Source of the DNA: Psococerastis gibbosa
Lineage: Eukaryota; Arthropoda; Insecta; Psocodea; Psocidae
Direction: 5' to 3'
Assembly: GCA_963971405.1 (NCBI GenBank)
Contig: OZ020485.1
Location: 7,626,001-7,690,000, forward strand
Length of the DNA stretch: 64,000 nt
The notes beneath the pieces are model-generated. The model ran no database searches. It saw only the letters and a list, made by a program, of their open reading frames with translations, and was not told the DNA's origin. Shown in pieces: positions 1 through 64,000 of this stretch (positions are counted from its first letter, which is position 1; the number at the start of each line of letters is the position of its first letter). A program made the position numbers and the translations under genes.

Positions 1-34
1 ATTATTCATTCAACTGTGACTCGGTGAGGTAGAT

Positions 35-733
35 ATGGATACTAAAGTTATCAAGAATATTGTCAACATACGCAAAGCTCTGCAGCAAAAGTACCTTAAT
101 CTTAAACGTGATCTACACAATGAGGCTGCTCAGCAAGAGCGAAAGTTAAAACCTGTCTCGAAACCACTACAAGAATTAATTGAGTTGAACAAACAGACAG
201 CACCAGAAAAAACAATAAATAAACCCGGAGTTAGCAAATATTTAGACTTATTTATACCTGATCATTATAATAGGAAAACCATTGATACATACTATGGACT
301 AACACGAAGTAATGAAGGTATATTTAGGCTGGGTTCATACCCTGTACATTTCAATGATGAAGATGATTCAATCACAATCGAAGATAAAACATGGCAAGGT
401 ACATTGGGCTTATATGAATTATTAACCTTGAACAAGCCTGAAAACTATACTCCGGAAGATTTACAAGCTTATAAAGATATGCTGGAAAGAACTGGAGCTC
501 ATTTAACCACTAGTGGTCGTCTGAGGGGCAGTCAACGTTATAAATATCAAAAGATTATTAAACAGCTATTTGGGATAAAATCTGGTGGTGAATACCGGTA
601 TTGGAACGATCCAAATGAACTGGTAGAACGATTACGCTTACTTAATGCATCACATGCTGCAGGACATACAAGTCATCAAAACGAAATCATTGATATTATA
701 AGCGAATTGCGAGAAGCAAATATTATTCAATGA
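35..733 (+). CDS. Polinton-associated hypothetical protein (232 aa)
   Basis: An intact 232-residue frame with no signal peptide or membrane segment. The first 60 residues are basic and probably helical (Lys/Gln/Glu-rich). A central part at about 80-180 has the pattern TWQGTLGLYELLTLNKP, then YTPEDLQAYKDML, then a basic GSQRYKYQKI stretch. From memory this pattern recurs in proteins next to Polinton-type integrases in arthropods and cnidarians, where it is a domain of unknown function (possibly DUF8207; I cannot check). The stop codon overlaps the start of the integrase in an ATGA arrangement at 730-733. The uninterrupted frame suggests a fairly recent insertion. Function unknown; a capsid-associated or DNA-binding role would be speculation. 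Confidence 0.6.
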   Translation: MDTKVIKNIVNIRKALQQKYLNLKRDLHNEAAQQERKLKPVSKPLQELIELNKQTAPEKTINKPGVSKYLDLFIPDHYNRKTIDTYYGLTRSNEGIFRLGSYPVHFNDEDDSITIEDKTWQGTLGLYELLTLNKPENYTPEDLQAYKDMLERTGAHLTTSGRLRGSQRYKYQKIIKQLFGIKSGGEYRYWNDPNELVERLRLLNASHAAGHTSHQNEIIDIISELREANIIQ

Positions 734-1644
734 AGCAAGCTTTGGTTGATGAAATTCATCGGCCTGCTCGACGGAATTATCCTCGACGTCATGTGACTCT
801 TAAAGGAATGCATGATTTATGGCAAGCAGATCTAGTGGAAATGATTCCATATTCAAGGATTAATAAAGGATATAAATATATTCTAACAGTGATAAATGCA
901 TTCACAAAATTCGGTTATGCAGAAGCAGTAAAAACTAAATCTATGAAGAATGTTACTGAAGCTTTCATAAAAATTCTCAATAGAGCTCCACAAGCTCCTG
1001 CTCACCTCCAGTCAGATATGGGACTAGAATTTTTCAACATGCGAATGAAAAGTCTTCTAAAACAATATAGCATTAATCATTATGCTACGTATTCTACACT
1101 GAAAGCTTCAATTATTGAACGCTGGAATCGCACTCTGAAAAATCGAATGTGGAAGGAATTCAGCTTGCAGGGAAATTATAAGTGGTTGCATTTACTACCT
1201 CGTCTAGTGCAACAATATAACACTACCAAGCATAGGACGATTAACATGTGTCCTGCTGATGTGCGAGAAGAACATGAAGCAAAATTATTATCCATGTATA
1301 ATGCTGTTGATGTGAAAGGTACTATCAAGCAGAAATTTCAAGAGGGTGATCCTGTCAGAATCAGCAAGCAAAAAGCCTTATTTGAGAAGGGTTACCAACC
1401 GAACTGGTCTACAGAAGTATTTCGCGTGCGTCTAGTACAACCTACTCGACCTACCACCTATCTCCTTGAGGCTATGGATGGCGAACCCATCTTGGGCTCA
1501 TGGTATATGGAAGAGTTGCAGAAAACTAAGCATCCAGATGTATATTTGGTGGAGAAAGTTTTGAAAAAGTCTAAGGATAAATTATATGTGAAATGGCTTG
1601 GTTTCCCGAAACCTACATGGATTAATAAAACTGATATTTTATAA
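730..1644 (+). CDS. Polinton-type integrase with C-terminal chromodomain (304 aa)
   Basis: A retroviral-type DDE integrase that would join the element ends to host DNA. The RNase H-like core spans about residues 25-180. Likely catalytic residues are D34 (in WQADLVEM), D96 (in LQSDMG) and E130 (in KASIIERWNRTLK), giving 33 residues between the second D and E, close to the usual 35. The expected Asn after the second Asp is replaced by Met (DMG, not DNG). Residues about 195-255 look like an SH3-like DNA-binding segment. The C terminus (DVYLVEKVLKK, then LYVKWLGFPKPTW) is a chromodomain that could target modified histones. No HHCC zinc finger is seen at the N terminus, although residues 1-22 are basic. 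Its ATG overlaps the stop of the preceding frame. Confidence 0.85.
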   Translation: MKQALVDEIHRPARRNYPRRHVTLKGMHDLWQADLVEMIPYSRINKGYKYILTVINAFTKFGYAEAVKTKSMKNVTEAFIKILNRAPQAPAHLQSDMGLEFFNMRMKSLLKQYSINHYATYSTLKASIIERWNRTLKNRMWKEFSLQGNYKWLHLLPRLVQQYNTTKHRTINMCPADVREEHEAKLLSMYNAVDVKGTIKQKFQEGDPVRISKQKALFEKGYQPNWSTEVFRVRLVQPTRPTTYLLEAMDGEPILGSWYMEELQKTKHPDVYLVEKVLKKSKDKLYVKWLGFPKPTWINKTDIL

Positions 1645-1657
1645 ATATAACTTTATT

Positions 1658-2161
1658 TTAATCAACCTCATCATGATCAATGAAACAATAGACATCTTGA
1701 AACCATTTCTGTAGTTTCTTCAAATTTATCAACGCGCAGTTTCCCGTGTGAATGCATTGTTTAGCTTCTACAGGTGGTAACTTCTGAAAACTTGCCAGAA
1801 CCACAGAGTCCAAGTCATATACAACACGTTCTAGTATTCCTGCAAGCCATACTTGCTTCTCTCCTCCTTTAGTAGCAATTCTAGTATACTGATTAGCAAA
1901 CTCAAGTAAAATGTTCTTTAGCCAAATGTAGTTCACGTTCCCCTCTTCCCAACGAAGTTTATGGAGATTATTTGTGCTCCATGTGTTGCTGCTTTTTACT
2001 TGAGCTGTAAGATTGGCGAATGGAAAGGGTGGACGGAAAAACCAATGCTCATACTGGTCATCGTATGCAGGGCCCATAGCCAATTCTTTGATGATGAAAT
2101 TGTTTTCATTATCTTTGAAACCTTGAAACTCAACTATTCCCAGCGGTTTCATCATGTTCAA
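1658..2161 (-). CDS. Hypothetical protein with FQGFKDNENNFIIKELA motif (167 aa)
   Basis: Convergent with the integrase, leaving 13 bp between the two stops. The N-terminal pattern IVEFQGFKDNENNFIIKELA, a following HWFFRPPFPFANL, and a late CIHTGNCALINLKKLQKWF recur, as far as I remember, in many unannotated arthropod proteins linked to virus-like mobile elements. The spaced Cys/His residues near the C terminus (C-x-H-x3-C) could bind a metal. No signal peptide or membrane helix. The first 32 bp overlap the end of the upstream minus-strand frame in another reading frame, so the two may be separate genes or one protein split by a frameshift. Function unknown. Confidence 0.5.
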   Translation of the reverse strand: MNMMKPLGIVEFQGFKDNENNFIIKELAMGPAYDDQYEHWFFRPPFPFANLTAQVKSSNTWSTNNLHKLRWEEGNVNYIWLKNILLEFANQYTRIATKGGEKQVWLAGILERVVYDLDSVVLASFQKLPPVEAKQCIHTGNCALINLKKLQKWFQDVYCFIDHDEVD

Positions 2162-2831
2162 CAGTCTGGTTCATACTGACTTGAGGTCGCTCCAACCAGT
2201 GCTTAAGTATCACAGAGCACAATTCATTTTCATAGATGGTTATAATTTCTAAATATATACGATTTGATTGATTTCGATACTTCTTCGACACTAGTTTACA
2301 ACGAACATCCTCGATAGTTGCTACTATTGGAGTTGGTGATTGCACAAACTGTAAAAAAGCTTCCATTGAAACGTCATCTGTTTCCAAGTCCATGTATACG
2401 TCTTTCAAGATATTTTTTAAGTGGAAGTTAGCCTGCATCTTCTTCTCCTCCAACTCACAGCATACAATATGAAGAATAGCTTTCAATGCTTGTATGTTCT
2501 CAATATTTACTCTAGATAGCTTAATGTGTGATGATGGAGACTTCATTTCCAATTCATTATCATTCGTTAACATCATCGTCAGGTTTGACTTGATGAAATT
2601 AGGTGTCCATAGTATATTTCCGTTGTAGCATACTGTTTTCTTACGGAGATATAATCGAAATAATGGTAATGTTGCACACCAGAACTCCCATTCAATCATA
2701 TTGAATGCAATTTCCTGATCTTTATCAACAACTACGACGTATACTTCGAATTCTGATGTTTTGAATTGTAATCCAACAATAACACTTTGTCCATCACGAA
2801 GCGGATAATATGTGGTAAAGACACCCTTCAT
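2130..2831 (-). CDS. Hypothetical protein, Polinton-associated (233 aa)
   Basis: The frame opens with MKGVFTTYYPLRDGQSVIVG and is rich in alternating hydrophobic beta-type segments (EVYVVVVDKDQEIAF) in its first 80 residues. The second half is helical and acidic. No signal peptide, no transmembrane helix, no motif I can name. It is the upstream partner of the 1658-2161 frame and overlaps it by 32 bp. Its start lies next to the tandem repeats that begin at 2860, whose first bases may act as its upstream region. I do not recognise the family; it could be an accessory or structural protein of the element. Confidence 0.4.
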   Translation of the reverse strand: MKGVFTTYYPLRDGQSVIVGLQFKTSEFEVYVVVVDKDQEIAFNMIEWEFWCATLPLFRLYLRKKTVCYNGNILWTPNFIKSNLTMMLTNDNELEMKSPSSHIKLSRVNIENIQALKAILHIVCCELEEKKMQANFHLKNILKDVYMDLETDDVSMEAFLQFVQSPTPIVATIEDVRCKLVSKKYRNQSNRIYLEIITIYENELCSVILKHWLERPQVSMNQTVEHDETAGNS

Positions 2832-2859
2832 TTTCTAACGACCGATTGCAACTGATGCA

Positions 2860-3715
2860 AAAACAAAAATCACTTTAGCTTACAATGGACTGTCGGCGAG
2901 GGGAAGGTGTTTGTACGGTGCGGAGGGGGGGGGGGGTAAGCACCATTTGTAAAATCACTTAGCTTACAATGGACCACCTGGTGTGATGGGTGTACTGAGT
3001 TATATGCACCTGGTGATTCACAACAGGTTTGAACCTGCACTCTGTTTACCAAATCAATACTTCCCTTCAACCTAAGTGTTGGATAGATTTACGAAAACAA
3101 AAATCCCTTTAGCTTACAATGGACTGTCGGCGAGGGGAAGGTGTTTGTACGGTGCGGAGGGGGGGGGGGGTAAGCACCATTTGTAAAATCACTTAGCTTA
3201 CAATGGACCACCTGGTGTGATGGGTGTACTGAGTTATATGCACCTGGTGATTCACAACAGGTTTGAACCTGCACTCTGTTTACCAAATCAATACTTCCCT
3301 TCAACCTAAGTGTTGGATAGATTTACGAAAACAAAAATCACTTTAGCTTACAATGGACTGTCAGCGAGGGGTAGATTTATTAATGGCTTGTTTGTTTGAA
3401 CCATTAGACGGCTGTACAGAGTTATATGCACCTGGTGATTCACAACAGGTTTGAACCTGCACTCTGTTTACCAAATCAATACTTCCCTTCAATATAAGTG
3501 TTGGATAGATTTACGAAAACAAAAATCACATTAGCTTACAATGGACTGTCCGCGAGGGGTAGATTTATTAATGTGTTGTTTGTCTGAACCATTAGACGGC
3601 TGTACAGAGTTATATGCACCTGGTGATTCACAACAGGTTTGAACCTGCACACGGTTAACTATTTACCAAATCAATACTTCCCATAAACCTATGCTTCGGA
3701 TAGATTTATTAAAAT
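2860..3715. repeat. Tandem repeat inside the Polinton-like element (2 x 234 bp + 2 x about 190 bp)
   Basis: Units start at about 2860, 3094, 3328 and 3517 with the phrase AAACAAAAATC followed by TTAGCTTACAATGGACTGTC. The first two units are nearly identical and carry a run of 9-10 G and an internal second copy of the TTAGCTTACAATGGAC phrase. The last two lack about 45 bp of that part. All share GTTATATGCACCTGGTGATTC. The frames read through them (66-71 aa) are by-products of the duplication. It lies between the minus-strand cluster and the small 3977-4282 gene, so it could be a control region; that is inference. Confidence 0.85.
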
Positions 3716-3976
3716 TAATTAGCTAATGTACTCGTTTAATTATTTGATTTACATCATTTCATAGTCTATGATTATGATAACCCTTCACAGTTCAAGTTCT
3801 CGATTATGACTGAAGCAATAGCTTGTTTCTTTCAAACATTAGTTTTTAATACTCATCATCATCTAACTGTAAGCTTAAAATTAGTTATGCAATTAATAAA
3901 ACAAAAATATATATAGAAATTATCCATATATTTACATTATTTCTGTAGTTTACAATAATAATACATCATGAAATAT

Positions 3977-4282
3977 TCATTCTATGATCTGTAGGTTGAC
4001 ACTATTTTTTCCCCGATGGCTTGAAACGATAAGATACATCTCAGCTCCTGGAGTAACTTCACTTTGTTGAAAGGCTGGCAGATATTGTTGAGGCACAAAA
4101 CATTCCACGACTTCTTTTTCCAATCCTCGCAGTATGACTTTTACAGCTGGTCCATATTCTGTTTTTTCGATTTGCACTATTTTCAATATTAGGTATTTAA
4201 CTCCAATCACTAGTTTTCGCATTGGTATGGTAGGCCCGGCTACTTGGTTGATGGCATTAACTTTATTGAATAGAGATGTCAT
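3977..4282 (-). CDS. Small hypothetical protein, possible OB-fold (101 aa)
   Basis: Intact frame starting MTSLFNKVNAINQVAGPTIP. The middle (KYLILKIVQIEKTEYGPAVK, then ECFVPQQYLPAF, then MYLIVSSHRG) alternates beta strands in a way that fits a small OB-like single-strand DNA-binding fold. Short proteins with this KYxIL...KTxYG...V/LP pattern recur in arthropod mobile elements and viruses, from memory. It is on the minus strand, same as the 1658-2831 genes but separated by 1.1 kb of repeats. The ATG is followed downstream by a long open frame with no internal stop. The OB-fold call is an inference from pattern only. Confidence 0.45.
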   Translation of the reverse strand: MTSLFNKVNAINQVAGPTIPMRKLVIGVKYLILKIVQIEKTEYGPAVKVILRGLEKEVVECFVPQQYLPAFQQSEVTPGAEMYLIVSSHRGKNSVNLQIIE

Positions 4283-4414
4283 GTTGTAAGATTATACAAT
4301 TTTACTTATAAAGTGGTATTACTTGAGTCTTGAATGAAGGTTTGGCTTCAACTAAGCTCCTCAACCCAAGGCGATGCCTTTTGTAACGACACATTTGGAA
4401 CATTCTAGATGTAC

Positions 4415-4860
4415 GCTGTACGGGGAGGGGGGGGGGGTGCGTCATAGACCACCCACCTGGTACAGAGATAGATAGACAACGGGATAAGCACGGCGGGGTA
4501 CAAAGACCACCCACGAAGAAGAAAGAAGAAGAAAGAAATGTTTTAATTCAATTAACACCATAAAAAAAAAATCAAAATATAACTCTGTATCTCACAAATT
4601 AGTAATTATAAAAAAAAAACAATCATAGTGCCATAGAAAGACCACCCACGGGTCTCGACGGGGGGGGGATAAGCGCCAGAACCTCAGACCACCCACGAGG
4701 GGTAGCATGACGGGGGGTGGGGTAGATGGGGTAGCTCGACGGGGGGTGGGGTAAGCGCCAGAACCTCAGACCACCCACGAGGGGTAGCATGACGGGGGGT
4801 GGGGTAGATGGGGTAGCTCGACGGGGGGTGGGGTAAGCGCCAGAACCGCCCTTTCTATAC
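4415..4860. repeat. G-rich low-complexity DNA with 82-bp tandem repeat
   Basis: The motif GACCACCCACGAGGGGTAGC recurs with runs such as GACGGGGGGTGGGGTA. The best-preserved part (about 4655-4850) has a period of 82 bp, about 2.4 copies. Looser relatives flank it at 4415-4520 and 4640. The G-runs are strongly biased to the plus strand, which could favour G-quadruplex formation. Frames here are not genes. Confidence 0.8.
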
Positions 4861-4987
4861 TACTTACAGTACCTACATTTATCAACTCAATTCTTTATTT
4901 TTTATTTTTTTAATGTTTGAAGTTAAAAGATTGAAATAGGAAGAGCAATTATTTCATTATTCAAGAATCATTTACTATACTAGAGAA

Positions 4988-5600
4988 CATTGGCGTAAAT
5001 AGGGGGTCCTGGGGGGGGGGGGGCTGGGCCCCCCAGGTCCACCCGTAGCCCCGCACCAGGATTTCTGAATTTCTGGTGACAAAGAAGTTATGAAAGCGAA
5101 AGGCATAATATTCACTATAACGAAAGGAAAATTAATTTTTAGTATGCTTATTTCACATGATAGACAAAATCATGAAAAAAATTAACATATTGACCAAGTA
5201 CTTTTACAAAAATATATTACTCAAAATGATTAAAACCCCAATATTTCAGGCCTATTTTTTAGGGTCCCCCTCAGTGGTAAGTATATTCCTCGGTAAAATC
5301 AACTCTCAACTATTCTGCTTGCAAAATGCGTGAAACCTCCCTAATTTGGGCCTATTCATCAATTTTTTTCTCGGGGGGAGACCCCCGGGCCCCCCTTTCT
5401 CCAGGGTAGAATATTCGTAAACCCTCCCTAATTTGGGCCTATTCATCAATTTTTTCTCCGGGGGAGACCACGGGCTCCCCTTTCTCCAGGGTATAATATG
5501 CGTAAAACGTCATTAATTTAGGCCCATTTATCGATTTCTTTTCTCCGGGGGTCCTAAAGCCCCCCCCCCCCCCCAGAAATTTTGGGAATTGACGCCAATG
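4988..5600. mobile_element. Non-autonomous hAT-like element, family CATTGGCGTAAATA
   Basis: Ends CATTGGCGTAAAT and TTGACGCCAATG form imperfect terminal inverted repeats flanked by an exact 8-bp direct repeat, CTAGAGAA (4980-4987 and 5601-5608), as hAT transposases produce. The interior has a G run and C run next to the two ends, and two to three tandem units of roughly 110 bp containing GGGAGACCCCCGGG and AATGCGTAAAACC-type phrases. No transposase frame. The same family recurs at 59272-60135 and, truncated, at 23257. Confidence 0.85.
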
Positions 5601-5608
5601 CTAGAGAA

Positions 5609-6202
5609 TATATTTAAAATTAAATTTTAAAAAGATAAAATAATATAATTCGTTGTACCGTACTGTTTATTACTCGGAGGGGCCACTCTTAATTTACTTA
5701 TAATTTTTTTGGGTACCTGCTACAGCGAATAAGACATTAAAAATTTAATTTATCAACACATACAGTGAATAAGTACCTAACTAAAGTAAGTACTTTTTTA
5801 TACTGTGCCGTATTTAAGGAATTTTTATTAATTTTTAATCTAGCTCATCGGTACTACGAGAGATTGTTTGACTGTTATAATGTAAAATTCGCGTACCTAC
5901 TATATATACTATATGAAAAGTCCTTGAACTTATATCAAAGCCATAAATAAAATCGATTCTTTCAAAAGCTCTGCGAAGAGTCTTATGTGTTGAAGAGCAT
6001 CGTTCAGTTAGAAGGTTCCCATCAGCGGTAGGTAATTAAAAGTAGGTCTACTGTAACCTTATTGGTAATTTAAAAAGTTTGGCCTATTTAATGTTATAAT
6101 AATGGGTTAATTGTATATTTTAATTCGCCCATATGGAAAACTAAGACAATTTTCTTTCTTTCTTTTAATAATATTGTTTGCCCATATGGGGAGCAGGCTT
6201 AC
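5609..6202. other. Probable intron 4 of the V-ATPase a gene, no feature
   Basis: AT-rich sequence between the hAT element and exon 4. The 61-codon frame at 5765 has no coding character. I searched the minus strand for the next V-ATPase exon (a Phe-Val-Ala-Gly-Val type start) and did not find it. Confidence 0.5.
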
Positions 6203-6264
6203 CCCAGTCTTGCTCGATTGGCGGTGGTATCATCATTGGCAAAAGTTTTAGCCTCCTCTTCTTG
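6203..6264 (-). CDS. V-ATPase subunit a, coding exon 4
   Basis: Sixty-two nucleotides between acceptor TTTTACAG and donor GTAAGC, encoding [20 protein letters not shown] plus GG of a Gly codon. The Glu-rich start fits the variable linker after the FF(D/N)E motif, and the closing R-L-G fits the step into the conserved LGFVAG region. Confidence 0.85.
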
Positions 6265-9200
6265 CTGTAAAATTGAAAATTAGCTGAGTTATAGTAAAGA
6301 TATTGTATTTTCACTATAGACCTTCCAAATGATATCAATCTGGGGAATCAAACAGTGCCTATATTTTTACCATGAATTTGTATGCAACACGTTACTCAAT
6401 AGTAATGTTAAAAAATACAGTTCTGCATAAGAAGTATATTGCTTATGTAGTATAGGCTAAGTAAAACTAACCACAAGTAAAATGTTAATACGGTAAAAAT
6501 ACAATACCTCATTAAAAAACGTTAAAGTTTTCTCCAAGACATGTCTTAGCTCAGTCAGCTCGAGGTAATTGGCTTGGAGGTTCACGTAGTTGGAACTCAA
6601 TTCCTGAATCTCGGTTTCTGTACGATCGAGTCTTGTCTAGAGTGAAAATAAGGCTGTCATTGGCAAGACAAGTAATAATGTAAGACATAATATTATGATT
6701 TGTTAATTCTGTTTATAAGAGACAACTGGAAGGGGGAAAAGTCTTACTAAGCTATGGTGATTATTTTAGACAGATTCATCTACCTATTGAGATAGCGACC
6801 AATGTTAGACTTTCCGAAAATTTCTTCACAACTTTTCATTTGATAAACCCCTGAGCCTAAAACCACCCTCCGTTAAAAATGTATATATATATGTAAATAT
6901 ATATATATATATATGTATTTATGTATGATGTATATGTATATCGATTTTAGGAAACGCTCTAGCTTCCGTATATATTATCCGATTTTGATTAAACTTGGAC
7001 AAAAATTGATCATACGAATGTCTTGATCGGGTTTGCTAACAAGCTAGATCCACTATTTAGTTACAAGATGGCGGCCGATTGAAACCTTATATAATTCATA
7101 TATCAGTTAATATTGGTTAAATGAATTAAAATCTGACTGAATCTACGATAATGGTAATAAATATTTTTACGGCAATTAAACTATTTTAAGATGGCATCCA
7201 GTCAAAGTGGAAATAATATGATAAATAAAGTTCATAGTCGGCATTGTGGTTCGAAATTTGGAACACAAGATTGTCTTGTGTGTTGGTGTTATGGTCGGGA
7301 AAATAATGATATATTTGTTCATTTTTTATTAGGCTACAAACATAGCGTAGAGGAAAAGCAGGGTCTGCGGAATCTCCATACACCTTATCGACCAGAACCG
7401 AAAGGTATTTTTAATCTTAACCTGGGATTAAAAATGTAAACAAGATAATTTTAGAATTGAAATTACTATTCAAAATTGATTAGTTAACACTATTAATCTG
7501 GTATCAAGCCCCCTGCAGGCCCCTAGCCCCCTGGTAACGGCGGGCCTGCTCAGAACAGTTTTTGAATATATATATAGGCTATGAAGAAATAGATAGAAAC
7601 CAGACCCCTTAAAAAGTCATTTCGTAAAAGAATTGAAGTTGAGCATGTACTATTAGAGCAGTAGCAGACTCTAGGGGGGGGGGGGAGGGACGGCGGATAG
7701 TCTAGGCCCCTCCTTGGCGTCGCCCTTGGTACAAAACGGAGATGATAGGAGGCGGGTTGTTGAGCAGGTCAAGGCCCAACAAGGGTTGTAGCGTCAGATT
7801 AAGAAGACGAAGATAGGCTATGAAGATTCTTGCCGCGCAAGCTAAGGGCAGCCGCCAGGCAGAGGCAGTTAATCGCTTTTACCCTTGCCCCTCCCCCGAG
7901 AACTTCATTTTAGGCACAGTCTATCGCCTTCCTTAGTGAGTGTTTGTGTATTATTACATATCATCGTTGCCCTCTCTTATAAACGATGATATATTATATA
8001 TATATACTATATATATATATATGATGTAAATACAATAATGATTAATTATGCAACGGGAATCATAATAACGTCTACGGATCTACTGGGGGGGGGGGGGCTA
8101 TGGGGGCTATAGCCCGCCCCATTAGGGTCCTCAAAATGCGTAAAACCCCAATGTTTCAGCCCTATTAAAAAAATAGAAATTTAAACGTAGCCCCCCCCCC
8201 CTTGGTCTCATTCTAGATCCGCACCTGCGTCTTGGTAACGTATTTCATTGTAACTAATAAACTTAAGCTCCTAAAAATTAATTTTCATAATCTGTCGGAT
8301 GTTGCCATCACGACCAGGGGCGCCATTTTTTTAGACTCGTATCTGTACTTGGTTAAGTCATGCTTTCTTACGGAAACAATACCAATAATGTCCGAAATCC
8401 ATGGTGTCGTTGCCATTGGGCAGGGGACCTATGGTCCATTAAAAGTCCTTTTAAAAAAAGTAGCCTCTAGGGGTGTCACTTCAATATTTTTCATGGGAGG
8501 GGGGGCAAGATGGCATTCAGGTACATTTTAAAACAAAGTTGCAACAATTTCCTCGTTAGTCAAGATAATTGTCATATTTTTTCAATCACAGCGTAGGGCG
8601 TATGACTCCCCCCCCCCCTCCTGGGACCCCAAATGACGCCCCTGACAAGACGGTGGTTGGCCGACGTGTGTAATAAAGATTTCCGCACTGTTTAGCAATC
8701 CATTTTAGTGAGTAACCACGATTAATTGTTTAATGATGAATAATGATAATGTACTATCTCTTAACTTATCAAATGAACACCGACCTGATTTCACAAAAGC
8801 ATTTTCCAGTCATTGTTTCATTATCTTGTTTATTAAAATCACTTCTAATCATGGCAATCGTGATAACTTTTTATTCTCTTGTTCACTTACAGCAGTGATC
8901 TAGTTGTAGATACCAATAAAATTTGGTATTCATAGAGGTATGAATCACATTAAGTGTTGTAATCATGTCAGCGATCCAGAACGGGCTGTTTGCTTCCCTC
9001 GGAGATTCAGAACGATCCTTACGATTTGACGAGTTGACACAGATATAAAATTGAGTTTTCCTTTATGGTCATACACTACATACACTCAAGACGTTCCCTA
9101 CGGCTCAAGGCAACGACTCTGTACAACGCACTAAGCAAGGACTTTAATTACACATCAACAAGTAAAAGTATCCCAGACAACACTGACAGTAATACAATAC

Positions 9201-11891
9201 AAGAACAGCAACATATAAGATAATTGTAAGATTATGGACGAAGGATGAACTTCACAAATTACAGGTACATTAGTATTTTTATTGATTATTTAAATTTAGA
9301 TCTACAATAGAATGTATAATAGTAGCTTGTGGTTCCAGTTTTATATTTTATACTGTATTTTACATTTAACATTTTGTTAGCTTTGTTATGCATGTAGGTA
9401 CATTTTTCATTATTCTTAGGTATAGCTACTAAAGTACCCTATAAACTAGTTCGTACTTCGTAGATAGTAAAAAAAGTAATTATAAGTGTTAGGTAGGTAC
9501 ATTATACAATAGATATTGAGTGCTACCCCCGCACGCCTCTGGCTTGAGGAGAAAAAAATTGTTATTATTGTTTCTATTTTTATTACTATTACATATACAT
9601 ACATGTGCATATTTGTACATATGCAAGACATGTAGCGTAGTGGTACGGACTTTCACCCGAAAGGTTGTTGTTCGAGTCCCACACTGGCTAAATTTTCAGG
9701 CCATGCTTCGGCGGGCATGTAAAGCAGGCGGTCCCAGGCCTTTGTAGCTGAGTGTAAGAGAGGGCTTTATAGCCCTAACTCCACTAGGTTGGATTAGTAA
9801 TAGAAACAACAAAAAGTCCTTATATATTTATTACTTCTACTTATATACATATATATAAATATACGTATACATATATAAATATACATATATATATATATAC
9901 ATATACATATATACAAATTTACATATACATATATATACATAAAAATCTACATATACTGCAGTATATTACCTCTAGGTCGATTATTTCACGTGGGTTAGGA
10001 GCGTTGGGGATTTCTTTCGCATCCGGAATTCGAACTCCGTCCTTATTTAGCTCAGCTTCAATGTACCGCAATTTGCGTTCCATTTCATCGCAACGCCTCA
10101 CTTCACCAACAAACTTCCGCTGGAACGCGCTCACTTCTTCATTTAGCTACAACAAATTAATTGAGTGAAATTAATGTGCATAACTATTGGTACAATATGT
10201 GCATATCGTATGCTATAATACGAAGACCATGACTTCATGGTCAATATGAGTTGCCTATTTTCAAATTGGTCTATCTCCGTTTAATCTTACTTTATAGGAG
10301 AGGTAGGAAACCGATTCTATCTCAATTCCATATCCCCCTTAACTCATAATATCTCGTATCTGTACTTGGATAGGATAAGTCATGCTTTCGCATGTTATAT
10401 TGCGTCAATGGTAAGCTTGTCTCAACTTGTCCATTATCGCTTGTAGCCGGTTGTATAGGTTGATATCGAGAACGTATACCAGTTTGCCAATGACAAGGGC
10501 GGATTTTAGGGGGGGGGGGGTCAGGTCACTAGATAACAATGGATTTACAGTGGGAATTAAAAATAATTATGTTTTTTAATGTTATAATCCACTGAACCTG
10601 ACTGCTGACCCCCCCCCCCTAAATTGGCCCCTGGCCAATGGCCAAAAATTCATACGGAGACAATACAATAATAATAATAATAATGTCCGAAATCCATGAG
10701 GTCGTTGGCATTGGACAGGAGACCTATGGGCCACTAGAAGTAGGCCTGAGTCTATAAAAAGTCTTTAAATAAATAACTACCTAACTCACAATAAATTAAT
10801 ATGTGGGAGCCATGTTCGTTATTGCTGGCACGTGATCACAATGGCAGGCGCTGATTGGCTGAGGTGTAGCTAGAACGTTTCGATATAAGGAAAAGGATGG
10901 AGATAAATTTCTTAAAAACCTTAGAGAAACATTTAACATGGGAGAAAAATATTTTTGACGCCAAAGTGTTCTGTCTACCGATACCTACCTTTAAACAAGG
11001 AATCCAATTCAATCAAAACTCTTATTCGAAAAAAATGGAGCAAGATGGAGGAAATAAGCAACTCATATACAGTAGACTATAATATTATACATCATTCGTA
11101 TTTCAGCTATTTAATATAATTAATCTATTCAGTACCAGAGCTGGGCGCTACGATAGCTTGAATTGAATTGAATTGAAAACGACTATATTGATTAAATACA
11201 AAACAAAAGGCGAACAATAAGACTATAAAGTCTTCTTGTCATGCTAACCTTAAAAACAAACATATTGTATTAATATATAGATGCTTAAAATAAAAATAAA
11301 AATAATAGCTTGTGATATTTTCGAGTTTAGCCATAAGCAAAAGATAGGATTCATTATCACTCTCACACTATCTTACAGCGGTCAATTAAGAATATAAATG
11401 AAGAGAAATCTTTCCAAATTGTTGGAAAAAAACATGAGGTGATAGCATGGACGGATAAAGGAGGGAGGCAGAGGGCGGTAGCTGGTAGCGGTAGTAAATT
11501 TATTGTAAGTTAATTTACTACGCTCTGATTTAATTTAATTTTCTTCCTATTTTGACCCCCCCCCCCACAAATGGGCTGAATCCGTCCCTGGGTGATAGCT
11601 AATTAATTAATTTCTTGGCTCACAATGACTATATATTATCACCTCCTAAATAGTATTTAAGCATTGATAAATAAATAAAAAATACATTTGTTTACAAAGA
11701 AGATAATCTAAAAAGAAGAAGCAGACGACGCATTCCTGAAACGGAACTAAATTCATAGATTTTCATAGACTTACATCTCTGAATTGCACGACTCCTTTTT
11801 CGCCCAGCATGGACACCGAAGAATACGCAGCCTCTGGTTGTATGAACAGCTGGCACAAGACCATACACTCACTCCGAAACATGTCCCCCAT
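6203..11891 (-). CDS. V-type proton ATPase 116 kDa subunit a, first four coding exons (partial)
   Basis: Minus-strand exons 11891-11775, 10146-9970, 6636-6508 and 6264-6203 join in frame through GT-AG introns. They encode about 161 residues of the cytosolic N-terminal half of the V0 a subunit, the stator arm and proton half-channel protein of the vacuolar ATPase. Family landmarks are MFRSE...[62 protein letters not shown] and [13 protein letters not shown]. The first three exons end in phase 0 and the fourth in phase 2 (after GG), as expected before the conserved LGFVAGVI segment. The membrane domain lies beyond the window. [10 protein letters not shown] and [13 protein letters not shown] fit the insect a2/a4-like isoforms better than a1, from memory. 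Introns are about 1.6, 3.3 and 0.24 kb, the two large ones filled with transposons. Confidence 0.93.
6508..6636 (-). CDS. V-ATPase subunit a, coding exon 3
   Basis: Forty-three codons between acceptor TCTAG and donor GTATTG. Encodes [20 protein letters not shown] and then [20 protein letters not shown], the coiled-coil segment that contacts the peripheral stalk. Phase 0 at both ends. Confidence 0.93.
6784..7480. repeat. Dispersed repeat, family shared with 19091-19922
   Basis: Shares, in the same order as 19091-19922, ATTGAGATRGCGACCAATG, CCTGAGCCTAAAACCACC, TCGATTTTAGGAAACRCTC, TTATCCGATTTTGAT, ACAAGATGGCGGCCGATTG and GTCGGCATTGTGGTTCG. It contains a (TA)n microsatellite. The 82-codon plus-strand frame at 7191 ([13 protein letters not shown]) lies wholly inside the repeat; the copy at 19.5 kb does not keep it open, so it is probably not a gene. 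No terminal repeats were seen. Confidence 0.7.
7481..9625. other. V-ATPase intron 3: G/C-run repeats, no gene
   Basis: Contains G- or C-run repeats at 7670-7690, 8090-8200 (a small element with an AGATCCGCACCTG end) and 8600-8640, and a segment at 8335-8470 (TCATGCTTTCTTACGG, then TCCGAAATCCATGG) that recurs in the other intron at 10350-10740. The frame at 8232 reads through this repeat. Nothing supports a gene between 8660 and 9600. Confidence 0.5.
9626..9835 (+). mobile_element. tRNA-derived SINE, copy 1
   Basis: The head has a box A-like TAGCGTAGTGG and a box B-like TTCGAGTCC (one change from consensus), followed by GTGTAAGAGAGGGCTTTATAG and a 3' end AATAGAAACAAC-AAAAAGTCCTTAT running into (ATTT)n-like DNA. 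Three other copies occur at 17812, 30975 (5'-truncated) and 62340 (minus). Confidence 0.8.
9970..10146 (-). CDS. V-ATPase subunit a, coding exon 2
   Basis: Fifty-nine codons between acceptor TTGTAG and donor GTAATA. Encodes [20 protein letters not shown], then [13 protein letters not shown], and ends PREIIDLE. This is the most conserved part of the N-terminal domain and continues the RD|LN junction exactly. Phase 0 on both sides. Confidence 0.95.
10494..10633. mobile_element. 140-bp hAT-like MITE with G-run/C-run interior
   Basis: Ends CAAGGGCGGATTTTAGG and CCTAAATTGGCCCCTG are inverted repeats. Flanks GCCAATGA (10486-10493) and GCCAATGG (10634-10641) are a 7/8 target duplication. Lies in V-ATPase intron 1-2 region. 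Confidence 0.75.
11163..11260 (-). mobile_element. LINE 3' tail fragment
   Basis: Reverse complement of the tail at 34069-34272: TTAGCATGA, AGACTTTATAGTCTTATTGT, TCGCCTTTTG and a terminal (ATTTC/AATTC)n-like repeat. Only the 3' end is present, as expected from target-primed reverse transcription that stopped early. Confidence 0.7.
11446..11590. mobile_element. 145-bp hAT-like MITE
   Basis: Ends CATGGACGGAT and ATCCGTCCCTG, flanked by the exact 8-bp duplication GGTGATAG (11438-11445 and 11591-11598). Interior ends in a 10-base C run. Inside V-ATPase intron 1. Confidence 0.85.
11775..11891 (-). CDS. V-ATPase subunit a, coding exon 1
   Basis: Thirty-nine codons from ATG at 11891, starting [20 protein letters not shown] and ending VVQFRD, closed by the donor GTAAGT at 11774-11769. 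The start matches the conserved family N terminus. The ATG is preceded by a plausible acceptor (CTTTTATAG, exon edge at 11911), implying 20 nt of 5'UTR in this exon. A second in-frame Met at codon 4 is less likely as start. Confidence 0.93.
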
Positions 11892-12047
11892 GTTTGAGCA
11901 GTCGTATAGCTCTATAAAAGACAATATAGAAAAGGGCGTAGTAAATATTGTATAATGACACTTCATCCATCACAACACTGTTTATTGCTTTCCTATTTAT
12001 TTGTGTAGGCCTATAAGGAAAGCGATGGTCGAAACTTTCGATTTCGT

Positions 12048-12398
12048 TTAAGGGCAAACCGGAGTCGCCGATATTCCATTTCTGTGCAAACTTTAATTTC
12101 TCATGAAATATGGAACGCAGAACAATGAAAAAATGCTGAATGGAAAGAAGAATTTTTTCTCCAAATTTTGATACATAGTATGTTGCAATCATCAATACCA
12201 ATCGGCTAAAGTTAGTGAACTTGAGTTCATCAACTGTGGCGAATTGGGGTTAGTTATAGCCACATACTATGCATCAAAATTAGGAGGAAAAATTCTTCTT
12301 GCCATTCAGCATTTTTTCATTGTTCTGCGTTCCATATTTCATGAGAAATTGAAGTTTGAACAGAAAATGGAATATCGGAGACTCCAGTTTGCCCTTAA
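12048..12398. mobile_element. Foldback element, family TTAAGGGCAAACCGGAGTC, copy 1
   Basis: Two inverted arms of about 150 bp (AGTCGCCGATATTCCATTTC left, its reverse complement right) around a short centre. The arms include TCTCATGAAATATGGAACGC and TTGATACATAGTATGT. It interrupts a copy of the AGGAAAGC...TGTCTGTTCGTC dispersed repeat, pieces of which are on both sides. The 81- and 110-codon frames here are read from the arms and are not genes. It lies 157 bp upstream of the V-ATPase start codon. Confidence 0.85.
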
Positions 12399-13000
12399 AG
12401 CTCCCAGGAAACAAAAAAAAAAAAAATGGTCTAGGGATGATTTGTTTGTCTGTTCGTCAATTTGTGGGCAAACTACTCAGTGGGTTTGAATGAGATTTAG
12501 CACGTAGGTTCACAAAAACCATACCTTTCGAAACTTTTTTTATTTTGACTCAATTTTGGGGGGTTTTACCGTCAAAAAATTCCAACCTACTATCCAGTAT
12601 TTGTGTTATAGGCCTATGTCTGTAGTCTTCGTACTTTAAGCATAATTTTTGGGCGTATTGTCATGTAGGTTCCCTTCCACGCATCACTGTATCGGATATG
12701 TTGTATGGTGAGTTACAATACTACAATACAATTAAGTATGCCTACGAATGGAATAGCCTATTTAATAATAATAATAATAATTCGTTTAATTCATTGAATA
12801 AACAATAGTGAAAATTACAATATTTGTAGACGGTGCCTAATGCCATTTAGGCGAGTAGGAATCACCTAGTAGTATAGTCTACAGCTGATGTTTGAATGTC
12901 CGAACAAATGTTTTAAACAATATTATCAAGTTGTAAGAATTATAAAAGTTATGTAGGTCCAAAAATGTACTAATATACAAAATGATTTAGAAGGACTTAC
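12399..13000. repeat. Dispersed repeat (TGTCTGTTCGTCAATTTGTG family) and unannotated DNA
   Basis: 12399-12600 is the right part of the repeat interrupted by the foldback. It reads TCTGTTCGTCAATTTGTGGG, CAAACTACTCAGTGGG, TAGGTTCACAAAAACCATAC, as at 15105, 23705, 56640 and 61200 (minus). The rest holds a short ATA microsatellite and nothing else recognisable. Confidence 0.65.
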
Positions 13001-13130
13001 CGCGTCGGGGAAAAGCTCAGTATGATTACTAAGTAACGTGAAAGAGCGATCACAAGACTAAATTTGTTATCTGTTATCGGGAGAACCACGTGGGGCGCAA
13101 CTGCAGGCGGGTCATCACGGTATATACAGT
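13001..13130 (-). other. Probable 5'UTR exon and promoter-proximal region of the V-ATPase a gene
   Basis: A clean donor (CGACGCG|GTAAGT, 13000-12995 on the minus strand) lies 1.1 kb upstream of the first coding exon, which itself has a usable acceptor at 11912. The sequence above the donor is locally GC-richer than its surroundings (CCGCCTGCAGTTGCGCCCCA). The upper limit is uncertain. This is inference from splice-site quality and position only. Confidence 0.35.
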
Positions 13131-13392
13131 ACTTAAATACGATAACTGCGGAACCAACAGCTCATTGTCGCGACTGTCGGAGGAGCACAGCAGAAAATCA
13201 CCTGCCGACAGCATGGGCGGGGCTTCCCGACAGGGCCGTCTCAGTATTGTCATTGAATATATAACACTTATATATTCAATGGTATTGTATAGTCTACATA
13301 GAAATGTGGGTACCAGCCTTAGGCCTTCGGGGGAGGGTGAGGGGAAATCACTTTAAAAGAATGCATAGGCGTCCAGCAGTTTATTATGAGAT

Positions 13393-14079
13393 CAGTGGCA
13401 TAGCTGGGTCCGGACTTCCCCCCCCCTCCCCAATTGAGCAAAACAGCAAATTTTCCCGATATTTATTTTAAACAATTTCTCGGGGGGACCCCGTTTCCAG
13501 TTTTGTTAATAAAGTTATTGTACACAAATAAACATTTGTTTTGCCGGCAAACTATTTCTGGTCTATCTTTTACAAAACATTCCGCGGGGTAGCCCCTGGG
13601 CCCCCCTTGTTAGCTGTAATATTCTTTACATGAAGAATATAAACATAACTGCTTTCAAAGTGCGTAAATTCCACTATTTTAGGCCTATTCTTTTTCAATA
13701 TACTTCCCCCGGGGGAGACCCCAGGGCCCCCTTTCTTGCAGTAGGTCTACTATTCTTCGGCTGTAGAACCTAATCATTATTACTATTACTATATTACAAG
13801 ACGTATACACATCAAAATATGTACAAAACTCCACAATTTCAGGCCTCTTTTTTTTCAAAAATCTTCCCCGGGGGAGACCCCCGGGCCCCTCTTCGGTCTC
13901 CCGGCCCCTCGGGTGGTGAAATTAAGATTACACCCCTAATTAGATGAAACGTCCATGAGAACGGAAAATGAAACACCACCCCATTCGGAAACCTATCGTA
14001 ACCGGGCATACTTTATGCATTGTTGCATGTTGCTTGTAAACTGGACACCCCCCTAAAAATATTTTTGGCTACGCCGCTG
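13393..14079. mobile_element. Non-autonomous hAT-like element, 687 bp
   Basis: Ends CAGTGGCATAGCTGGG and TTTTTGGCTACGCCGCTG, flanked by the exact 8-bp duplication TATGAGAT (13385-13392 and 14080-14087). The interior repeats a unit of roughly 110-150 bp with GGGGAGACCCCNGGGCCCC and AGGCCTATT/AGGCCTCTT phrases, like the family at 4988 although the ends differ. No transposase. Confidence 0.85.
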
Positions 14080-14320
14080 TATGAGATGCCCATGCTGTTC
14101 AAAGGGTCCCAAAACCTATTTGAACTCAACTCTCTAATTAATAAGACCTTTAGAAATGTCTCGGTAAGAAATATGTTCGAATGCATAACGGCAGTGGGCA
14201 GTAGTCGTTACCGAAACAATTCTAAGGGTGATGGACACGGCCTTATACGTTGAAAAGATGGGTGGCTCTGTAATATAACTAAAAAAACAAGGTAATGGAA
14301 ATTCCCCAGAGGGACACGTT

Positions 14321-14354
14321 GTGTTGAGAGCGAGCAAATCCTCGCTCTCAACAC
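14321..14354. repeat. Perfect 14-bp inverted repeat hairpin
   Basis: GTGTTGAGAGCGAG and its exact reverse complement separated by 6 bases, followed by a CAA microsatellite. Downstream at 14440-14480 lies ACTGAAGATGTTGACGAAAC, a phrase type found at the ends of some retroelements. The overlapping frames of 77-121 codons show no conserved domain. Confidence 0.6.
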
Positions 14355-14659
14355 AACAACAACAACAACAACGTCCAGGTATAAAGGTCAGTGCGCAGCC
14401 CCCTACCCAGTCACTCGCTACGGAGCCACGGAGCCACCACACCACTGAAGATGTTGACGAAACGTTTGGAAGTTCACTTTCAATTCGACCACGGCCCATC
14501 AGCCCGGATTCAACTGGTTCTTCATTTGACTCCGGCCGTGAAAGCCTTTGCAGTTACATTAAAATTTTCCCCTTCAATAAAAATTCCCCCACCTAAAATA
14601 CTAGTTGAAAATATGATCGGGGGGGGGGGGGGGTCCTCAAATCTGTCATATAACTGACA

Positions 14660-15104
14660 AAAAATTACATCTATATATTACGTGTAATAAGGGTAAGCAT
14701 GCAGGGCAGAAATTACATCCAGTACCTGTTTAAAATGTCCCTTCAAAATATAGTATATGATATTATATACTGTACAATATAGTATAAGACAAGTGTGGGT
14801 TTTATATTTTTAGGGTTTCATAGGCATCAGCCATCAGGTATGCATCAATGCAGTTTTTAGCCGAGCAATTCCAAATTTTCTAGCGCAGGATAGCATTTTA
14901 CGCTGACCAGAAAAGTTGTAAGTCTATACATATACTGTATATCATTGCGTAATAATCGTCTTAGCTTTAGTGAAACACTGAATAATGTCTGCTTACAGCG
15001 GGGTCTGTATTAGCTGTGAGCTCTTACAAGTGACGATTGCAATTGCTCGGTGTGTAGACTACAAAAGATTCACTGAGACTAATTTTTTCTTTTCTATTTA
15101 TACA
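14660..15104. other. No recognisable feature
   Basis: AT-rich unique-looking sequence after a 13-base G run at 14620. I see no frame, RNA gene or repeat that I can support. Confidence 0.4.
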
Positions 15105-15660
15105 TAAGGAAAGCTTTGTGATGGTTGAAATATTCTACTTTGGGATTTCAGTGGATTTACAGAGGTCCCAGGAACCAAAAAAAGTGGATTTTACGAAATA
15201 TCTGTCTGTCTGTTCGTCAATTTGTGGGCAAACTACCAAATGGATTTTGATGAAATTCGGCATTTGTGGGTTTCCAAAAATCATACATTGGGAAAATTTT
15301 TTAAATTTGGGGCTAACTCAATTTTGGAAGGTTTCACCATAAAAAAACCGCTAAAAAAATGTTTTCTCAAAAACGGCTCCAACGATTTTCATTAAATTGA
15401 CATACCTGTATAATGTAGTTGTCATTAATTTTAACAATTGGTAGTAGGGCCTAGGTCGCTTGCCCCTTGGTTTTGGGGGTAAAAAAATAAAAATATTCAA
15501 TTTTCATGAAAAAGTACCTATTAAAAAAATAATTTTGCGGCGGACCCTTTCTATCGTTGCTTTCGAACTTGAGGTACATGTTACAGGTGTTAATTAGAGT
15601 AACAAAACCGAATATAGGTTGCTTTCGCAAACAAAGATTTGGTTTTGTACAAAACATTAT
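15105..15660 (+). repeat. Dispersed repeat (AAGGAAAGCTTTGTGATGGT family), fairly complete copy
   Basis: Begins AAGGAAAGCTTTGTGATGGT and runs through GGTCCCAGGAACC, TCTGTTCGTCAATTTGTGGG, TGAAATTCGGCATTTGTGGG, AACGGCTCCAACGATTT, GGTCGCTTGCCCCTTGGTTT to TTTGGTTTTGTACAAAACA. Parallel copies at 23705 and 56640, an inverted one at 61140-61560 and a partial one at 12399 share this order. No terminal repeats or coding frame; class unknown. Confidence 0.75.
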
Positions 15661-16449
15661 TTTTTTAAAAAATTGATGGTTAATTCATGCCTTAATGCAT
15701 TTTTAATTACATGATTACTGTTGTGTAATGAATGTGGGCCTATTGATCTGCCCGTTCTAGACAATGTAATCGTCCCATCAGTCCCGTATAACCAGATGAG
15801 GGGCAGCATTTTGACATTAAACCAGATAGGATTGAATTTTCCAAATGTACGCCGAATTTTCACATATAGGCCTACTATAGGTTCGCAGCCCACCCCGAAA
15901 TAAAATCCAGGTTACTGGTCCCATCGATCAATTCAGTGCTTTGGGATAGGGCATTTCGAGGCAACCGAAATTTAACCCTAAGAAATATCATAATATTTAT
16001 CTCGCTACATATATAGGCTTGATTTCGGGGGGGGGGGGGGTGTCCAACAATTTTTTTAACGTAATTTATTACTGAATTGATGGATAAATTCTTCAAACCA
16101 TACAGGTTTACATACATCAATTTATTTCGGGCTGGGGGGGGGGGGTCCAGACCCTATGGAACACCCCCTGGGCACGGCCCTGGGCTTACCTACGAATTTG
16201 ATAAATAGGAAAGCTAGTTCAAGTAAACTTGGACCTGTTCCTGAAATAGTATTAAAGAAAGCCATAGTCTCATTTCATAAATCCTGAGAGCTAAGGCTTT
16301 AATTTCAAATAAGGTACCTATTTATGCTGTCACATTTTAAGCTTAAATTAATCCCTAAATATCTCATCGTTTCATAATTCGAGGCAATTATTCACATTTT
16401 TACATACATTTATACGGTATCTGATTACTACAAGTAACATTGTTTAGAT
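15661..16449. repeat. Degenerate dispersed repeats with G runs
   Basis: Includes GTGCTTTGGGATAGGG (also at 31294), two G runs near 16030 and 16135, a CCCTGGGCACGGCCCTGGG end resembling hAT termini, and GGAAAGCTAGTTCAAGTAAA, a diverged relative of the 25275 and 57241 repeats. No gene. Confidence 0.45.
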
Positions 16450-17125
16450 CAGGGGTTCCCAAACTTTTATGTTCGTGGACCACTAGATTATTTTATGATT
16501 TTCCGTGAACCACCATGGCTGTGACAGGAAAATTGTCAAATTCTAGGACCAAGATCTAGAAGTACAATTAGGCTACGTGCTAGCGACTTCGATGGATAGG
16601 TGGTAGCGTGCTTGTACAATACTTGTGCGAGTATCTACACACATTGCGGTCGGAGACGTATCGCAACTCGACACAAGTACCAATCAGGTGACTTAGGCGG
16701 GGTTTCCACATACGTCAATCGTCAATGAAAATTATGAAATTGAAGGTTTAGCAGACATTAAAGACATACTAAAAATTCTGCTACCACGTCAAAACCGTAT
16801 TTCTCATTGACGATTGACGTATGTGGAAACCCCGCCTTAGTGAGGCGATCGAAGAGGTTAATCGGATACATTCATTAAAAATTTTTAATGCGATTTAACC
16901 TTTTATTAAAAATAAAAGAAAAATAATAACATTTGATTAAATATTTATGGGACTGGTATAGTGGTATCGGTTGGATTCGGTAGTTGAGTGCCAAGACTTG
17001 CTGTATTTTACTTCAAATTTCCAATAACTCAGCTGTTTTATTTTCTTATTTCGCTCCGTGGGCCACTTGATATATGTGTGTGGACCCCCGGGGATCCGCG
17101 GACCACTGGTTGGGAACCAGCACTG
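16450..17125. mobile_element. Non-autonomous hAT element with CAGGGGTTCCCAAAC ends
   Basis: The left end CAGGGGTTCCCAAACTTTT and right end GGTTGGGAACCAGCACTG are of the type widespread in hAT elements. Flanks GTTTAGAT (16442-16449) and GTTTAAGAT (17126-17134) are a target duplication with one added base. A smaller foldback (16692-16840) is nested inside. No transposase frame. Confidence 0.8.
16692..16840. mobile_element. Foldback MITE nested in the hAT element
   Basis: Inverted ends GGCGGGGTTTCCACATACGT and reverse complement at 16819-16838, with a centre containing TAGCAGACATT and CTACCACGTC. The end and internal phrases are shared with the foldbacks at 18705, 29821 and 31574. Confidence 0.85.
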
Positions 17126-17376
17126 GTTTAAGATGCTAACAGATGATGCAATATCTTAGTCCAAAATGGAAGGTTGCCTAAGAGCTGACGCTGAACGCAA
17201 CCTTGGAAGCTAAAGTTCAATTGACTTAAATTGCATTAGGTCATTGTCAATTTGTAACCGGCCACCTACGGAATACGGAAAGTATAGGCTTGCTAGTTGT
17301 GATTATTTGGTTGTCTATTTAGTAAATATACAATAGTACATACTGTATATATTAGGCTCGAACCAAGAGGCTCAGG

Positions 17377-17558
17377 CACTGGCGTAGGTGGGATTTGACT
17401 TGGTGGGGGGGGGGGTGAGGAAGTTTATTTCAATGTTTATTTTTTGCCTTTACCTTAATAGAAACTTTACGCTTTAAAATTTCATTTTTTTTTCCATTTT
17501 CATTTTCTACAGTTCGTTGAGAAGGGGCCTTTTATGGGCCATTTTATGAGCCATGCCT
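17377..17558. mobile_element. 182-bp hAT-like MITE
   Basis: Starts CACTGGCGTAGG with a G run after it. Flanked by the exact 8-bp duplication GGCTCAGG (17369-17376 and 17559-17566). The right end (GAGCCATGCCT) pairs poorly with the left, so the family call rests on the duplication. Confidence 0.6.
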
Positions 17559-17811
17559 GGCTCAGGTCAACTCTGAACATACATGTATGTTTATTATCTA
17601 TAACAATAGTTCCATAATTTTAATTTCGACTTCGATGACAATGCGTGCTTGCACATACTGTATGCGAGTCTCTACACGCCATGCTATCAGAGACGTGTCG
17701 CAACTCAACACTGGTTCTAATTAAACCTGCAGAGGCAAACTGAAGAGGTCAATTGGATACATTCATTAAATGCTTTGTCTACGACTTATCTTAGAACCTG
17801 GTCAGGACTCA

Positions 17812-18025
17812 GGACATGTAGAGTAGTGGTGAAGGCTCCAACTTTCACCCGAAAGGTTGTTGGTTCGAGTCCCACACTTGCTGCATTTTCTGGCCATGCT
17901 TCTCGGAGGGCATGTCAAGCAGATGATCTTCCTAGTTGAGTGTAAGAGAGGGCTTTATAACCGCAACTCCGCTAGGTTGGCTTAGTAATAGAACAAAAAG
18001 TCAATATTTATTTATTTATTGATTT
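17812..18025 (+). mobile_element. tRNA-derived SINE, copy 2 (most complete)
   Basis: Box A-like TAGAGTAGTGG and a perfect box B GGTTCGAGTCC, then GTGTAAGAGAGGGCTTTATA, CCGCTAGGTTGGCTTAGTAA and a tail AACAAAAAGTC plus (TTTA)n. A different decayed tRNA-like element lies in reverse at 18060-18180 (GGAACTCGAACCTGG). Confidence 0.85.
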
Positions 18026-18227
18026 GATTTAAAACCAATCAAACTAGTAATTACACCTCTTATCACTTCGAGCCATGCATCTAACCTGGGATAAAATATT
18101 ATAGCCCGATTGGAACTCGAACCTGGTTCACCCGGATGGCATACGACCATACAATACTACCTACCATAGTCAAGCAAAGTAGGCCTAACTATGCTTTAAA
18201 CTTATAAACATATATATCTATACTTAC

Positions 18228-18362
18228 TTTACTTTATCCAACGCCCGAACGTGGTAGTTCAACCATTCGTCGCCGAGCTTCCCAATAGCGGTTCACCAAG
18301 TCATCGTTCGGGTAGGTGAGAGCCGTGCAGTCCCTCAGGTGGTCTTCGTCCATTCTTCCACC
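18228..18362 (-). mobile_element. 3' end of a non-LTR retrotransposon with C-terminal zinc knuckle
   Basis: Nearly identical to 33200-33345. On the minus strand it encodes the end of the polyprotein (GGRMDEDHLRDCTALTYPND) and stops just before an ATAAAGTAAAG-type tail. 5'-truncated. Confidence 0.75.
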
Positions 18363-18704
18363 TTATATATCTATACATATTATAAACTTATAAACTTTTT
18401 ACAATTACTATATAGGCTATGGCATTTCAGCGGGCCTACCATGGGGATTATTAGGGAGATTCATCTACCTATGGCGCCCATTCCATCGACCGGCTAGGGC
18501 TAGGGCTTATTATTGATGTCTGCTACCAGCTTATAACTTAATTTATAATAGATAAGTTAAGTATAAACATAATAGTCTCCTTAAAACAAAACAAACGTCA
18601 ATGACAAAATCAAATATGATGTAAAATCGCCAGTGGGAGAGCCACCTAATGTGCCCATCAATTTTACATGCAACTGTACGATACATTTTCTGTGATTTAA
18701 GACT

Positions 18705-19092
18705 TAGGTGCCCATTCCACCGACCGGCTAGGGCTATTTACAAAAACAGTGACGTGGTAGCAGACATTCAAGACTTAGGTGGCGTTTCCACCGACCTCGC
18801 ATTGCAGAATGCAAATGGCATTGACGGAAATTAGAATTTTTCTTTTTATAGAAATCGATTAAAATGTTTGTACTTAACATATCCCATGACGCCATTTTTT
18901 AATTTTAGTTTGTTTGTTTGTGATTTTACTGTATGATCATTGATCAATTTTAACTATGGCATAGAGGAAAATAAACATTTCCGTCAATTCTGCAATGCGA
19001 GGTCGGTGGAAACCCCGCCTATGGCTTGAATGTCTGCTACCACGTCACTGTTTTTGTAAATAGCCCTAGCCGCTCGGTGGAATGGGCACCTA
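18705..19092. mobile_element. Foldback element, family GTGCCCATTCCACCGACC, copy 1
   Basis: Arms of about 130 bp (TAGGTGCCCATTCCACCGAC, ACGTGGTAGCAGACATTCAA, CACCGACCTCGCATTGCAGA) repeated in reverse at 18980-19092. The centre includes a (TTTG)n tract. A second copy is at 29821-30214, and a lone end lies at 18470-18515. The 61- and 62-codon frames come from the arms. Confidence 0.85.
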
Positions 19093-19922
19093 TTGAGATG
19101 GCGACCAATGGTCGACTTTCGGAAAATTTCTTCACAACTTAAGATTTCATGACCCCCTGAGCCTAAAACCACCTCCGTTCAAAATATTATTCATATATAT
19201 ATGTATCTATGTATATTCGTATATCGATTTTAGGAAACACTCTAACTTCCCTAAGTATTATCCGATTTTGATGATACTTGGCACAAAAATCGATCATACA
19301 AATGCCTTGATTGAGTTCGTTAACCAGCGAGATCCACTAGTTAGTTACAAGATGGGGGCCGATTGAAACCTTGTATAATTCATATCTCAATTAATAATGG
19401 TCGCAGAGGAATGAATTAAAATCTGACTGAAATTTCGTATTATTATCTACGATAATAGTAATCACCACTTTTTACGACAAATCAACCATTTTAAGATGAC
19501 ATCCAGTCAAAGTGAAATTAATTTGACAAACAAAAATTTCATAGTCGGCATTGTGGTTCGAAATTTGGACGTTGACGTTGTGGACGGGAAAATAATGAAG
19601 TATTTTTTATTTGTTAATACATACATAGCGTGGGTAGCGTAGAGGAAAAGCAGGGTCTGCGGAATCTCCCTACTCCTGCAGCCTGATCGAGGCGATTTTA
19701 ATACCGGGGTTAAATAAATAATTACAATAATTAATAATTAATTAATAATTATAATAAATAATATTATAATTATAATTATAAGAAATAATAATAATTAATA
19801 ATTATAATAAATTAAATAAAAAAGGTTGCAGATCGACGACAGCCGAAAGGGATTTTTTAATCGTAACCTGCTCGGATTAAAAATGTAAACTAATCTTACA
19901 TTGGAAAGCGCTATTCTATATT
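19091..19922. repeat. Dispersed repeat, family shared with 6784-7480, interrupted by AT-rich DNA
   Basis: Collinear with the 6784 copy from ATTGAGATGGCGACCAATG to GGATTAAAAATGTAAAC. Differs by a run of TAATAATTA-type simple sequence at 19710-19815. Its junction abuts the foldback at 19092. Confidence 0.7.
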
Positions 19923-19955
19923 GTTTTGTTTACATTTTTAACCGTAGAAATAAGT

Positions 19956-20138
19956 CACTAGCGGCTCCAGCTATGGGCTAATGGGGCTTAAGCCCCCCCC
20001 CCCCTTCTCTTACCCAACTTACACTAAATAAAACGCATTTTCAAAAAAGTCATGACTCTTTCATAGACCTCCTGACTATAGGCTTTCCATTTACTAGTTC
20101 AGCCCCCTCCCCTCTAAAAATTTCTAGATCCGCAAGGG
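19956..20138. mobile_element. 183-bp hAT-like MITE
   Basis: Exact 8-bp duplication AAATAAGT (19948-19955 and 20139-20146). Ends CACTAGCGG and CCGCAAGGG are imperfect inverted repeats. Interior has a 12-base C run. Confidence 0.8.
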
Positions 20139-20203
20139 AAATAAGTTAATGCAAATCGGCATAGTAGGCTATGGCATAAAGCATAAAAGGCTATAAATAA
20201 ATA

Positions 20204-21673
20204 TAGTGGAGTGCAATTAGACAAAAAAATGGCAAAACCACGGAATCCAGGGACAGTCCATGAATATTCAAATATTTTTTAAAAATTTGTTGTTAGTGGT
20301 AGGCCTATATAGAAAAAAGGTTAAAAAAAAATTTCACTGCTTACAATTTTTAGCTACACGGTGTGGCCGCATAACTACCTCTTTTTGTAATGCACGCCAT
20401 TCGGTCGGTGGATGTCCTAGCGACATGTTTATGGTCTCGTTCGAGAGGTGAGACTATACACTTTTGTCTTAGGCATATATAGTTCCGAAGATCAAAACAT
20501 TTAGATCACGTCCCCCATGCTCGATACATTGAGTATTAGTGGAGCGCCGTAAGTCAAAAAAATGGAAAAGCCTCGGAATTCAGGGACAGTCAATGAATAT
20601 TTATAAAAACTTCGAAAATGTGTTTAATAGTATATAGAAAAATGTTAAAAAAAAAATTGCCCGCTCACAATTTTTAACTAAAGGGTGTGGCAGCGTAACT
20701 TCCTGTTTTGGAATGCGCACCTTTTGGTCGGTTTATGTCGTAACGGAGTGTTAGTGGTCTCGTTCGAGAGGCGGGACTATAAAGTTCTGTCTTACATAGT
20801 TTTGAATCAAAACATTAAAATCACGTCTTCCAATCTCGATACAATGAGTGTTAGTGGAGCGCCGTGAGTAAAAAAAAAATGGAAATGCCTCGGAATTCTG
20901 TCAATGCCTATTTATAAAAACTTCAAAAATGTTTTTTTAATAGTATATAGAAAAATGTTAAAAAAAAAATTGTGCACCCTCTCAATTTTAAATTACAGGG
21001 TTACCACTTTTTTTTTACTCACGGCGCTCCACCAATACTCATTGTATCGAGATTGAAAGACGTGATTTTAATGTTTTGATCTTCAAAACTATGTAAGACA
21101 GAACTTAATAGTCCCACCTCTCGAACGAGACCACTAACACTCCGTTACGACAAAAACCGACCGAATGGCACGCATTACAAAACTGGAAGTTGTTTTGCCG
21201 CACCCTGTAGTTAAAAATTGAGGAGGGGCAAATTTTTTTTTAAACATTTCTTTATATTCTATTGAAAACACATTTTCAAAGTTTTTATAAATATTCATTG
21301 ACTTGCCCTGAATTCCGAGGCTTTTCCATTTTTTCGACTTACGGCGCTCCACTAATACTCAATGCATCGAGCATGGGGGAAGTGATCTAAATGTTTTGAT
21401 CTTCGGAACTATGTAGTCCTAAGACAAAAGTGCATAGTCCCACCTCTCGAACGAGACCATAAACACTTCGCTACAACATCCACCGACCAAATGGCGCGCA
21501 TTACAAAAAGAGGAAGTTATGCGGCCACACCCTGTAGCTAAAAATTGAGAGCGGTGAAATTTTTTTTCTTAACTTTTTTTTTATATTACACTAACAACCC
21601 ATTTTTAAATTTTTTATAAATATTCATGGACTGTCCCTGGATTCCGAGGTTTTTGTCTAATTGCACTCCACTA
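20204..21673. mobile_element. Large foldback element with tandemly repeated arms
   Basis: Ends TAGTGGAGTGCAATTAG and its reverse complement. The left arm has two and a half tandem units of about 320-335 bp, each with TGGAGCGCCGT, CCTCGGAATTC, TTATAAAAACTTC, TCTCGTTCGAGAG and AGTATATAGAAAAATG-type phrases. The right arm mirrors the first two units from 21018 onward. The last half unit (about 20850-21000) forms an unpaired loop of about 150 nt. Flanking TA on both sides suggests a 2-3 bp target. The frames of 60-72 codons are read from the repeats. Confidence 0.85.
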
Positions 21674-23256
21674 ATACAAAGTTGGCCTCCCGAAATACGC
21701 TAATTAGAGTCAACATTTTGTAAATAGAACATCAGCTGAAGTGGCAGTCTACAGAACCTTGCGGTATAGTTGGCTTAAATAACTTGATGTGCATACCACC
21801 TATCATTTACTTCCAAGTTTATTATCAGTACTTGTGGGTACGAATGAGTTATAGCTTAGGTCCTATTGCCCTTGAAACTCCTTGTAACGACAATGCACGG
21901 TAACACTACTTCGCTACATTATTTTTATTTACGCTATACCATCTCTGTAAAAAAACGGAATTTTTATAGGCATGTGTAGGTCTTTCCGCCCTTGGTGGCA
22001 AATAATAAAAATAAATAAATAAATAAATAATAAATAAGCTTGTATTGCGTTGCCAACAGACACAGTCCAAATAAGACATCACTTACAATTTAAAACATAT
22101 AAACAATACCCTAAAAACAATCAGTAGGAGAAAAATAAAATAAAAATAGCATCTTAACGATTTGTCAAACAGATAGCACAGTATGAACGTAACACATGCA
22201 ATTGTTCAATATAAAATGTCACAATATTTTTTTGAATGAATAGTCATATCAAGGCCAAAAAATACATGTGGCACGACAATACCATGAGGGTCTAGGTCTG
22301 AAGACTAGCGTTGGGGGCTTCCTCTCTCTTTATTTGACTATTTGGGATATTGTGATCTGCAACATGCCCTGCAGCCGTGTTTTGCCAAAGGTAGGGTTCA
22401 ATGTCTCCAAGCAAAAAATTTTCCATTCATGTCGCGTCTGGAACCTTGACTTTCGGTTTCGTACTTCAGGTACTCTAAACACGGACCATTCCGATACCAC
22501 CTGCAGTCCTAAATCCCTAATTACAAATTAATAATATTGCTTTGATGATACTACCATACAATAATATAAATAAATCATCAGCGGAGTTTTCAAATCACCA
22601 AATAAATAATTAAGAACCGGAGAAAATGAAAAAGGACCATGGTAAAAATGTCTAGACAGAAAGGCTGCAGATTTTTTTGACTGGCATAAAAACAATATTG
22701 AATGAAGGTGTAATCATGCGAGTAATCATGGAATCATGCATTTGATGAAAAAATAAATACACGTGATATCTTACTATACCCCTTACCCCCCTTGTGATAT
22801 ATAGAAAATTCCTCTTCAGAGTTCAGGGAGGAGGAGGGGGTTTGCAAAACATTTGTGCAGGGCGGCGGGGAATTATTTTAAAAATAGACGAAACGGGCGA
22901 ATGGCGGGGCATTTTGATAACTAAGTTAAATTTACATTGTGCAAACCAAGAATTAGGGGGGGGGGGATTTCTATGATTCGGGGACAAAAAAAGGGGTTTC
23001 ACGAATTTTGAAAGTAAAAAAAATAGGCCTATATGAACTCTACAGAGGAATTAATATATACAGTAGGTACCTAACTTAAAGCAGGCAGCCAATAGGGGTC
23101 TCGTGCCTCCGTGCCCCACCCCTGGATCCGCTAATGCTAAAACGTGTCTGTTTCAATCTGAAGCGGTCTATGCGCTTTTTTATTCATTGCGAAAACTGGC
23201 AACTAACCACCTAGCGCAGTGGCGAGTGGGTTTGAGGGACGTTTTTGTTTGAGGTC
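21674..23256. other. No gene seen; scattered G runs
   Basis: Unique-looking AT-rich DNA. The 87-codon frame at 22268 has no domain I recognise. 22800-23000 and 23090-23130 contain G-rich decayed repeats. Confidence 0.4.
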
Positions 23257-23700
23257 CATTGGCGTGAATAGCCCCCCCCCCCCAGGATTTCTGGTGACAA
23301 AGACGTTATGGAGGCGAAAAGCATAGCATCCACAATAACGAAAGGGAAATTAAATCTTGGTATGCTTATTTTACATGAAAGACATCATAAAAAAAATCGG
23401 CGTAGGGCCTTTTGACCAAGTACTTTCACAAAAGAATATTGCTCATAATGCTTAAAACCCCAATATTTCAGACTTATTTTCTCAAAATTTTTCTACGGGG
23501 GAGACCCCCGGGCCCCCTCCGTGGTAGGTTTATTCGATAGTAAAAAAATTCAACTGTACTGCTTGTAAAATGCGTTAAACCTAACTAATTTGGGCCTATT
23601 TATCGTTTTTTTTTCTCCGGAGGAGACCCCCGGCCCACCCTTTCTTCTGGGTACAAGTTTCGTAAAACCACACTAATTTCGACCTATTTATGATCTTTAT
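23257..23700. mobile_element. hAT-like element, CATTGGCG family, right-truncated
   Basis: Starts CATTGGCGTGAATAG followed by a C run, then TTTCTGGTGACAAAGACGTT, TGCTTAAAACCCC and two GGGGGAGACCCCCGG-type units, in the order seen at 59272. It breaks off at the next repeat, so no right end or target duplication. Confidence 0.7.
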
Positions 23701-23704
23701 CTAT

Positions 23705-24215
23705 GATATTTATGATGAACCCAAAAAAGTGGTTTTTACGAAATGTCTGTCTGTCTGTGCGTCGATTTCTGGGCAAACTACTCTGTCGATTTTGATTAAA
23801 TTTGGCATGTAGGTTCACAAAAATCATACCTCGAGTCTATTTTTTTTATTTGGGGCTAACTCAATTTGGGGGGGGGGGGGGGTTTATTCCCAAAAAACTC
23901 CAAAAAAATTATTTCCTAAAAACTAATTCTTTTAAATTCACATATATCGTAGTTGTTATTAATGTTGATAAAATGCGGGGGGTCGCTTGCCCCTTGATAG
24001 TTTGCTTCTGAGGGTTAAAAAATAAAAATAACTAAATTTTCATGGAAAATGACTAAAAAATAATTTTTCTGCGGAACCTTTCTATTGATGATTTCTACTA
24101 TCAGGTATGTTTTGGATGGGTGTTAAATTGAGCAACGAAACCGGACAGGTTGCTTTCGCAGAAAAGTATTTGGTTTTGTATAAAAAAAAAAATGTTTTTT
24201 TTAATGTGTGACGCT
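23705..24215 (+). repeat. Dispersed repeat (TGTCTGTCTGTGCGTCGATT family)
   Basis: Collinear with 15105 and 56640: ACGAAATGTCTGTCTGTC, GATTTTGATTAAATTTGGCA, GGGGGTCGCTTGCCCCTTGA, TTTGGTTTTGTATAAAA. Contains a 14-base G run. Confidence 0.75.
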
Positions 24216-24313
24216 CTTATGCGCCACTTGGTAGTTTCCCTCCTTCATTTGGTCATAGCTTGATCCAAATATGTTAAAACAAAGTTAAGTAACGACTTTC
24301 CGAGCATAGTTGG

Positions 24314-24428
24314 GCTCAGCGGGAGTGAGATCGGTCTACAGCCAAGCTAAGCATAGGAAAACCGATAAAACTTAGTTTCTTATCGGTTTTCCTGCTGAAA
24401 GCTGTAGATCGGTCTCGCATCGCCTGAG
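24314..24428. repeat. Short foldback around ATCGGTCTACAGC
   Basis: Left GAGATCGGTCTACAGC...AGGAAAACCGATAA and right TTATCGGTTTTCCT...GCTGTAGATCGGTCTC are inverted, with about 12 nt between. Could be a very small foldback MITE. Confidence 0.7.
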
Positions 24429-24478
24429 GAATCACTTGCGAACCGCAAGCTTACAGGAAGGTGAACCAATTGCCGTGA

Positions 24479-24735
24479 CATATGAGGAGGCTATTTACAA
24501 ACATGGCCAACTCCAAGTTGTGGAATTTTTCAGGAGAGTGGATTTTCTGTTGAAAATTGCATTAAGTTAATAGGTAACCCTAGACTTCTCAGCGCTTCTG
24601 TGCGCAATCTGGCTGCTTTTGTCACTTTATTTTACAACGTGCAGGTGGACATTAAAATTTTCTGCAAGGTCGGATCAAAACCCCATTTTGTAAAAAAATG
24701 GAGTTGGCCACGTTTGTAACCAAGCTCCTCATATG
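24479..24735. mobile_element. 257-bp MITE with about 37-bp terminal inverted repeats
   Basis: CATATGAGGAGGCTATTTAC, then AAACATGGCCAACTCCA, is inverted at 24699-24735 with few changes. A TA lies at both element edges, so a Tc1/mariner-type origin is possible. No coding content. Confidence 0.75.
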
Positions 24736-25274
24736 TAATATCTATCATCTTTGTGTTATGTGGAAAATGAGTGTGTACTGTGATTAAACTCAATAGATAT
24801 GTGAGTTAGAAGAGGAAGCGGCTAGGGGGACGAAGGGGGATGCCTCTCTCCTCCTCCCCTTATTTATGATTGAATTCCTAAAGAGTTACCCCCCCCCCCC
24901 ACCCAGAAAAAGCATGCCGACCTCGTATATTCATTAGCAGCCTACCGCAGTATATTCATCAATTGCCTGCCTCTCCTCTGAGGGCAATGAAAGTGCGTGC
25001 TTATCTACTTATTTTCTACTGTCCAACGGCCTGTCTTGTTCAACGAATGACCTTAATAATCACAGCGGTCCGAAGAGACTATATTTATTAATGGTATATG
25101 GTGTTTACAATGTAATAATAATAACTAATAAGTAAATGCGTTTTTCCTTAGCAGTAAGTCATGAATTCACAGAAAGTGTTGAAGCAAATCAGATGATTAC
25201 ACGGGCAAATAGTAGAGATGTAAGGTCGAGCAATCTGAGCAAGGTGAGACAAGCGATGATGCTGGCAGTACAAA
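24736..25274. other. No gene seen
   Basis: Contains a C run at 24890 and otherwise unremarkable AT-rich DNA. Confidence 0.35.
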
Positions 25275-25530
25275 TCATAGAAAATTTCGCTCAAATGCAT
25301 TGAGTGCCCTGCCAGTATTGCCGTGCGGTAATGTGTTGGTCTGACTTATCTAGAATTTACCTCACCTCCAGTGACGTCAGGAGGGCAACCCCCCCCCCCC
25401 CCCCCGCCGAGATATCGGAAATTTAACCGTAGGCAAATTATTTACCATGAAATTACTCATTTTCTCTATCTACTAATTTTGATAAATTGATAAATTGGAA
25501 AGAATGTTCGATTAAATTCGGACCGGTTCT
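25275..25530 (+). repeat. Dispersed repeat (CGCTCAAATGCATTG family)
   Basis: Collinear with 57241-57445: GCTCAAATGCATTG, CTCCAGTGACGTCAGG, a 16-base C run, GAGATATCGGAAAT, TTACCATGAAATTACTCATT, TTCGGACCGGTTCTTTT. It ends exactly where the large inverted duplication begins. Confidence 0.75.
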
Positions 25531-26094
25531 TTTCTCGATAATGACTTCAATATTATTATTATATTACAATATGTGGACACGCGTTTTCTTTTTTAAATTT
25601 TCCAAGGAAACCATTATTGAAGTGTCGACTCTCTTCTAGAGAATCCATTTCGAGACTCGATGCACACCACATCTTTAGGCCTATCTATTCCTGCTAACAA
25701 ATATCAATCTATTGACTTTATCAAACAGTGCATTTCATTCCAATTCTATGTTAAAAAGTTTGAAACTATTGCCCATTATTGTATTTTGTTGACTTCTTTC
25801 ACTTGACGAAAGTCGCTGTGGACAAGCTATATTTCTAACGTCAGTCTTTTAGAGTCTGATCAGACGTCTTAGGGATGTTAGTAGCCTATAGCATTTCTCG
25901 CAGCTCCCAGTTTAATCGGGAGTTTTCTAAGGTATGAGTAAACTTACGTAATGTCAAATTATAGGTGGGAATTTAAATGAAGGAATAAATAGCTACACAA
26001 AAAATCCACAGAATTTTTCCTCCCCCCTTAACCATGCATGTGATCAGCAATCAAAGTTTTCAATGTGACATATATGAATTATAATTTCATGAAA

Positions 26095-27712
26095 TCAACA
26101 ATTCATGACCCCCAAGCCGCACCGAAAATGAGCAAAGTTCTTGGAGCCCTGTTGCCTCTTGAAGAAATCCCCAAAGTCGCCAAAGTTGTTGTAGCCATGT
26201 TGCCTCTTGAAGAAATCCCCAAAGTCGCCAAAGTTGTTGTAGCCCTGTTGCCTCTTGAAGAAATCCCCAAAGTCGCCAAAGTTGTTGGAGCCCTGTTGCC
26301 TCTTGAAGAAATCCCCAAAGTCGCCAAAGTTGTTGTAGCCCTGTTGCCTCTTGAAGAAATCCCCAAAGTCGCCAAAGTTGTTGTAGCCCTGTTGCCTCTT
26401 GAAGAAATCCCCAAAGTCGCCAAAGTTGTTGTAGCCCTGTTGCCTCTTGAAGAAATTACCAAAGTCGCCGAAATCATTCTTCCGCATGTAAAAGCCTGTA
26501 AAAAAGGGATTTTTCAATGTTAAGTTCAATTTGTTTGGGATTTAAGGATGATTGTTATAATTCAAGCAATTACCTGTTGAATTTTTAATTTTTAACATGA
26601 ATTCAACTCTGATTAGGTTGACTATCATGCATACGGGTATATACGAGGTCTATAAATAAAGTAATGAGATTGATGTTATAGCCCTTGACAGGTTTCATCG
26701 TGGGCTTTGAAATTTTCATGTATTCAAGATCAAGGTGTAAAGAGCATTCACGGCAAATTTGGAGTTTGTAGCGTTACTACCTCAAATTTTGTGTCTACTT
26801 TAGAAAAACTTGTTTAAAGAGTGTGTCACGAAAATGAGTGGTCAGAATTTAGCTTTTTGTGAAACTTCGGTATAGTGCGAGTGAAAATTTTTCAAAACTT
26901 CAACAGGCTTATGGGCCAGTATACGTCTTTATCAAGGGCACAGGTTTATCGATGGTTTAAGGCATTTCCAGAGGGGTGGGAGATGATTGAAGACGAATCC
27001 CGCAGCGGAAGACCTTCAACTGCAAGGTTGGATGAAAAAATTTGACAAAGTGCGGGCTCTTGTGCGTTCCAATCGACGTTTGACAGTCAGAATGATCGCA
27101 GATTGATTAAATTTAAACCACACGACTGTTAACCTTCGAAAAAGGCTCATGCGAACGCGACCAAACATCATGAACAATTGGGTGCTGCATCATGACAATG
27201 CGCCTTGTCACACAGCGATGCCAATCAATGAATATCATTCTGACCAGTATGAACTTCTCAACCATTCTATTCACCCGATGTGAGTCCTTCTGACTTCTTC
27301 CTGTTCCCAAGGATCAAAAATGAGCTCAAAGGGCGCCATTTTGGTACCACTGATAACATAAAATCCGCCGTAACCAGCAAACTGGAGGTCATCCAGGAAT
27401 CTGAGTTCCAGCACTGCACTGAAGAGTGGAAAAGCCGCCTCCAGCGCTTTATCAACGCACAAAGGAACTACTTCGAGGGATATCGAATTGAAATCTAAAT
27501 ATGTTTATGTGAAATATTTTAAAAAATCTCGTCTCATTACTTTATTTAAAGACCTTCTTTGTATATATTTAGATCCGGTGATTTCTGTGGATCATTTTGT
27601 TGGACAATAAATTTGTCTGTAAAAACTTACCAGGAGCCTGCATCCCTCTGTCTTCTTGGGCATAAATGCCAACGGCGGAAGCAGCCAGGAATACTAAGGA
27701 TAATTGGAACAT
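26095..27712 (-). CDS. Secreted repeat-peptide precursor, copy 1 (two exons, 160 aa)
   Basis: Exon 1 is 27712-27631 and exon 2 is 26495-26095, joined across a GT-AG intron (donor CCTG|GTAAGT, acceptor TTTTTTACAG|GC), giving 160 codons plus stop. Exon 1 encodes a signal peptide (MFQLSLVFLAASAVGIYA) then QEDRGMQAPG. Exon 2 begins with a diverged unit ending DFGNFFKR, then six 16-residue units of the form QQGYNNFGDFGDFFKR (one starts QQGS, one QHGY). The tail QQGSKNFAHF plus RCGLGVMNC has two Cys. Every unit ends in Lys-Arg, a convertase site. Cleavage and trimming would yield QQGYNNFGDFGDFF, possibly with pyroglutamate; no C-terminal Gly, so no amidation. Role unknown: neuropeptide-like precursor, or another secreted Phe/Gly-rich protein. 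A TATA-like box lies at 27772-27766. Confidence 0.7.
26642..27566 (+). mobile_element. Decayed mariner-like element in the intron of the peptide gene
   Basis: Inverted ends AGGTCTATAAATAAAGTAAT and ATTACTTTATTTAAAGACCT. The transposase is broken by stops, shifts and an internal deletion. Recognisable pieces are the N-terminal helix-turn-helix remnant (RSNRRLTVRMIAD), NWVLHHDNAPCH with the second catalytic Asp, and FFLFPRIKNELKGRHF. It runs opposite to the host gene. The same insertion is in the other arm at 35752-36653, so it predates the duplication. Confidence 0.85.
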
Positions 27713-27765
27713 ACTGAGGCAATAGCGGATTGTTCAAAATGTGCTGTTCACGGATGCAGAATCCG

Positions 27766-27772
27766 CTTTTAT
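27766..27772 (-). promoter_or_regulatory. TATA-like box of peptide gene copy 1
   Basis: ATAAAAG 54 bp upstream of the start codon, conserved with 35543-35549 in the second copy within GGGCATAAAAGCGGATTC. Transcription start about 25-30 bp downstream is inference. Confidence 0.5.
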
Positions 27773-28319
27773 GCCCAGCTCATTAAAAATAATCAGCGCG
27801 ATAATACTTTGACATTTCTAAATTGGTTGTATAAATAATATATTGGTTTATTATTAATGTCGTTCCAAGAAATAATGAGGTCTATTATTAGGCTTTTTTC
27901 GGCTTAAGCGTAATATGCTTATTGATTACATTAATTTATTTATTTACAGACCCATTTTGGAATTGGTTGTAAATGGGCCATTTGGGCACATTAATGTTGT
28001 TAGCTGAAATTGGGATAACTAATATTTGGTTATTATGTGCTTCGGCCTTGGACAATAATGAGCACCTACGTAATATTAAATTTCACGATCAATCAAAAAT
28101 CATGTATACCTAATTGGACTGATTACGGTAATATGCATAGCGTGATTTCATTCAAATTTAGTGAAAAGTTAGGCCTAAATAAGGGCCGGGTTTTTCGGCG
28201 GATCGAAATTGACAGCTATTTCGGTGATATCACCATCAACTTATTTGCGGAAACCTAGCAGAAACATATTATAAGAATCAGAACGAGTGAACATGTCCTG
28301 TACATGCTTTTCGATTCTT

Positions 28320-28912
28320 CAATTAGAATCGATAGGTATCATATCGAGATTGCTAATGTGAGCAGTTCCATGGCAAATGATTCGCGGCCATTCTGCATTA
28401 AAAACTGATGACAACGTCGAAAAAGTTGCTAATTTGATTCGGTCTGACCGTCGATTAAGTATTCGGGCAGATGCTGAAACTGTAGGCATTGATATGGAAT
28501 GTGTACGGCAAATTTTACATGACAATTCGAACATGCGAAAAGTGTGTGCAAAAATGGTTCCAAAAATGCATTCTAATTCCGCATTATCTGTACAGCGGTT
28601 TCTGGCCAAGTTCAGCATCCCAGTGTTAGAACATCCACCTTACCCACCATGAGACTTCTATCTTTTCCCTAAGGTGAAATCTGCATTGAAAGGTACGAGA
28701 TTTGAGTCCCGAAGGAGTTGACAGAAGATGACTTCAGCACTGCTTTCAACAGTGGAAAATTCGCATTGAGCGTTGCATTGATAGAGAACGGGTGTATATA
28801 GGATACAATATATCAATATATTGAAGGTGATAATAAGGAATTATTTATAAGAAGAAATTAAAATTGTTTACAACGTCAGTCCCGTTATTTAATAGCCACA
28901 CCTCGTATAACG
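28320..28912 (+). mobile_element. Second mariner-like remnant, internally deleted (left arm)
   Basis: The frame at 28377-28652 reads DDNVEKVANLIRSDRRLSIR, VRQILHDNSNMRKVCAKMVP, then jumps to FLAKFSIPVLEHPPYPP and FYLFPKVKSALKGTRFES in the next frame. The middle of the catalytic domain is deleted. The 3' terminal repeat GCCACACCTCGTATAA is present; the 5' terminal repeat was not found. Distinct from the intronic mariner. Confidence 0.8.
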
Positions 28913-29031
28913 TATTTAGATTAACAGATTTAGAATGTACAATGGCAGCTTGCAGTGCCAGTTTTAAATTTCATATAGGTATGTATATTCTGTGTATTGA
29001 AACTCAGCCAGCCTACAAAATGAGTTTGATG

Positions 29032-29820
29032 GAAAAATTACCTTTTAGTATTTAGTTTGAGTAGGTACATAACAGCTATAGGTATGTAGGCTAACTTGTG
29101 GAACTGCATACCCAACCATAATATCTGTTTTATTGTGTACTTACAATAGGCTACTATGGGCAAAGGTATGTAACAAAAATCAGTAATCTACCAGGTCTGT
29201 AGGTTTCCAACAGATACAATATACAGTAAGCGTTTTCAAAATGCGATTAAAAAAAAATTTGAAATACGCACATACTGTGTGTGTGTATATGTTTCTAAGA
29301 ATTGAGTACATAAGTACAAAGTATAAACTCATAATTCGAAACTTTAGACTCAGAGCCTATATAAGCCTTATAAACAGAACTACTATACTATAATGCAGGA
29401 TCCTGAAAGTGGACCCTATATTGCCTATTTTTTTCCCCCTAACTGGTTACTCCACCAGCTCAAAAAATAAATTTACAAAATTTACCCCCGAAAAAAATCC
29501 TGGCTACGGGCTTGTGTATATGTAGTAGGATGTCAATGGTCCTCATCATAGAGCACTAGCGACAATAATATGGGGGGGGGGGGAGAGGGGCGGCAAATTC
29601 GACCGTGACCCCCCCCCTTAAAAAAAAGTCTGTATCCACCTCTGGGGTGAAATTTTTTGAAAAATACGGCTGAAATATTGGGGTTTTACGCATTTTCAGG
29701 GCAATAAGGTTTCTATATTATAGGAAATTACGGTAATACAATTGAGCAGAAGGGGGCTACAAAACTGAAAAAGGGCAGCTAAGTTCATATTTGTCGGAAT
29801 GACCAGTGGTCAAAGGTTAC
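29032..29820. other. Spacer of the inverted duplication, no gene
   Basis: AT-rich DNA with G- and C-run repeats at 29570-29630 and a CTGGCTACGGGCTTG end at 29500 like the one at 62025. No frame worth reporting. Confidence 0.4.
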
Positions 29821-30214
29821 TAAGGTGCCCATTCCATTGACCAGCTAGGGCTATTTCCAAAAACGGTGACGTGGTAGCAGACATTCAAGACATAGGTGGC
29901 GTCTCCACCGACCTCGCATTGCAGAATTGACGGAAATGTTTATTTTCCTCTATGCCATAGTTAAAATTGATCAATGATCATACAGTAAAATCGCAAACAA
30001 ACAAACAAACTAAAATTAAAAAATGGCCTCATGGGATATGTTAATTACAAACATTTTAATAGATTTCTATAAAAAGAAAAACAAACATTTCCGTCAATGT
30101 CATTTGCAATCTGCAATGCGAAGTCGGTGGAAACGCTACCTAAGTCTTGAATGTCTGCTACCACGTCACCGTTGTTGGAAATAGCCCTAGCCGGTCATTG
30201 GAATGGGTGCCTTA
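29821..30214. mobile_element. Foldback element, family GTGCCCATTCCACCGACC, copy 2
   Basis: TAAGGTGCCCATTCCATTGA on the left and CAATGG/CATTGGAATGGGTGCCTTA on the right, with arms of about 130 bp sharing ACGTGGTAGCAGACATTCAA with copy 1 at 18705. Confidence 0.85.
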
Positions 30215-30974
30215 GTGCAAAGTAAACTCTTAAATCTAAACCTTAGAATCAGAGCCTATACGCCTTATAAACTACCTACTATAGTATAATGCATGATCCT
30301 GCAATTGGACCCTATATTGCCTTTTTTTGTAATACCGTCCCCCATCCCCAAGCTAGCGCTTGATTGGGACAATATGATAATAATAATAATATTAATTCGT
30401 GTATTTTTCTTCATTTTCAACGCAGGTAGGTAGACAGAAGCTGAAGTGTCCCCCCCCCCATGTCACCCCCGGGAGAAAATTGGTGAAAAATAGGTCTGAA
30501 ATAGTGGGGTGTTACGCATTTTTAGGAACATAATACAGCCCCCATAGCCCCCCTCCCCCCGTAGATCTGCGCCTGTAACTAACAAATATAGTATTACTTC
30601 TTTAACTAACTACGGACTATGAACTATAATTTACATACCTAACTATACCAAAAAATGATAGAAAATGTATATATGATATTTAAACCTGGCACTGCAAGCT
30701 AACATAGTACAATCCAAATCTGTAAATCTAAATACGGTATATAGGCCTAATCATGAAAGAAGCTAATGTAATTTATGAGTCATCCTTTGTCCAAAATCTT
30801 ATAATTGTCTTGAATGTTGCTCCTCTTTGCATTAGGCCCTATACTTAGTGTTGTTTACGGGGGATACTACAAAACGTTCAATACATAGGCTTTAAGGCGT
30901 AAGATTCCATATAAAATAGGCTATTATATAATACTGTAGGTTATACACCCGCGACCCGTGTGCTGCTGTTTCTA
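30215..30974. other. No gene seen; G/C-run repeat
   Basis: 30450-30575 is a decayed C-run element ending GTAGATCTGCGCCTG. The remainder is unremarkable. Confidence 0.35.
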
Positions 30975-31092
30975 AGTAAAGCAGGCGGTCCCGGGCCTTC
31001 CTAGTTGAGTGTAAGAGAGGGCTTTATAGCCCTAACTCCGCTAGGTAGGCTTGGTAATAGAAACAATAAAAAGTCCTTATTTATTTATTTAT
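30975..31092 (+). mobile_element. tRNA-derived SINE, copy 3, 5'-truncated
   Basis: Begins in the body (AAAGCAGGCGGTCCCGGGCC), with GTGTAAGAGAGGGCTTTATA, TAATAGAAACAATAAAAAGT and a (TTTA)n tail. Confidence 0.75.
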
Positions 31093-31573
31093 GTTGATTG
31101 TAACCGATTTTTATTCTGTAATGCTTGAAGTAACATACTGTAACTGTATGATATCTTACACATTAACCCCTCAACGACGTGCTCACTACATTCACGCCTT
31201 AACTTCACAAACTGGCATAGACAGGCTAATATACAATAATGCAACACGGTAATAGTGTTGTACCATTCAATTCTCCCATCAATCGATTTCGTGCTTTGGG
31301 ATAGGGTAAGTCTAATGACTAAAATTGTAGCTACTAGCTTCACCAATTGTTTTATAAGCAATTTCTTAGTCTACTGTTTCTTACAGGCTGTTGATTGGAT
31401 ATGCTGTTTGGATATTAAATATCAGGCTATTCGTCATTACATTGCAATAGGCCTATCAAAAATGTAAAAAATGCAAACAAATTATTTCTACAATGCAATG
31501 TGCTATTCTAAACCTGTTACATATATTTCAACTGAAATTTAACCCAATGACAAGTATTATGGAAGTGCTCACA

Positions 31574-31718
31574 TGAGGCGGCAATTCCACCGACCTCGTT
31601 TTTCACCAAGAGCGTGACATTGACGTGGTAGCAGACATTTTTAGACAGTCCTTAATGTCTGCTACCACGTCAATGTCACGCTCACGGTGCAAAGCTGGGT
31701 CAATGGAATTGCCGCCTT
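31574..31718. mobile_element. Short foldback MITE
   Basis: AGGCGGCAATTCCACCGACC left and CAATGGAATTGCCGCCT right, with inner AGCGTGACATTGACGTGGTA / TACCACGTCAATGTCACGCT paired almost perfectly. Same end and internal phrases as the foldbacks at 16692, 18705 and 29821. Confidence 0.85.
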
Positions 31719-31734
31719 AGCACTCTCGCTATAC

Positions 31735-32255
31735 CAATCGATTCTAATTGAAGAATCAATCGCAAATCATTTACAGGACCTGTTCAGTCGTTCTGATTCT
31801 TATAATATGTTTCAGCAAGGTTTTCGTAAATATGTTGATGGTGATATCACCGAAATAGCTGTCAATTTCAATTCGCCAAAAAACCCGGCCTTCTTTAGGC
31901 CTCATTTTTGACTAAATTTTAATGAAATCACGCTATACATATTACCGTAATCAGTCCAATCATACATGATTGGCGGCACATAAATTTAATATTACATATG
32001 TGCTCATTATTGTCCAAGGCCGAAGCACATAATAACCAAATATTAGTTATCCCAATTTCTGCTAACAACATTAATGTGGCCAAATGGCTCATTAACAACC
32101 AGTTCGAAAATGGGTCTGTAATCAATAAGCATATTACGCTTAAGCCAATTAAAGCCTAATAATAACCTCATTATTTCTTGTAACGACATTAATAATAAAC
32201 CAATATATTATTTGTACAACCAATTTTGAAATGTCAAAGTGTTATCACGCATTGG
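31735..32255 (+). repeat. Third partial copy of the peptide gene upstream region
   Basis: Collinear with 34981-35520 (and inverted with 27800-28330): ATCGATTCTAATTGAAGAAT, TTGATGGTGATATCACCGAA, GCTCATTATTGTCCAAGGCC, AACCAATATATTATTTGTAC. It stops at ATGTCAAAGTGTTATC, about 35 bp before the TATA-like box seen in the other copies, so the promoter core and gene are absent. The left side lacks the second mariner. Confidence 0.85.
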
Positions 32256-33199
32256 GTTGCTGGGACCTCAAAATTGTTGACTTGTCTTAATTGGATGCTG
32301 ATGCATACCTGGCTAGGCCGCGTACGTTTTAAATATTAGTACCATATGTCGTAGCCTAAACGAAACAAATTCAGACTTCGGCTAGGATACATACGGTAGT
32401 TTAAGAACAACAGAACTTTATGTTTTTCGCAACTATATTTGTAGTCTGTTAGGTAGGTAGCGTATCCTGCTACTTTGCATTATACACATGACAATAACTA
32501 ATATACGCTTTAAAGCACGTGCTACAATGGTGTGTGCAGAGTGTGAATGGCATAGTTATGAAGAACTGAAGAGTTATGTCACATCTTCAAGAAATCACAT
32601 CGACAGGCGATACCTAGGTTATGACTAGTGACACTTAATTAAATCAGGGGTACAGTGTAGTTCGCCTCCAAGCGGTGTACCCTGGGTGATGCTCAATGAA
32701 CTATAATTCTTCGCCTTTTACCGTGCCACAACCTAGAAAAAGAAGAACCGGCCCTTCTCAGGGCCAGTGGCGGCGCTACGGGGGTGCCGGAGGGGGCCTG
32801 GCCCCCCCAACAGTTTCTCCGGCCCCTCCGGGGCCCCCCCTACTTTTGAGATATTTTACATGTTGTTAAATTGCAGAATTAGTGAATTACCTATTCCCAA
32901 TGAAAAATATTTTGGCCCCCCCCCCCCAGATAGAAGTCATGCCCCTCCATGCCCCCCCCCCCCCCGCCTTAAAATTTCTGCTCAGGGCCCTGCATCAGGC
33001 AGAGATCGCGTAGTTATGTTTAAGTTTATTTTTCCTTTTCTTATTATTGGAGGCACTTGACTCGACGAGGGCCTGGGGCTTCTATACCAGTCTATCTTTC
33101 ATAATTTGTCGCATTAGTATCCATTTTAAATAATAAATTAAAGTTATGTACCTACTGAAACTAAATACTACTAAGTAATGTTTGCCTCAAACTACTTAC
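32256..33199. other. Spacer with C-run element, no gene
   Basis: 32766-33000 begins CCAGTGGCGGCGCTACGGGG and holds four C runs; it looks like another decayed hAT-type element, but no matching flank was found. The 97-codon frame at 32767 is Pro/Gly read through homopolymers. Confidence 0.45.
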
Positions 33200-33885
33200 T
33201 TTTACGTTACTTTATCCAACGCCCGAACGTGGTAGTTCAACCATTCGTCGCCGAGCTTCCCAAAAGCGGTTCACCAAGTCATCGTTCGGGTAGGTGAGAG
33301 CCGTGCAGTCCCTCAGGTGGTCTTCGTCCATTCTTCCACCGTGACATAGTGGACATGTGTCATCGGCGGCAAGGCCAATGCGGTGTAGGTGGGCCTGAAG
33401 GTAGTCATGGCCGGTATTGAGGCGGAATCAAGCAACAGCTTCAGCTCTCCTATACAGATGGGTCCCACTGTAGCAAGATTCTCCCACTTTTTGCCAGTGC
33501 TTAGGGTCTTGAGGGTGTTCTTCGTGGCATTGCTGATTGCTGCATTTATTTGGCTCTTGGCTCGGTTCAGGGTTAGTGGCACGTTTGGTTGGTCCATTTC
33601 CGCTTCTTCCTTGGCTTTCGCGTCAGCTTTTTCATTGCCATATATTCCCACATGGCTAGGTACCCACTGTAGGGAGGCTGCCCACCCTGCCGAAATGAGT
33701 TCCTCTAGTTTTTCTCGGCAATTGATTGTCTCCTCACAATCGGTGGGGGCGTTGCTGCTTAGCATTAATATAGCCGCTTGGGAGTCTATGAGGAAAACCA
33801 CTCTTGCCGGACGCAGGTTAGTAGCTATGAGCTGGTTAGATGCTTCGAATACGGCGCGAACCTCGCCATTTGGCCTCAAACTCAT
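33200..33885 (-). pseudogene. Non-LTR retrotransposon fragment: RNase H domain and C-terminal zinc knuckle
   Basis: Minus strand, 3' part of a polyprotein. The RNase H domain reads VVFLIDSQAAILML with one catalytic Asp, then GWAASLQWVPSHVGIYGNEK with A-D, the WVPSHxGxxGNExAD signature of retrotransposon RNase H. After LALPPMTHV a one-base shift restores DTCPLCHGGRMDEDHLRDC, a C-x2-C...H...C knuckle typical of the C terminus in this element group. The reverse transcriptase is missing: the fragment is cut at 33885, within a few bases of the inner edge of the right duplication arm. The tail (ATAAAGTAACGTAAA) matches 18228. Confidence 0.85.
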
Positions 33886-34068
33886 TTGGTAGGCTGGCTG
33901 GGTTTCAATACACGGAATATACAGACCTACAGTATATGAAATTTAAAACTGGCACTACAAGCTGCCATTGTACATCCTAAATCTGTAAACCTAAATACAT
34001 TATACGAGGTGTGGCTATTAAATAACAGGACTGACGTTGAAAAAATTTTAATTTCTTTTTATATATAT

Positions 34069-34272
34069 CCTTTATATATCTTTTATCCTTCTTTTTTACT
34101 ACTCCTCTGTTTCCTTCTTCTCTATTTAATTTTAATTAAGTTATAATAGTTCACAATGTTTTTTTTCTGGTTTTTAAGGTTAGCATGAAAACAAGACTTT
34201 AGGCTATAGTCTTATTGTTCGCCTTTTGTTTTGTTTACAATAAAGTCGTATTTTCATTTCATTTCATTTATA
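34069..34272 (+). mobile_element. LINE 3' end inserted in the right-arm mariner
   Basis: Absent from the left arm. Contains AAGGTTAGCATGAAAACAAG, GTCTTATTGTTCGCCTTTTG, ACAATAAAGTCG and a terminal (ATTTC)n. Same tail in reverse at 11163-11260 and related at 39203. Confidence 0.75.
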
Positions 34273-34446
34273 CATAATTACTTATTATCACCTTCAATAT
34301 ATTGATATATTGTAGGCCTATATATATACACCCGTTCTCTATCCATGCAACGCTCAATGCGAATTTTCCATTGTTGGGAGCATTGCTGGAAGTCATCTTC
34401 TGTCAACTCCTTCAGGACTCAAATCTCGTACCTTTCAATGCAGATT

Positions 34447-34629
34447 TTTTTTTTTTTTTATAAAAAGATAAATCGCATACAAACAATTTAATGAGTGTAT
34501 CCGATTGACCTTTCCAGTCGCCTCTGTAGGTCATTACCCGTGATGAGTACGACACGTCTCCGATTGCATGGCGTGTAAAGACTCGCACAATTGCAAGCAC
34601 GTTACCACCTGGCTATCGAATAAGTCGAT
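34447..34629 (-). mobile_element. Retroposon (SINE-like) insertion in the right-arm mariner
   Basis: Absent from the left arm. Begins with a T run on the plus strand (poly-A of a minus-strand insert), then AAATCGCATACAAACAATTT and AATGAGTGTATCCGATTGAC. Related tails at 52022 and 58047. Confidence 0.7.
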
Positions 34630-35542
34630 AAATTTCACTTTAGGGAAAAGATAGAAGTCACATGGCAAGTAAGGTGGATGTTCTAACACTGGGATGCTGA
34701 ACTTGGCCAGGAACCGCTTTACAGATAACGCGGAATTTCAATTAACTTTTGGAACCATTTTTGCACAGACTTTTCGCATATTCAAATTGTCACGTAAAAT
34801 ATGCCGTACACATTCCTTATCAAATCCCACAGTTTCAGCAATTGCACGAATACCTAATCGAGGGTCAGACCGAATCAAATTAGCCACTTTTTCGACATTG
34901 TCATCCGTTTTTAATACTGAATGGCCGCGAATCATTTGCCATGGAACTGCTCACATTAGCAATCTCGATATGATACCTATCGATTCTAATTGAAGAATCG
35001 AAAAGCATGTACAGGACCTGTTCACTCGTTCTGATTCATATAATATGTTTCTGCTAGGTTTCCGCAAATATGTTGATGGTGATATCACCGAAATAGCTGT
35101 CGATTTCAATTCGCCGAAAAACCCGGCCCTCCTTTAGGAATAACTTTTCACTAAATTTTAATGAAATCACGCTATGCATATTACCGTAATCAGTCCAATC
35201 ATACATGATTTTTGATTGATCATGAAATTTAATATTACGTAGGTGCTCATTATTGTCCAAGGCCGAAGCACATAATAACCAAATAGGCCTACTATAGTTA
35301 TCCAAATTTCTGCTAACAACATTAATGTGCCCAAATGGCCCATTTACAACCAATTCCAAAATGGGTCTGTAAATAAATAAATTAATGTAATCAATACGCA
35401 GATAACGCTTAAGCCGAAAAAAGCCTAATAATAACCTCATTATTTCTTGTAACGACATTAATAATAAACCAATATATTATTTATACAACCAATTTAGAAA
35501 TGTCAAAGTATTATCGCGCTGATTATTTTTAATGAGCTGGGC

Positions 35543-35549
35543 ATAAAAG
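35543..35549 (+). promoter_or_regulatory. TATA-like box of peptide gene copy 2
   Basis: ATAAAAG 54 bp before the ATG, inside a stretch identical to that of copy 1 (GGGCATAAAAGCGGATTC). Good position for a short 5'UTR. Confidence 0.5.
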
Positions 35550-35602
35550 CGGATTCTGCATCCGTGAACAGCACATTTTGAACAATCCGCTATTGCCTCA
35601 AT

Positions 35603-37134
35603 ATGTTCCAATTATCCTTGGTATTCCTGGCTGCTTCCGCCGTTGGCATTTATGCCCAAGAAGACAGAGGGATGCAGGCTCCTGGTAAGTTTTAATTTAC
35701 AAATTTACTGTTCAACAAGATGATCCACAGAAATCGACGGATCTAAATATATACAAAGAAGGTCTTTAAATAAAGTAATGAGACGAGATTTTTTAAAATA
35801 TTTAATACACATATATTTAGATTTCAATTCAATATCCCTCGATGTAGTTCCTTTGTGCGTTGATAAAGCACTGGAGGCGGCTTTTCCACACTTCAAAGCA
35901 GTGCTGGAACTCAGATTCCCAGATGGCCTCCAGTTTGCTGGTTATGTTTTCAGTGGTACCAAAATGGCGTCCTTTTGATCCTTGGGAACAGGAAGAAGTC
36001 AGAAGGACGCACATCGGGTGAATAGGATGGTTGAGAAGTTCATACTGGTCAGAATGATATTCATTGATTGGCATCGCTGCGTGACAAGGCGCATTGTCAT
36101 GATGCAGCACCCAATTCTTTTTTATGTTTGGTCGCGCTCGCATGAGCCTTGTTCGAAGGTTAGCAGTTGTGTGGTTTAAATTTAATCAATCTGCGATCAT
36201 TCTGACTGTCAAAAGTCGATCGGAACGTACAAGAGCCCGCACTTTGTCAATTTTTTCATCCAACCTTGCAGTTGAAGGTCTTCCGCTGCGGGATTCGTCT
36301 TCAATCATCTCCCGACCCTCTGGAAATTCCTTAAACCATCAATAAACCTGTGCCCTTGATAAAAAAAAGTATACCGGCCCATAAGCCTGTTGAAGTTTTG
36401 TAAAATTTTCACTCGCACTATACCGAAGTTTCACAAAAAGCTAAATTCTGCCCACACATTTTCGTGACACAATCTTTAAACAAGTTTTTTTTTAAAGTAG
36501 ACACAAAATTTGAGGTAGTAACGCTACGAACTCCAAATTTGCCGTGAATGCTCTTTACGCCTTGATCTTGAATGCCTGAAAATTTCAAAGCCCACGATTA
36601 AACCTGTCAAGGGCTATAACATCAATCTCATTACTTTATTTATAGACCTCGTATATACCCGTATGCATGATAGTCAACCTAATCAGAGTTGAACTCATGT
36701 TAAAAATTAAAAATTCAACAGGTAATTGCTTGAATTACAACAATCATCCTTAAATCCCAAACAAATTGAACTTAACATTGAAAAATCCCTTTTTTACAGG
36801 CTTTTACATGCGGAAGAATGATTTCGGCGACTTTGGTAATTTCTTCAAGAGGCAACAGGGCTACAACAACTTTGGCGACTTTGGGGATTTCTTCAAGAGG
36901 CAACAGGGCTACAACAACTTTGGCGACTTTGGGGATTTCTTCAAGAGGCAACAGGGCTACAACAACTTTGGCGACTTTGGGGATTTCTTCAAGAGGCAAC
37001 AGGGCTCCAACAACTTTGGCGACTTTGGGGATTTCTTCAAGAGGCAACAGGGCTACAACAACTTTGGCGACTTTGGGGATTTCTTCAAGAGGCAACAGGG
37101 TTTACGGTGCGGCTTGGGGGTCATCAATTGTTGA
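35603..37134 (+). CDS. Secreted repeat-peptide precursor, copy 2 (two exons, 138 aa)
   Basis: Exon 1 is 35603-35684 and exon 2 is 36800-37134, with the same GT-AG sites as copy 1 and 138 codons plus stop. The signal peptide and QEDRGMQAPG linker are identical to copy 1. After the first diverged unit (NDFGDFGNFFKR) there are five 16-residue units QQG(Y/S)NNFGDFGDFFKR, then a short tail QQG-LRCGLGVINC keeping both Cys. Relative to copy 1 one unit and the SKNFAHF part are deleted in frame, and Met becomes Ile near the end. Retained frame, splice sites and Lys-Arg sites in both copies argue for selection or recent duplication. The two genes diverge from the spacer. What it does is unknown; expression is untested. 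Confidence 0.7.
35752..36653 (-). mobile_element. Decayed mariner-like element in the intron of copy 2
   Basis: Inverted counterpart of 26642-27566 with the same ends and the same internal deletion. Minus-strand pieces include NWVLHHDNAPCHAAMPINEY and KGRHFGTTENITSKLEAIWE. A 9-bp difference (loss of AACATAAAATCC-type bases) separates it from the left copy. Confidence 0.85.
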
Positions 37135-37692
37135 TTTCATGAAATTATAATTCATATATGTCAGATTGAAAACTTTGATTGCTGATCACATGCATGGTTA
37201 AGTGGGGGGGGAAAATTCTGAGGATTTTTTGTGTAGCTATTTATTCCTTCATTTAAATTCCCATCTAGAATTTGATATTTCGTAAGTTTGCCTACCTTAG
37301 AAAACTCTCGATTAAACTGAGAGCTGCAAGAATTGCTAAACGTACTAACATCCCTAAGTCTGATTAGACTTTAAAAGACAGACGTTACAAAGAACTTGTC
37401 CACAGCGACTTTCAAGTGAAAGAAGTCAACAAAATACAATAATGGGCAATAGTTTCAAACTTTTTAACATAGAATTGGAATGAAATGCACTGTTTGATAA
37501 AGTCAATAGATTGATATTTGTTAGCAGGAATAGATAGGCCTAAAAATGTGGTGTGCATCGAGTCTCGAAATGAATTCTCTAGAAGAGAGTCGACACTTCA
37601 ATAATGCTGGTTTCCTTGGAAAATTTAAAAAAGAAAACGCGTGTCCACATATTGTAATATGATAATAATAATGAAGTCATTATCGAGAAAAA

Positions 37693-39202
37693 AATGAAGG
37701 TATACAGCGATACGACGGTACATGTCAATAACAATACTATGTAACATTTCATAACATTGTGTTACATTTACGACTGTTATACGTTAAACTCGTTATACTG
37801 TGTATAGGCCTACAATAAGTAATTGAATAGGTAATCCTTGTCGGTAACTAATAATAATTCTGACAGATTATTTTATATTTACCGCCAATGGTTTATTTTT
37901 TAAATCCTGTCAATGGTTCCGATGTTGATGATTTCTGTGACTTTTAAAGACCTATTTTTCGGTCTCTCGCTACGCGATACCTCGGCTTCATACAACTGTT
38001 ATAATTTTTATGACAGAAAAATTCAAATGCCCCCCCCCCCTCTATATAGAAGTTTACACTTGAAAAAGTACCCTTTGTAGTTACACATTTCGTTCTATAC
38101 ACTTCTTGCTGTGTTGTGCCTCAACTTAACCCCAGACTGAAGCTTTTTTTTTAAATCACGAAACCACCCTTCCGCGTACCAGCTTGTAAGAACCATCATG
38201 GAAAGTAATAAGTGCATTCATGATTCCTCATCAGTCATCACCAAGAAACACCTCAAATGCTAAGAGGATTTTTCAGTCCCTTGTTGATTAACAAAACCGC
38301 TATTGTGGATGAAATAACCGGATTTAATCTTAGACGCAGTACAATCAAGTCCTGATGTGGAAGGAGGATCTCGGCAATGGGTTGGAGCATGCCATACTGC
38401 GTGCTTTGAGCAGTGATTACTTCCTATAGTCCAACCTAATTTAGACTATAGGCAGACTTTCTCTTCTATGTCACCCTGAATTTCATTTAGTACAGTCTCA
38501 TGGCTTCTGCCATCGAGCGTAGGCCGTCCTTACTACGTTTTCTAATCGTTATCTGAGCTAGCTAGCTAGTTGGGCAAACCCCTGTCACCTACGAGGTACT
38601 ATAGGGGCGGTGTTCGCTTTGGAGTATTGAGTTCATACAGAAAGCAATTAGTATAATTAATTAATATTTACGTATTAGAATTATAATTTGAATTAGAAAA
38701 TAACAAAATTTAATATTTAATACGTTTTTTCCCCATATCTTCGTATTTATTCATTATGATTTCCCTGTGTTGCGATCGATGCAATTGGCAATCCATTACA
38801 GAACTGAATATATCACCACAAAAATCACATTTGTAATGTGGCAATTCTGAAAATAAATAAAATTACAGCCTTTTATTTAATATAAATACAGTACATGGTA
38901 ATTTCTACAATGTCCTCGGCGTCATTGACGATCTTAGAGCAAAAAATTATTGCAGACAAGTGGAATTAGGTGTAAAAATATACTGTACATTTATGATATT
39001 TCCGTCATTTGAGAATTTTCGAAATTGAAGAAAAAAACTGACAAGTGGAATAGCCACATTAGGAGTATGGTTATTACCATTTCTATGTTTTATACAAATC
39101 CGACCTTTGAAGGCACTTTCACCACTTAAAAGCAAAGGACTTATTCTTACAGGGCTCTGGTCTTTCTTGTGCATTGAATGCGGCCGCATCATACATAAAT
39201 AA
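37693..39202. other. No gene seen
   Basis: AT-rich DNA with a C run at 38030 and GAGCTAGCTAGCTAGT at 38555. The 98-codon minus frame at 38947 overlaps the LINE tail and has no domain. Confidence 0.4.
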
Positions 39203-39632
39203 ATAAAAGAAATAACGACTTTATTTTTACCTGGACGAACCATAAGACTAGAAAGTCTTCTATATGGGCTAACTTAGGTAAGGCAAGGAATGGTTAGTAT
39301 AACAATAATCCAGATTCTTAAGACTATAGTGTTGTTAGAATTGTCCTAAAGTTTCCCTAATTCAATAGAAAACAGAAACGATAAAAACAAAAATAAGTAT
39401 TGGCCTAACTGCCAAAAAAGAACTCAAAACAGCATGGACTGTGTCAAGGCATAGTGCTGGGATACCGACCTTCGCCGGGCTAGTATGTGAGACCTGAGGC
39501 TTCCTTTCAAAGTGGCAAAGGATCTTATGCTACAGGGGTGTTTATTCCACTCCCTTGTAGTTTGGACGAGAAAAGCTTCGACATATAAGCTAGTCTTATG
39601 TCGAGCAATTCTAAAAAATAGGTAGGTTCTAG
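39203..39632 (-). pseudogene. LINE 3' end: C terminus of the reverse transcriptase polyprotein plus 3'UTR
   Basis: On the minus strand 39632-39424 is open and reads RTYLFFRIARHKTSLYVEAF, then LVQTTREWNKHPCSIRSFAT, then LKGSLRSHILARRR, ending at a TGA. The (R/T)xREWNxLP pattern near the end is typical of non-LTR retrotransposon ORF2 C termini. It is followed by GAAGACTTTCTAGTCTTATG and an AATAAAGTCG tail resembling those at 34069 and 11163. 5'-truncated. Confidence 0.7.
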
Positions 39633-39660
39633 CATAGGGTCTAGGCTGGCCCTGATTAGA

Positions 39661-40599
39661 CTAATGTTAAAAAAAAAATAGTCTACCAATAAGAACGGGG
39701 TTCGTAGGCTTTGGCTGCGGTTTATCCCGACCGTTGGTTGCCATTAATGCCTTCGCATTAAAGGTACCTTCTGCAACATTCTACTATGCTACGGGCGTTA
39801 TCCATAACCACAAAAGATATTGTATCGGCCAAAGCAATTGTGTCTCAACGTATTCTTTGAAAAGATAGGCTAACACTGTCATGTCTTCATGATAATCTGT
39901 ATTTCAGTCCTTCATTGCTTTCGCGTTGATAGAAGAAGCACGTTACTCACCCAGCCTTCACTAGCACCGGGATGAAGTATTATCATATACGGTACTTGTA
40001 GGTAGCCTACTCCAGAAGCAGGCATATTTGCGGCTCAATTAATTCTGATGTGCGCTCCATTATAGTGTCTCCATATCAAATCCCTATTGTTTCAATAAAA
40101 TGCAAAATGAGTCCAACAAGAATGTCAAAAAATAGGTATAAAAGAAGTGTTAGTTAGCCTATGTAAATATTTTTATTGTAATGTGTAAATGCAGATGAAT
40201 GCTGCGGATATATCTTGGAGAGATCGTGTCCCTAATTCCGAGGCTGTTCTTAGTCGCCAACAGTATCAGCCATTGAGGATGAGTTCAAAAAGTTAACGGC
40301 CACATAATGTATTCCAAAAGTAAGATGAACTTATATCAATTACTTTATGACACCCTACGATCGAGTTTCCGGCAAATCCGCATTGTTGTACTTTTCACAT
40401 TTAACTTAAAATACAGAAGCTTAGAAGTTTTGTATACAGCATTCCAACAAAACAGTCCTAACTGTTTTCATTATATCTGTACAGGGGAAAAGCATTGGAT
40501 GCGCAAGGCATAACAAAATGGTGCAATCGAAATTTTTACAGTGTCGCACGATATCAAAACATTACAAATCCATACTTTTATCATTTTGCGTGGACTATA
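39661..40599. other. No gene seen before the satellite
   Basis: The plus-strand stretch at 40195-40290 (NAADISWRDRVPNSEAVLSR) resembles a retrotransposon C-terminal region but is too short to call. The rest is unremarkable. Confidence 0.35.
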
Positions 40600-43500
40600 T
40601 GTTGTGTCATTACTCATTAATATGATTAATGGGAAAACTTACATTGATTGACTATATTATTCTCATAGTTCTCGTCTCGTGGCAATGCCGAAAAAAAAGA
40701 ATTAGAATTAAAAGACTGAAATATTAGCCATATGCGATGTTTGTTAAAAAAAAAATATGTATACTGTATATTATATTCAGTACTATATATATTGTGTAAT
40801 TACTGATTAATATGATTAATGGGAAAACTTACATTGATTGACTGTATTATTCTCATAGTTCTCGTCTCGTGGCAATGCCGAAAAAAAAGAATTAGAATTA
40901 AAAGACTGAAATATTAGCCATATGCGATGTTTGTTAAAAAAAAAATATGTATACTGTATATTATATTCAGTACTATATATATTGTGTAATTACTGATTAA
41001 TATGATTAATGGGAAAACTTACATTGATTGACTGTATTATTCTCATAGTTCTCGTCTCGTGGCAATACTGAAAAAAAAGAAGAAAAAAGAATTAGAATTA
41101 AAAGACTGATATATTAGCCATGTGATGTTTATTAAAAATATATATATGCTGTATATTATATTCAGTACTATATATATTGTGTAATTACTGATTAATATGA
41201 TTAATGGGAAAACTTACATTGATTGACTGTATTATTCTCATAGTTCTCGTCTCGTGGCATTGCCGAAAAAAAAGAAGAAAAAAGAATTAGAATTAAAAGA
41301 CTGATATATTAGCCATGTGATGTTTATTAAAAATATATATATGCTGTATATTATATTCAGTACTATATATATTGTGTAATTACTGATTAATATGATTAAT
41401 GGGAAAACTTACATTGATTGACTGTATTATTCTCATAGTTCTCGTCTCGTGGCAATACTGAAAAAAAAAGAATTAGAATTAAAAGACTGAAATATTAGCC
41501 ATATGCGATGTTTGTTAAAAAAAAAATATGTATACTGTACATTATATTCAGTAGGCCTACTATATATAATGTGTCATTACTCATTATATGATTAATGGGA
41601 AAACTTGCATTGGTTGACTGTATTATTCTCATAGTTCTCGTCTCGTGGCAATGCCGAAAAAAAAGAATTAGAATTAAAAGACTGAAATATTAGCCATATG
41701 CGATGTTTGTTAAAAAAAAAATATGTATACTGTATATTATATTCAGTACTATATATATTGTGTAATTACTGATTAATATGATTAATGGGAAAACTTACAT
41801 TGATTGACTGTATTATTCTCATAGTTCTCGTCTCGTGGCAATACTGAAAAAAAAGAAGAAAAAAGAATTAGAATTAAAAGACTGATATATTAGCCATGTG
41901 ATGTTTATTAAAAATATATATATGCTGTATATTATATTCAGTACTATATATATTGTGTAATTACTGATTAATATGATTAATGGGAAAACTTACATTGATT
42001 GACTGTATTATTCTCATAGTTCTCGTCTCGTGGCATTGCCGAAAAAAAATAAGAAAAAAGAATTAGAATTAAAAGACTGATATATTAGCCATGTGATGTT
42101 TATTAAAAATATATATATGCTGTATATTATATTCAGTACTATATATATTGTGTAATTACTGATTAATATGATTAATGGGAAAACTTGCATTGGTTGACTG
42201 TATTATTCTCATAGTTCTCGTCTCGTGGCAATACTGAAAAAAAAGAAGAAAAAAGAATTAGAATTAAAAGACTGATATATTAGCCATGTGATGTTTATTA
42301 AAAATATATATATGCTGTATATTATATTCAGTACTATATATATTGTGTAATTACTGATTAATATGATTAATGGGAAAACTTACATTGATTGGCTGTATTA
42401 TTCTCATAGTTCTCGTCTCGTGGCAATACTGAAAAAAAAAGAATTAGAATTAAAAGACTGAAATATTAGCCATATGCGATGTTTGTTAAAAAAAAAATAT
42501 GTATACTGTACATTATATTCAGTAGGCCTACTATATATAATGTGTCATTACTCATTATATGATTAATGGGAAAACTTGCATTGATTGACTGTATTATTCT
42601 CATAGTTCGTCTCGTCTCGTGGCAATGCCGAAAAAAAAGAAGAAAAAAGAATTAGAATTAAAAGACTGATATATTAGCCATGTGATGTTTATTAAAAATA
42701 TATATATGCTGTATATTATATTCAGTACTATATATATTGTGTAATTACTGATTAATATGATTAATGGGAAAACTTACATTGATTGACTGTATTATTCTCA
42801 TAGTTCTCGTCTCGTGGCATTGCCGAAAAAAAAGAAGAAAAAAGAATTAGAATTAAAAGACTGAAATATTAGCCATATGCGATGTTTGTTAAAAAAAAAA
42901 TATGTATACTGTACATTATATTCAGTAGGCCTACTATATATAATGTGTCATTACTCATTATATGATTAATGGGAAAACTTGCATTGGTTGACTGTATTAT
43001 TCTCATAGTTCTCGTCTCGTGGCAATGCCGAAAAAAAAGAATTAGAATTAAAAGACTGAAATATTAGCCATATGCGATGTTTGTTAAAAAAAAAATATGT
43101 ATACTGTACATTATATTCAGTAGGCCTACTATATATAATGTGTCATTACTCATTATATGATTAATGGGAAAACTTGCATTGGTTGACTGTATTATTCTCA
43201 TAGTTCTCGTCTCGTGGCAATGCCGAAAAAAAAGAATTAGAATTAAAAGACTGAAATATTAGCCATATGCGATGTTTGTTAAAAAAAAAATATGTATACT
43301 GTATATTATATTCAGTACTATATATATTGTGTAATTACTGATTAATATGATTAATGGGAAAACTTACATTGATTGACTGTATTATTCTCATAGTTCTCGT
43401 CTCGTGGCAATACTGAAAAAAAAGAAGAAAAAAGAATTAGAATTAAAAGACTGATATATTAGCCATGTGATGTTTATTAAAAATATATATATGCTGTATA

Positions 43501-46500
43501 TTATATTCAGTACTATATATATTGTGTAATTACTGATTAATATGATTAATGGGAAAACTTACATTGATTGACTGTATTATTCTCATAGTTCTCGTCTCGT
43601 GGCATTGCCGAAAAAAAAGAAGAAAAAAGAATTAGAATTAAAAGACTGATATATTAGCCATGTGATGTTTATTAAAAATATATATATGCTGTATATTATA
43701 TTCAGTACTATATATATTGTGTAATTACTGATTAATATGATTAATGGGAAAACTTACATTGATTGACTGTATTATTCTCATAGTTCTCGTCTCGTGGCAT
43801 TGCCGAAAAAAAAGAAGAAAAAAGAATTAGAATTAAAAGACTGAAATATTAGCCATATGCGATGTTTGTTAAAAAAAAAATATGTATACTGTACATTATA
43901 TTCAGTAGGCCTACTATATATAATGTGTCATTACTCATTATATGATTAATGGGAAAACTTGCATTGGTTGACTGTATTATTCTCATAGTTCTCGTCTCGT
44001 GGCAATGCCGAAAAAAAAGAATTAGAATTAAAAGACTGAAATATTAGCCATATGCGATGTTTGTTAAAAAAAAAATATGTATACTGTATATTATATTCAG
44101 TACTATATATATTGTGTAATTACTGATTAATATGATTAATGGGAAAACTTACATTGATTGACTGTATTATTCTCATAGTTCTCGTCTCGTGGCAATACTG
44201 AAAAAAAAGAAGAAAAAAGAATTAGAATTAAAAGACTGATATATTAGCCATGTGATGTTTATTAAAAATATATATATGCTGTATATTATATTCAGTACTA
44301 TATATATTGTGTAATTACTGATTAATATGATTAATGGGAAAACTTACATTGATTGACTGTATTATTCTCATAGTTCTCGTCTCGTGGCATTGCCGAAAAA
44401 AAAGAAGAAAAAAGAATTAGAATTAAAAGACTGAAATATTAGCCATATGCGATGTTTGTTAAAAAAAAAATATGTATACTGTACATTATATTCAGTAGGC
44501 CTACTATATATAATGTGTCATTACTCATTATATGATTAATGGGAAAACTTGCATTGGTTGACTGTATTATTCTCATAGTTCTCGTCTCGTGGCAATGCCG
44601 AAAAAAAAGAATTAGAATTAAAAGACTGAAATATTAGCCATATGCGATGTTTGTTAAAAAAAAAATATGTATACTGTATATTATATTCAGTACTATATAT
44701 ATTGTGTAATTACTGATTAATATGATTAATGGGAAAACTTACATTGATTGACTGTATTATTCTCATAGTTCTCGTCTCGTGGCAATACTGAAAAAAAAGA
44801 AGAAAAAAGAATTAGAATTAAAAGACTGATATATTAGCCATGTGATGTTTATTAAAAATATATATATGCTGTATATTATATTCAGTACTATATATATTGT
44901 GTAATTACTGATTAATATGATTAATGGGAAAACTTACATTGATTGACTGTATTATTCTCATAGTTCTCGTCTCGTGGCATTGCCGAAAAAAAAGAAGAAA
45001 AAAGAATTAGAATTAAAAGACTGAAATATTAGCCATATGCGATGTTTGTTAAAAAAAAAATATGTATACTGTACATTATATTCAGTAGGCCTACTATATA
45101 TAATGTGTCATTACTCATTATATGATTAATGGGAAAACTTGCATTGGTTGACTGTATTATTCTCATAGTTCTCGTCTCGTGGCAATGCCGAAAAAAAAGA
45201 ATTAGAATTAAAAGACTGAAATATTAGCCATATGCGATGTTTGTTAAAAAAAAAATATGTATACTGTATATTATATTCAGTACTATATATATTGTGTAAT
45301 TACTGATTAATATGATTAATGGGAAAACTTACATTGATTGACTGTATTATTCTCATAGTTCTCGTCTCGTGGCAATACTGAAAAAAAAGAAGAAAAAAGA
45401 ATTAGAATTAAAAGACTGATATATTAGCCATGTGATGTTTATTAAAAATATATATATGCTGTATATTATATTCAGTACTATATATATTGTGTAATTACTG
45501 ATTAATATGATTAATGGGAAAACTTACATTGATTGACTGTATTATTCTCATAGTTCTCGTCTCGTGGCATTGCCGAAAAAAAAGAAGAAAAAAGAATTAG
45601 AATTAAAAGACTGATATATTAGCCATGTGATGTTTATTAAAAATATATATATGCTGTATATTATATTCAGTACTATATATATTGTGTAATTACTGATTAA
45701 TATGATTAATGGGAAAACTTACATTGATTGACTGTATTATTCTCATAGTTCTCGTCTCGTGGCAATACTGAAAAAAAAAGAATTAGAATTAAAAGACTGA
45801 AATATTAGCCATATGCGATGTTTGTTAAAAAAAAAATATGTATACTGTACATTATATTCAGTAGGCCTACTATATATAATGTGTCATTACTCATTATATG
45901 ATTAATGGGAAAACTTGCATTGGTTGACTGTATTATTCTCATAGTTCTCGTCTCGTGGCAATGCCGAAAAAAAAGAATTAGAATTAAAAGACTGAAATAT
46001 TAGCCATATGCGATGTTTGTTAAAAAAAAAATATGTATACTGTATATTATATTCAGTACTATATATATTGTGTAATTACTGATTAATATGATTAATGGGA
46101 AAACTTACATTGATTGACTGTATTATTCTCATAGTTCTCGTCTCGTGGCAATACTGAAAAAAAAGAAGAAAAAAGAATTAGAATTAAAAGACTGATATAT
46201 TAGCCATGTGATGTTTATTAAAAATATATATATGCTGTATATTATATTCAGTACTATATATATTGTGTAATTACTGATTAATATGATTAATGGGAAAACT
46301 TACATTGATTGACTGTATTATTCTCATAGTTCTCGTCTCGTGGCATTGCCGAAAAAAAAGAAGAAAAAAGAATTAGAATTAAAAGACTGATATATTAGCC
46401 ATGTGATGTTTATTAAAAATATATATATGCTGTATATTATATTCAGTACTATATATATTGTGTAATTACTGATTAATATGATTAATGGGAAAACTTACAT

Positions 46501-49500
46501 TGATTGACTGTATTATTCTCATAGTTCTCGTCTCGTGGCATTGCCGAAAAAAAAGAAGAAAAAAGAATTAGAATTAAAAGACTGAAATATTAGCCATATG
46601 CGATGTTTGTTAAAAAAAAAATATGTATACTGTACATTATATTCAGTAGGCCTACTATATATAATGTGTCATTACTCATTATATGATTAATGGGAAAACT
46701 TGCATTGGTTGACTGTATTATTCTCATAGTTCTCGTCTCGTGGCAATACTGAAAAAAAAGAAGAAAAAAGAATTAGAATTAAAAGACTGATATATTAGCC
46801 ATGTGATGTTTATTAAAAATATATATATGCTGTATATTATATTCAGTACTATATATATTGTGTAATTACTGATTAATATGATTAATGGGAAAACTTACAT
46901 TGATTGACTGTATTATTCTCATAGTTCTCGTCTCGTGGCAATACTGAAAAAAAAAGAATTAGAATTAAAAGACTGAAATATTAGCCATATGCGATGTTTG
47001 TTAAAAAAAAAATATGTATACTGTACATTATATTCAGTAGGCCTACTATATATAATGTGTCATTACTCATTATATGATTAATGGGAAAACTTGCATTGGT
47101 TGACTGTATTATTCTCATAGTTCTCGTCTCGTGGCAATGCCGAAAAAAAAGAATTAGAATTAAAAGACTGAAATATTAGCCATATGCGATGTTTGTTAAA
47201 AAAAAAATATGTATACTGTATATTATATTCAGTACTATATATATTGTGTAATTACTGATTAATATGATTAATGGGAAAACTTACATTGATTGACTGTATT
47301 ATTCTCATAGTTCTCGTCTCGTGGCAATACTGAAAAAAAAGAAGAAAAAAGAATTAGAATTAAAAGACTGATATATTAGCCATGTGATGTTTATTAAAAA
47401 TATATATATGCTGTATATTATATTCAGTACTATATATATTGTGTAATTACTGATTAATATGATTAATGGGAAAACTTACATTGATTGACTGTATTATTCT
47501 CATAGTTCTCGTCTCGTGGCATTGCCGAAAAAAAAGAAGAAAAAAGAATTAGAATTAAAAGACTGAAATATTAGCCATATGCGATGTTTGTTAAAAAAAA
47601 AATATGTATACTGTACATTATATTCAGTAGGCCTACTATATATAATGTGTCATTACTCATTATATGATTAATGGGAAAACTTGCATTGGTTGACTGTATT
47701 ATTCTCATAGTTCTCGTCTCGTGGCAATGCCGAAAAAAAAGAATTAGAATTAAAAGACTGAAATATTAGCCATATGCGATGTTTGTTAAAAAAAAAATAT
47801 GTATACTGTATATTATATTCAGTACTATATATATTGTGTAATTACTGATTAATATGATTAATGGGAAAACTTACATTGATTGACTGTATTATTCTCATAG
47901 TTCTCGTCTCGTGGCAATACTGAAAAAAAAGAAGAAAAAAGAATTAGAATTAAAAGACTGATATATTAGCCATGTGATGTTTATTAAAAATATATATATG
48001 CTGTATATTATATTCAGTACTATATATATTGTGTAATTACTGATTAATATGATTAATGGGAAAACTTACATTGATTGACTGTATTATTCTCATAGTTCTC
48101 GTCTCGTGGCATTGCCGAAAAAAAAGAAGAAAAAAGAATTAGAATTAAAAGACTGAAATATTAGCCATATGCGATGTTTGTTAAAAAAAAAATATGTATA
48201 CTGTACATTATATTCAGTAGGCCTACTATATATAATGTGTCATTACTCATTATATGATTAATGGGAAAACTTGCATTGATTGACTGTATTATTCTCATAG
48301 TTCGTCTCGTCTCGTGGCAATGCCGAAAAAAAAGAAGAAAAAAGAATTAGAATTAAAAGACTGATATATTAGCCATGTGATGTTTATTAAAAATATATAT
48401 ATGCTGTATATTATATTCAGTACTATATATATTGTGTAATTACTGATTAATATGATTAATGGGAAAACTTACATTGATTGACTGTATTATTCTCATAGTT
48501 CTCGTCTCGTGGCATTGCCGAAAAAAAAGAAGAAAAAAGAATTAGAATTAAAAGACTGAAATATTAGCCATATGCGATGTTTGTTAAAAAAAAAATATGT
48601 ATACTGTACATTATATTCAGTAGGCCTACTATATATAATGTGTCATTACTCATTATATGATTAATGGGAAAACTTGCATTGGTTGACTGTATTATCCTCA
48701 TAGTTCTCGTCTCGTGGCAATGCCGAAAAAAAAGAATTAGAATTAAAAGACTGAAATATTAGCCATATGCGATGTTTGTTAAAAAAAAAATATGTATACT
48801 GTATATTATATTCAGTACTATATATATTGTGTAATTACTGATTAATATGATTAATGGGAAAACTTACATTGATTGACTATATTATTCTCATAGTTCTCGT
48901 CTCGTGGCAATGCTGAAAAAAAAAGAATTAGAATTAAAAGACTGAAATATTAGCCATATGCGATGTTTGTTAAAAAAAAAATATGTATACTGTATATTAT
49001 ATTCAGTACTATATATATTGTGTAATTACTGATTAATATGATTAATGGGAAAACTTACATTGATTGACTATATTATTCTCATAGTTCTCGTCTCGTGGCA
49101 ATGCTGAAAAAAAAAGAATTAGAATTAAAAGACTGAAATATTAGCCATATGCGATGTTTGTTAAAAAAAAAATATGTATACTGTATATTATATTCAGTAC
49201 TATATATATTGTGTAATTACTGATTAATATGATTAATGGGAAAACTTACATTGATTGACTATATTATTCTCATAGTTCTCGTCTCGTGGCAATGCTGAAA
49301 AAAAAAGAATTAGAATTAAAAGACTGAAATATTAGCCATATGCGATGTTTGTTAAAAAAAAAATATGTATACTGTATATTATATTCAGTACTATATATAT
49401 TGTGTAATTACTGATTAATATGATTAATGGGAAAACTTACATTGATTGACTATATTATTCTCATAGTTCTCGTCTCGTGGCAATGCTGAAAAAAAAAGAA

Positions 49501-50945
49501 TTAGAATTAAAAGACTGAAATATTAGCCATATGCGATGTTTGTTAAAAAAAAAATATGTATACTGTACATTATATTCAGTACTATATATATTGTGTAATT
49601 ACTGATTAATATGATTAATGGGAAAACTTACATTGATTGACTATATTATTCTCATAGTTCTCGTCTCGTGGCAATGCTGAAAAAAAAAGAATTAGAATTA
49701 AAAGACTGAAATATTAGCCATATGCGATGTTTGTTAAAAAAAAAATATGTATACTGTATATTATATTCAGTACTATATATATTGTGTAATTACTGATTAA
49801 TATGATTAATGGGAAAACTTACATTGATTGACTATATTATTCTCATAGTTCTCGTCTCGTGGCAATGCTGAAAAAAAAAGAATTAGAATTAAAAGACTGA
49901 AATATTAGCCATATGCGATGTTTGTTAAAAAAAAAATATGTATACTGTATATTATATTCAGTACTATATATATTGTGTAATTACTGATTAATATGATTAA
50001 TGGGAAAACTTACATTGATTGACTATATTATTCTCATAGTTCTCGTCTCGTGGCAATGCTGAAAAAAAAAGAATTAGAATTAAAAGACTGAAATATTAGC
50101 CATATGCGATGTTTGTTAAAAAAAAAATATGTATACTGTACATTATATTCAGTAGGCCTACTATATATAATGTGTCATTACTCATTATATGATTAATGGG
50201 AAAACTTGCATTGGTTGACTGTATTATTCTCATAGTTCTCGTCTCGTGGCAATGCCGAAAAAAAAGAAGAAAAAAGAATTAGAATTAAAAGACTGATATA
50301 TTAGCCATGTGATGTTTATTAAAAATATATATATGCTGTATATTATATTCAGTACTATATATAATGTGTCATTACTCATTATATGATTAATGGGAAAACT
50401 TGCATTGGTTGACTGTATTATTCTCATAGTTCTCGTCTCGTGGCAATACTGAAAAAAAAGAAGAAAAAAGAATTAGAATTAAAAGACTGATATATTAGCC
50501 ATGTGATGTTTATTAAAAATATATATATGCTGTATATTATATTCAGTACTATATATATTGTGTAATTACTGATTAATATGATTAATGGGAAAACTTACAT
50601 TGATTGACTGTATTATTCTCATAGTTCTCGTCTCGTGGCAATACTGAAAAAAAAGAAGAAAAAAGAATTAGAATTAAAAGACTGATATATTAGCCATGTG
50701 ATGTTTATTAAAAATATATATATGCTGTATATTATATTCAGTACTATATATATTGTGTAATTACTGATTAATATGATTAATGGGAAAACTTACATTGATT
50801 GACTGTATTATTCTCATAGTTCTCGTCTCGTGGCAATGCCGAAAAAAAAGAAGAAAAAAGAATTAGAATTAAAAGACTGATATATTAGCCATGTGATGTT
50901 TATTAAAAATATATATATGCTGTATATTATATTCAGTACTATATC
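40600..50945. repeat. Satellite array, monomer about 190-197 bp, about 53 copies
   Basis: A single direct tandem array of about 10.3 kb. Each monomer has GATTAATGGGAAAACTT, TTCTCATAGTTCTCGTCTCG, TGGCAATRCYG, an A-rich run, AGAATTAGAATTAAAAGACT and TTATATTCAGTA. Three monomer types are visible. A has CATATGCGATGTTTGTT plus an A run. B has a GAAGAAAAAAG insert and CATGTGATGTTTATT. C has GGCCTACTATATATAATGTG and CTTGCATTGGTTGACTG. In 43.3-48.7 kb they recur in a trimer of about 590 bp (for example GGCCTAC at 43909, 44499 and 45089). At 48.8-50.1 kb type A alone repeats every 191 bp with almost no change. No coding frame. Confidence 0.97.
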
Positions 50946-51430
50946 CCGTATAGCACAGATTGGCTCGAAACACGATCGTGATGCGCTCGGACCTGGAGCG
51001 TAATGTGATCGGAATGAGAGCGCAAGCAGCTCGCGATCACTATCAAATTAGGAGTTATGACCGCTTTGTGCGCAGTTTCGCTCCTGTGTGGCCGAACCAG
51101 TTCCGCACCTCCGAGCCGATCGCGAGACGATTTCGCTCCTATCCTGATCACCTCCCGCTGCTGCATAATGTTACTGCGCTCCTATTGCGATCGTCTCATG
51201 CTTCTCTTCCGCGCCTTCTTTGATCATATTATGCTTCTATTATGAGTGACTCGCGATGCTATTTTAATCTTATTATGCTGCTATTATGAGCGACTTGCGA
51301 TGCTATTTTAATCATATTATGCTGCTATTATGAGCGACTCTCGATGCTATTTTAATCATATTATGCTGCTAGTATGACCCTCTCATGACTGTAATGTGCA
51401 CCTATTCTAATCGCTTTCCGAGCCTGCCTT
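50946..51430. repeat. GC-richer degenerate minisatellite at the satellite edge
   Basis: Begins abruptly inside a satellite monomer. 51210-51375 has 3-4 copies of a 46-47 bp unit (TTATGCTGCTATTATGAGCG, CGATGCTATTTTAATCATA). The first part carries many GATC and CGCTC words (GCGCTCGGACC, TCGCGATCAC, CGATCGTC), as if an older, diverged version of the same unit. The 62-87 codon frames are probably not genes. Confidence 0.65.
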
Positions 51431-53047
51431 AATCTTGTCATGCAGATGGTAGGATTTTTAATTACTACAAAAAACTTTTATTGTAGAAAAATAGTTTTTA
51501 TTACGGTATGCAATAAGAAAGAAACAGATTACATAGCACTTTAATATTCAATACATACAAATAAATAGAACCCACTGAAATACTGAAATAAATCGTACTT
51601 ACAGTACAAGTTCTTACTTAGCAGGCACGAGAAATACGCATGCCACAACAAATATTTCCGTAAATTTTTTTCTAACTTATTTTTTGACAATTAAATGTAT
51701 ACCAGTGACGGTAAAACATAGGATCTAAATGAAAATGACACATGTTATACTTAAAACGTAAGGCTAAGGCTACTGACAATGATTCTCCCACTTCCAAATT
51801 TTCATTTTAGCCTATTTCAATTTAAATATTATTTGATTGGAAATATCAGCCCAGAGTGGAAATGAAATCATATTGAGCTTATTTGCTTTTTGAGTTCTAT
51901 TTGAACTACCGATTGAGATATCCACGTCATCATAGTGATGATAATATACTGTACAGTAGTCAGTAATATCATACAGTGCACTTAATATCAGAATAGTCTA
52001 CTTGACAGTTCTTTCATTTCTTTATTACTATTTATAAAAGGTTAAATCGAGTACAAACAGTTTAATGAATGTAGACCTATCATTGGTATATTGTAATATT
52101 TAAACATAAAATGTGCTTTACAAGCCAGCTTAATATTTCTTTTTCTTGTTTAGTATAATTAAGGCTGCATTGAAGAAAAAAAATGTAGATACAGTGAGCC
52201 TATGAGCTATGAGCCTATGGCCCTCTCTTACACCCAACTATACATATCAACGACAGTTTAATTGCAATGTAGGTTAACAATAATAATAGGCCTACAATAA
52301 GTTTGTATTGTACATTTTACTGTCCTTTTTCACCCATTTTAACCATCAAATTTAAATTCATGGGAACAAATCTTTCTTTTCCCTACTACTAAAAATGACG
52401 TTTTTATGAAAAAAATAATTTTAAGGGGGATAAAATAAATCTGATAGGTAATGTTTTAAAATAGATTTTCTAACATTGTCAAGTAGCCTCTTTGTTAACA
52501 CTACCCTTACTACTACTGTTTTTCTAATCATAAATATTCTTAAACTCCCCTTGTTTGCCATATATACTGTAAATAGTGCAAATATATATATATTCTTATA
52601 ATTCTGCGGTATGTATATTGTAACCTAAAAAAATACTGAGCATAATCAAGGATAACAAGATATATATATGATATCATATATGCAGTATATCATCAGGCAA
52701 AGGTTGGTAGAAAGCATATCATACACCTTACAAAAATACACTCGTTCTGTGGCGGCTGCATAAAAGTCTGACACGATTGCATAGTCAATTTTTTTCAGGA
52801 GACGTGATAGGGTACCCAAAAACAGTCAACATTACATGTTAAAGAAAATGACATAGATTATACTGTTGGCTAAACATTATTAAAAACATTACTACAGCAA
52901 AAACTAGATTTACCTAGGCCTATTCTACCGTGCTAAGCTTAACCTAACACCAACCATAAAAACGAATAAAACGTTTTTGTTAATCTGAATCATGGATTTG
53001 ACACTACTTGAGGACTATTGGTTGGTAGACATAGTTAGTTAGGGCAC
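51431..53047. other. No gene seen
   Basis: AT-rich. Contains a tail at 52022-52075 (GGTTAAATCGAGTACAAACA) of the retroposon family at 34447 and 58047, and a SINE scrap in reverse near 52205-52240 (CCCTCTCTTACACCCAACTA). Otherwise nothing supportable. Confidence 0.45.
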
Positions 53048-53425
53048 TTAAAGGGCCAGCCGGAGTCGGCCATATTCCATTTTTGGTTCAAACTTCAATT
53101 TATCATGAACTATGGAATGCAGAACAATGAAAAAATGCAGAATCGCAAGAAGAATTTTTTCTCCTAATTTTGATATATAGTATGTGGCCCCCAATTCGCC
53201 ACAGTTAATGAACTCCTTCAACTTGAACTCCTGAGTGACCGTTATTTTTTGCGTATCAAGTTCACTAACTATAGCCGATCGGTATTGATAATTGCAACAT
53301 ACTATGTATCAAAATTAGGAGAAAAAATTCTTCTTGTGTTTTTGTTTTTTGTTTGCGTTCCATATTACATGAGAAATTGAAGTTTGCACAGAAATGGAAT
53401 ATCGGTGACTTCGGTTTGCTCTTAA
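53048..53425. mobile_element. Foldback element, family of 12048, copy 2
   Basis: Left TTAAAGGGCCAGCCGGAGTC...TATTCCATTTT, right GGAATATCGGTGACTTCGGT...CTCTTAA, arms sharing AGAAGAATTTTTTCTCC and TTGATATATAGTATGT. The centre keeps TTAATGAACTCCTTCAACTT. More diverged between arms than copy 1. Confidence 0.8.
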
Positions 53426-54922
53426 ATGAATTTTGTAAAATTTCCAGCTGTGAGACATGGACTGAACTCACTAACTTCCGATATTACCAATGATTTTTTA
53501 ATGCAATGCCGAAGTAGAAGAGAATGCGCCAACTCAACGATAACCACGCTAAATGAGAAAAAAGCTCCTTGCATTAGTCATAATATCATTTTTATATTAA
53601 TTAATAAAAGTTTTATTGGCAGGAGTTGGGTTTTAAATTACGATTGCTTCAATAATAATAAGCAGATTTACTTAATGGCTCAATTTTAAAACGCGAATGT
53701 ACTCCCGGTCTCAAACAAAAGGTGTCTCAGCGTTGTTTTTGATTCATAGCTTATTCTTTCAACATTAACACAATCTGATACTCAAGTTAGGGCCAACAAA
53801 AATTGTCAAATGTGTCAGGAAATAAATTTATTTATGGCCTTCGGTTGCGCTATGGAAAAATGTGTCTACCCCATCGGAATAGGAAAATGCCAAAATATAA
53901 TTTCGAAAATATGTCTTTTAGCTTAGCACGGCAGTATTGGTCAGCTCTTACGTTATTGCGTTCACCTAATACACAAAGTAGACTATGCCGTTTTAGAAAG
54001 AAATAACATTGTCTTTGATTTCATTATGAGCTCATTTTGGTCCTTTCCGCCCACTCTTACAATTAACCGATTTTAATGCATAATGTATGATATTATCATG
54101 ATGCCATAGCATACAGTTATAAACATGATCCACTGAACCATCACTGTGTAAAATTTATCAGTTTAAGACAAAAAAAAAAAGTTCTAAACCTTAATAATTT
54201 GACCCACTTATTAACATAGAAAAAAAAGTACCTAGCAGGAAGATAAGTGAACTGTTTTAGATGGCCCAGTGCGCTACGGATAACAGTTTGTTCAAAATAA
54301 ATTAGAGTAAACAGGTTACACAAAGAAATGGTGATGGCTGTATGTCCTCATTCCTCTTTAAAAAAAAACGTACAAAAATATTTCAGGCCAATTTGATCAA
54401 ACAATTTCTCCAGGGGGCACCATTGGGCCCTCGTGTTTGCAGTTTTACGAATCTTGAATTTTTAGAAATTAAACCTAACGTTACTGCTTCAAAATGATTA
54501 AAAATCAGGTTTAACATGTGTATTAGTTACTTATACTTGGAACCTGACTACATGGGCTATAATTTTTTTTTCGTATAAGTACCTATTGTACTATTGACAG
54601 ATCCCCCATTCAAAATTCCTGGGCAAGGCATTGAATGTCTGCTTAATTGTATTCTACGGGGTAGTGGCTAGTTTATTCTAAGCTACTCAGAAGTCTCATA
54701 CAATAATACTAAACTTGTTAAAAGTTAATACACCCTTCGGGTAATTGTTCATGGCTCAAATTTTATAGTTTCATTATATTATGCATTCGTTTACCGCATT
54801 GGGTCATAACAATAATATTTTTTACAATTTCAGTAGTCCTATCCAATATTTTACTCAAAACTTTGGTCTTATAGTTTCTAAAATAAAATAGAAATAGCCG
54901 CAACTGAAATCTTTTGACGGTC
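53426..54922. other. No gene supported
   Basis: Frames of 60-87 codons (53426, 53803, 54141) show no signal, domain or splice context that convinces me. A weak repeat scrap near 54380-54430 has GGCACCATTGGGCCC. Confidence 0.35.
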
Positions 54923-55010
54923 CTATTCCACTTCGTCTCTCCACAGGTCCCATGGTGTTCCTTGCCGACTGAAGTTCTCCATTCTCGCTCTAAAATGACA
55001 ATCGAAGTAT
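54923..55010 (-). CDS. Candidate terminal coding exon, unknown gene
   Basis: Behind a good acceptor (GCATTTGTTTCAG) the minus strand reads YFDCHFRARMENFSRQGTPW, then DLWRDEVE and a TAG stop, 88 nt, so the preceding exon should end two bases into a codon. The composition (Trp, Arg, Glu, balanced codons) looks like protein rather than AT-rich noise. I do not recognise it and found no upstream exon. An alternative 108-codon frame from 55089 passes through the same DNA in another frame. Confidence 0.25.
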
Positions 55011-55089
55011 CTGAAACAAATGCAATTCCAGCATTATCAATGTCAGTATAGCCTATTCCAATGGCCGTAAGCATTATACATAATAGCAA

Positions 55090-56639
55090 AGTTTCAAAAA
55101 GTTCACCTTAATTGTTAGCGGCGTCATTATGATGTAGACCTATTTATAAGGTTGCAATAAAATTAGATAAATCAAATTTCACTCCTTTTTTGCACTCATA
55201 GCAAAAATACACTAGCCTAGAGAATTTCACCTTTTTCGAAGTACAGTACTGTTCGTTGTGAAAAAAAAGTAAGACAGCGTCTATGGAAATGGCATACTAG
55301 CCAATACTTTTTAATGTAATGACAATAAATACAGCCTTATTGGGATAATAGGGTGAGAGTAAGAATTTTGAATGTGTAAGCTTCTAAGCTATTATATCAA
55401 TGAAAATGCTAACATCGAAAATAGAACAAAATAATGGTGTAAGCAATTTATGAAGTTATACATAATAGCCACCTTATTAACTTTATGAAACTTAAATGTC
55501 ACTCTTTTTATTTTGAAATACCTACTTTGGGCGGCCTATCTGAGGACTTGTTAATGCTACGCTCATCACTTACCCAGTAATGAATTCACTCTCTCGCTGG
55601 CAAGGTGGGGGCTCGGCTGTTAGAATTCCAATCTGGTCCCAAATTTTTCATAACTTCATTTCCCTAAATAACTTGTTTGTATGTTCGTAAGCTATCGCCC
55701 GAATAGGTAGTATTAATTCCTTCTGGTGATTCCTGCAAGGAAAAGATAAATAAATTAGGTATACCGAGCAGTTTTATTTAATAGTCTTTGTACAATAATG
55801 TGCTTGATAATAATTATGATTACAATAATCAAATTAATTACGGTATTTACAATTAATAAACACGACCCCCCCCCCCTAAAAATTGACGAGTTAAGTGTTA
55901 ACACTAGATAGAATTATTAGGTTTCTTTGATGAATTTGCCCAAAATAAGAAAGTGCACGGAATTTCAACTAGATAAAATGAATAAGATTTTATTGATTAG
56001 TATATTCCAAAACATTTCAAATAACCCCTTGAAAACCAATCGATTTAAATGAACTTTTGCACCAATCATTCTGGAACCAATCCCAGCTTCGCCCATACCT
56101 ATCGATGCTTTCTTACTTCAGCCCATGTTTAAGGTGCTAAATAAAATAGCAAAAGAGAACCGGGTGCTTTCCAATGCAAGGTTCTGGTTTTGATGAAAAA
56201 ATAATTTGTTGAAGAAATTATGGATAATTCATCCCCACGTGACAGCCTACCCTGCCATTTTCATCACTGTGTATTACCATTACGTATTATTATATTGATC
56301 TGCTCGTCTATGTAATATCGTGACTCAGTGATTTAGGGAAACGGAAAAATCGAGGCCACCGAAATTTATTGCAAATGCAACATTATTTAGCCTACCATGG
56401 AACTACTCAAATTATTTATTACATTTACGGTACCGGCAGTATACTAATTGATGTATAAGAAAGCATGTACAGGTTCACTCGAACTTGTTCTAAGTGCAGA
56501 ATGAAAAAAATGCCCGAAAGGGACTCGAAGTCTCGTTCTGGTAAGTAACCATGCAGCATGCGCATAATTATTACGAATGAACTAATCGGTCAGTCGACCC
56601 CATGTTTACAGTTCCCAAACTTTTTTGCTTTCCAATTTA
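55090..56639. other. No gene seen
   Basis: AT-rich. 56340-56500 is a diverged relative of the 25275/57241 repeat (CACCGAAATTTATTGCAAA, AAGCATGTACAGGTTCACTC). At 56510-56560 GGGACTCGAAGTCTC resembles a reversed, decayed tRNA box B, probably an old SINE. Confidence 0.4.
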
Positions 56640-57240
56640 TACGGTAGTATAAGGAAAGCTTTGTGATGGTCGAAATTTTCGATTCCGAGATTTCAACGGA
56701 TTTACACGTTTTGAGGTCCCAGGAACCCAAAACGGTGGTTTTTACGAAATGTTTGTCTGTCACTCTGTCTGTCTGTCTGTATGTCTGTTCATCGATTTCC
56801 GGGCAAACGACTCAGTCGATTTTGATTAAATTTGGTATGTAGGTTTACAAAAATCATACCTCAGGACCATTTTTTTTATTTTGGGCCAACTCAATTTGGG
56901 GGGGTTTTATTCTCAAAAAACTAAAAAAAAACGTCTAAAAACATTATTTCTCCAAAACGGCTCCAACGATTTCTTTTAAATTCACATATGTTGTAGTCGT
57001 TAGTAATATTGACAAAATGCGGGGGGTCGCTTGCCCCTTGATAGGTTGCTTCTGGGGGTAAAAAAATAAAAATAACTAAATTTTAATGAAAAATGACTAA
57101 AAAATAATTTTCTGCGAAACCTTTCTATCGATGATTTCTACCTTCAGGCATGTTTTAGGTGTTAAATTGAGTAACGGAACCGGACAGGTTGCTTTCCCAA
57201 AAAACTATTTGGTTTTGTGCAAAAAATTATTTTTTTGAAA
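56640..57240 (+). repeat. Dispersed repeat (AAGGAAAGCTTTGTGATGGT family), most complete copy
   Basis: Starts AAGGAAAGCTTTGTGATGGT, includes GAGGTCCCAGGAACCC, a (TGTC)n tract, ATCGATTTCCGGGCAAACGA, AACGGCTCCAACGATTT, GGGGGTCGCTTGCCCCTTGA, and ends TTTGGTTTTGTGCAAAAAAT. Confidence 0.8.
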
Positions 57241-57445
57241 AAAATGAAAATTCGCGCTCAAATGCATTGCGTGTCCTGCCATTATTGCTCCTCCAGTGAC
57301 GTCAGGTGGACAATGCCCCCCCCCCCCCCGAGATATCGGAAATCTGACCATAGGTAAATTTTTTACCATGAAATTACTCATTTTCTCGATCTACTAATGT
57401 TGTAAATTGGAAAGCATGTTCGAGTAAACTCGGACCGGTTCTTTT
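57241..57445 (+). repeat. Dispersed repeat (CGCTCAAATGCATTG family)
   Basis: Collinear with 25275-25530, directly after the 56640 repeat. Contains CTCCAGTGACGTCAGG, a 14-base C run and ACTCGGACCGGTTCTTTT. Confidence 0.75.
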
Positions 57446-59271
57446 AGGAAGCAATACTCCAGATTTCCCCTGATTTTGCAGTAATACACTGCTATTGACT
57501 GCTTTACATCAAAATTTCCCCAGTTCCTTTATTGTAGTAGGGCCCTACAAAACTTGTTGTTATAAATGCTTTGAGCCCAATAATTTCGTACGGTAGTCAA
57601 AATGTTTCATACCGGTACCTGCTTGTATTTTTCTAACGATGGGATTTAGGAGGGTTCTGGGAGTTTATACCCCCCCCCCCCCAAAAAAAAATGCGGCATA
57701 GATATAATTTACAAATAATTCATACATTCATACGAAAAATTAGTGCTTCTGGGCAATGTAAAATATAAATTTGTCTGCTACACAAAATTACGCAAATCCC
57801 CACTACGGCATTGTTTTAAATCCCCCAGAGGAGACCCCCCCCCCCCCCGAGCTTTATGAATACGATTAGTCTGTAGAATCTAAAAGTTTTTTGTTCTCAA
57901 AATACCTATGCCTCATTATTTCACACTTACATTTTTAAATAAAAGCCCCTATTTAGAACATTTTAATAAGTCTTCATCTGTAAAATCTAAACTTCAAATG
58001 TGCAAACGAACTGTTCTGCTTCAGGACTATTATATACACATATATATATATTTTTTTTTTTTACAAAAAGGTTAAATCGCGTACAAAAAATTTAATGAAT
58101 GTATCCGATTAACCTCTTAAATCGTCTAAGTCACCTGAAGCCACCGAAGTCGCTTATTATAACATTGTTTTATCATAACCCTTCGTCACTCAAATCTAAA
58201 CTGCTCTCAAAATGTGTTAGCTCCCACTATTTCAGGTCTATTTTAAAAAAGTCAGCATCTGAAATACCCCACTGTTCCAATGTTCCATATAGTAATAATA
58301 TATTTAGCAAACAAATCACAGGGGCGTACCCTGGACTCCGTGCTTGGAGTCATTTCTATAAGACTTTTCATGGAATTCATTTTTCAACTTGTGTAGGTGC
58401 GCCTATACACACAATTGTATGTTGGGGGGTGCCTTAATAGGAAATTACACTCACCGTCACCCCCGTCTTACCGAGCTGATAACCTCCCCTGAAAAATTTT
58501 CTCTGGACCCCGTCCCCCGTTCCAACGAGCCTTAATGGTGCCCTTGCCCCTAGCCTGAGAACTGTCTACACCCTTGACGTCTCGGACTCCCCCGTGCGCC
58601 TGGTCCCTCCTCTGAATCAGCTATTTAGTTATTAGTTTATAACTTGCCTACGGTTCCTTGATCTGTAAAAACGGTCCTTGCTCAAAAGAAGGTGGGTAGT
58701 GGACACTAATTTGGTCTATGGGTCTGGGGTGTGTGCGAAATATCTATTTTCGGTTCTACACGCCTTCGGCTTCCCCCCCCCCCCCCAATGGAGCTGGGGC
58801 AAGTTGGACCGTGCCCCCCCCCCCTATTAACGCCCCTGCTACTGCTACTACACGCCATTTCAACAAACATAATTTCAAATTTCGATAAAGGCTGGGACAG
58901 TACTACGAACTACGATATATTATAGTGTAGAAACGAAGAAGCCTGAAACAAGGGCCAAGGTGACCCTCCTTTTTGTCAAACACCCCTGGTAGTGGTATAT
59001 ACAATCTTGTCTACTTGTACTGCTGTGTTGCCAAGCTGGATAACGGTAAACAATTAGTACAATGGTCTTGACCTGCGTTGCGGCGTTGCCACGCTTCCAA
59101 ATTTCATTTACCTACCAAGTACCAACTACCAACATCAGTTTCTAGTTTCAACTTTTGGATTTTGAACCGAAATGAATTTGTAAAACGTGGTTCATAACAT
59201 TTCTCAAATGGAAATGCAATTACATATTATATTGCAGTATTAAATGGTGTATTATAACACTGACATTAAAC
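57446..59271. other. C-run repeats and retroposon scrap, no gene
   Basis: C runs at 57670, 57835, 58770 and 58815. A T run at 58047 followed by GGTTAAATCGCGTACAAAAA and AATGAATGTATCCGATTAAC is another copy of the 34447 retroposon end. The 112-codon frame at 58099 reads through it and has no known domain. Confidence 0.45.
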
Positions 59272-60135
59272 CATTGGCGTAAATAGGGGGTCCTGGGGGG
59301 GGGCTTAGCCCCCCCCCCCAGGTCCACCCGTAGCCCCCCCCCCCCGGATTTCTGGTGGCAAAGACTTTATGGAGGCTAAAGGTATAGTATCCACAATAAT
59401 GAAAGGGAAATTAATTCTTAATATGCTTATTTTAAATGAAAAAAATCAACATATTGACCAAGTACTTTCACAAAAAATATATTACTCAAAATGCTTAAAA
59501 CCCCACTATTTCAGAGCTATTTTTTCCAAATTTTTCTGCGAGGGAGACCCCCGGGCCCCCCATAATGGTAGGTTTATTCGTCGTTATAATAGCTTAATAA
59601 TATTGCTTGCAAACATTGGCGTAAATAGGGGGTCCTGGGCTAAGCCCCCCCCCCCACTTCCCAGGATTTCTGGTGACAAAGACGTCATGGGGGTGAAAGG
59701 CCAATACAACCCACAATAACAATTGGGAAATTAATTCTTGGTACCATATGCTTATTTCACAAAGACGTCATGAAAAAAATCAACATATTGACCAAGTACT
59801 TTCAAAATAATATATTACTCAAAATGCTTAAAACCCCAATTTTTCAGACCAATTTTTCAAACTTCTTCTTCGGGGGAGACGCCCAGGCCCCCTTCAGTGG
59901 TAGGTTTATTCGTCTGCAAAATTTCAACTGTACTGCTTGCAAAATGCGTAAAACCTCCCTAATTTGGGCCTATTCATCAATTTTTTTTTCTCCGGGGGAG
60001 ACCCCCGGGCTCCCCTTCCTCCAGGATAGAATATGCGTAAAACCTCACTAATATGGGCCCATTTATCGATTTTTTTCTCCGGTCTTGGGGTCCTAAAGCC
60101 CCCCCCCCCAGAAATTTTGGGAATTTACGCCAATG
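59272..60135. mobile_element. Non-autonomous hAT-like element, CATTGGCGTAAATA family, long copy
   Basis: Ends CATTGGCGTAAATAGGGGG and AATTTACGCCAATG, flanked by CATTAAAC (59264-59271) and CATTAAAT (60136-60143), a 7/8 duplication. A second left end (ACATTGGCGTAAATAGGGGG) begins at about 59612, so one copy sits in another or the left part was duplicated. Tandem GGGGGAGACCCCCGGG units continue to the right end. Frames of 93-116 codons are read from these units. Confidence 0.85.
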
Positions 60136-60143
60136 CATTAAAT

Positions 60144-61139
60144 TAACTTTGGTTGAAGAGGAAACCGTTATTTATTTATTTTATTTATTTAACCTCCACG
60201 TAATAACCGAACTGCTATTAAATTGGAAGGTATAAATTAAACAACCTTACTTTTTAACCGCCTAATAAATACAATAGGTACTAAAAGACCGTAGGCAGGG
60301 TGGGGGGGGGGGGCTTATGGGGCTGCAGCCACCGTAGGAGACACCACCACCCCCATTTACAGCAATATAAATATATAAGCATTCCCTTTTTAGCTTTGAG
60401 CTTTGTAAAATCTAGAGCTATACTTTACTGTTATTAAAAAAAAAAAACACTATGTTGCAATTATACGTATTTTCCCTATTTTTCAAAAAAAATCTCTATA
60501 TATTCATAATATATTCATTGCCTGTAAAATATAAAACGTATTGCTCTCAATTGCGTAAAACCCCAAAATGTTTCAGACGGGGGAGAGACCCGCCTCCCCC
60601 CCCCCCCCTCCTGTTCGCAATTACGTATATTATTTGCCTGCAATATCTCAAAGTTACTGCCATCACAATGCGTAAAATCAAAATATTTCTGTTCTGCACC
60701 GCCCCCGTTTTATGAGGTCTGGGACTACCTCTGCTGAAATAGGCTCATAAATCCCATTAAAATTTGTTAAAATTAAAATGGTTTGTATGTAAGCCCAAGT
60801 CCATCATATATCGAGGCGTTACGAGTATTTAGGACAGGTAAGAAAAGGTAGGGTCGGTTGGATTTGTTCTTATGTAGACCTAAATGCTGTACGATGCTGA
60901 ATATGAAATGAATGGATTCGGGCCATGCTGGGCACCGCCTATTAAATCCCTTTTGAAAAAGGGCACCGGCTCCAAAAAAATCTTGAGAACCACTGCTATA
61001 GTATGTAGTGAAATGTCGCACATTTGGAAAGTTGAATCCTATCTGGCTTATGTACCGTACAACAAACAAATTTGGGGGGGGGGGGGATGGGACGATTGCA
61101 TATTCTAGAGCGGGTAGATCAATACATTAAAACACAATA
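60144..61139. other. Decayed G-run elements, no gene
   Basis: 60285-60320 (CCGTAGGCAGGGTGGGGG) and 63360-63400 share an end type. 60960-61005 ends in AAAATCTTGAGAACCACTG, a hAT-type terminus without a visible partner. Confidence 0.45.
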
Positions 61140-61560
61140 ATAATGGCAGGGTATGCCATGTATTAAGGCATAAATTATCATTTTCTTCGAAAAATAATTT
61201 TTGTACAAAACCAAATCATTGTGAAAGCTATTTTGGGGTTTATTACCCTATAACTATAACTATAACAATAACCTAAAACATACCTGAAGTAAGAAAGCAT
61301 CGACAGAAAGGTTCCATAGAAAGGTTATTTTTTAGTACTATTTCGTAAAAATTGAGTCTTTCTTTTTTTACCCCCAGAACCAAGCTATCAAGGGGAAAGC
61401 AAACTTTTGCCTTTTGTTACCATAAATGACGACTAGGCTACAATATAATTTTGTGAATTTATAGAAAATCGTTGGAGCCGTTTTCGAGAAAACAATTTTT
61501 AGCCGTTTTTTTTTTTAGTTTTTTGAGAGTGACACCCCCAAAATAACCGGTACGTGTTGA
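61140..61560 (-). repeat. Dispersed repeat (AAGGAAAGCTTTGTGATGGT family), inverted partial copy
   Basis: Reverse complement of the right half of the 56640 repeat: TTTTGTACAAAACCAAATC, AGGGGAAAGCAA, ATCGTTGGAGCCGTTTTCGA. Ends at a T run before 61560. Confidence 0.7.
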
Positions 61561-62339
61561 TTAAGTTTGATTGTATAATTTAACAGAAATACACGTTTAT
61601 TTATTTAGATTAATTAATAATTAATGGGACAATTTTCGTAGATATTCTTATGATTACAATTGTTTAATGACCTCCTCTTGGATAACTAATAATAATAATA
61701 ATTTATGTATGCATTTATCAAAAGGCATTACAAATTATACTGAAACCAAAGCCAAAAAGACGCGTTGGGATCACCACACAATTTACTGTAGGCCAAGTAG
61801 ATTTATTTGTTCGTGCCACTTACATTACTTTTATACTGTACCTTTGAGTAGACTTCATGGCCGTGCCCATTAAGTAAAATTAATAAATTAAGTAAAAAAA
61901 ATTTAGAACCCCCCCCCCCCCCCACCGAAATGTAATGGCTTGATACTAGATAGAATCGGATTATGAGAGGAAAAATAAAAACTACTATGTAATATCCAAT
62001 AGCCCCCCCCCCCCCGAAACAAATCCTCGCTACGGCCTTGTGGACAAGTAACAGTTTGTTAAACTGATGACAAGTTGTAATGTGGAAATGTAGTGTTTAT
62101 ATGCAAGATTTTCCTGTTTTTTCAAGTGGCGTTGGCTGAAAAAGAAGATTTTTTAAATTTTTCCAACTACATAGGGCGCATACCCGAAAATTAAGCTGGA
62201 GTTGCAGTTTGTACTTATTTCTGAAGGACTAGATGTAGGCTAATAAATGTACCAACCACGTTTGTTAGTATTTTTTTATTGACGTTTTTTTCCATTTGGC
62301 GGTGGTTTGTTCTCAGAGATGTAAATAAAAATATTATGA
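61561..62339. other. No gene seen; two C runs
   Basis: C runs at 61910 and 62005, the latter before AATCCTCGCTACGGCCTTG, a hAT-type end shared with 29500. The 68-codon frame at 61667 has no domain. Confidence 0.4.
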
Positions 62340-62565
62340 CTAAATAAATAAATAAGTAAATAATGCCTTTTTTTTCTATAACTAAGCCAACCTAGTGGAG
62401 TTAGGGCTTTTATAAAGCCCTCTCTTACACCCAACTAGGGAAGCCCGGGACCGCCTGCTTTACATGCCCTCCAAAGCATGGCCAGAAAATGTAGCCAGTG
62501 TAGGACTCGAACCAACAACCTTTCGGGTGAAAGCCAGAGTCCGTTCCACTACTCTACATGTCCTA
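62340..62565 (-). mobile_element. tRNA-derived SINE, copy 4
   Basis: On the minus strand: box A-like TAGAGTAGTGG, box B-like GGTTCGAGTCC (as GGACTCGAACC on the plus strand), CATGGCCAGAAAATG region, GTGTAAGAGAGGGCTTTATA, and a (TTTA)n tail at 62340. The 63-codon plus frame is a read-through. Confidence 0.85.
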
Positions 62566-64000
62566 AATGGGGTTGGAGGCCATTTTCAAAGGATTTATGG
62601 GACTTTTTGCTATCAAACTAAATTGACCCCTCCTTATCAAACAAGACAGCGTTAGCATCAATACCATTCTAATTGCGCAATCGGGGGCCACAATCATTTG
62701 TCTTTAAAACTTAAAATCTGACCTGGTGACGGACAGATTAGGAATCGACAGGGTCGGATTAGTAAAAAACACAAGACAAAGACATAAGAAAGTGAGGGGA
62801 AAGGGGGGGGGCTGTGATGACTACAATCCTATCTAGTGTAAAATGGTCTTTTGGTATCCAATGTATTCTCTATATAAAGTTTATTATGGTGTTACTCCAA
62901 TATATTGCATAATAGCGGAGGCACATCAAACGTCAATTTATTGACGGACTTAGCTTTGGTGCAGACACAGGCAGATAATATTTTGTGGATATGCGGACTA
63001 AATCGTTGTGTTATTACTACGACGGTTTAGATTGTATATAGAAATACTATTGAATTTAACCCCCGGGGGAAAAATTGGAAACTATAAGCTAGTGCAAAAT
63101 AGTGGGGTTTTACGCATTTTAACAGTAGTAGAGTATACGAGTAGATTTTAAAAAGCTTACGAAGGAATGGTTATTCATATTGATGCAGACAGAGGGGCCA
63201 GGGGGTCCACCCAGGGGGAAATATTTTGAAAAATAGGTTCGAAATATTGAGATTTTACGATTTTAACAGTAGTAAGCTTATAATTTGCAGAGGAAGACAT
63301 ATTCATATCACTGTAGGCCTACTAGATTTATTTAATTCTCAACTTTTAATTTCGGAAAGGGGGGGGGCTGCAGCCTGCCCCCTTGCCTACGGCCTTGGTG
63401 TAGTCAATCGTTTGGATACAACTAGGCAACATATTTCTGGGAACATGGGGAAATTCAAATGCTCCAGCTGGTTCCTTTTTCATGTTTCTATATATTCACA
63501 TACCGTATGTACCATGCGTAATGAATAATGAAAATGTGAATGTGACCCACAGACCAAAGTACGGTACCTTATATCGTATTTGGCAAGCATCCATGTATTT
63601 GTATTAATTAATATAAAGTTATATTTCAATCAATAAAGAAATTATGGGCGGCCCATTGGCTTTATTTTACCTAGTTTGACCACTGCATGGTCTGCAACCT
63701 GCATGACAGGTGTGTATTTTATGAGTTCTTACTTCTTTGGTCAAGACTCAAGGCTTACCTATGGTGGGTGGCCTACAGGGCTACAGAAGACAAATAAAAG
63801 AAAATTTCGTAGCTATCCTTGTTCGTCCGTGGGACTGTGACTATACAGAGTTTTACTGTGACTACAGAATTTTACTGTGACTGTGACTACGTATTTTACG
63901 TGTAGTATGTAGAACAGGATATTTATAATAAAAAAATGATCAAAAACTTACCTTTATTTATGCCAACGAAGAACGAACAACTTTCCCATTATATCCATAG
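62566..64000. other. No gene seen
   Basis: G-run repeats at 62800 and 63360, and GTTTTACGCATTTTAACAGTA repeated at 63105 and 63245. At 63951-63946 on the minus strand AATAAAG|GTAAGT looks like a splice donor, but the adjoining 49 bases have an early stop in the ATG frame, so I do not call an exon. Confidence 0.4.

Follow-up and report, generated by a model that had tools for sequence, protein, structure and literature searches.

The window analysed here, a 64,000-nt stretch of the Psococerastis gibbosa genome, contains two mirrored two-exon genes, copies A and B (Table 1), whose exons join in frame (donor CTG/GTAAGT, acceptor TTTTTTACAG/GC, the slash marking the splice site) to give predicted products of 160 and 138 aa, respectively. 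Behind signal peptides called from hydrophobicity alone, both genes encode a first core, NDFGDFGNFF-KR, followed by 16-residue units, six in A and five in B, and a tail with a Cys pair (RCGLGV(M/I)NC). This is the layout of a multicopy secreted-peptide precursor, with a signal peptide and at least three near-identical units bounded by dibasic residues. RXXR is absent from all 15 dibasic sites of the two copies, 13 of which read FFKR followed by Q. The original prediction was reproduced in the outer ends of its gene models (26095-27712 and 35603-37134), in their in-frame GT-AG introns and in their KR-ended units, and the two QQGS copies that it singled out proved to be the fourth unit of A and of B.

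Table 1. Features of the duplicated locus, in positions of the window
Feature	Position	Strand	Description
Inverted duplication, left arm	25530..28680	.	pairs with right arm
Copy A exon 2, including stop	26095..26495	-	first core, 6 KR units, Cys tail
Copy A 48-nt units (n = 6)	26155..26442	-	QQGY x3, QQGS, QQGY, QHGY
Copy A intron	26496..27630	-	phase 1, GT-AG, mariner-like insertion inside
Decayed, presumably mariner-like element, intron A	26646..27555	+	24-bp terminal inverted repeats, 23/24 match
Copy A exon 1	27631..27712	-	signal peptide MFQLSLVFLAASAVGIYA + QEDRGMQAPG
Copy A proximal promoter	27713..27875	-	contains CATAAAAG; conserved among compared paralogues
Promoter-only fragment, third copy of the upstream region	31703..32250	+	~85% identical; stops short of TATA and exon 1
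Inverted duplication, right arm	34632..37691	.	93-94% identity to left arm
Copy B proximal promoter	35440..35602	+	CATAAAAG at 35542
Copy B exon 1	35603..35684	+	signal peptide
Copy B intron	35685..36799	+	phase 1, GT-AG
Second copy of the intron A element, intron B	35760..36649	-	
Copy B exon 2, including stop	36800..37134	+	first core, 5 KR units, Cys tail
Copy B 48-nt units (n = 5)	36853..37092	+	QQGY x3, QQGS, QQGY

The intron element is one that we take to be mariner-like; it gave sub-threshold HTH matches only against Pfam and no match against PDB. The window also holds an integrase ORF, whose organism-naming relatives, three among the 120 listed of 3383, were all insects.

An open frame is by itself uninformative in a 48-nt repeat, since several of the six frames are open. 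A hydrophobic start is frequent on its own (41 of 597 ATG frames); hydrophobic ATG exons that run up to a GTRAGT number three in the 64 kb, both strands counted, and two of the three are the duplicated copies A and B. When unit 1 was compared with the later units, the KR frame scored highest of the six by a modest margin, the chance of an equal score being 0.03 and that of equally few residue changes 0.17. Copies A and B differ at 4 of 417 exon sites versus 127 of 2171 sites in the flanks and mariner-like element (Fisher P 2e-6), with three nonsynonymous changes where 19.8 were expected and two synonymous changes where 4.4 were expected (P 0.19; no deficit). An exon mask slid along the patchy A-B alignment did as well at 202 of 3045 positions, so that purifying selection argued from this pair was set aside and conservation between A and B is taken as suggestive only; gene conversion between them is possible.

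The proposed divergent pair is real as two mirrored genes but is not isolated: the animal's own genome (409 Mb) contains 115 matching stretches (131 of 131 candidates scored), and A and B belong to a larger, previously unrecognised secreted-peptide gene family. Open exon-2 frames carrying the unit numbered 49 in the fetched stretches, of which 42 were distinct and some were halves of one broken gene, and a promoter/exon-1 match lies within 2 kb upstream in 44 of the 49. An exon resembling exon 1 of copy A is present at paralogous sites, and at 31 of 58 exon-1 sites an intact signal peptide joins, in the right phase, an exon that has two or more KR, a count in which acceptor choice was heuristic, some models took another AG, and several sites are opposite-strand or retroelement artefacts. 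The family comprises dozens of copies, clustered and partly decayed, and exon 2 of this KR branch has up to about ten units. The two-Cys tail noted in the original prediction is present in A and B but is no family mark, two Cys within the last 16 residues being found in 6 of the 49 frames, A and B among them.

A set of 130 distinct genomic unit DNAs varied most at third codon positions (mean entropy 0.83 versus 0.53 and 0.37). Of 425 single-step codon changes, 225 were synonymous, compared with 15% expected; judged from these codon changes, the frame is under selection. KR was present in 218 of 261 units, which were picked without using K or R, and in 106 of the 130 distinct ones. Gln follows the KR site in 240 of 261 units, with the next residue free (commonest 33%), and the codons for K, R and Q showed 58 synonymous versus 33 nonsynonymous changes. 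In frames tied to intact models, 170 of 195 units had KR and seven more had a different dibasic pair; frames outside intact models had KR in 48 of 66. The basic pair has been lost in some units (MR or MK in 18 of 261, KG in 9 of 261), eight of the nine KG units lying in a single C15 gene with a stop inside its signal peptide, and the N-terminal part of the units drifts in sequence among copies. The predicted gene model, signal-peptide secretion and KR processing are supported by the paralogues, which keep the signal exon, the phase-1 splice and, in most units, KR and Gln.

The view that the unit matches no recognised family holds across the protein, PDB, Pfam, NCBIfam and viral-contig searches run. 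Copy B had no protein homologue at E up to 1e-3 (best 0.015) among the 7993 candidates with the most words in common with it, and the FGDF-rich proteins in that set (P0001-P0005) are without a KR unit; residues 1-48 as query returned no candidate. The PDB sequence search had no match below E 0.2, Pfam and NCBIfam gave no family at E up to 1, and none of 27 pattern matches in viral contigs was confirmed. The protein-search absence says little about other species, because close paralogues in the own genome were also missed. No homologue in a known bilaterian neuropeptide family was found in the databases searched. Full unit strings were not found in the published literature, and the papers matching shorter strings (3 and 10 in two sets), by title and start of abstract, included none about a unit peptide; one of them, by the same parts of the text, concerns an FGDF motif in a viral protein. 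Likeness to orcokinin/pedal-type peptides was rejected, five of five comparisons with such peptides (one also in PMC5656890) being no better than shuffles, as 57-99% of shuffled units scored equally. With one pattern, no kB-like site indicative of an immune promoter was found on the plus strand at 35300-35602.

Behind the same promoter, signal peptide and acceptor, a Cys-rich alternative exon 2 encodes an 84-residue protein. It has 86 matches in the genome, 84 of them without an internal stop and 74 of them in one tandem array of roughly 110 kb on C20, and it follows a signal peptide and acceptor of the same type at five of five loci read out of the 86. In a comparison of seven genes, five of the KR branch versus two of the Cys branch, with the intron represented by its last 130 nt, promoter identity was 70-78%, against 41-47% for exon 2. 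Downstream of the stop, 166 nt were 13-40% identical between branches, with a shuffle level of 27% (one pair, five shuffles), and are not conserved. The Cys-rich product is not a repeat protein. It contains a unit-like relic, MRQNDFAHSWDYF, which suggests that the protein may have evolved from a peptide precursor. Positive selection in the Cys branch was not adopted, dN exceeding dS in 5 of 10 pairs in a raw comparison. Tentatively, and with some doubt, we suggest that one cassette could have been re-used for two product classes, from a pGlu-peptide precursor to a Cys-rich protein, forming a new effector- or venom-like superfamily; if true, a peptide-repeat gene would be seen turning into a disulphide-protein gene.

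Taking the gene anatomy, the family, the constraint on the frame and the retention of KR and Gln as established from the DNA, we propose, with a probability of roughly 0.55, that these genes form a superfamily of secreted precursors, specific to the lineage and amplified in tandem, whose peptides would be cut at KR, made in bulk by exocrine or immune tissue, and act externally. The sequences also show a conserved cassette of proximal promoter, signal-peptide exon and phase-1 intron ahead of very different second exons. For expression, secretion, cleavage, pyroglutamate and role, we infer the following course. In the regulated secretory pathway, cleavage behind each KR would fall to a dibasic convertase and removal of the KR from the released peptides to a carboxypeptidase, and the newly exposed N-terminal Gln would cyclise to pGlu. 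Each precursor could then yield several peptides of the pGlu-QGYNNFGDFGDFF or pGlu-NDFGNFGDFF type (pGlu-...NFGDFGDFF) with free C-termini, for which the calculated [M+H]+ is 1638.6496 (pGlu-QGYNNFGDFGDFF), 1655.6761 (free Gln) or 1562.6183 (pGlu form of the QQGS unit). Made in bulk in exocrine or immune tissue, the peptides may act outside the body or on other organisms, in defence, venom or saliva, rather than as a brain hormone.

The original prediction leaned towards a neuropeptide, and lineage-expanded neuropeptide or peptide-hormone precursors, whose KR-released peptides would act on a receptor of the same animal, could account for the signal peptide, the clean KR sites without a furin P4 Arg, and the near-identical tandem units with Gln at the N-terminus; the insect PC literature (PMC8244231) ties RR/KR sites to neuropeptide convertases. 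Against this stand the clusters of copies, dozens in all and decayed in part, the drift of unit N-termini, the unrelated Cys-rich product behind the same cassette, units without an amidation Gly, and shuffle-level scores versus the five orcokinin/pedal-type peptides, and we regard this explanation as unlikely. Defence, venom or saliva is a better fit for genes that are amplified in tandem, include decayed copies and swap their products. Neuropeptide families may expand too, an observation that counts against the exocrine reading. The original interpretation is supported in its gene model, secretion and processing and, within the searches run, in the absence of a known family, but not in its neuropeptide leaning or its isolated pair.

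Alternatively, the Phe/Gly/Asn/Gln-rich repeat could itself be the working part of a secreted material, structural or adhesive (silk, glue, cuticle or egg coat), with KR incidental to it. This is improbable to a similar degree: the high gene dosage, the aromatic, low-complexity repeat and the lack of a confident AlphaFold2 fold for copy B exon 2 (mean pLDDT 50.7, single sequence) are in its favour, whereas conservation is among the highest at K, R and the Q that follows, with a synonymous excess in their codons, the KR-less C15 gene that has kept its repeat has a broken signal peptide, and the sister Cys-rich product is not repetitive. That the frame is a chance-open tandem repeat in non-functional repetitive DNA, carried along in duplications, would agree with the other open repeat frames, the mariner-like insertions, the promoter-only fragment and the decayed copies; third-position variation and synonymous excess in 130 distinct units, and a promoter, signal peptide and splice phase conserved across paralogues, make it very improbable.

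One genome presents a series of intact peptide-repeat genes, decaying ones and an array-amplified Cys-rich relative with a common promoter and signal peptide, so that the origin of new secreted products on an old cassette becomes directly testable, and the unit peptides now have exact masses for detection.

In conotoxin superfamilies, the signal peptide is conserved and the mature region is hypervariable. By description alone, the present family resembles them in its conserved signal peptide and differs in its multi-copy KR repeats and a Cys-rich branch behind one promoter cassette. Pedal peptides and orcokinins are non-amidated and F-, D- and G-rich. Their precursors are likewise multi-unit (PMC5656890), but the family here is large and clustered, with similarity no better than shuffled units in five of five cases. 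Drosophila Baramicin A (PMC8423362) gives tandem immune peptides from one precursor through RXRR furin sites; such Baramicin A/apidaecin-type immune precursors share with the products predicted here the cutting of tandem peptides from one precursor and a secreted immune use, whereas A and B are without RXXR. Fungal KEX2-processed repeat proteins (KEPs; PMC7329392 and PMC6339444) also combine a signal peptide with several near-identical units, there cut at KR by KEX2, but are defined in fungi; the three organism-naming integrase relatives noted above are insects, and the cassette here is common to a Cys-rich branch. The pea aphid KQY and KHI cassette effectors (PMC7495047) join a common secretory-signal coding region to divergent coding sequences, as here, but their genes are mostly scattered and have many miniature exons (37 in KQY1a), unlike our tandemly arrayed genes of two exons with KR units. 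Hessian fly small secreted salivary gland protein (SSSGP) genes, for which the passages of PMC2955719 consulted mention no KR-delimited units, differ also in that the 166-nt 3′ UTR stretch is not conserved between our branches; in layout they are alike, with tandem and inverted clusters, conservation of the promoter, the signal-peptide region and an intron located on or close to the signal/mature boundary, and a strongly diversified mature region.

Coordinates and strands of the exons bear out the head-to-head arrangement of copies A and B in the original prediction (table). In both genes, exon 1 encodes the hydrophobic leader MFQLSLVFLAASAVGIYA, and a phase-1 intron, bounded by CTG/GTAAGT and TTTTTTACAG/GC, leads to exon 2. 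At the start of exon 2 stand FYMRK and a brief core, NDFGDFGNFF-KR; a series of 16-residue units follows (six in A, five in B), each terminated by KR, and RCGLGV(M/I)NC closes the frame. Modelled by itself with AlphaFold2, exon 2 of copy B reached a mean pLDDT of 50.7. A decayed mariner-like insertion bearing terminal inverted repeats of 24 bp is common to both introns and is therefore probably older than the A/B duplication.

Features of the window and KR-branch clusters on other contigs of the genome (C1, C3, C15, C20)
Feature	Position	Strand	Remarks
Copy A	27631-27712 + 26095-26495	minus	160 aa
Copy B	35603-35684 + 36800-37134	plus	138 aa
Inverted-duplication arms	25530-28680; 34632-37691		carry A and B; 93-94% identity
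Promoter-only fragment	31703-32250		third copy, between A and B
Hairpin	31610-31683		near-perfect; adjoins promoter-only fragment; stem about 30 bp; folding energy z-score -14.5
RNase H-like ORF	33313-33942		between A and B; Pfam PF00075 E 3.9e-5, slightly under cut-off
Second remnant	28319-28652; 34534-34993		in both duplication arms, upstream of A and B
Integrase ORF	694-1641		Pfam rve E 1.5e-10
Long ORF beside integrase ORF	20-730	plus	whole region 20-2834
Long ORF beside integrase ORF	1661-2834	minus	whole region 20-2834
Tandem and inverted repeats	20204-21654		unit about 315 bp
Satellite array	40596-50944		unit 195 bp; about 53 copies, roughly 90% alike; AT-rich
KR-branch cluster	C15 31.82-31.90 Mb
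KR-branch clusters	C20 5.63-5.65 Mb; 5.78-5.81 Mb
KR-branch cluster	C1 14.32-14.34 Mb
KR-branch cluster	C3 46.58 Mb

Among the other elements, the hairpin is possibly a palindromic mobile element or small-RNA precursor, and the RNase H-like ORF is probably a retroelement remnant. The second remnant, which we take to be transposase-like, gave no significant Pfam match. The integrase region presumably represents a large DNA transposon; 3383 relatives of its integrase ORF score E 1e-30 or better, and three of the 120 listed carry a named organism, all insects (Monomorium twice, Exocentrus).

Since frames other than the KR frame are also open, the openness of the repeat proves nothing, and the evidence counting for a gene comes from hydrophobic GTRAGT exons, the comparison of unit 1 and, most strongly, paralogues. 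Hydrophobic ATG exons terminated by GTRAGT number three in 128 kb (both strands), two being A and B, themselves duplicates. In the KR frame, unit 1 differs from later units by three synonymous codon differences and two N/D swaps, the top score among six frames, and another forward frame is interrupted by stops, a result that is modest under random placement (chance of 0.03 for the score and 0.17 for the residue changes). Copies A and B differ at 4/417 exon sites (five differences by codon alignment) versus 127/2171 sites in the flanks and mariner-like insertion, for which a Fisher test looks strong; nevertheless, 202/3045 shifted exon masks do as well, so that local gene conversion is also possible.

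The window occupies C2:7626001-7690000 of the genome. Shortened copy B, searched against the 409-Mb genome in 68 contigs (E up to 0.001), gave 115 matches, some of them outside the tabulated clusters. The window and the stretches fetched around matches contain 49 open exon-2 frames of KR type (42 distinct), a number distinct from a gene count, some being two halves of a single broken gene; 44 have a same-strand promoter/exon-1 match within 2 kb upstream. With acceptors selected heuristically, 31 of 58 candidate exon-1 sites join an intact signal peptide and phase-1 donor to an exon 2 containing two or more KR, the other 27 including broken copies, distant or absent exon 2, opposite-strand matches and one retroelement pick. 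QQG.N-NFGDFGDFF-KR and QNDFGNFGDFF-KR are the two recurrent forms of the unit. Tails differ, F.NFGNYF being terminal in 7/18 frames of the C15 cluster and two Cys falling within the last 16 residues in 6/49 frames, including A and B. Precursor genes at C20:5.63-5.65 Mb are spaced about 4.1-4.2 kb, carry an insertion, TTYIDENGHIHFAQGPN.NRHFGD, between KR units, and four share identical exon-2 frames.

For the processing signature, units were chosen on the ten-residue core alone, excluding K, R and the following residue. Among 261 units, the core is followed by KR in 218, RR in 6, KK in 1, MR or MK in 18 and KG in 9 (KR in 106/130 distinct units); Gln directly follows these two residues in 240, and the next position is free (commonest residue 33%). 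KR loss occurs mainly in broken genes, since frames tied to intact models have KR in 170/195 units and KG in none, versus KR in 48/66 elsewhere, and 8/9 KG units belong to one C15 gene with a stop in its signal peptide. Single-step changes in K, R and Q codons are 58 synonymous versus 33 nonsynonymous (about 15% synonymous expected by neighbours), and 225/425 are synonymous over the whole unit, where amino-acid-based choice biases the core, but not these codons, towards synonymy; related units being non-independent, no P value is attached. Of 15 dibasic sites in A and B, 13 read FFKR/Q, and none has Arg at P4 or RXXR, which suits PC1/3-PC2 type convertases more than furin. Baramicin sites, by contrast, are RXRR (PMC8423362).

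Searching with copy B's promoter and exon 1 together gave at least 40 matching genome places (40 of 143 candidates scored), two of the regions being absent from the unit search. All five loci read have a like signal peptide and acceptor, followed by an 84-residue Cys-rich product containing a unit relic, MRQNDFAHSWDYF or a near variant. This product has 86 genome matches (84 without internal stop; exon 1 read at five loci): 12 on contig C19 and 74 inside about 110 kb of C20, spaced 1440-1470 bp in 68/73 cases (commonest 1,458). Between five KR-branch and two Cys-branch genes, identity is 70-78% in promoters, 62-72% in exon 1, 54-70% in the intron's last 130 nt, 41-47% in exon 2 and 13-40%, near shuffled level, in the 166 nt past the stop. 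Strong constraint was not seen in ten Cys-branch pairs, because dN exceeds dS in five.

Protein search found no named homologue, which is weak evidence because the same search missed close paralogues of this genome. From copy number, decay and product swapping we infer that a glandular, defensive or offensive secretion is more probable than a neuropeptide. Conotoxins have a similar layout of conserved leader parts and diversified mature region. Hessian fly SSSGP genes are reported to share with the present family a conserved promoter, signal peptide and intron, a diversified mature region, and tandem and inverted clusters (PMC2955719), but the 3′ region of the present family fails their pattern. 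In the pea aphid KQY/KHI genes, too, divergent sequences follow a shared signal cassette (PMC7495047). KEP precursors (PMC7329392, PMC6339444) and neuropeptide precursors are KR-processed repeats, as the present precursors would be. Since the 3′ region departs from SSSGP and homology was not found, we place the family inside none of SSSGP, conotoxins, KQY/KHI, KEP or neuropeptides. Its working would rather resemble that of the cassette families (SSSGP, KQY/KHI, conotoxins) combined with a KR-processed precursor of KEP or neuropeptide kind.
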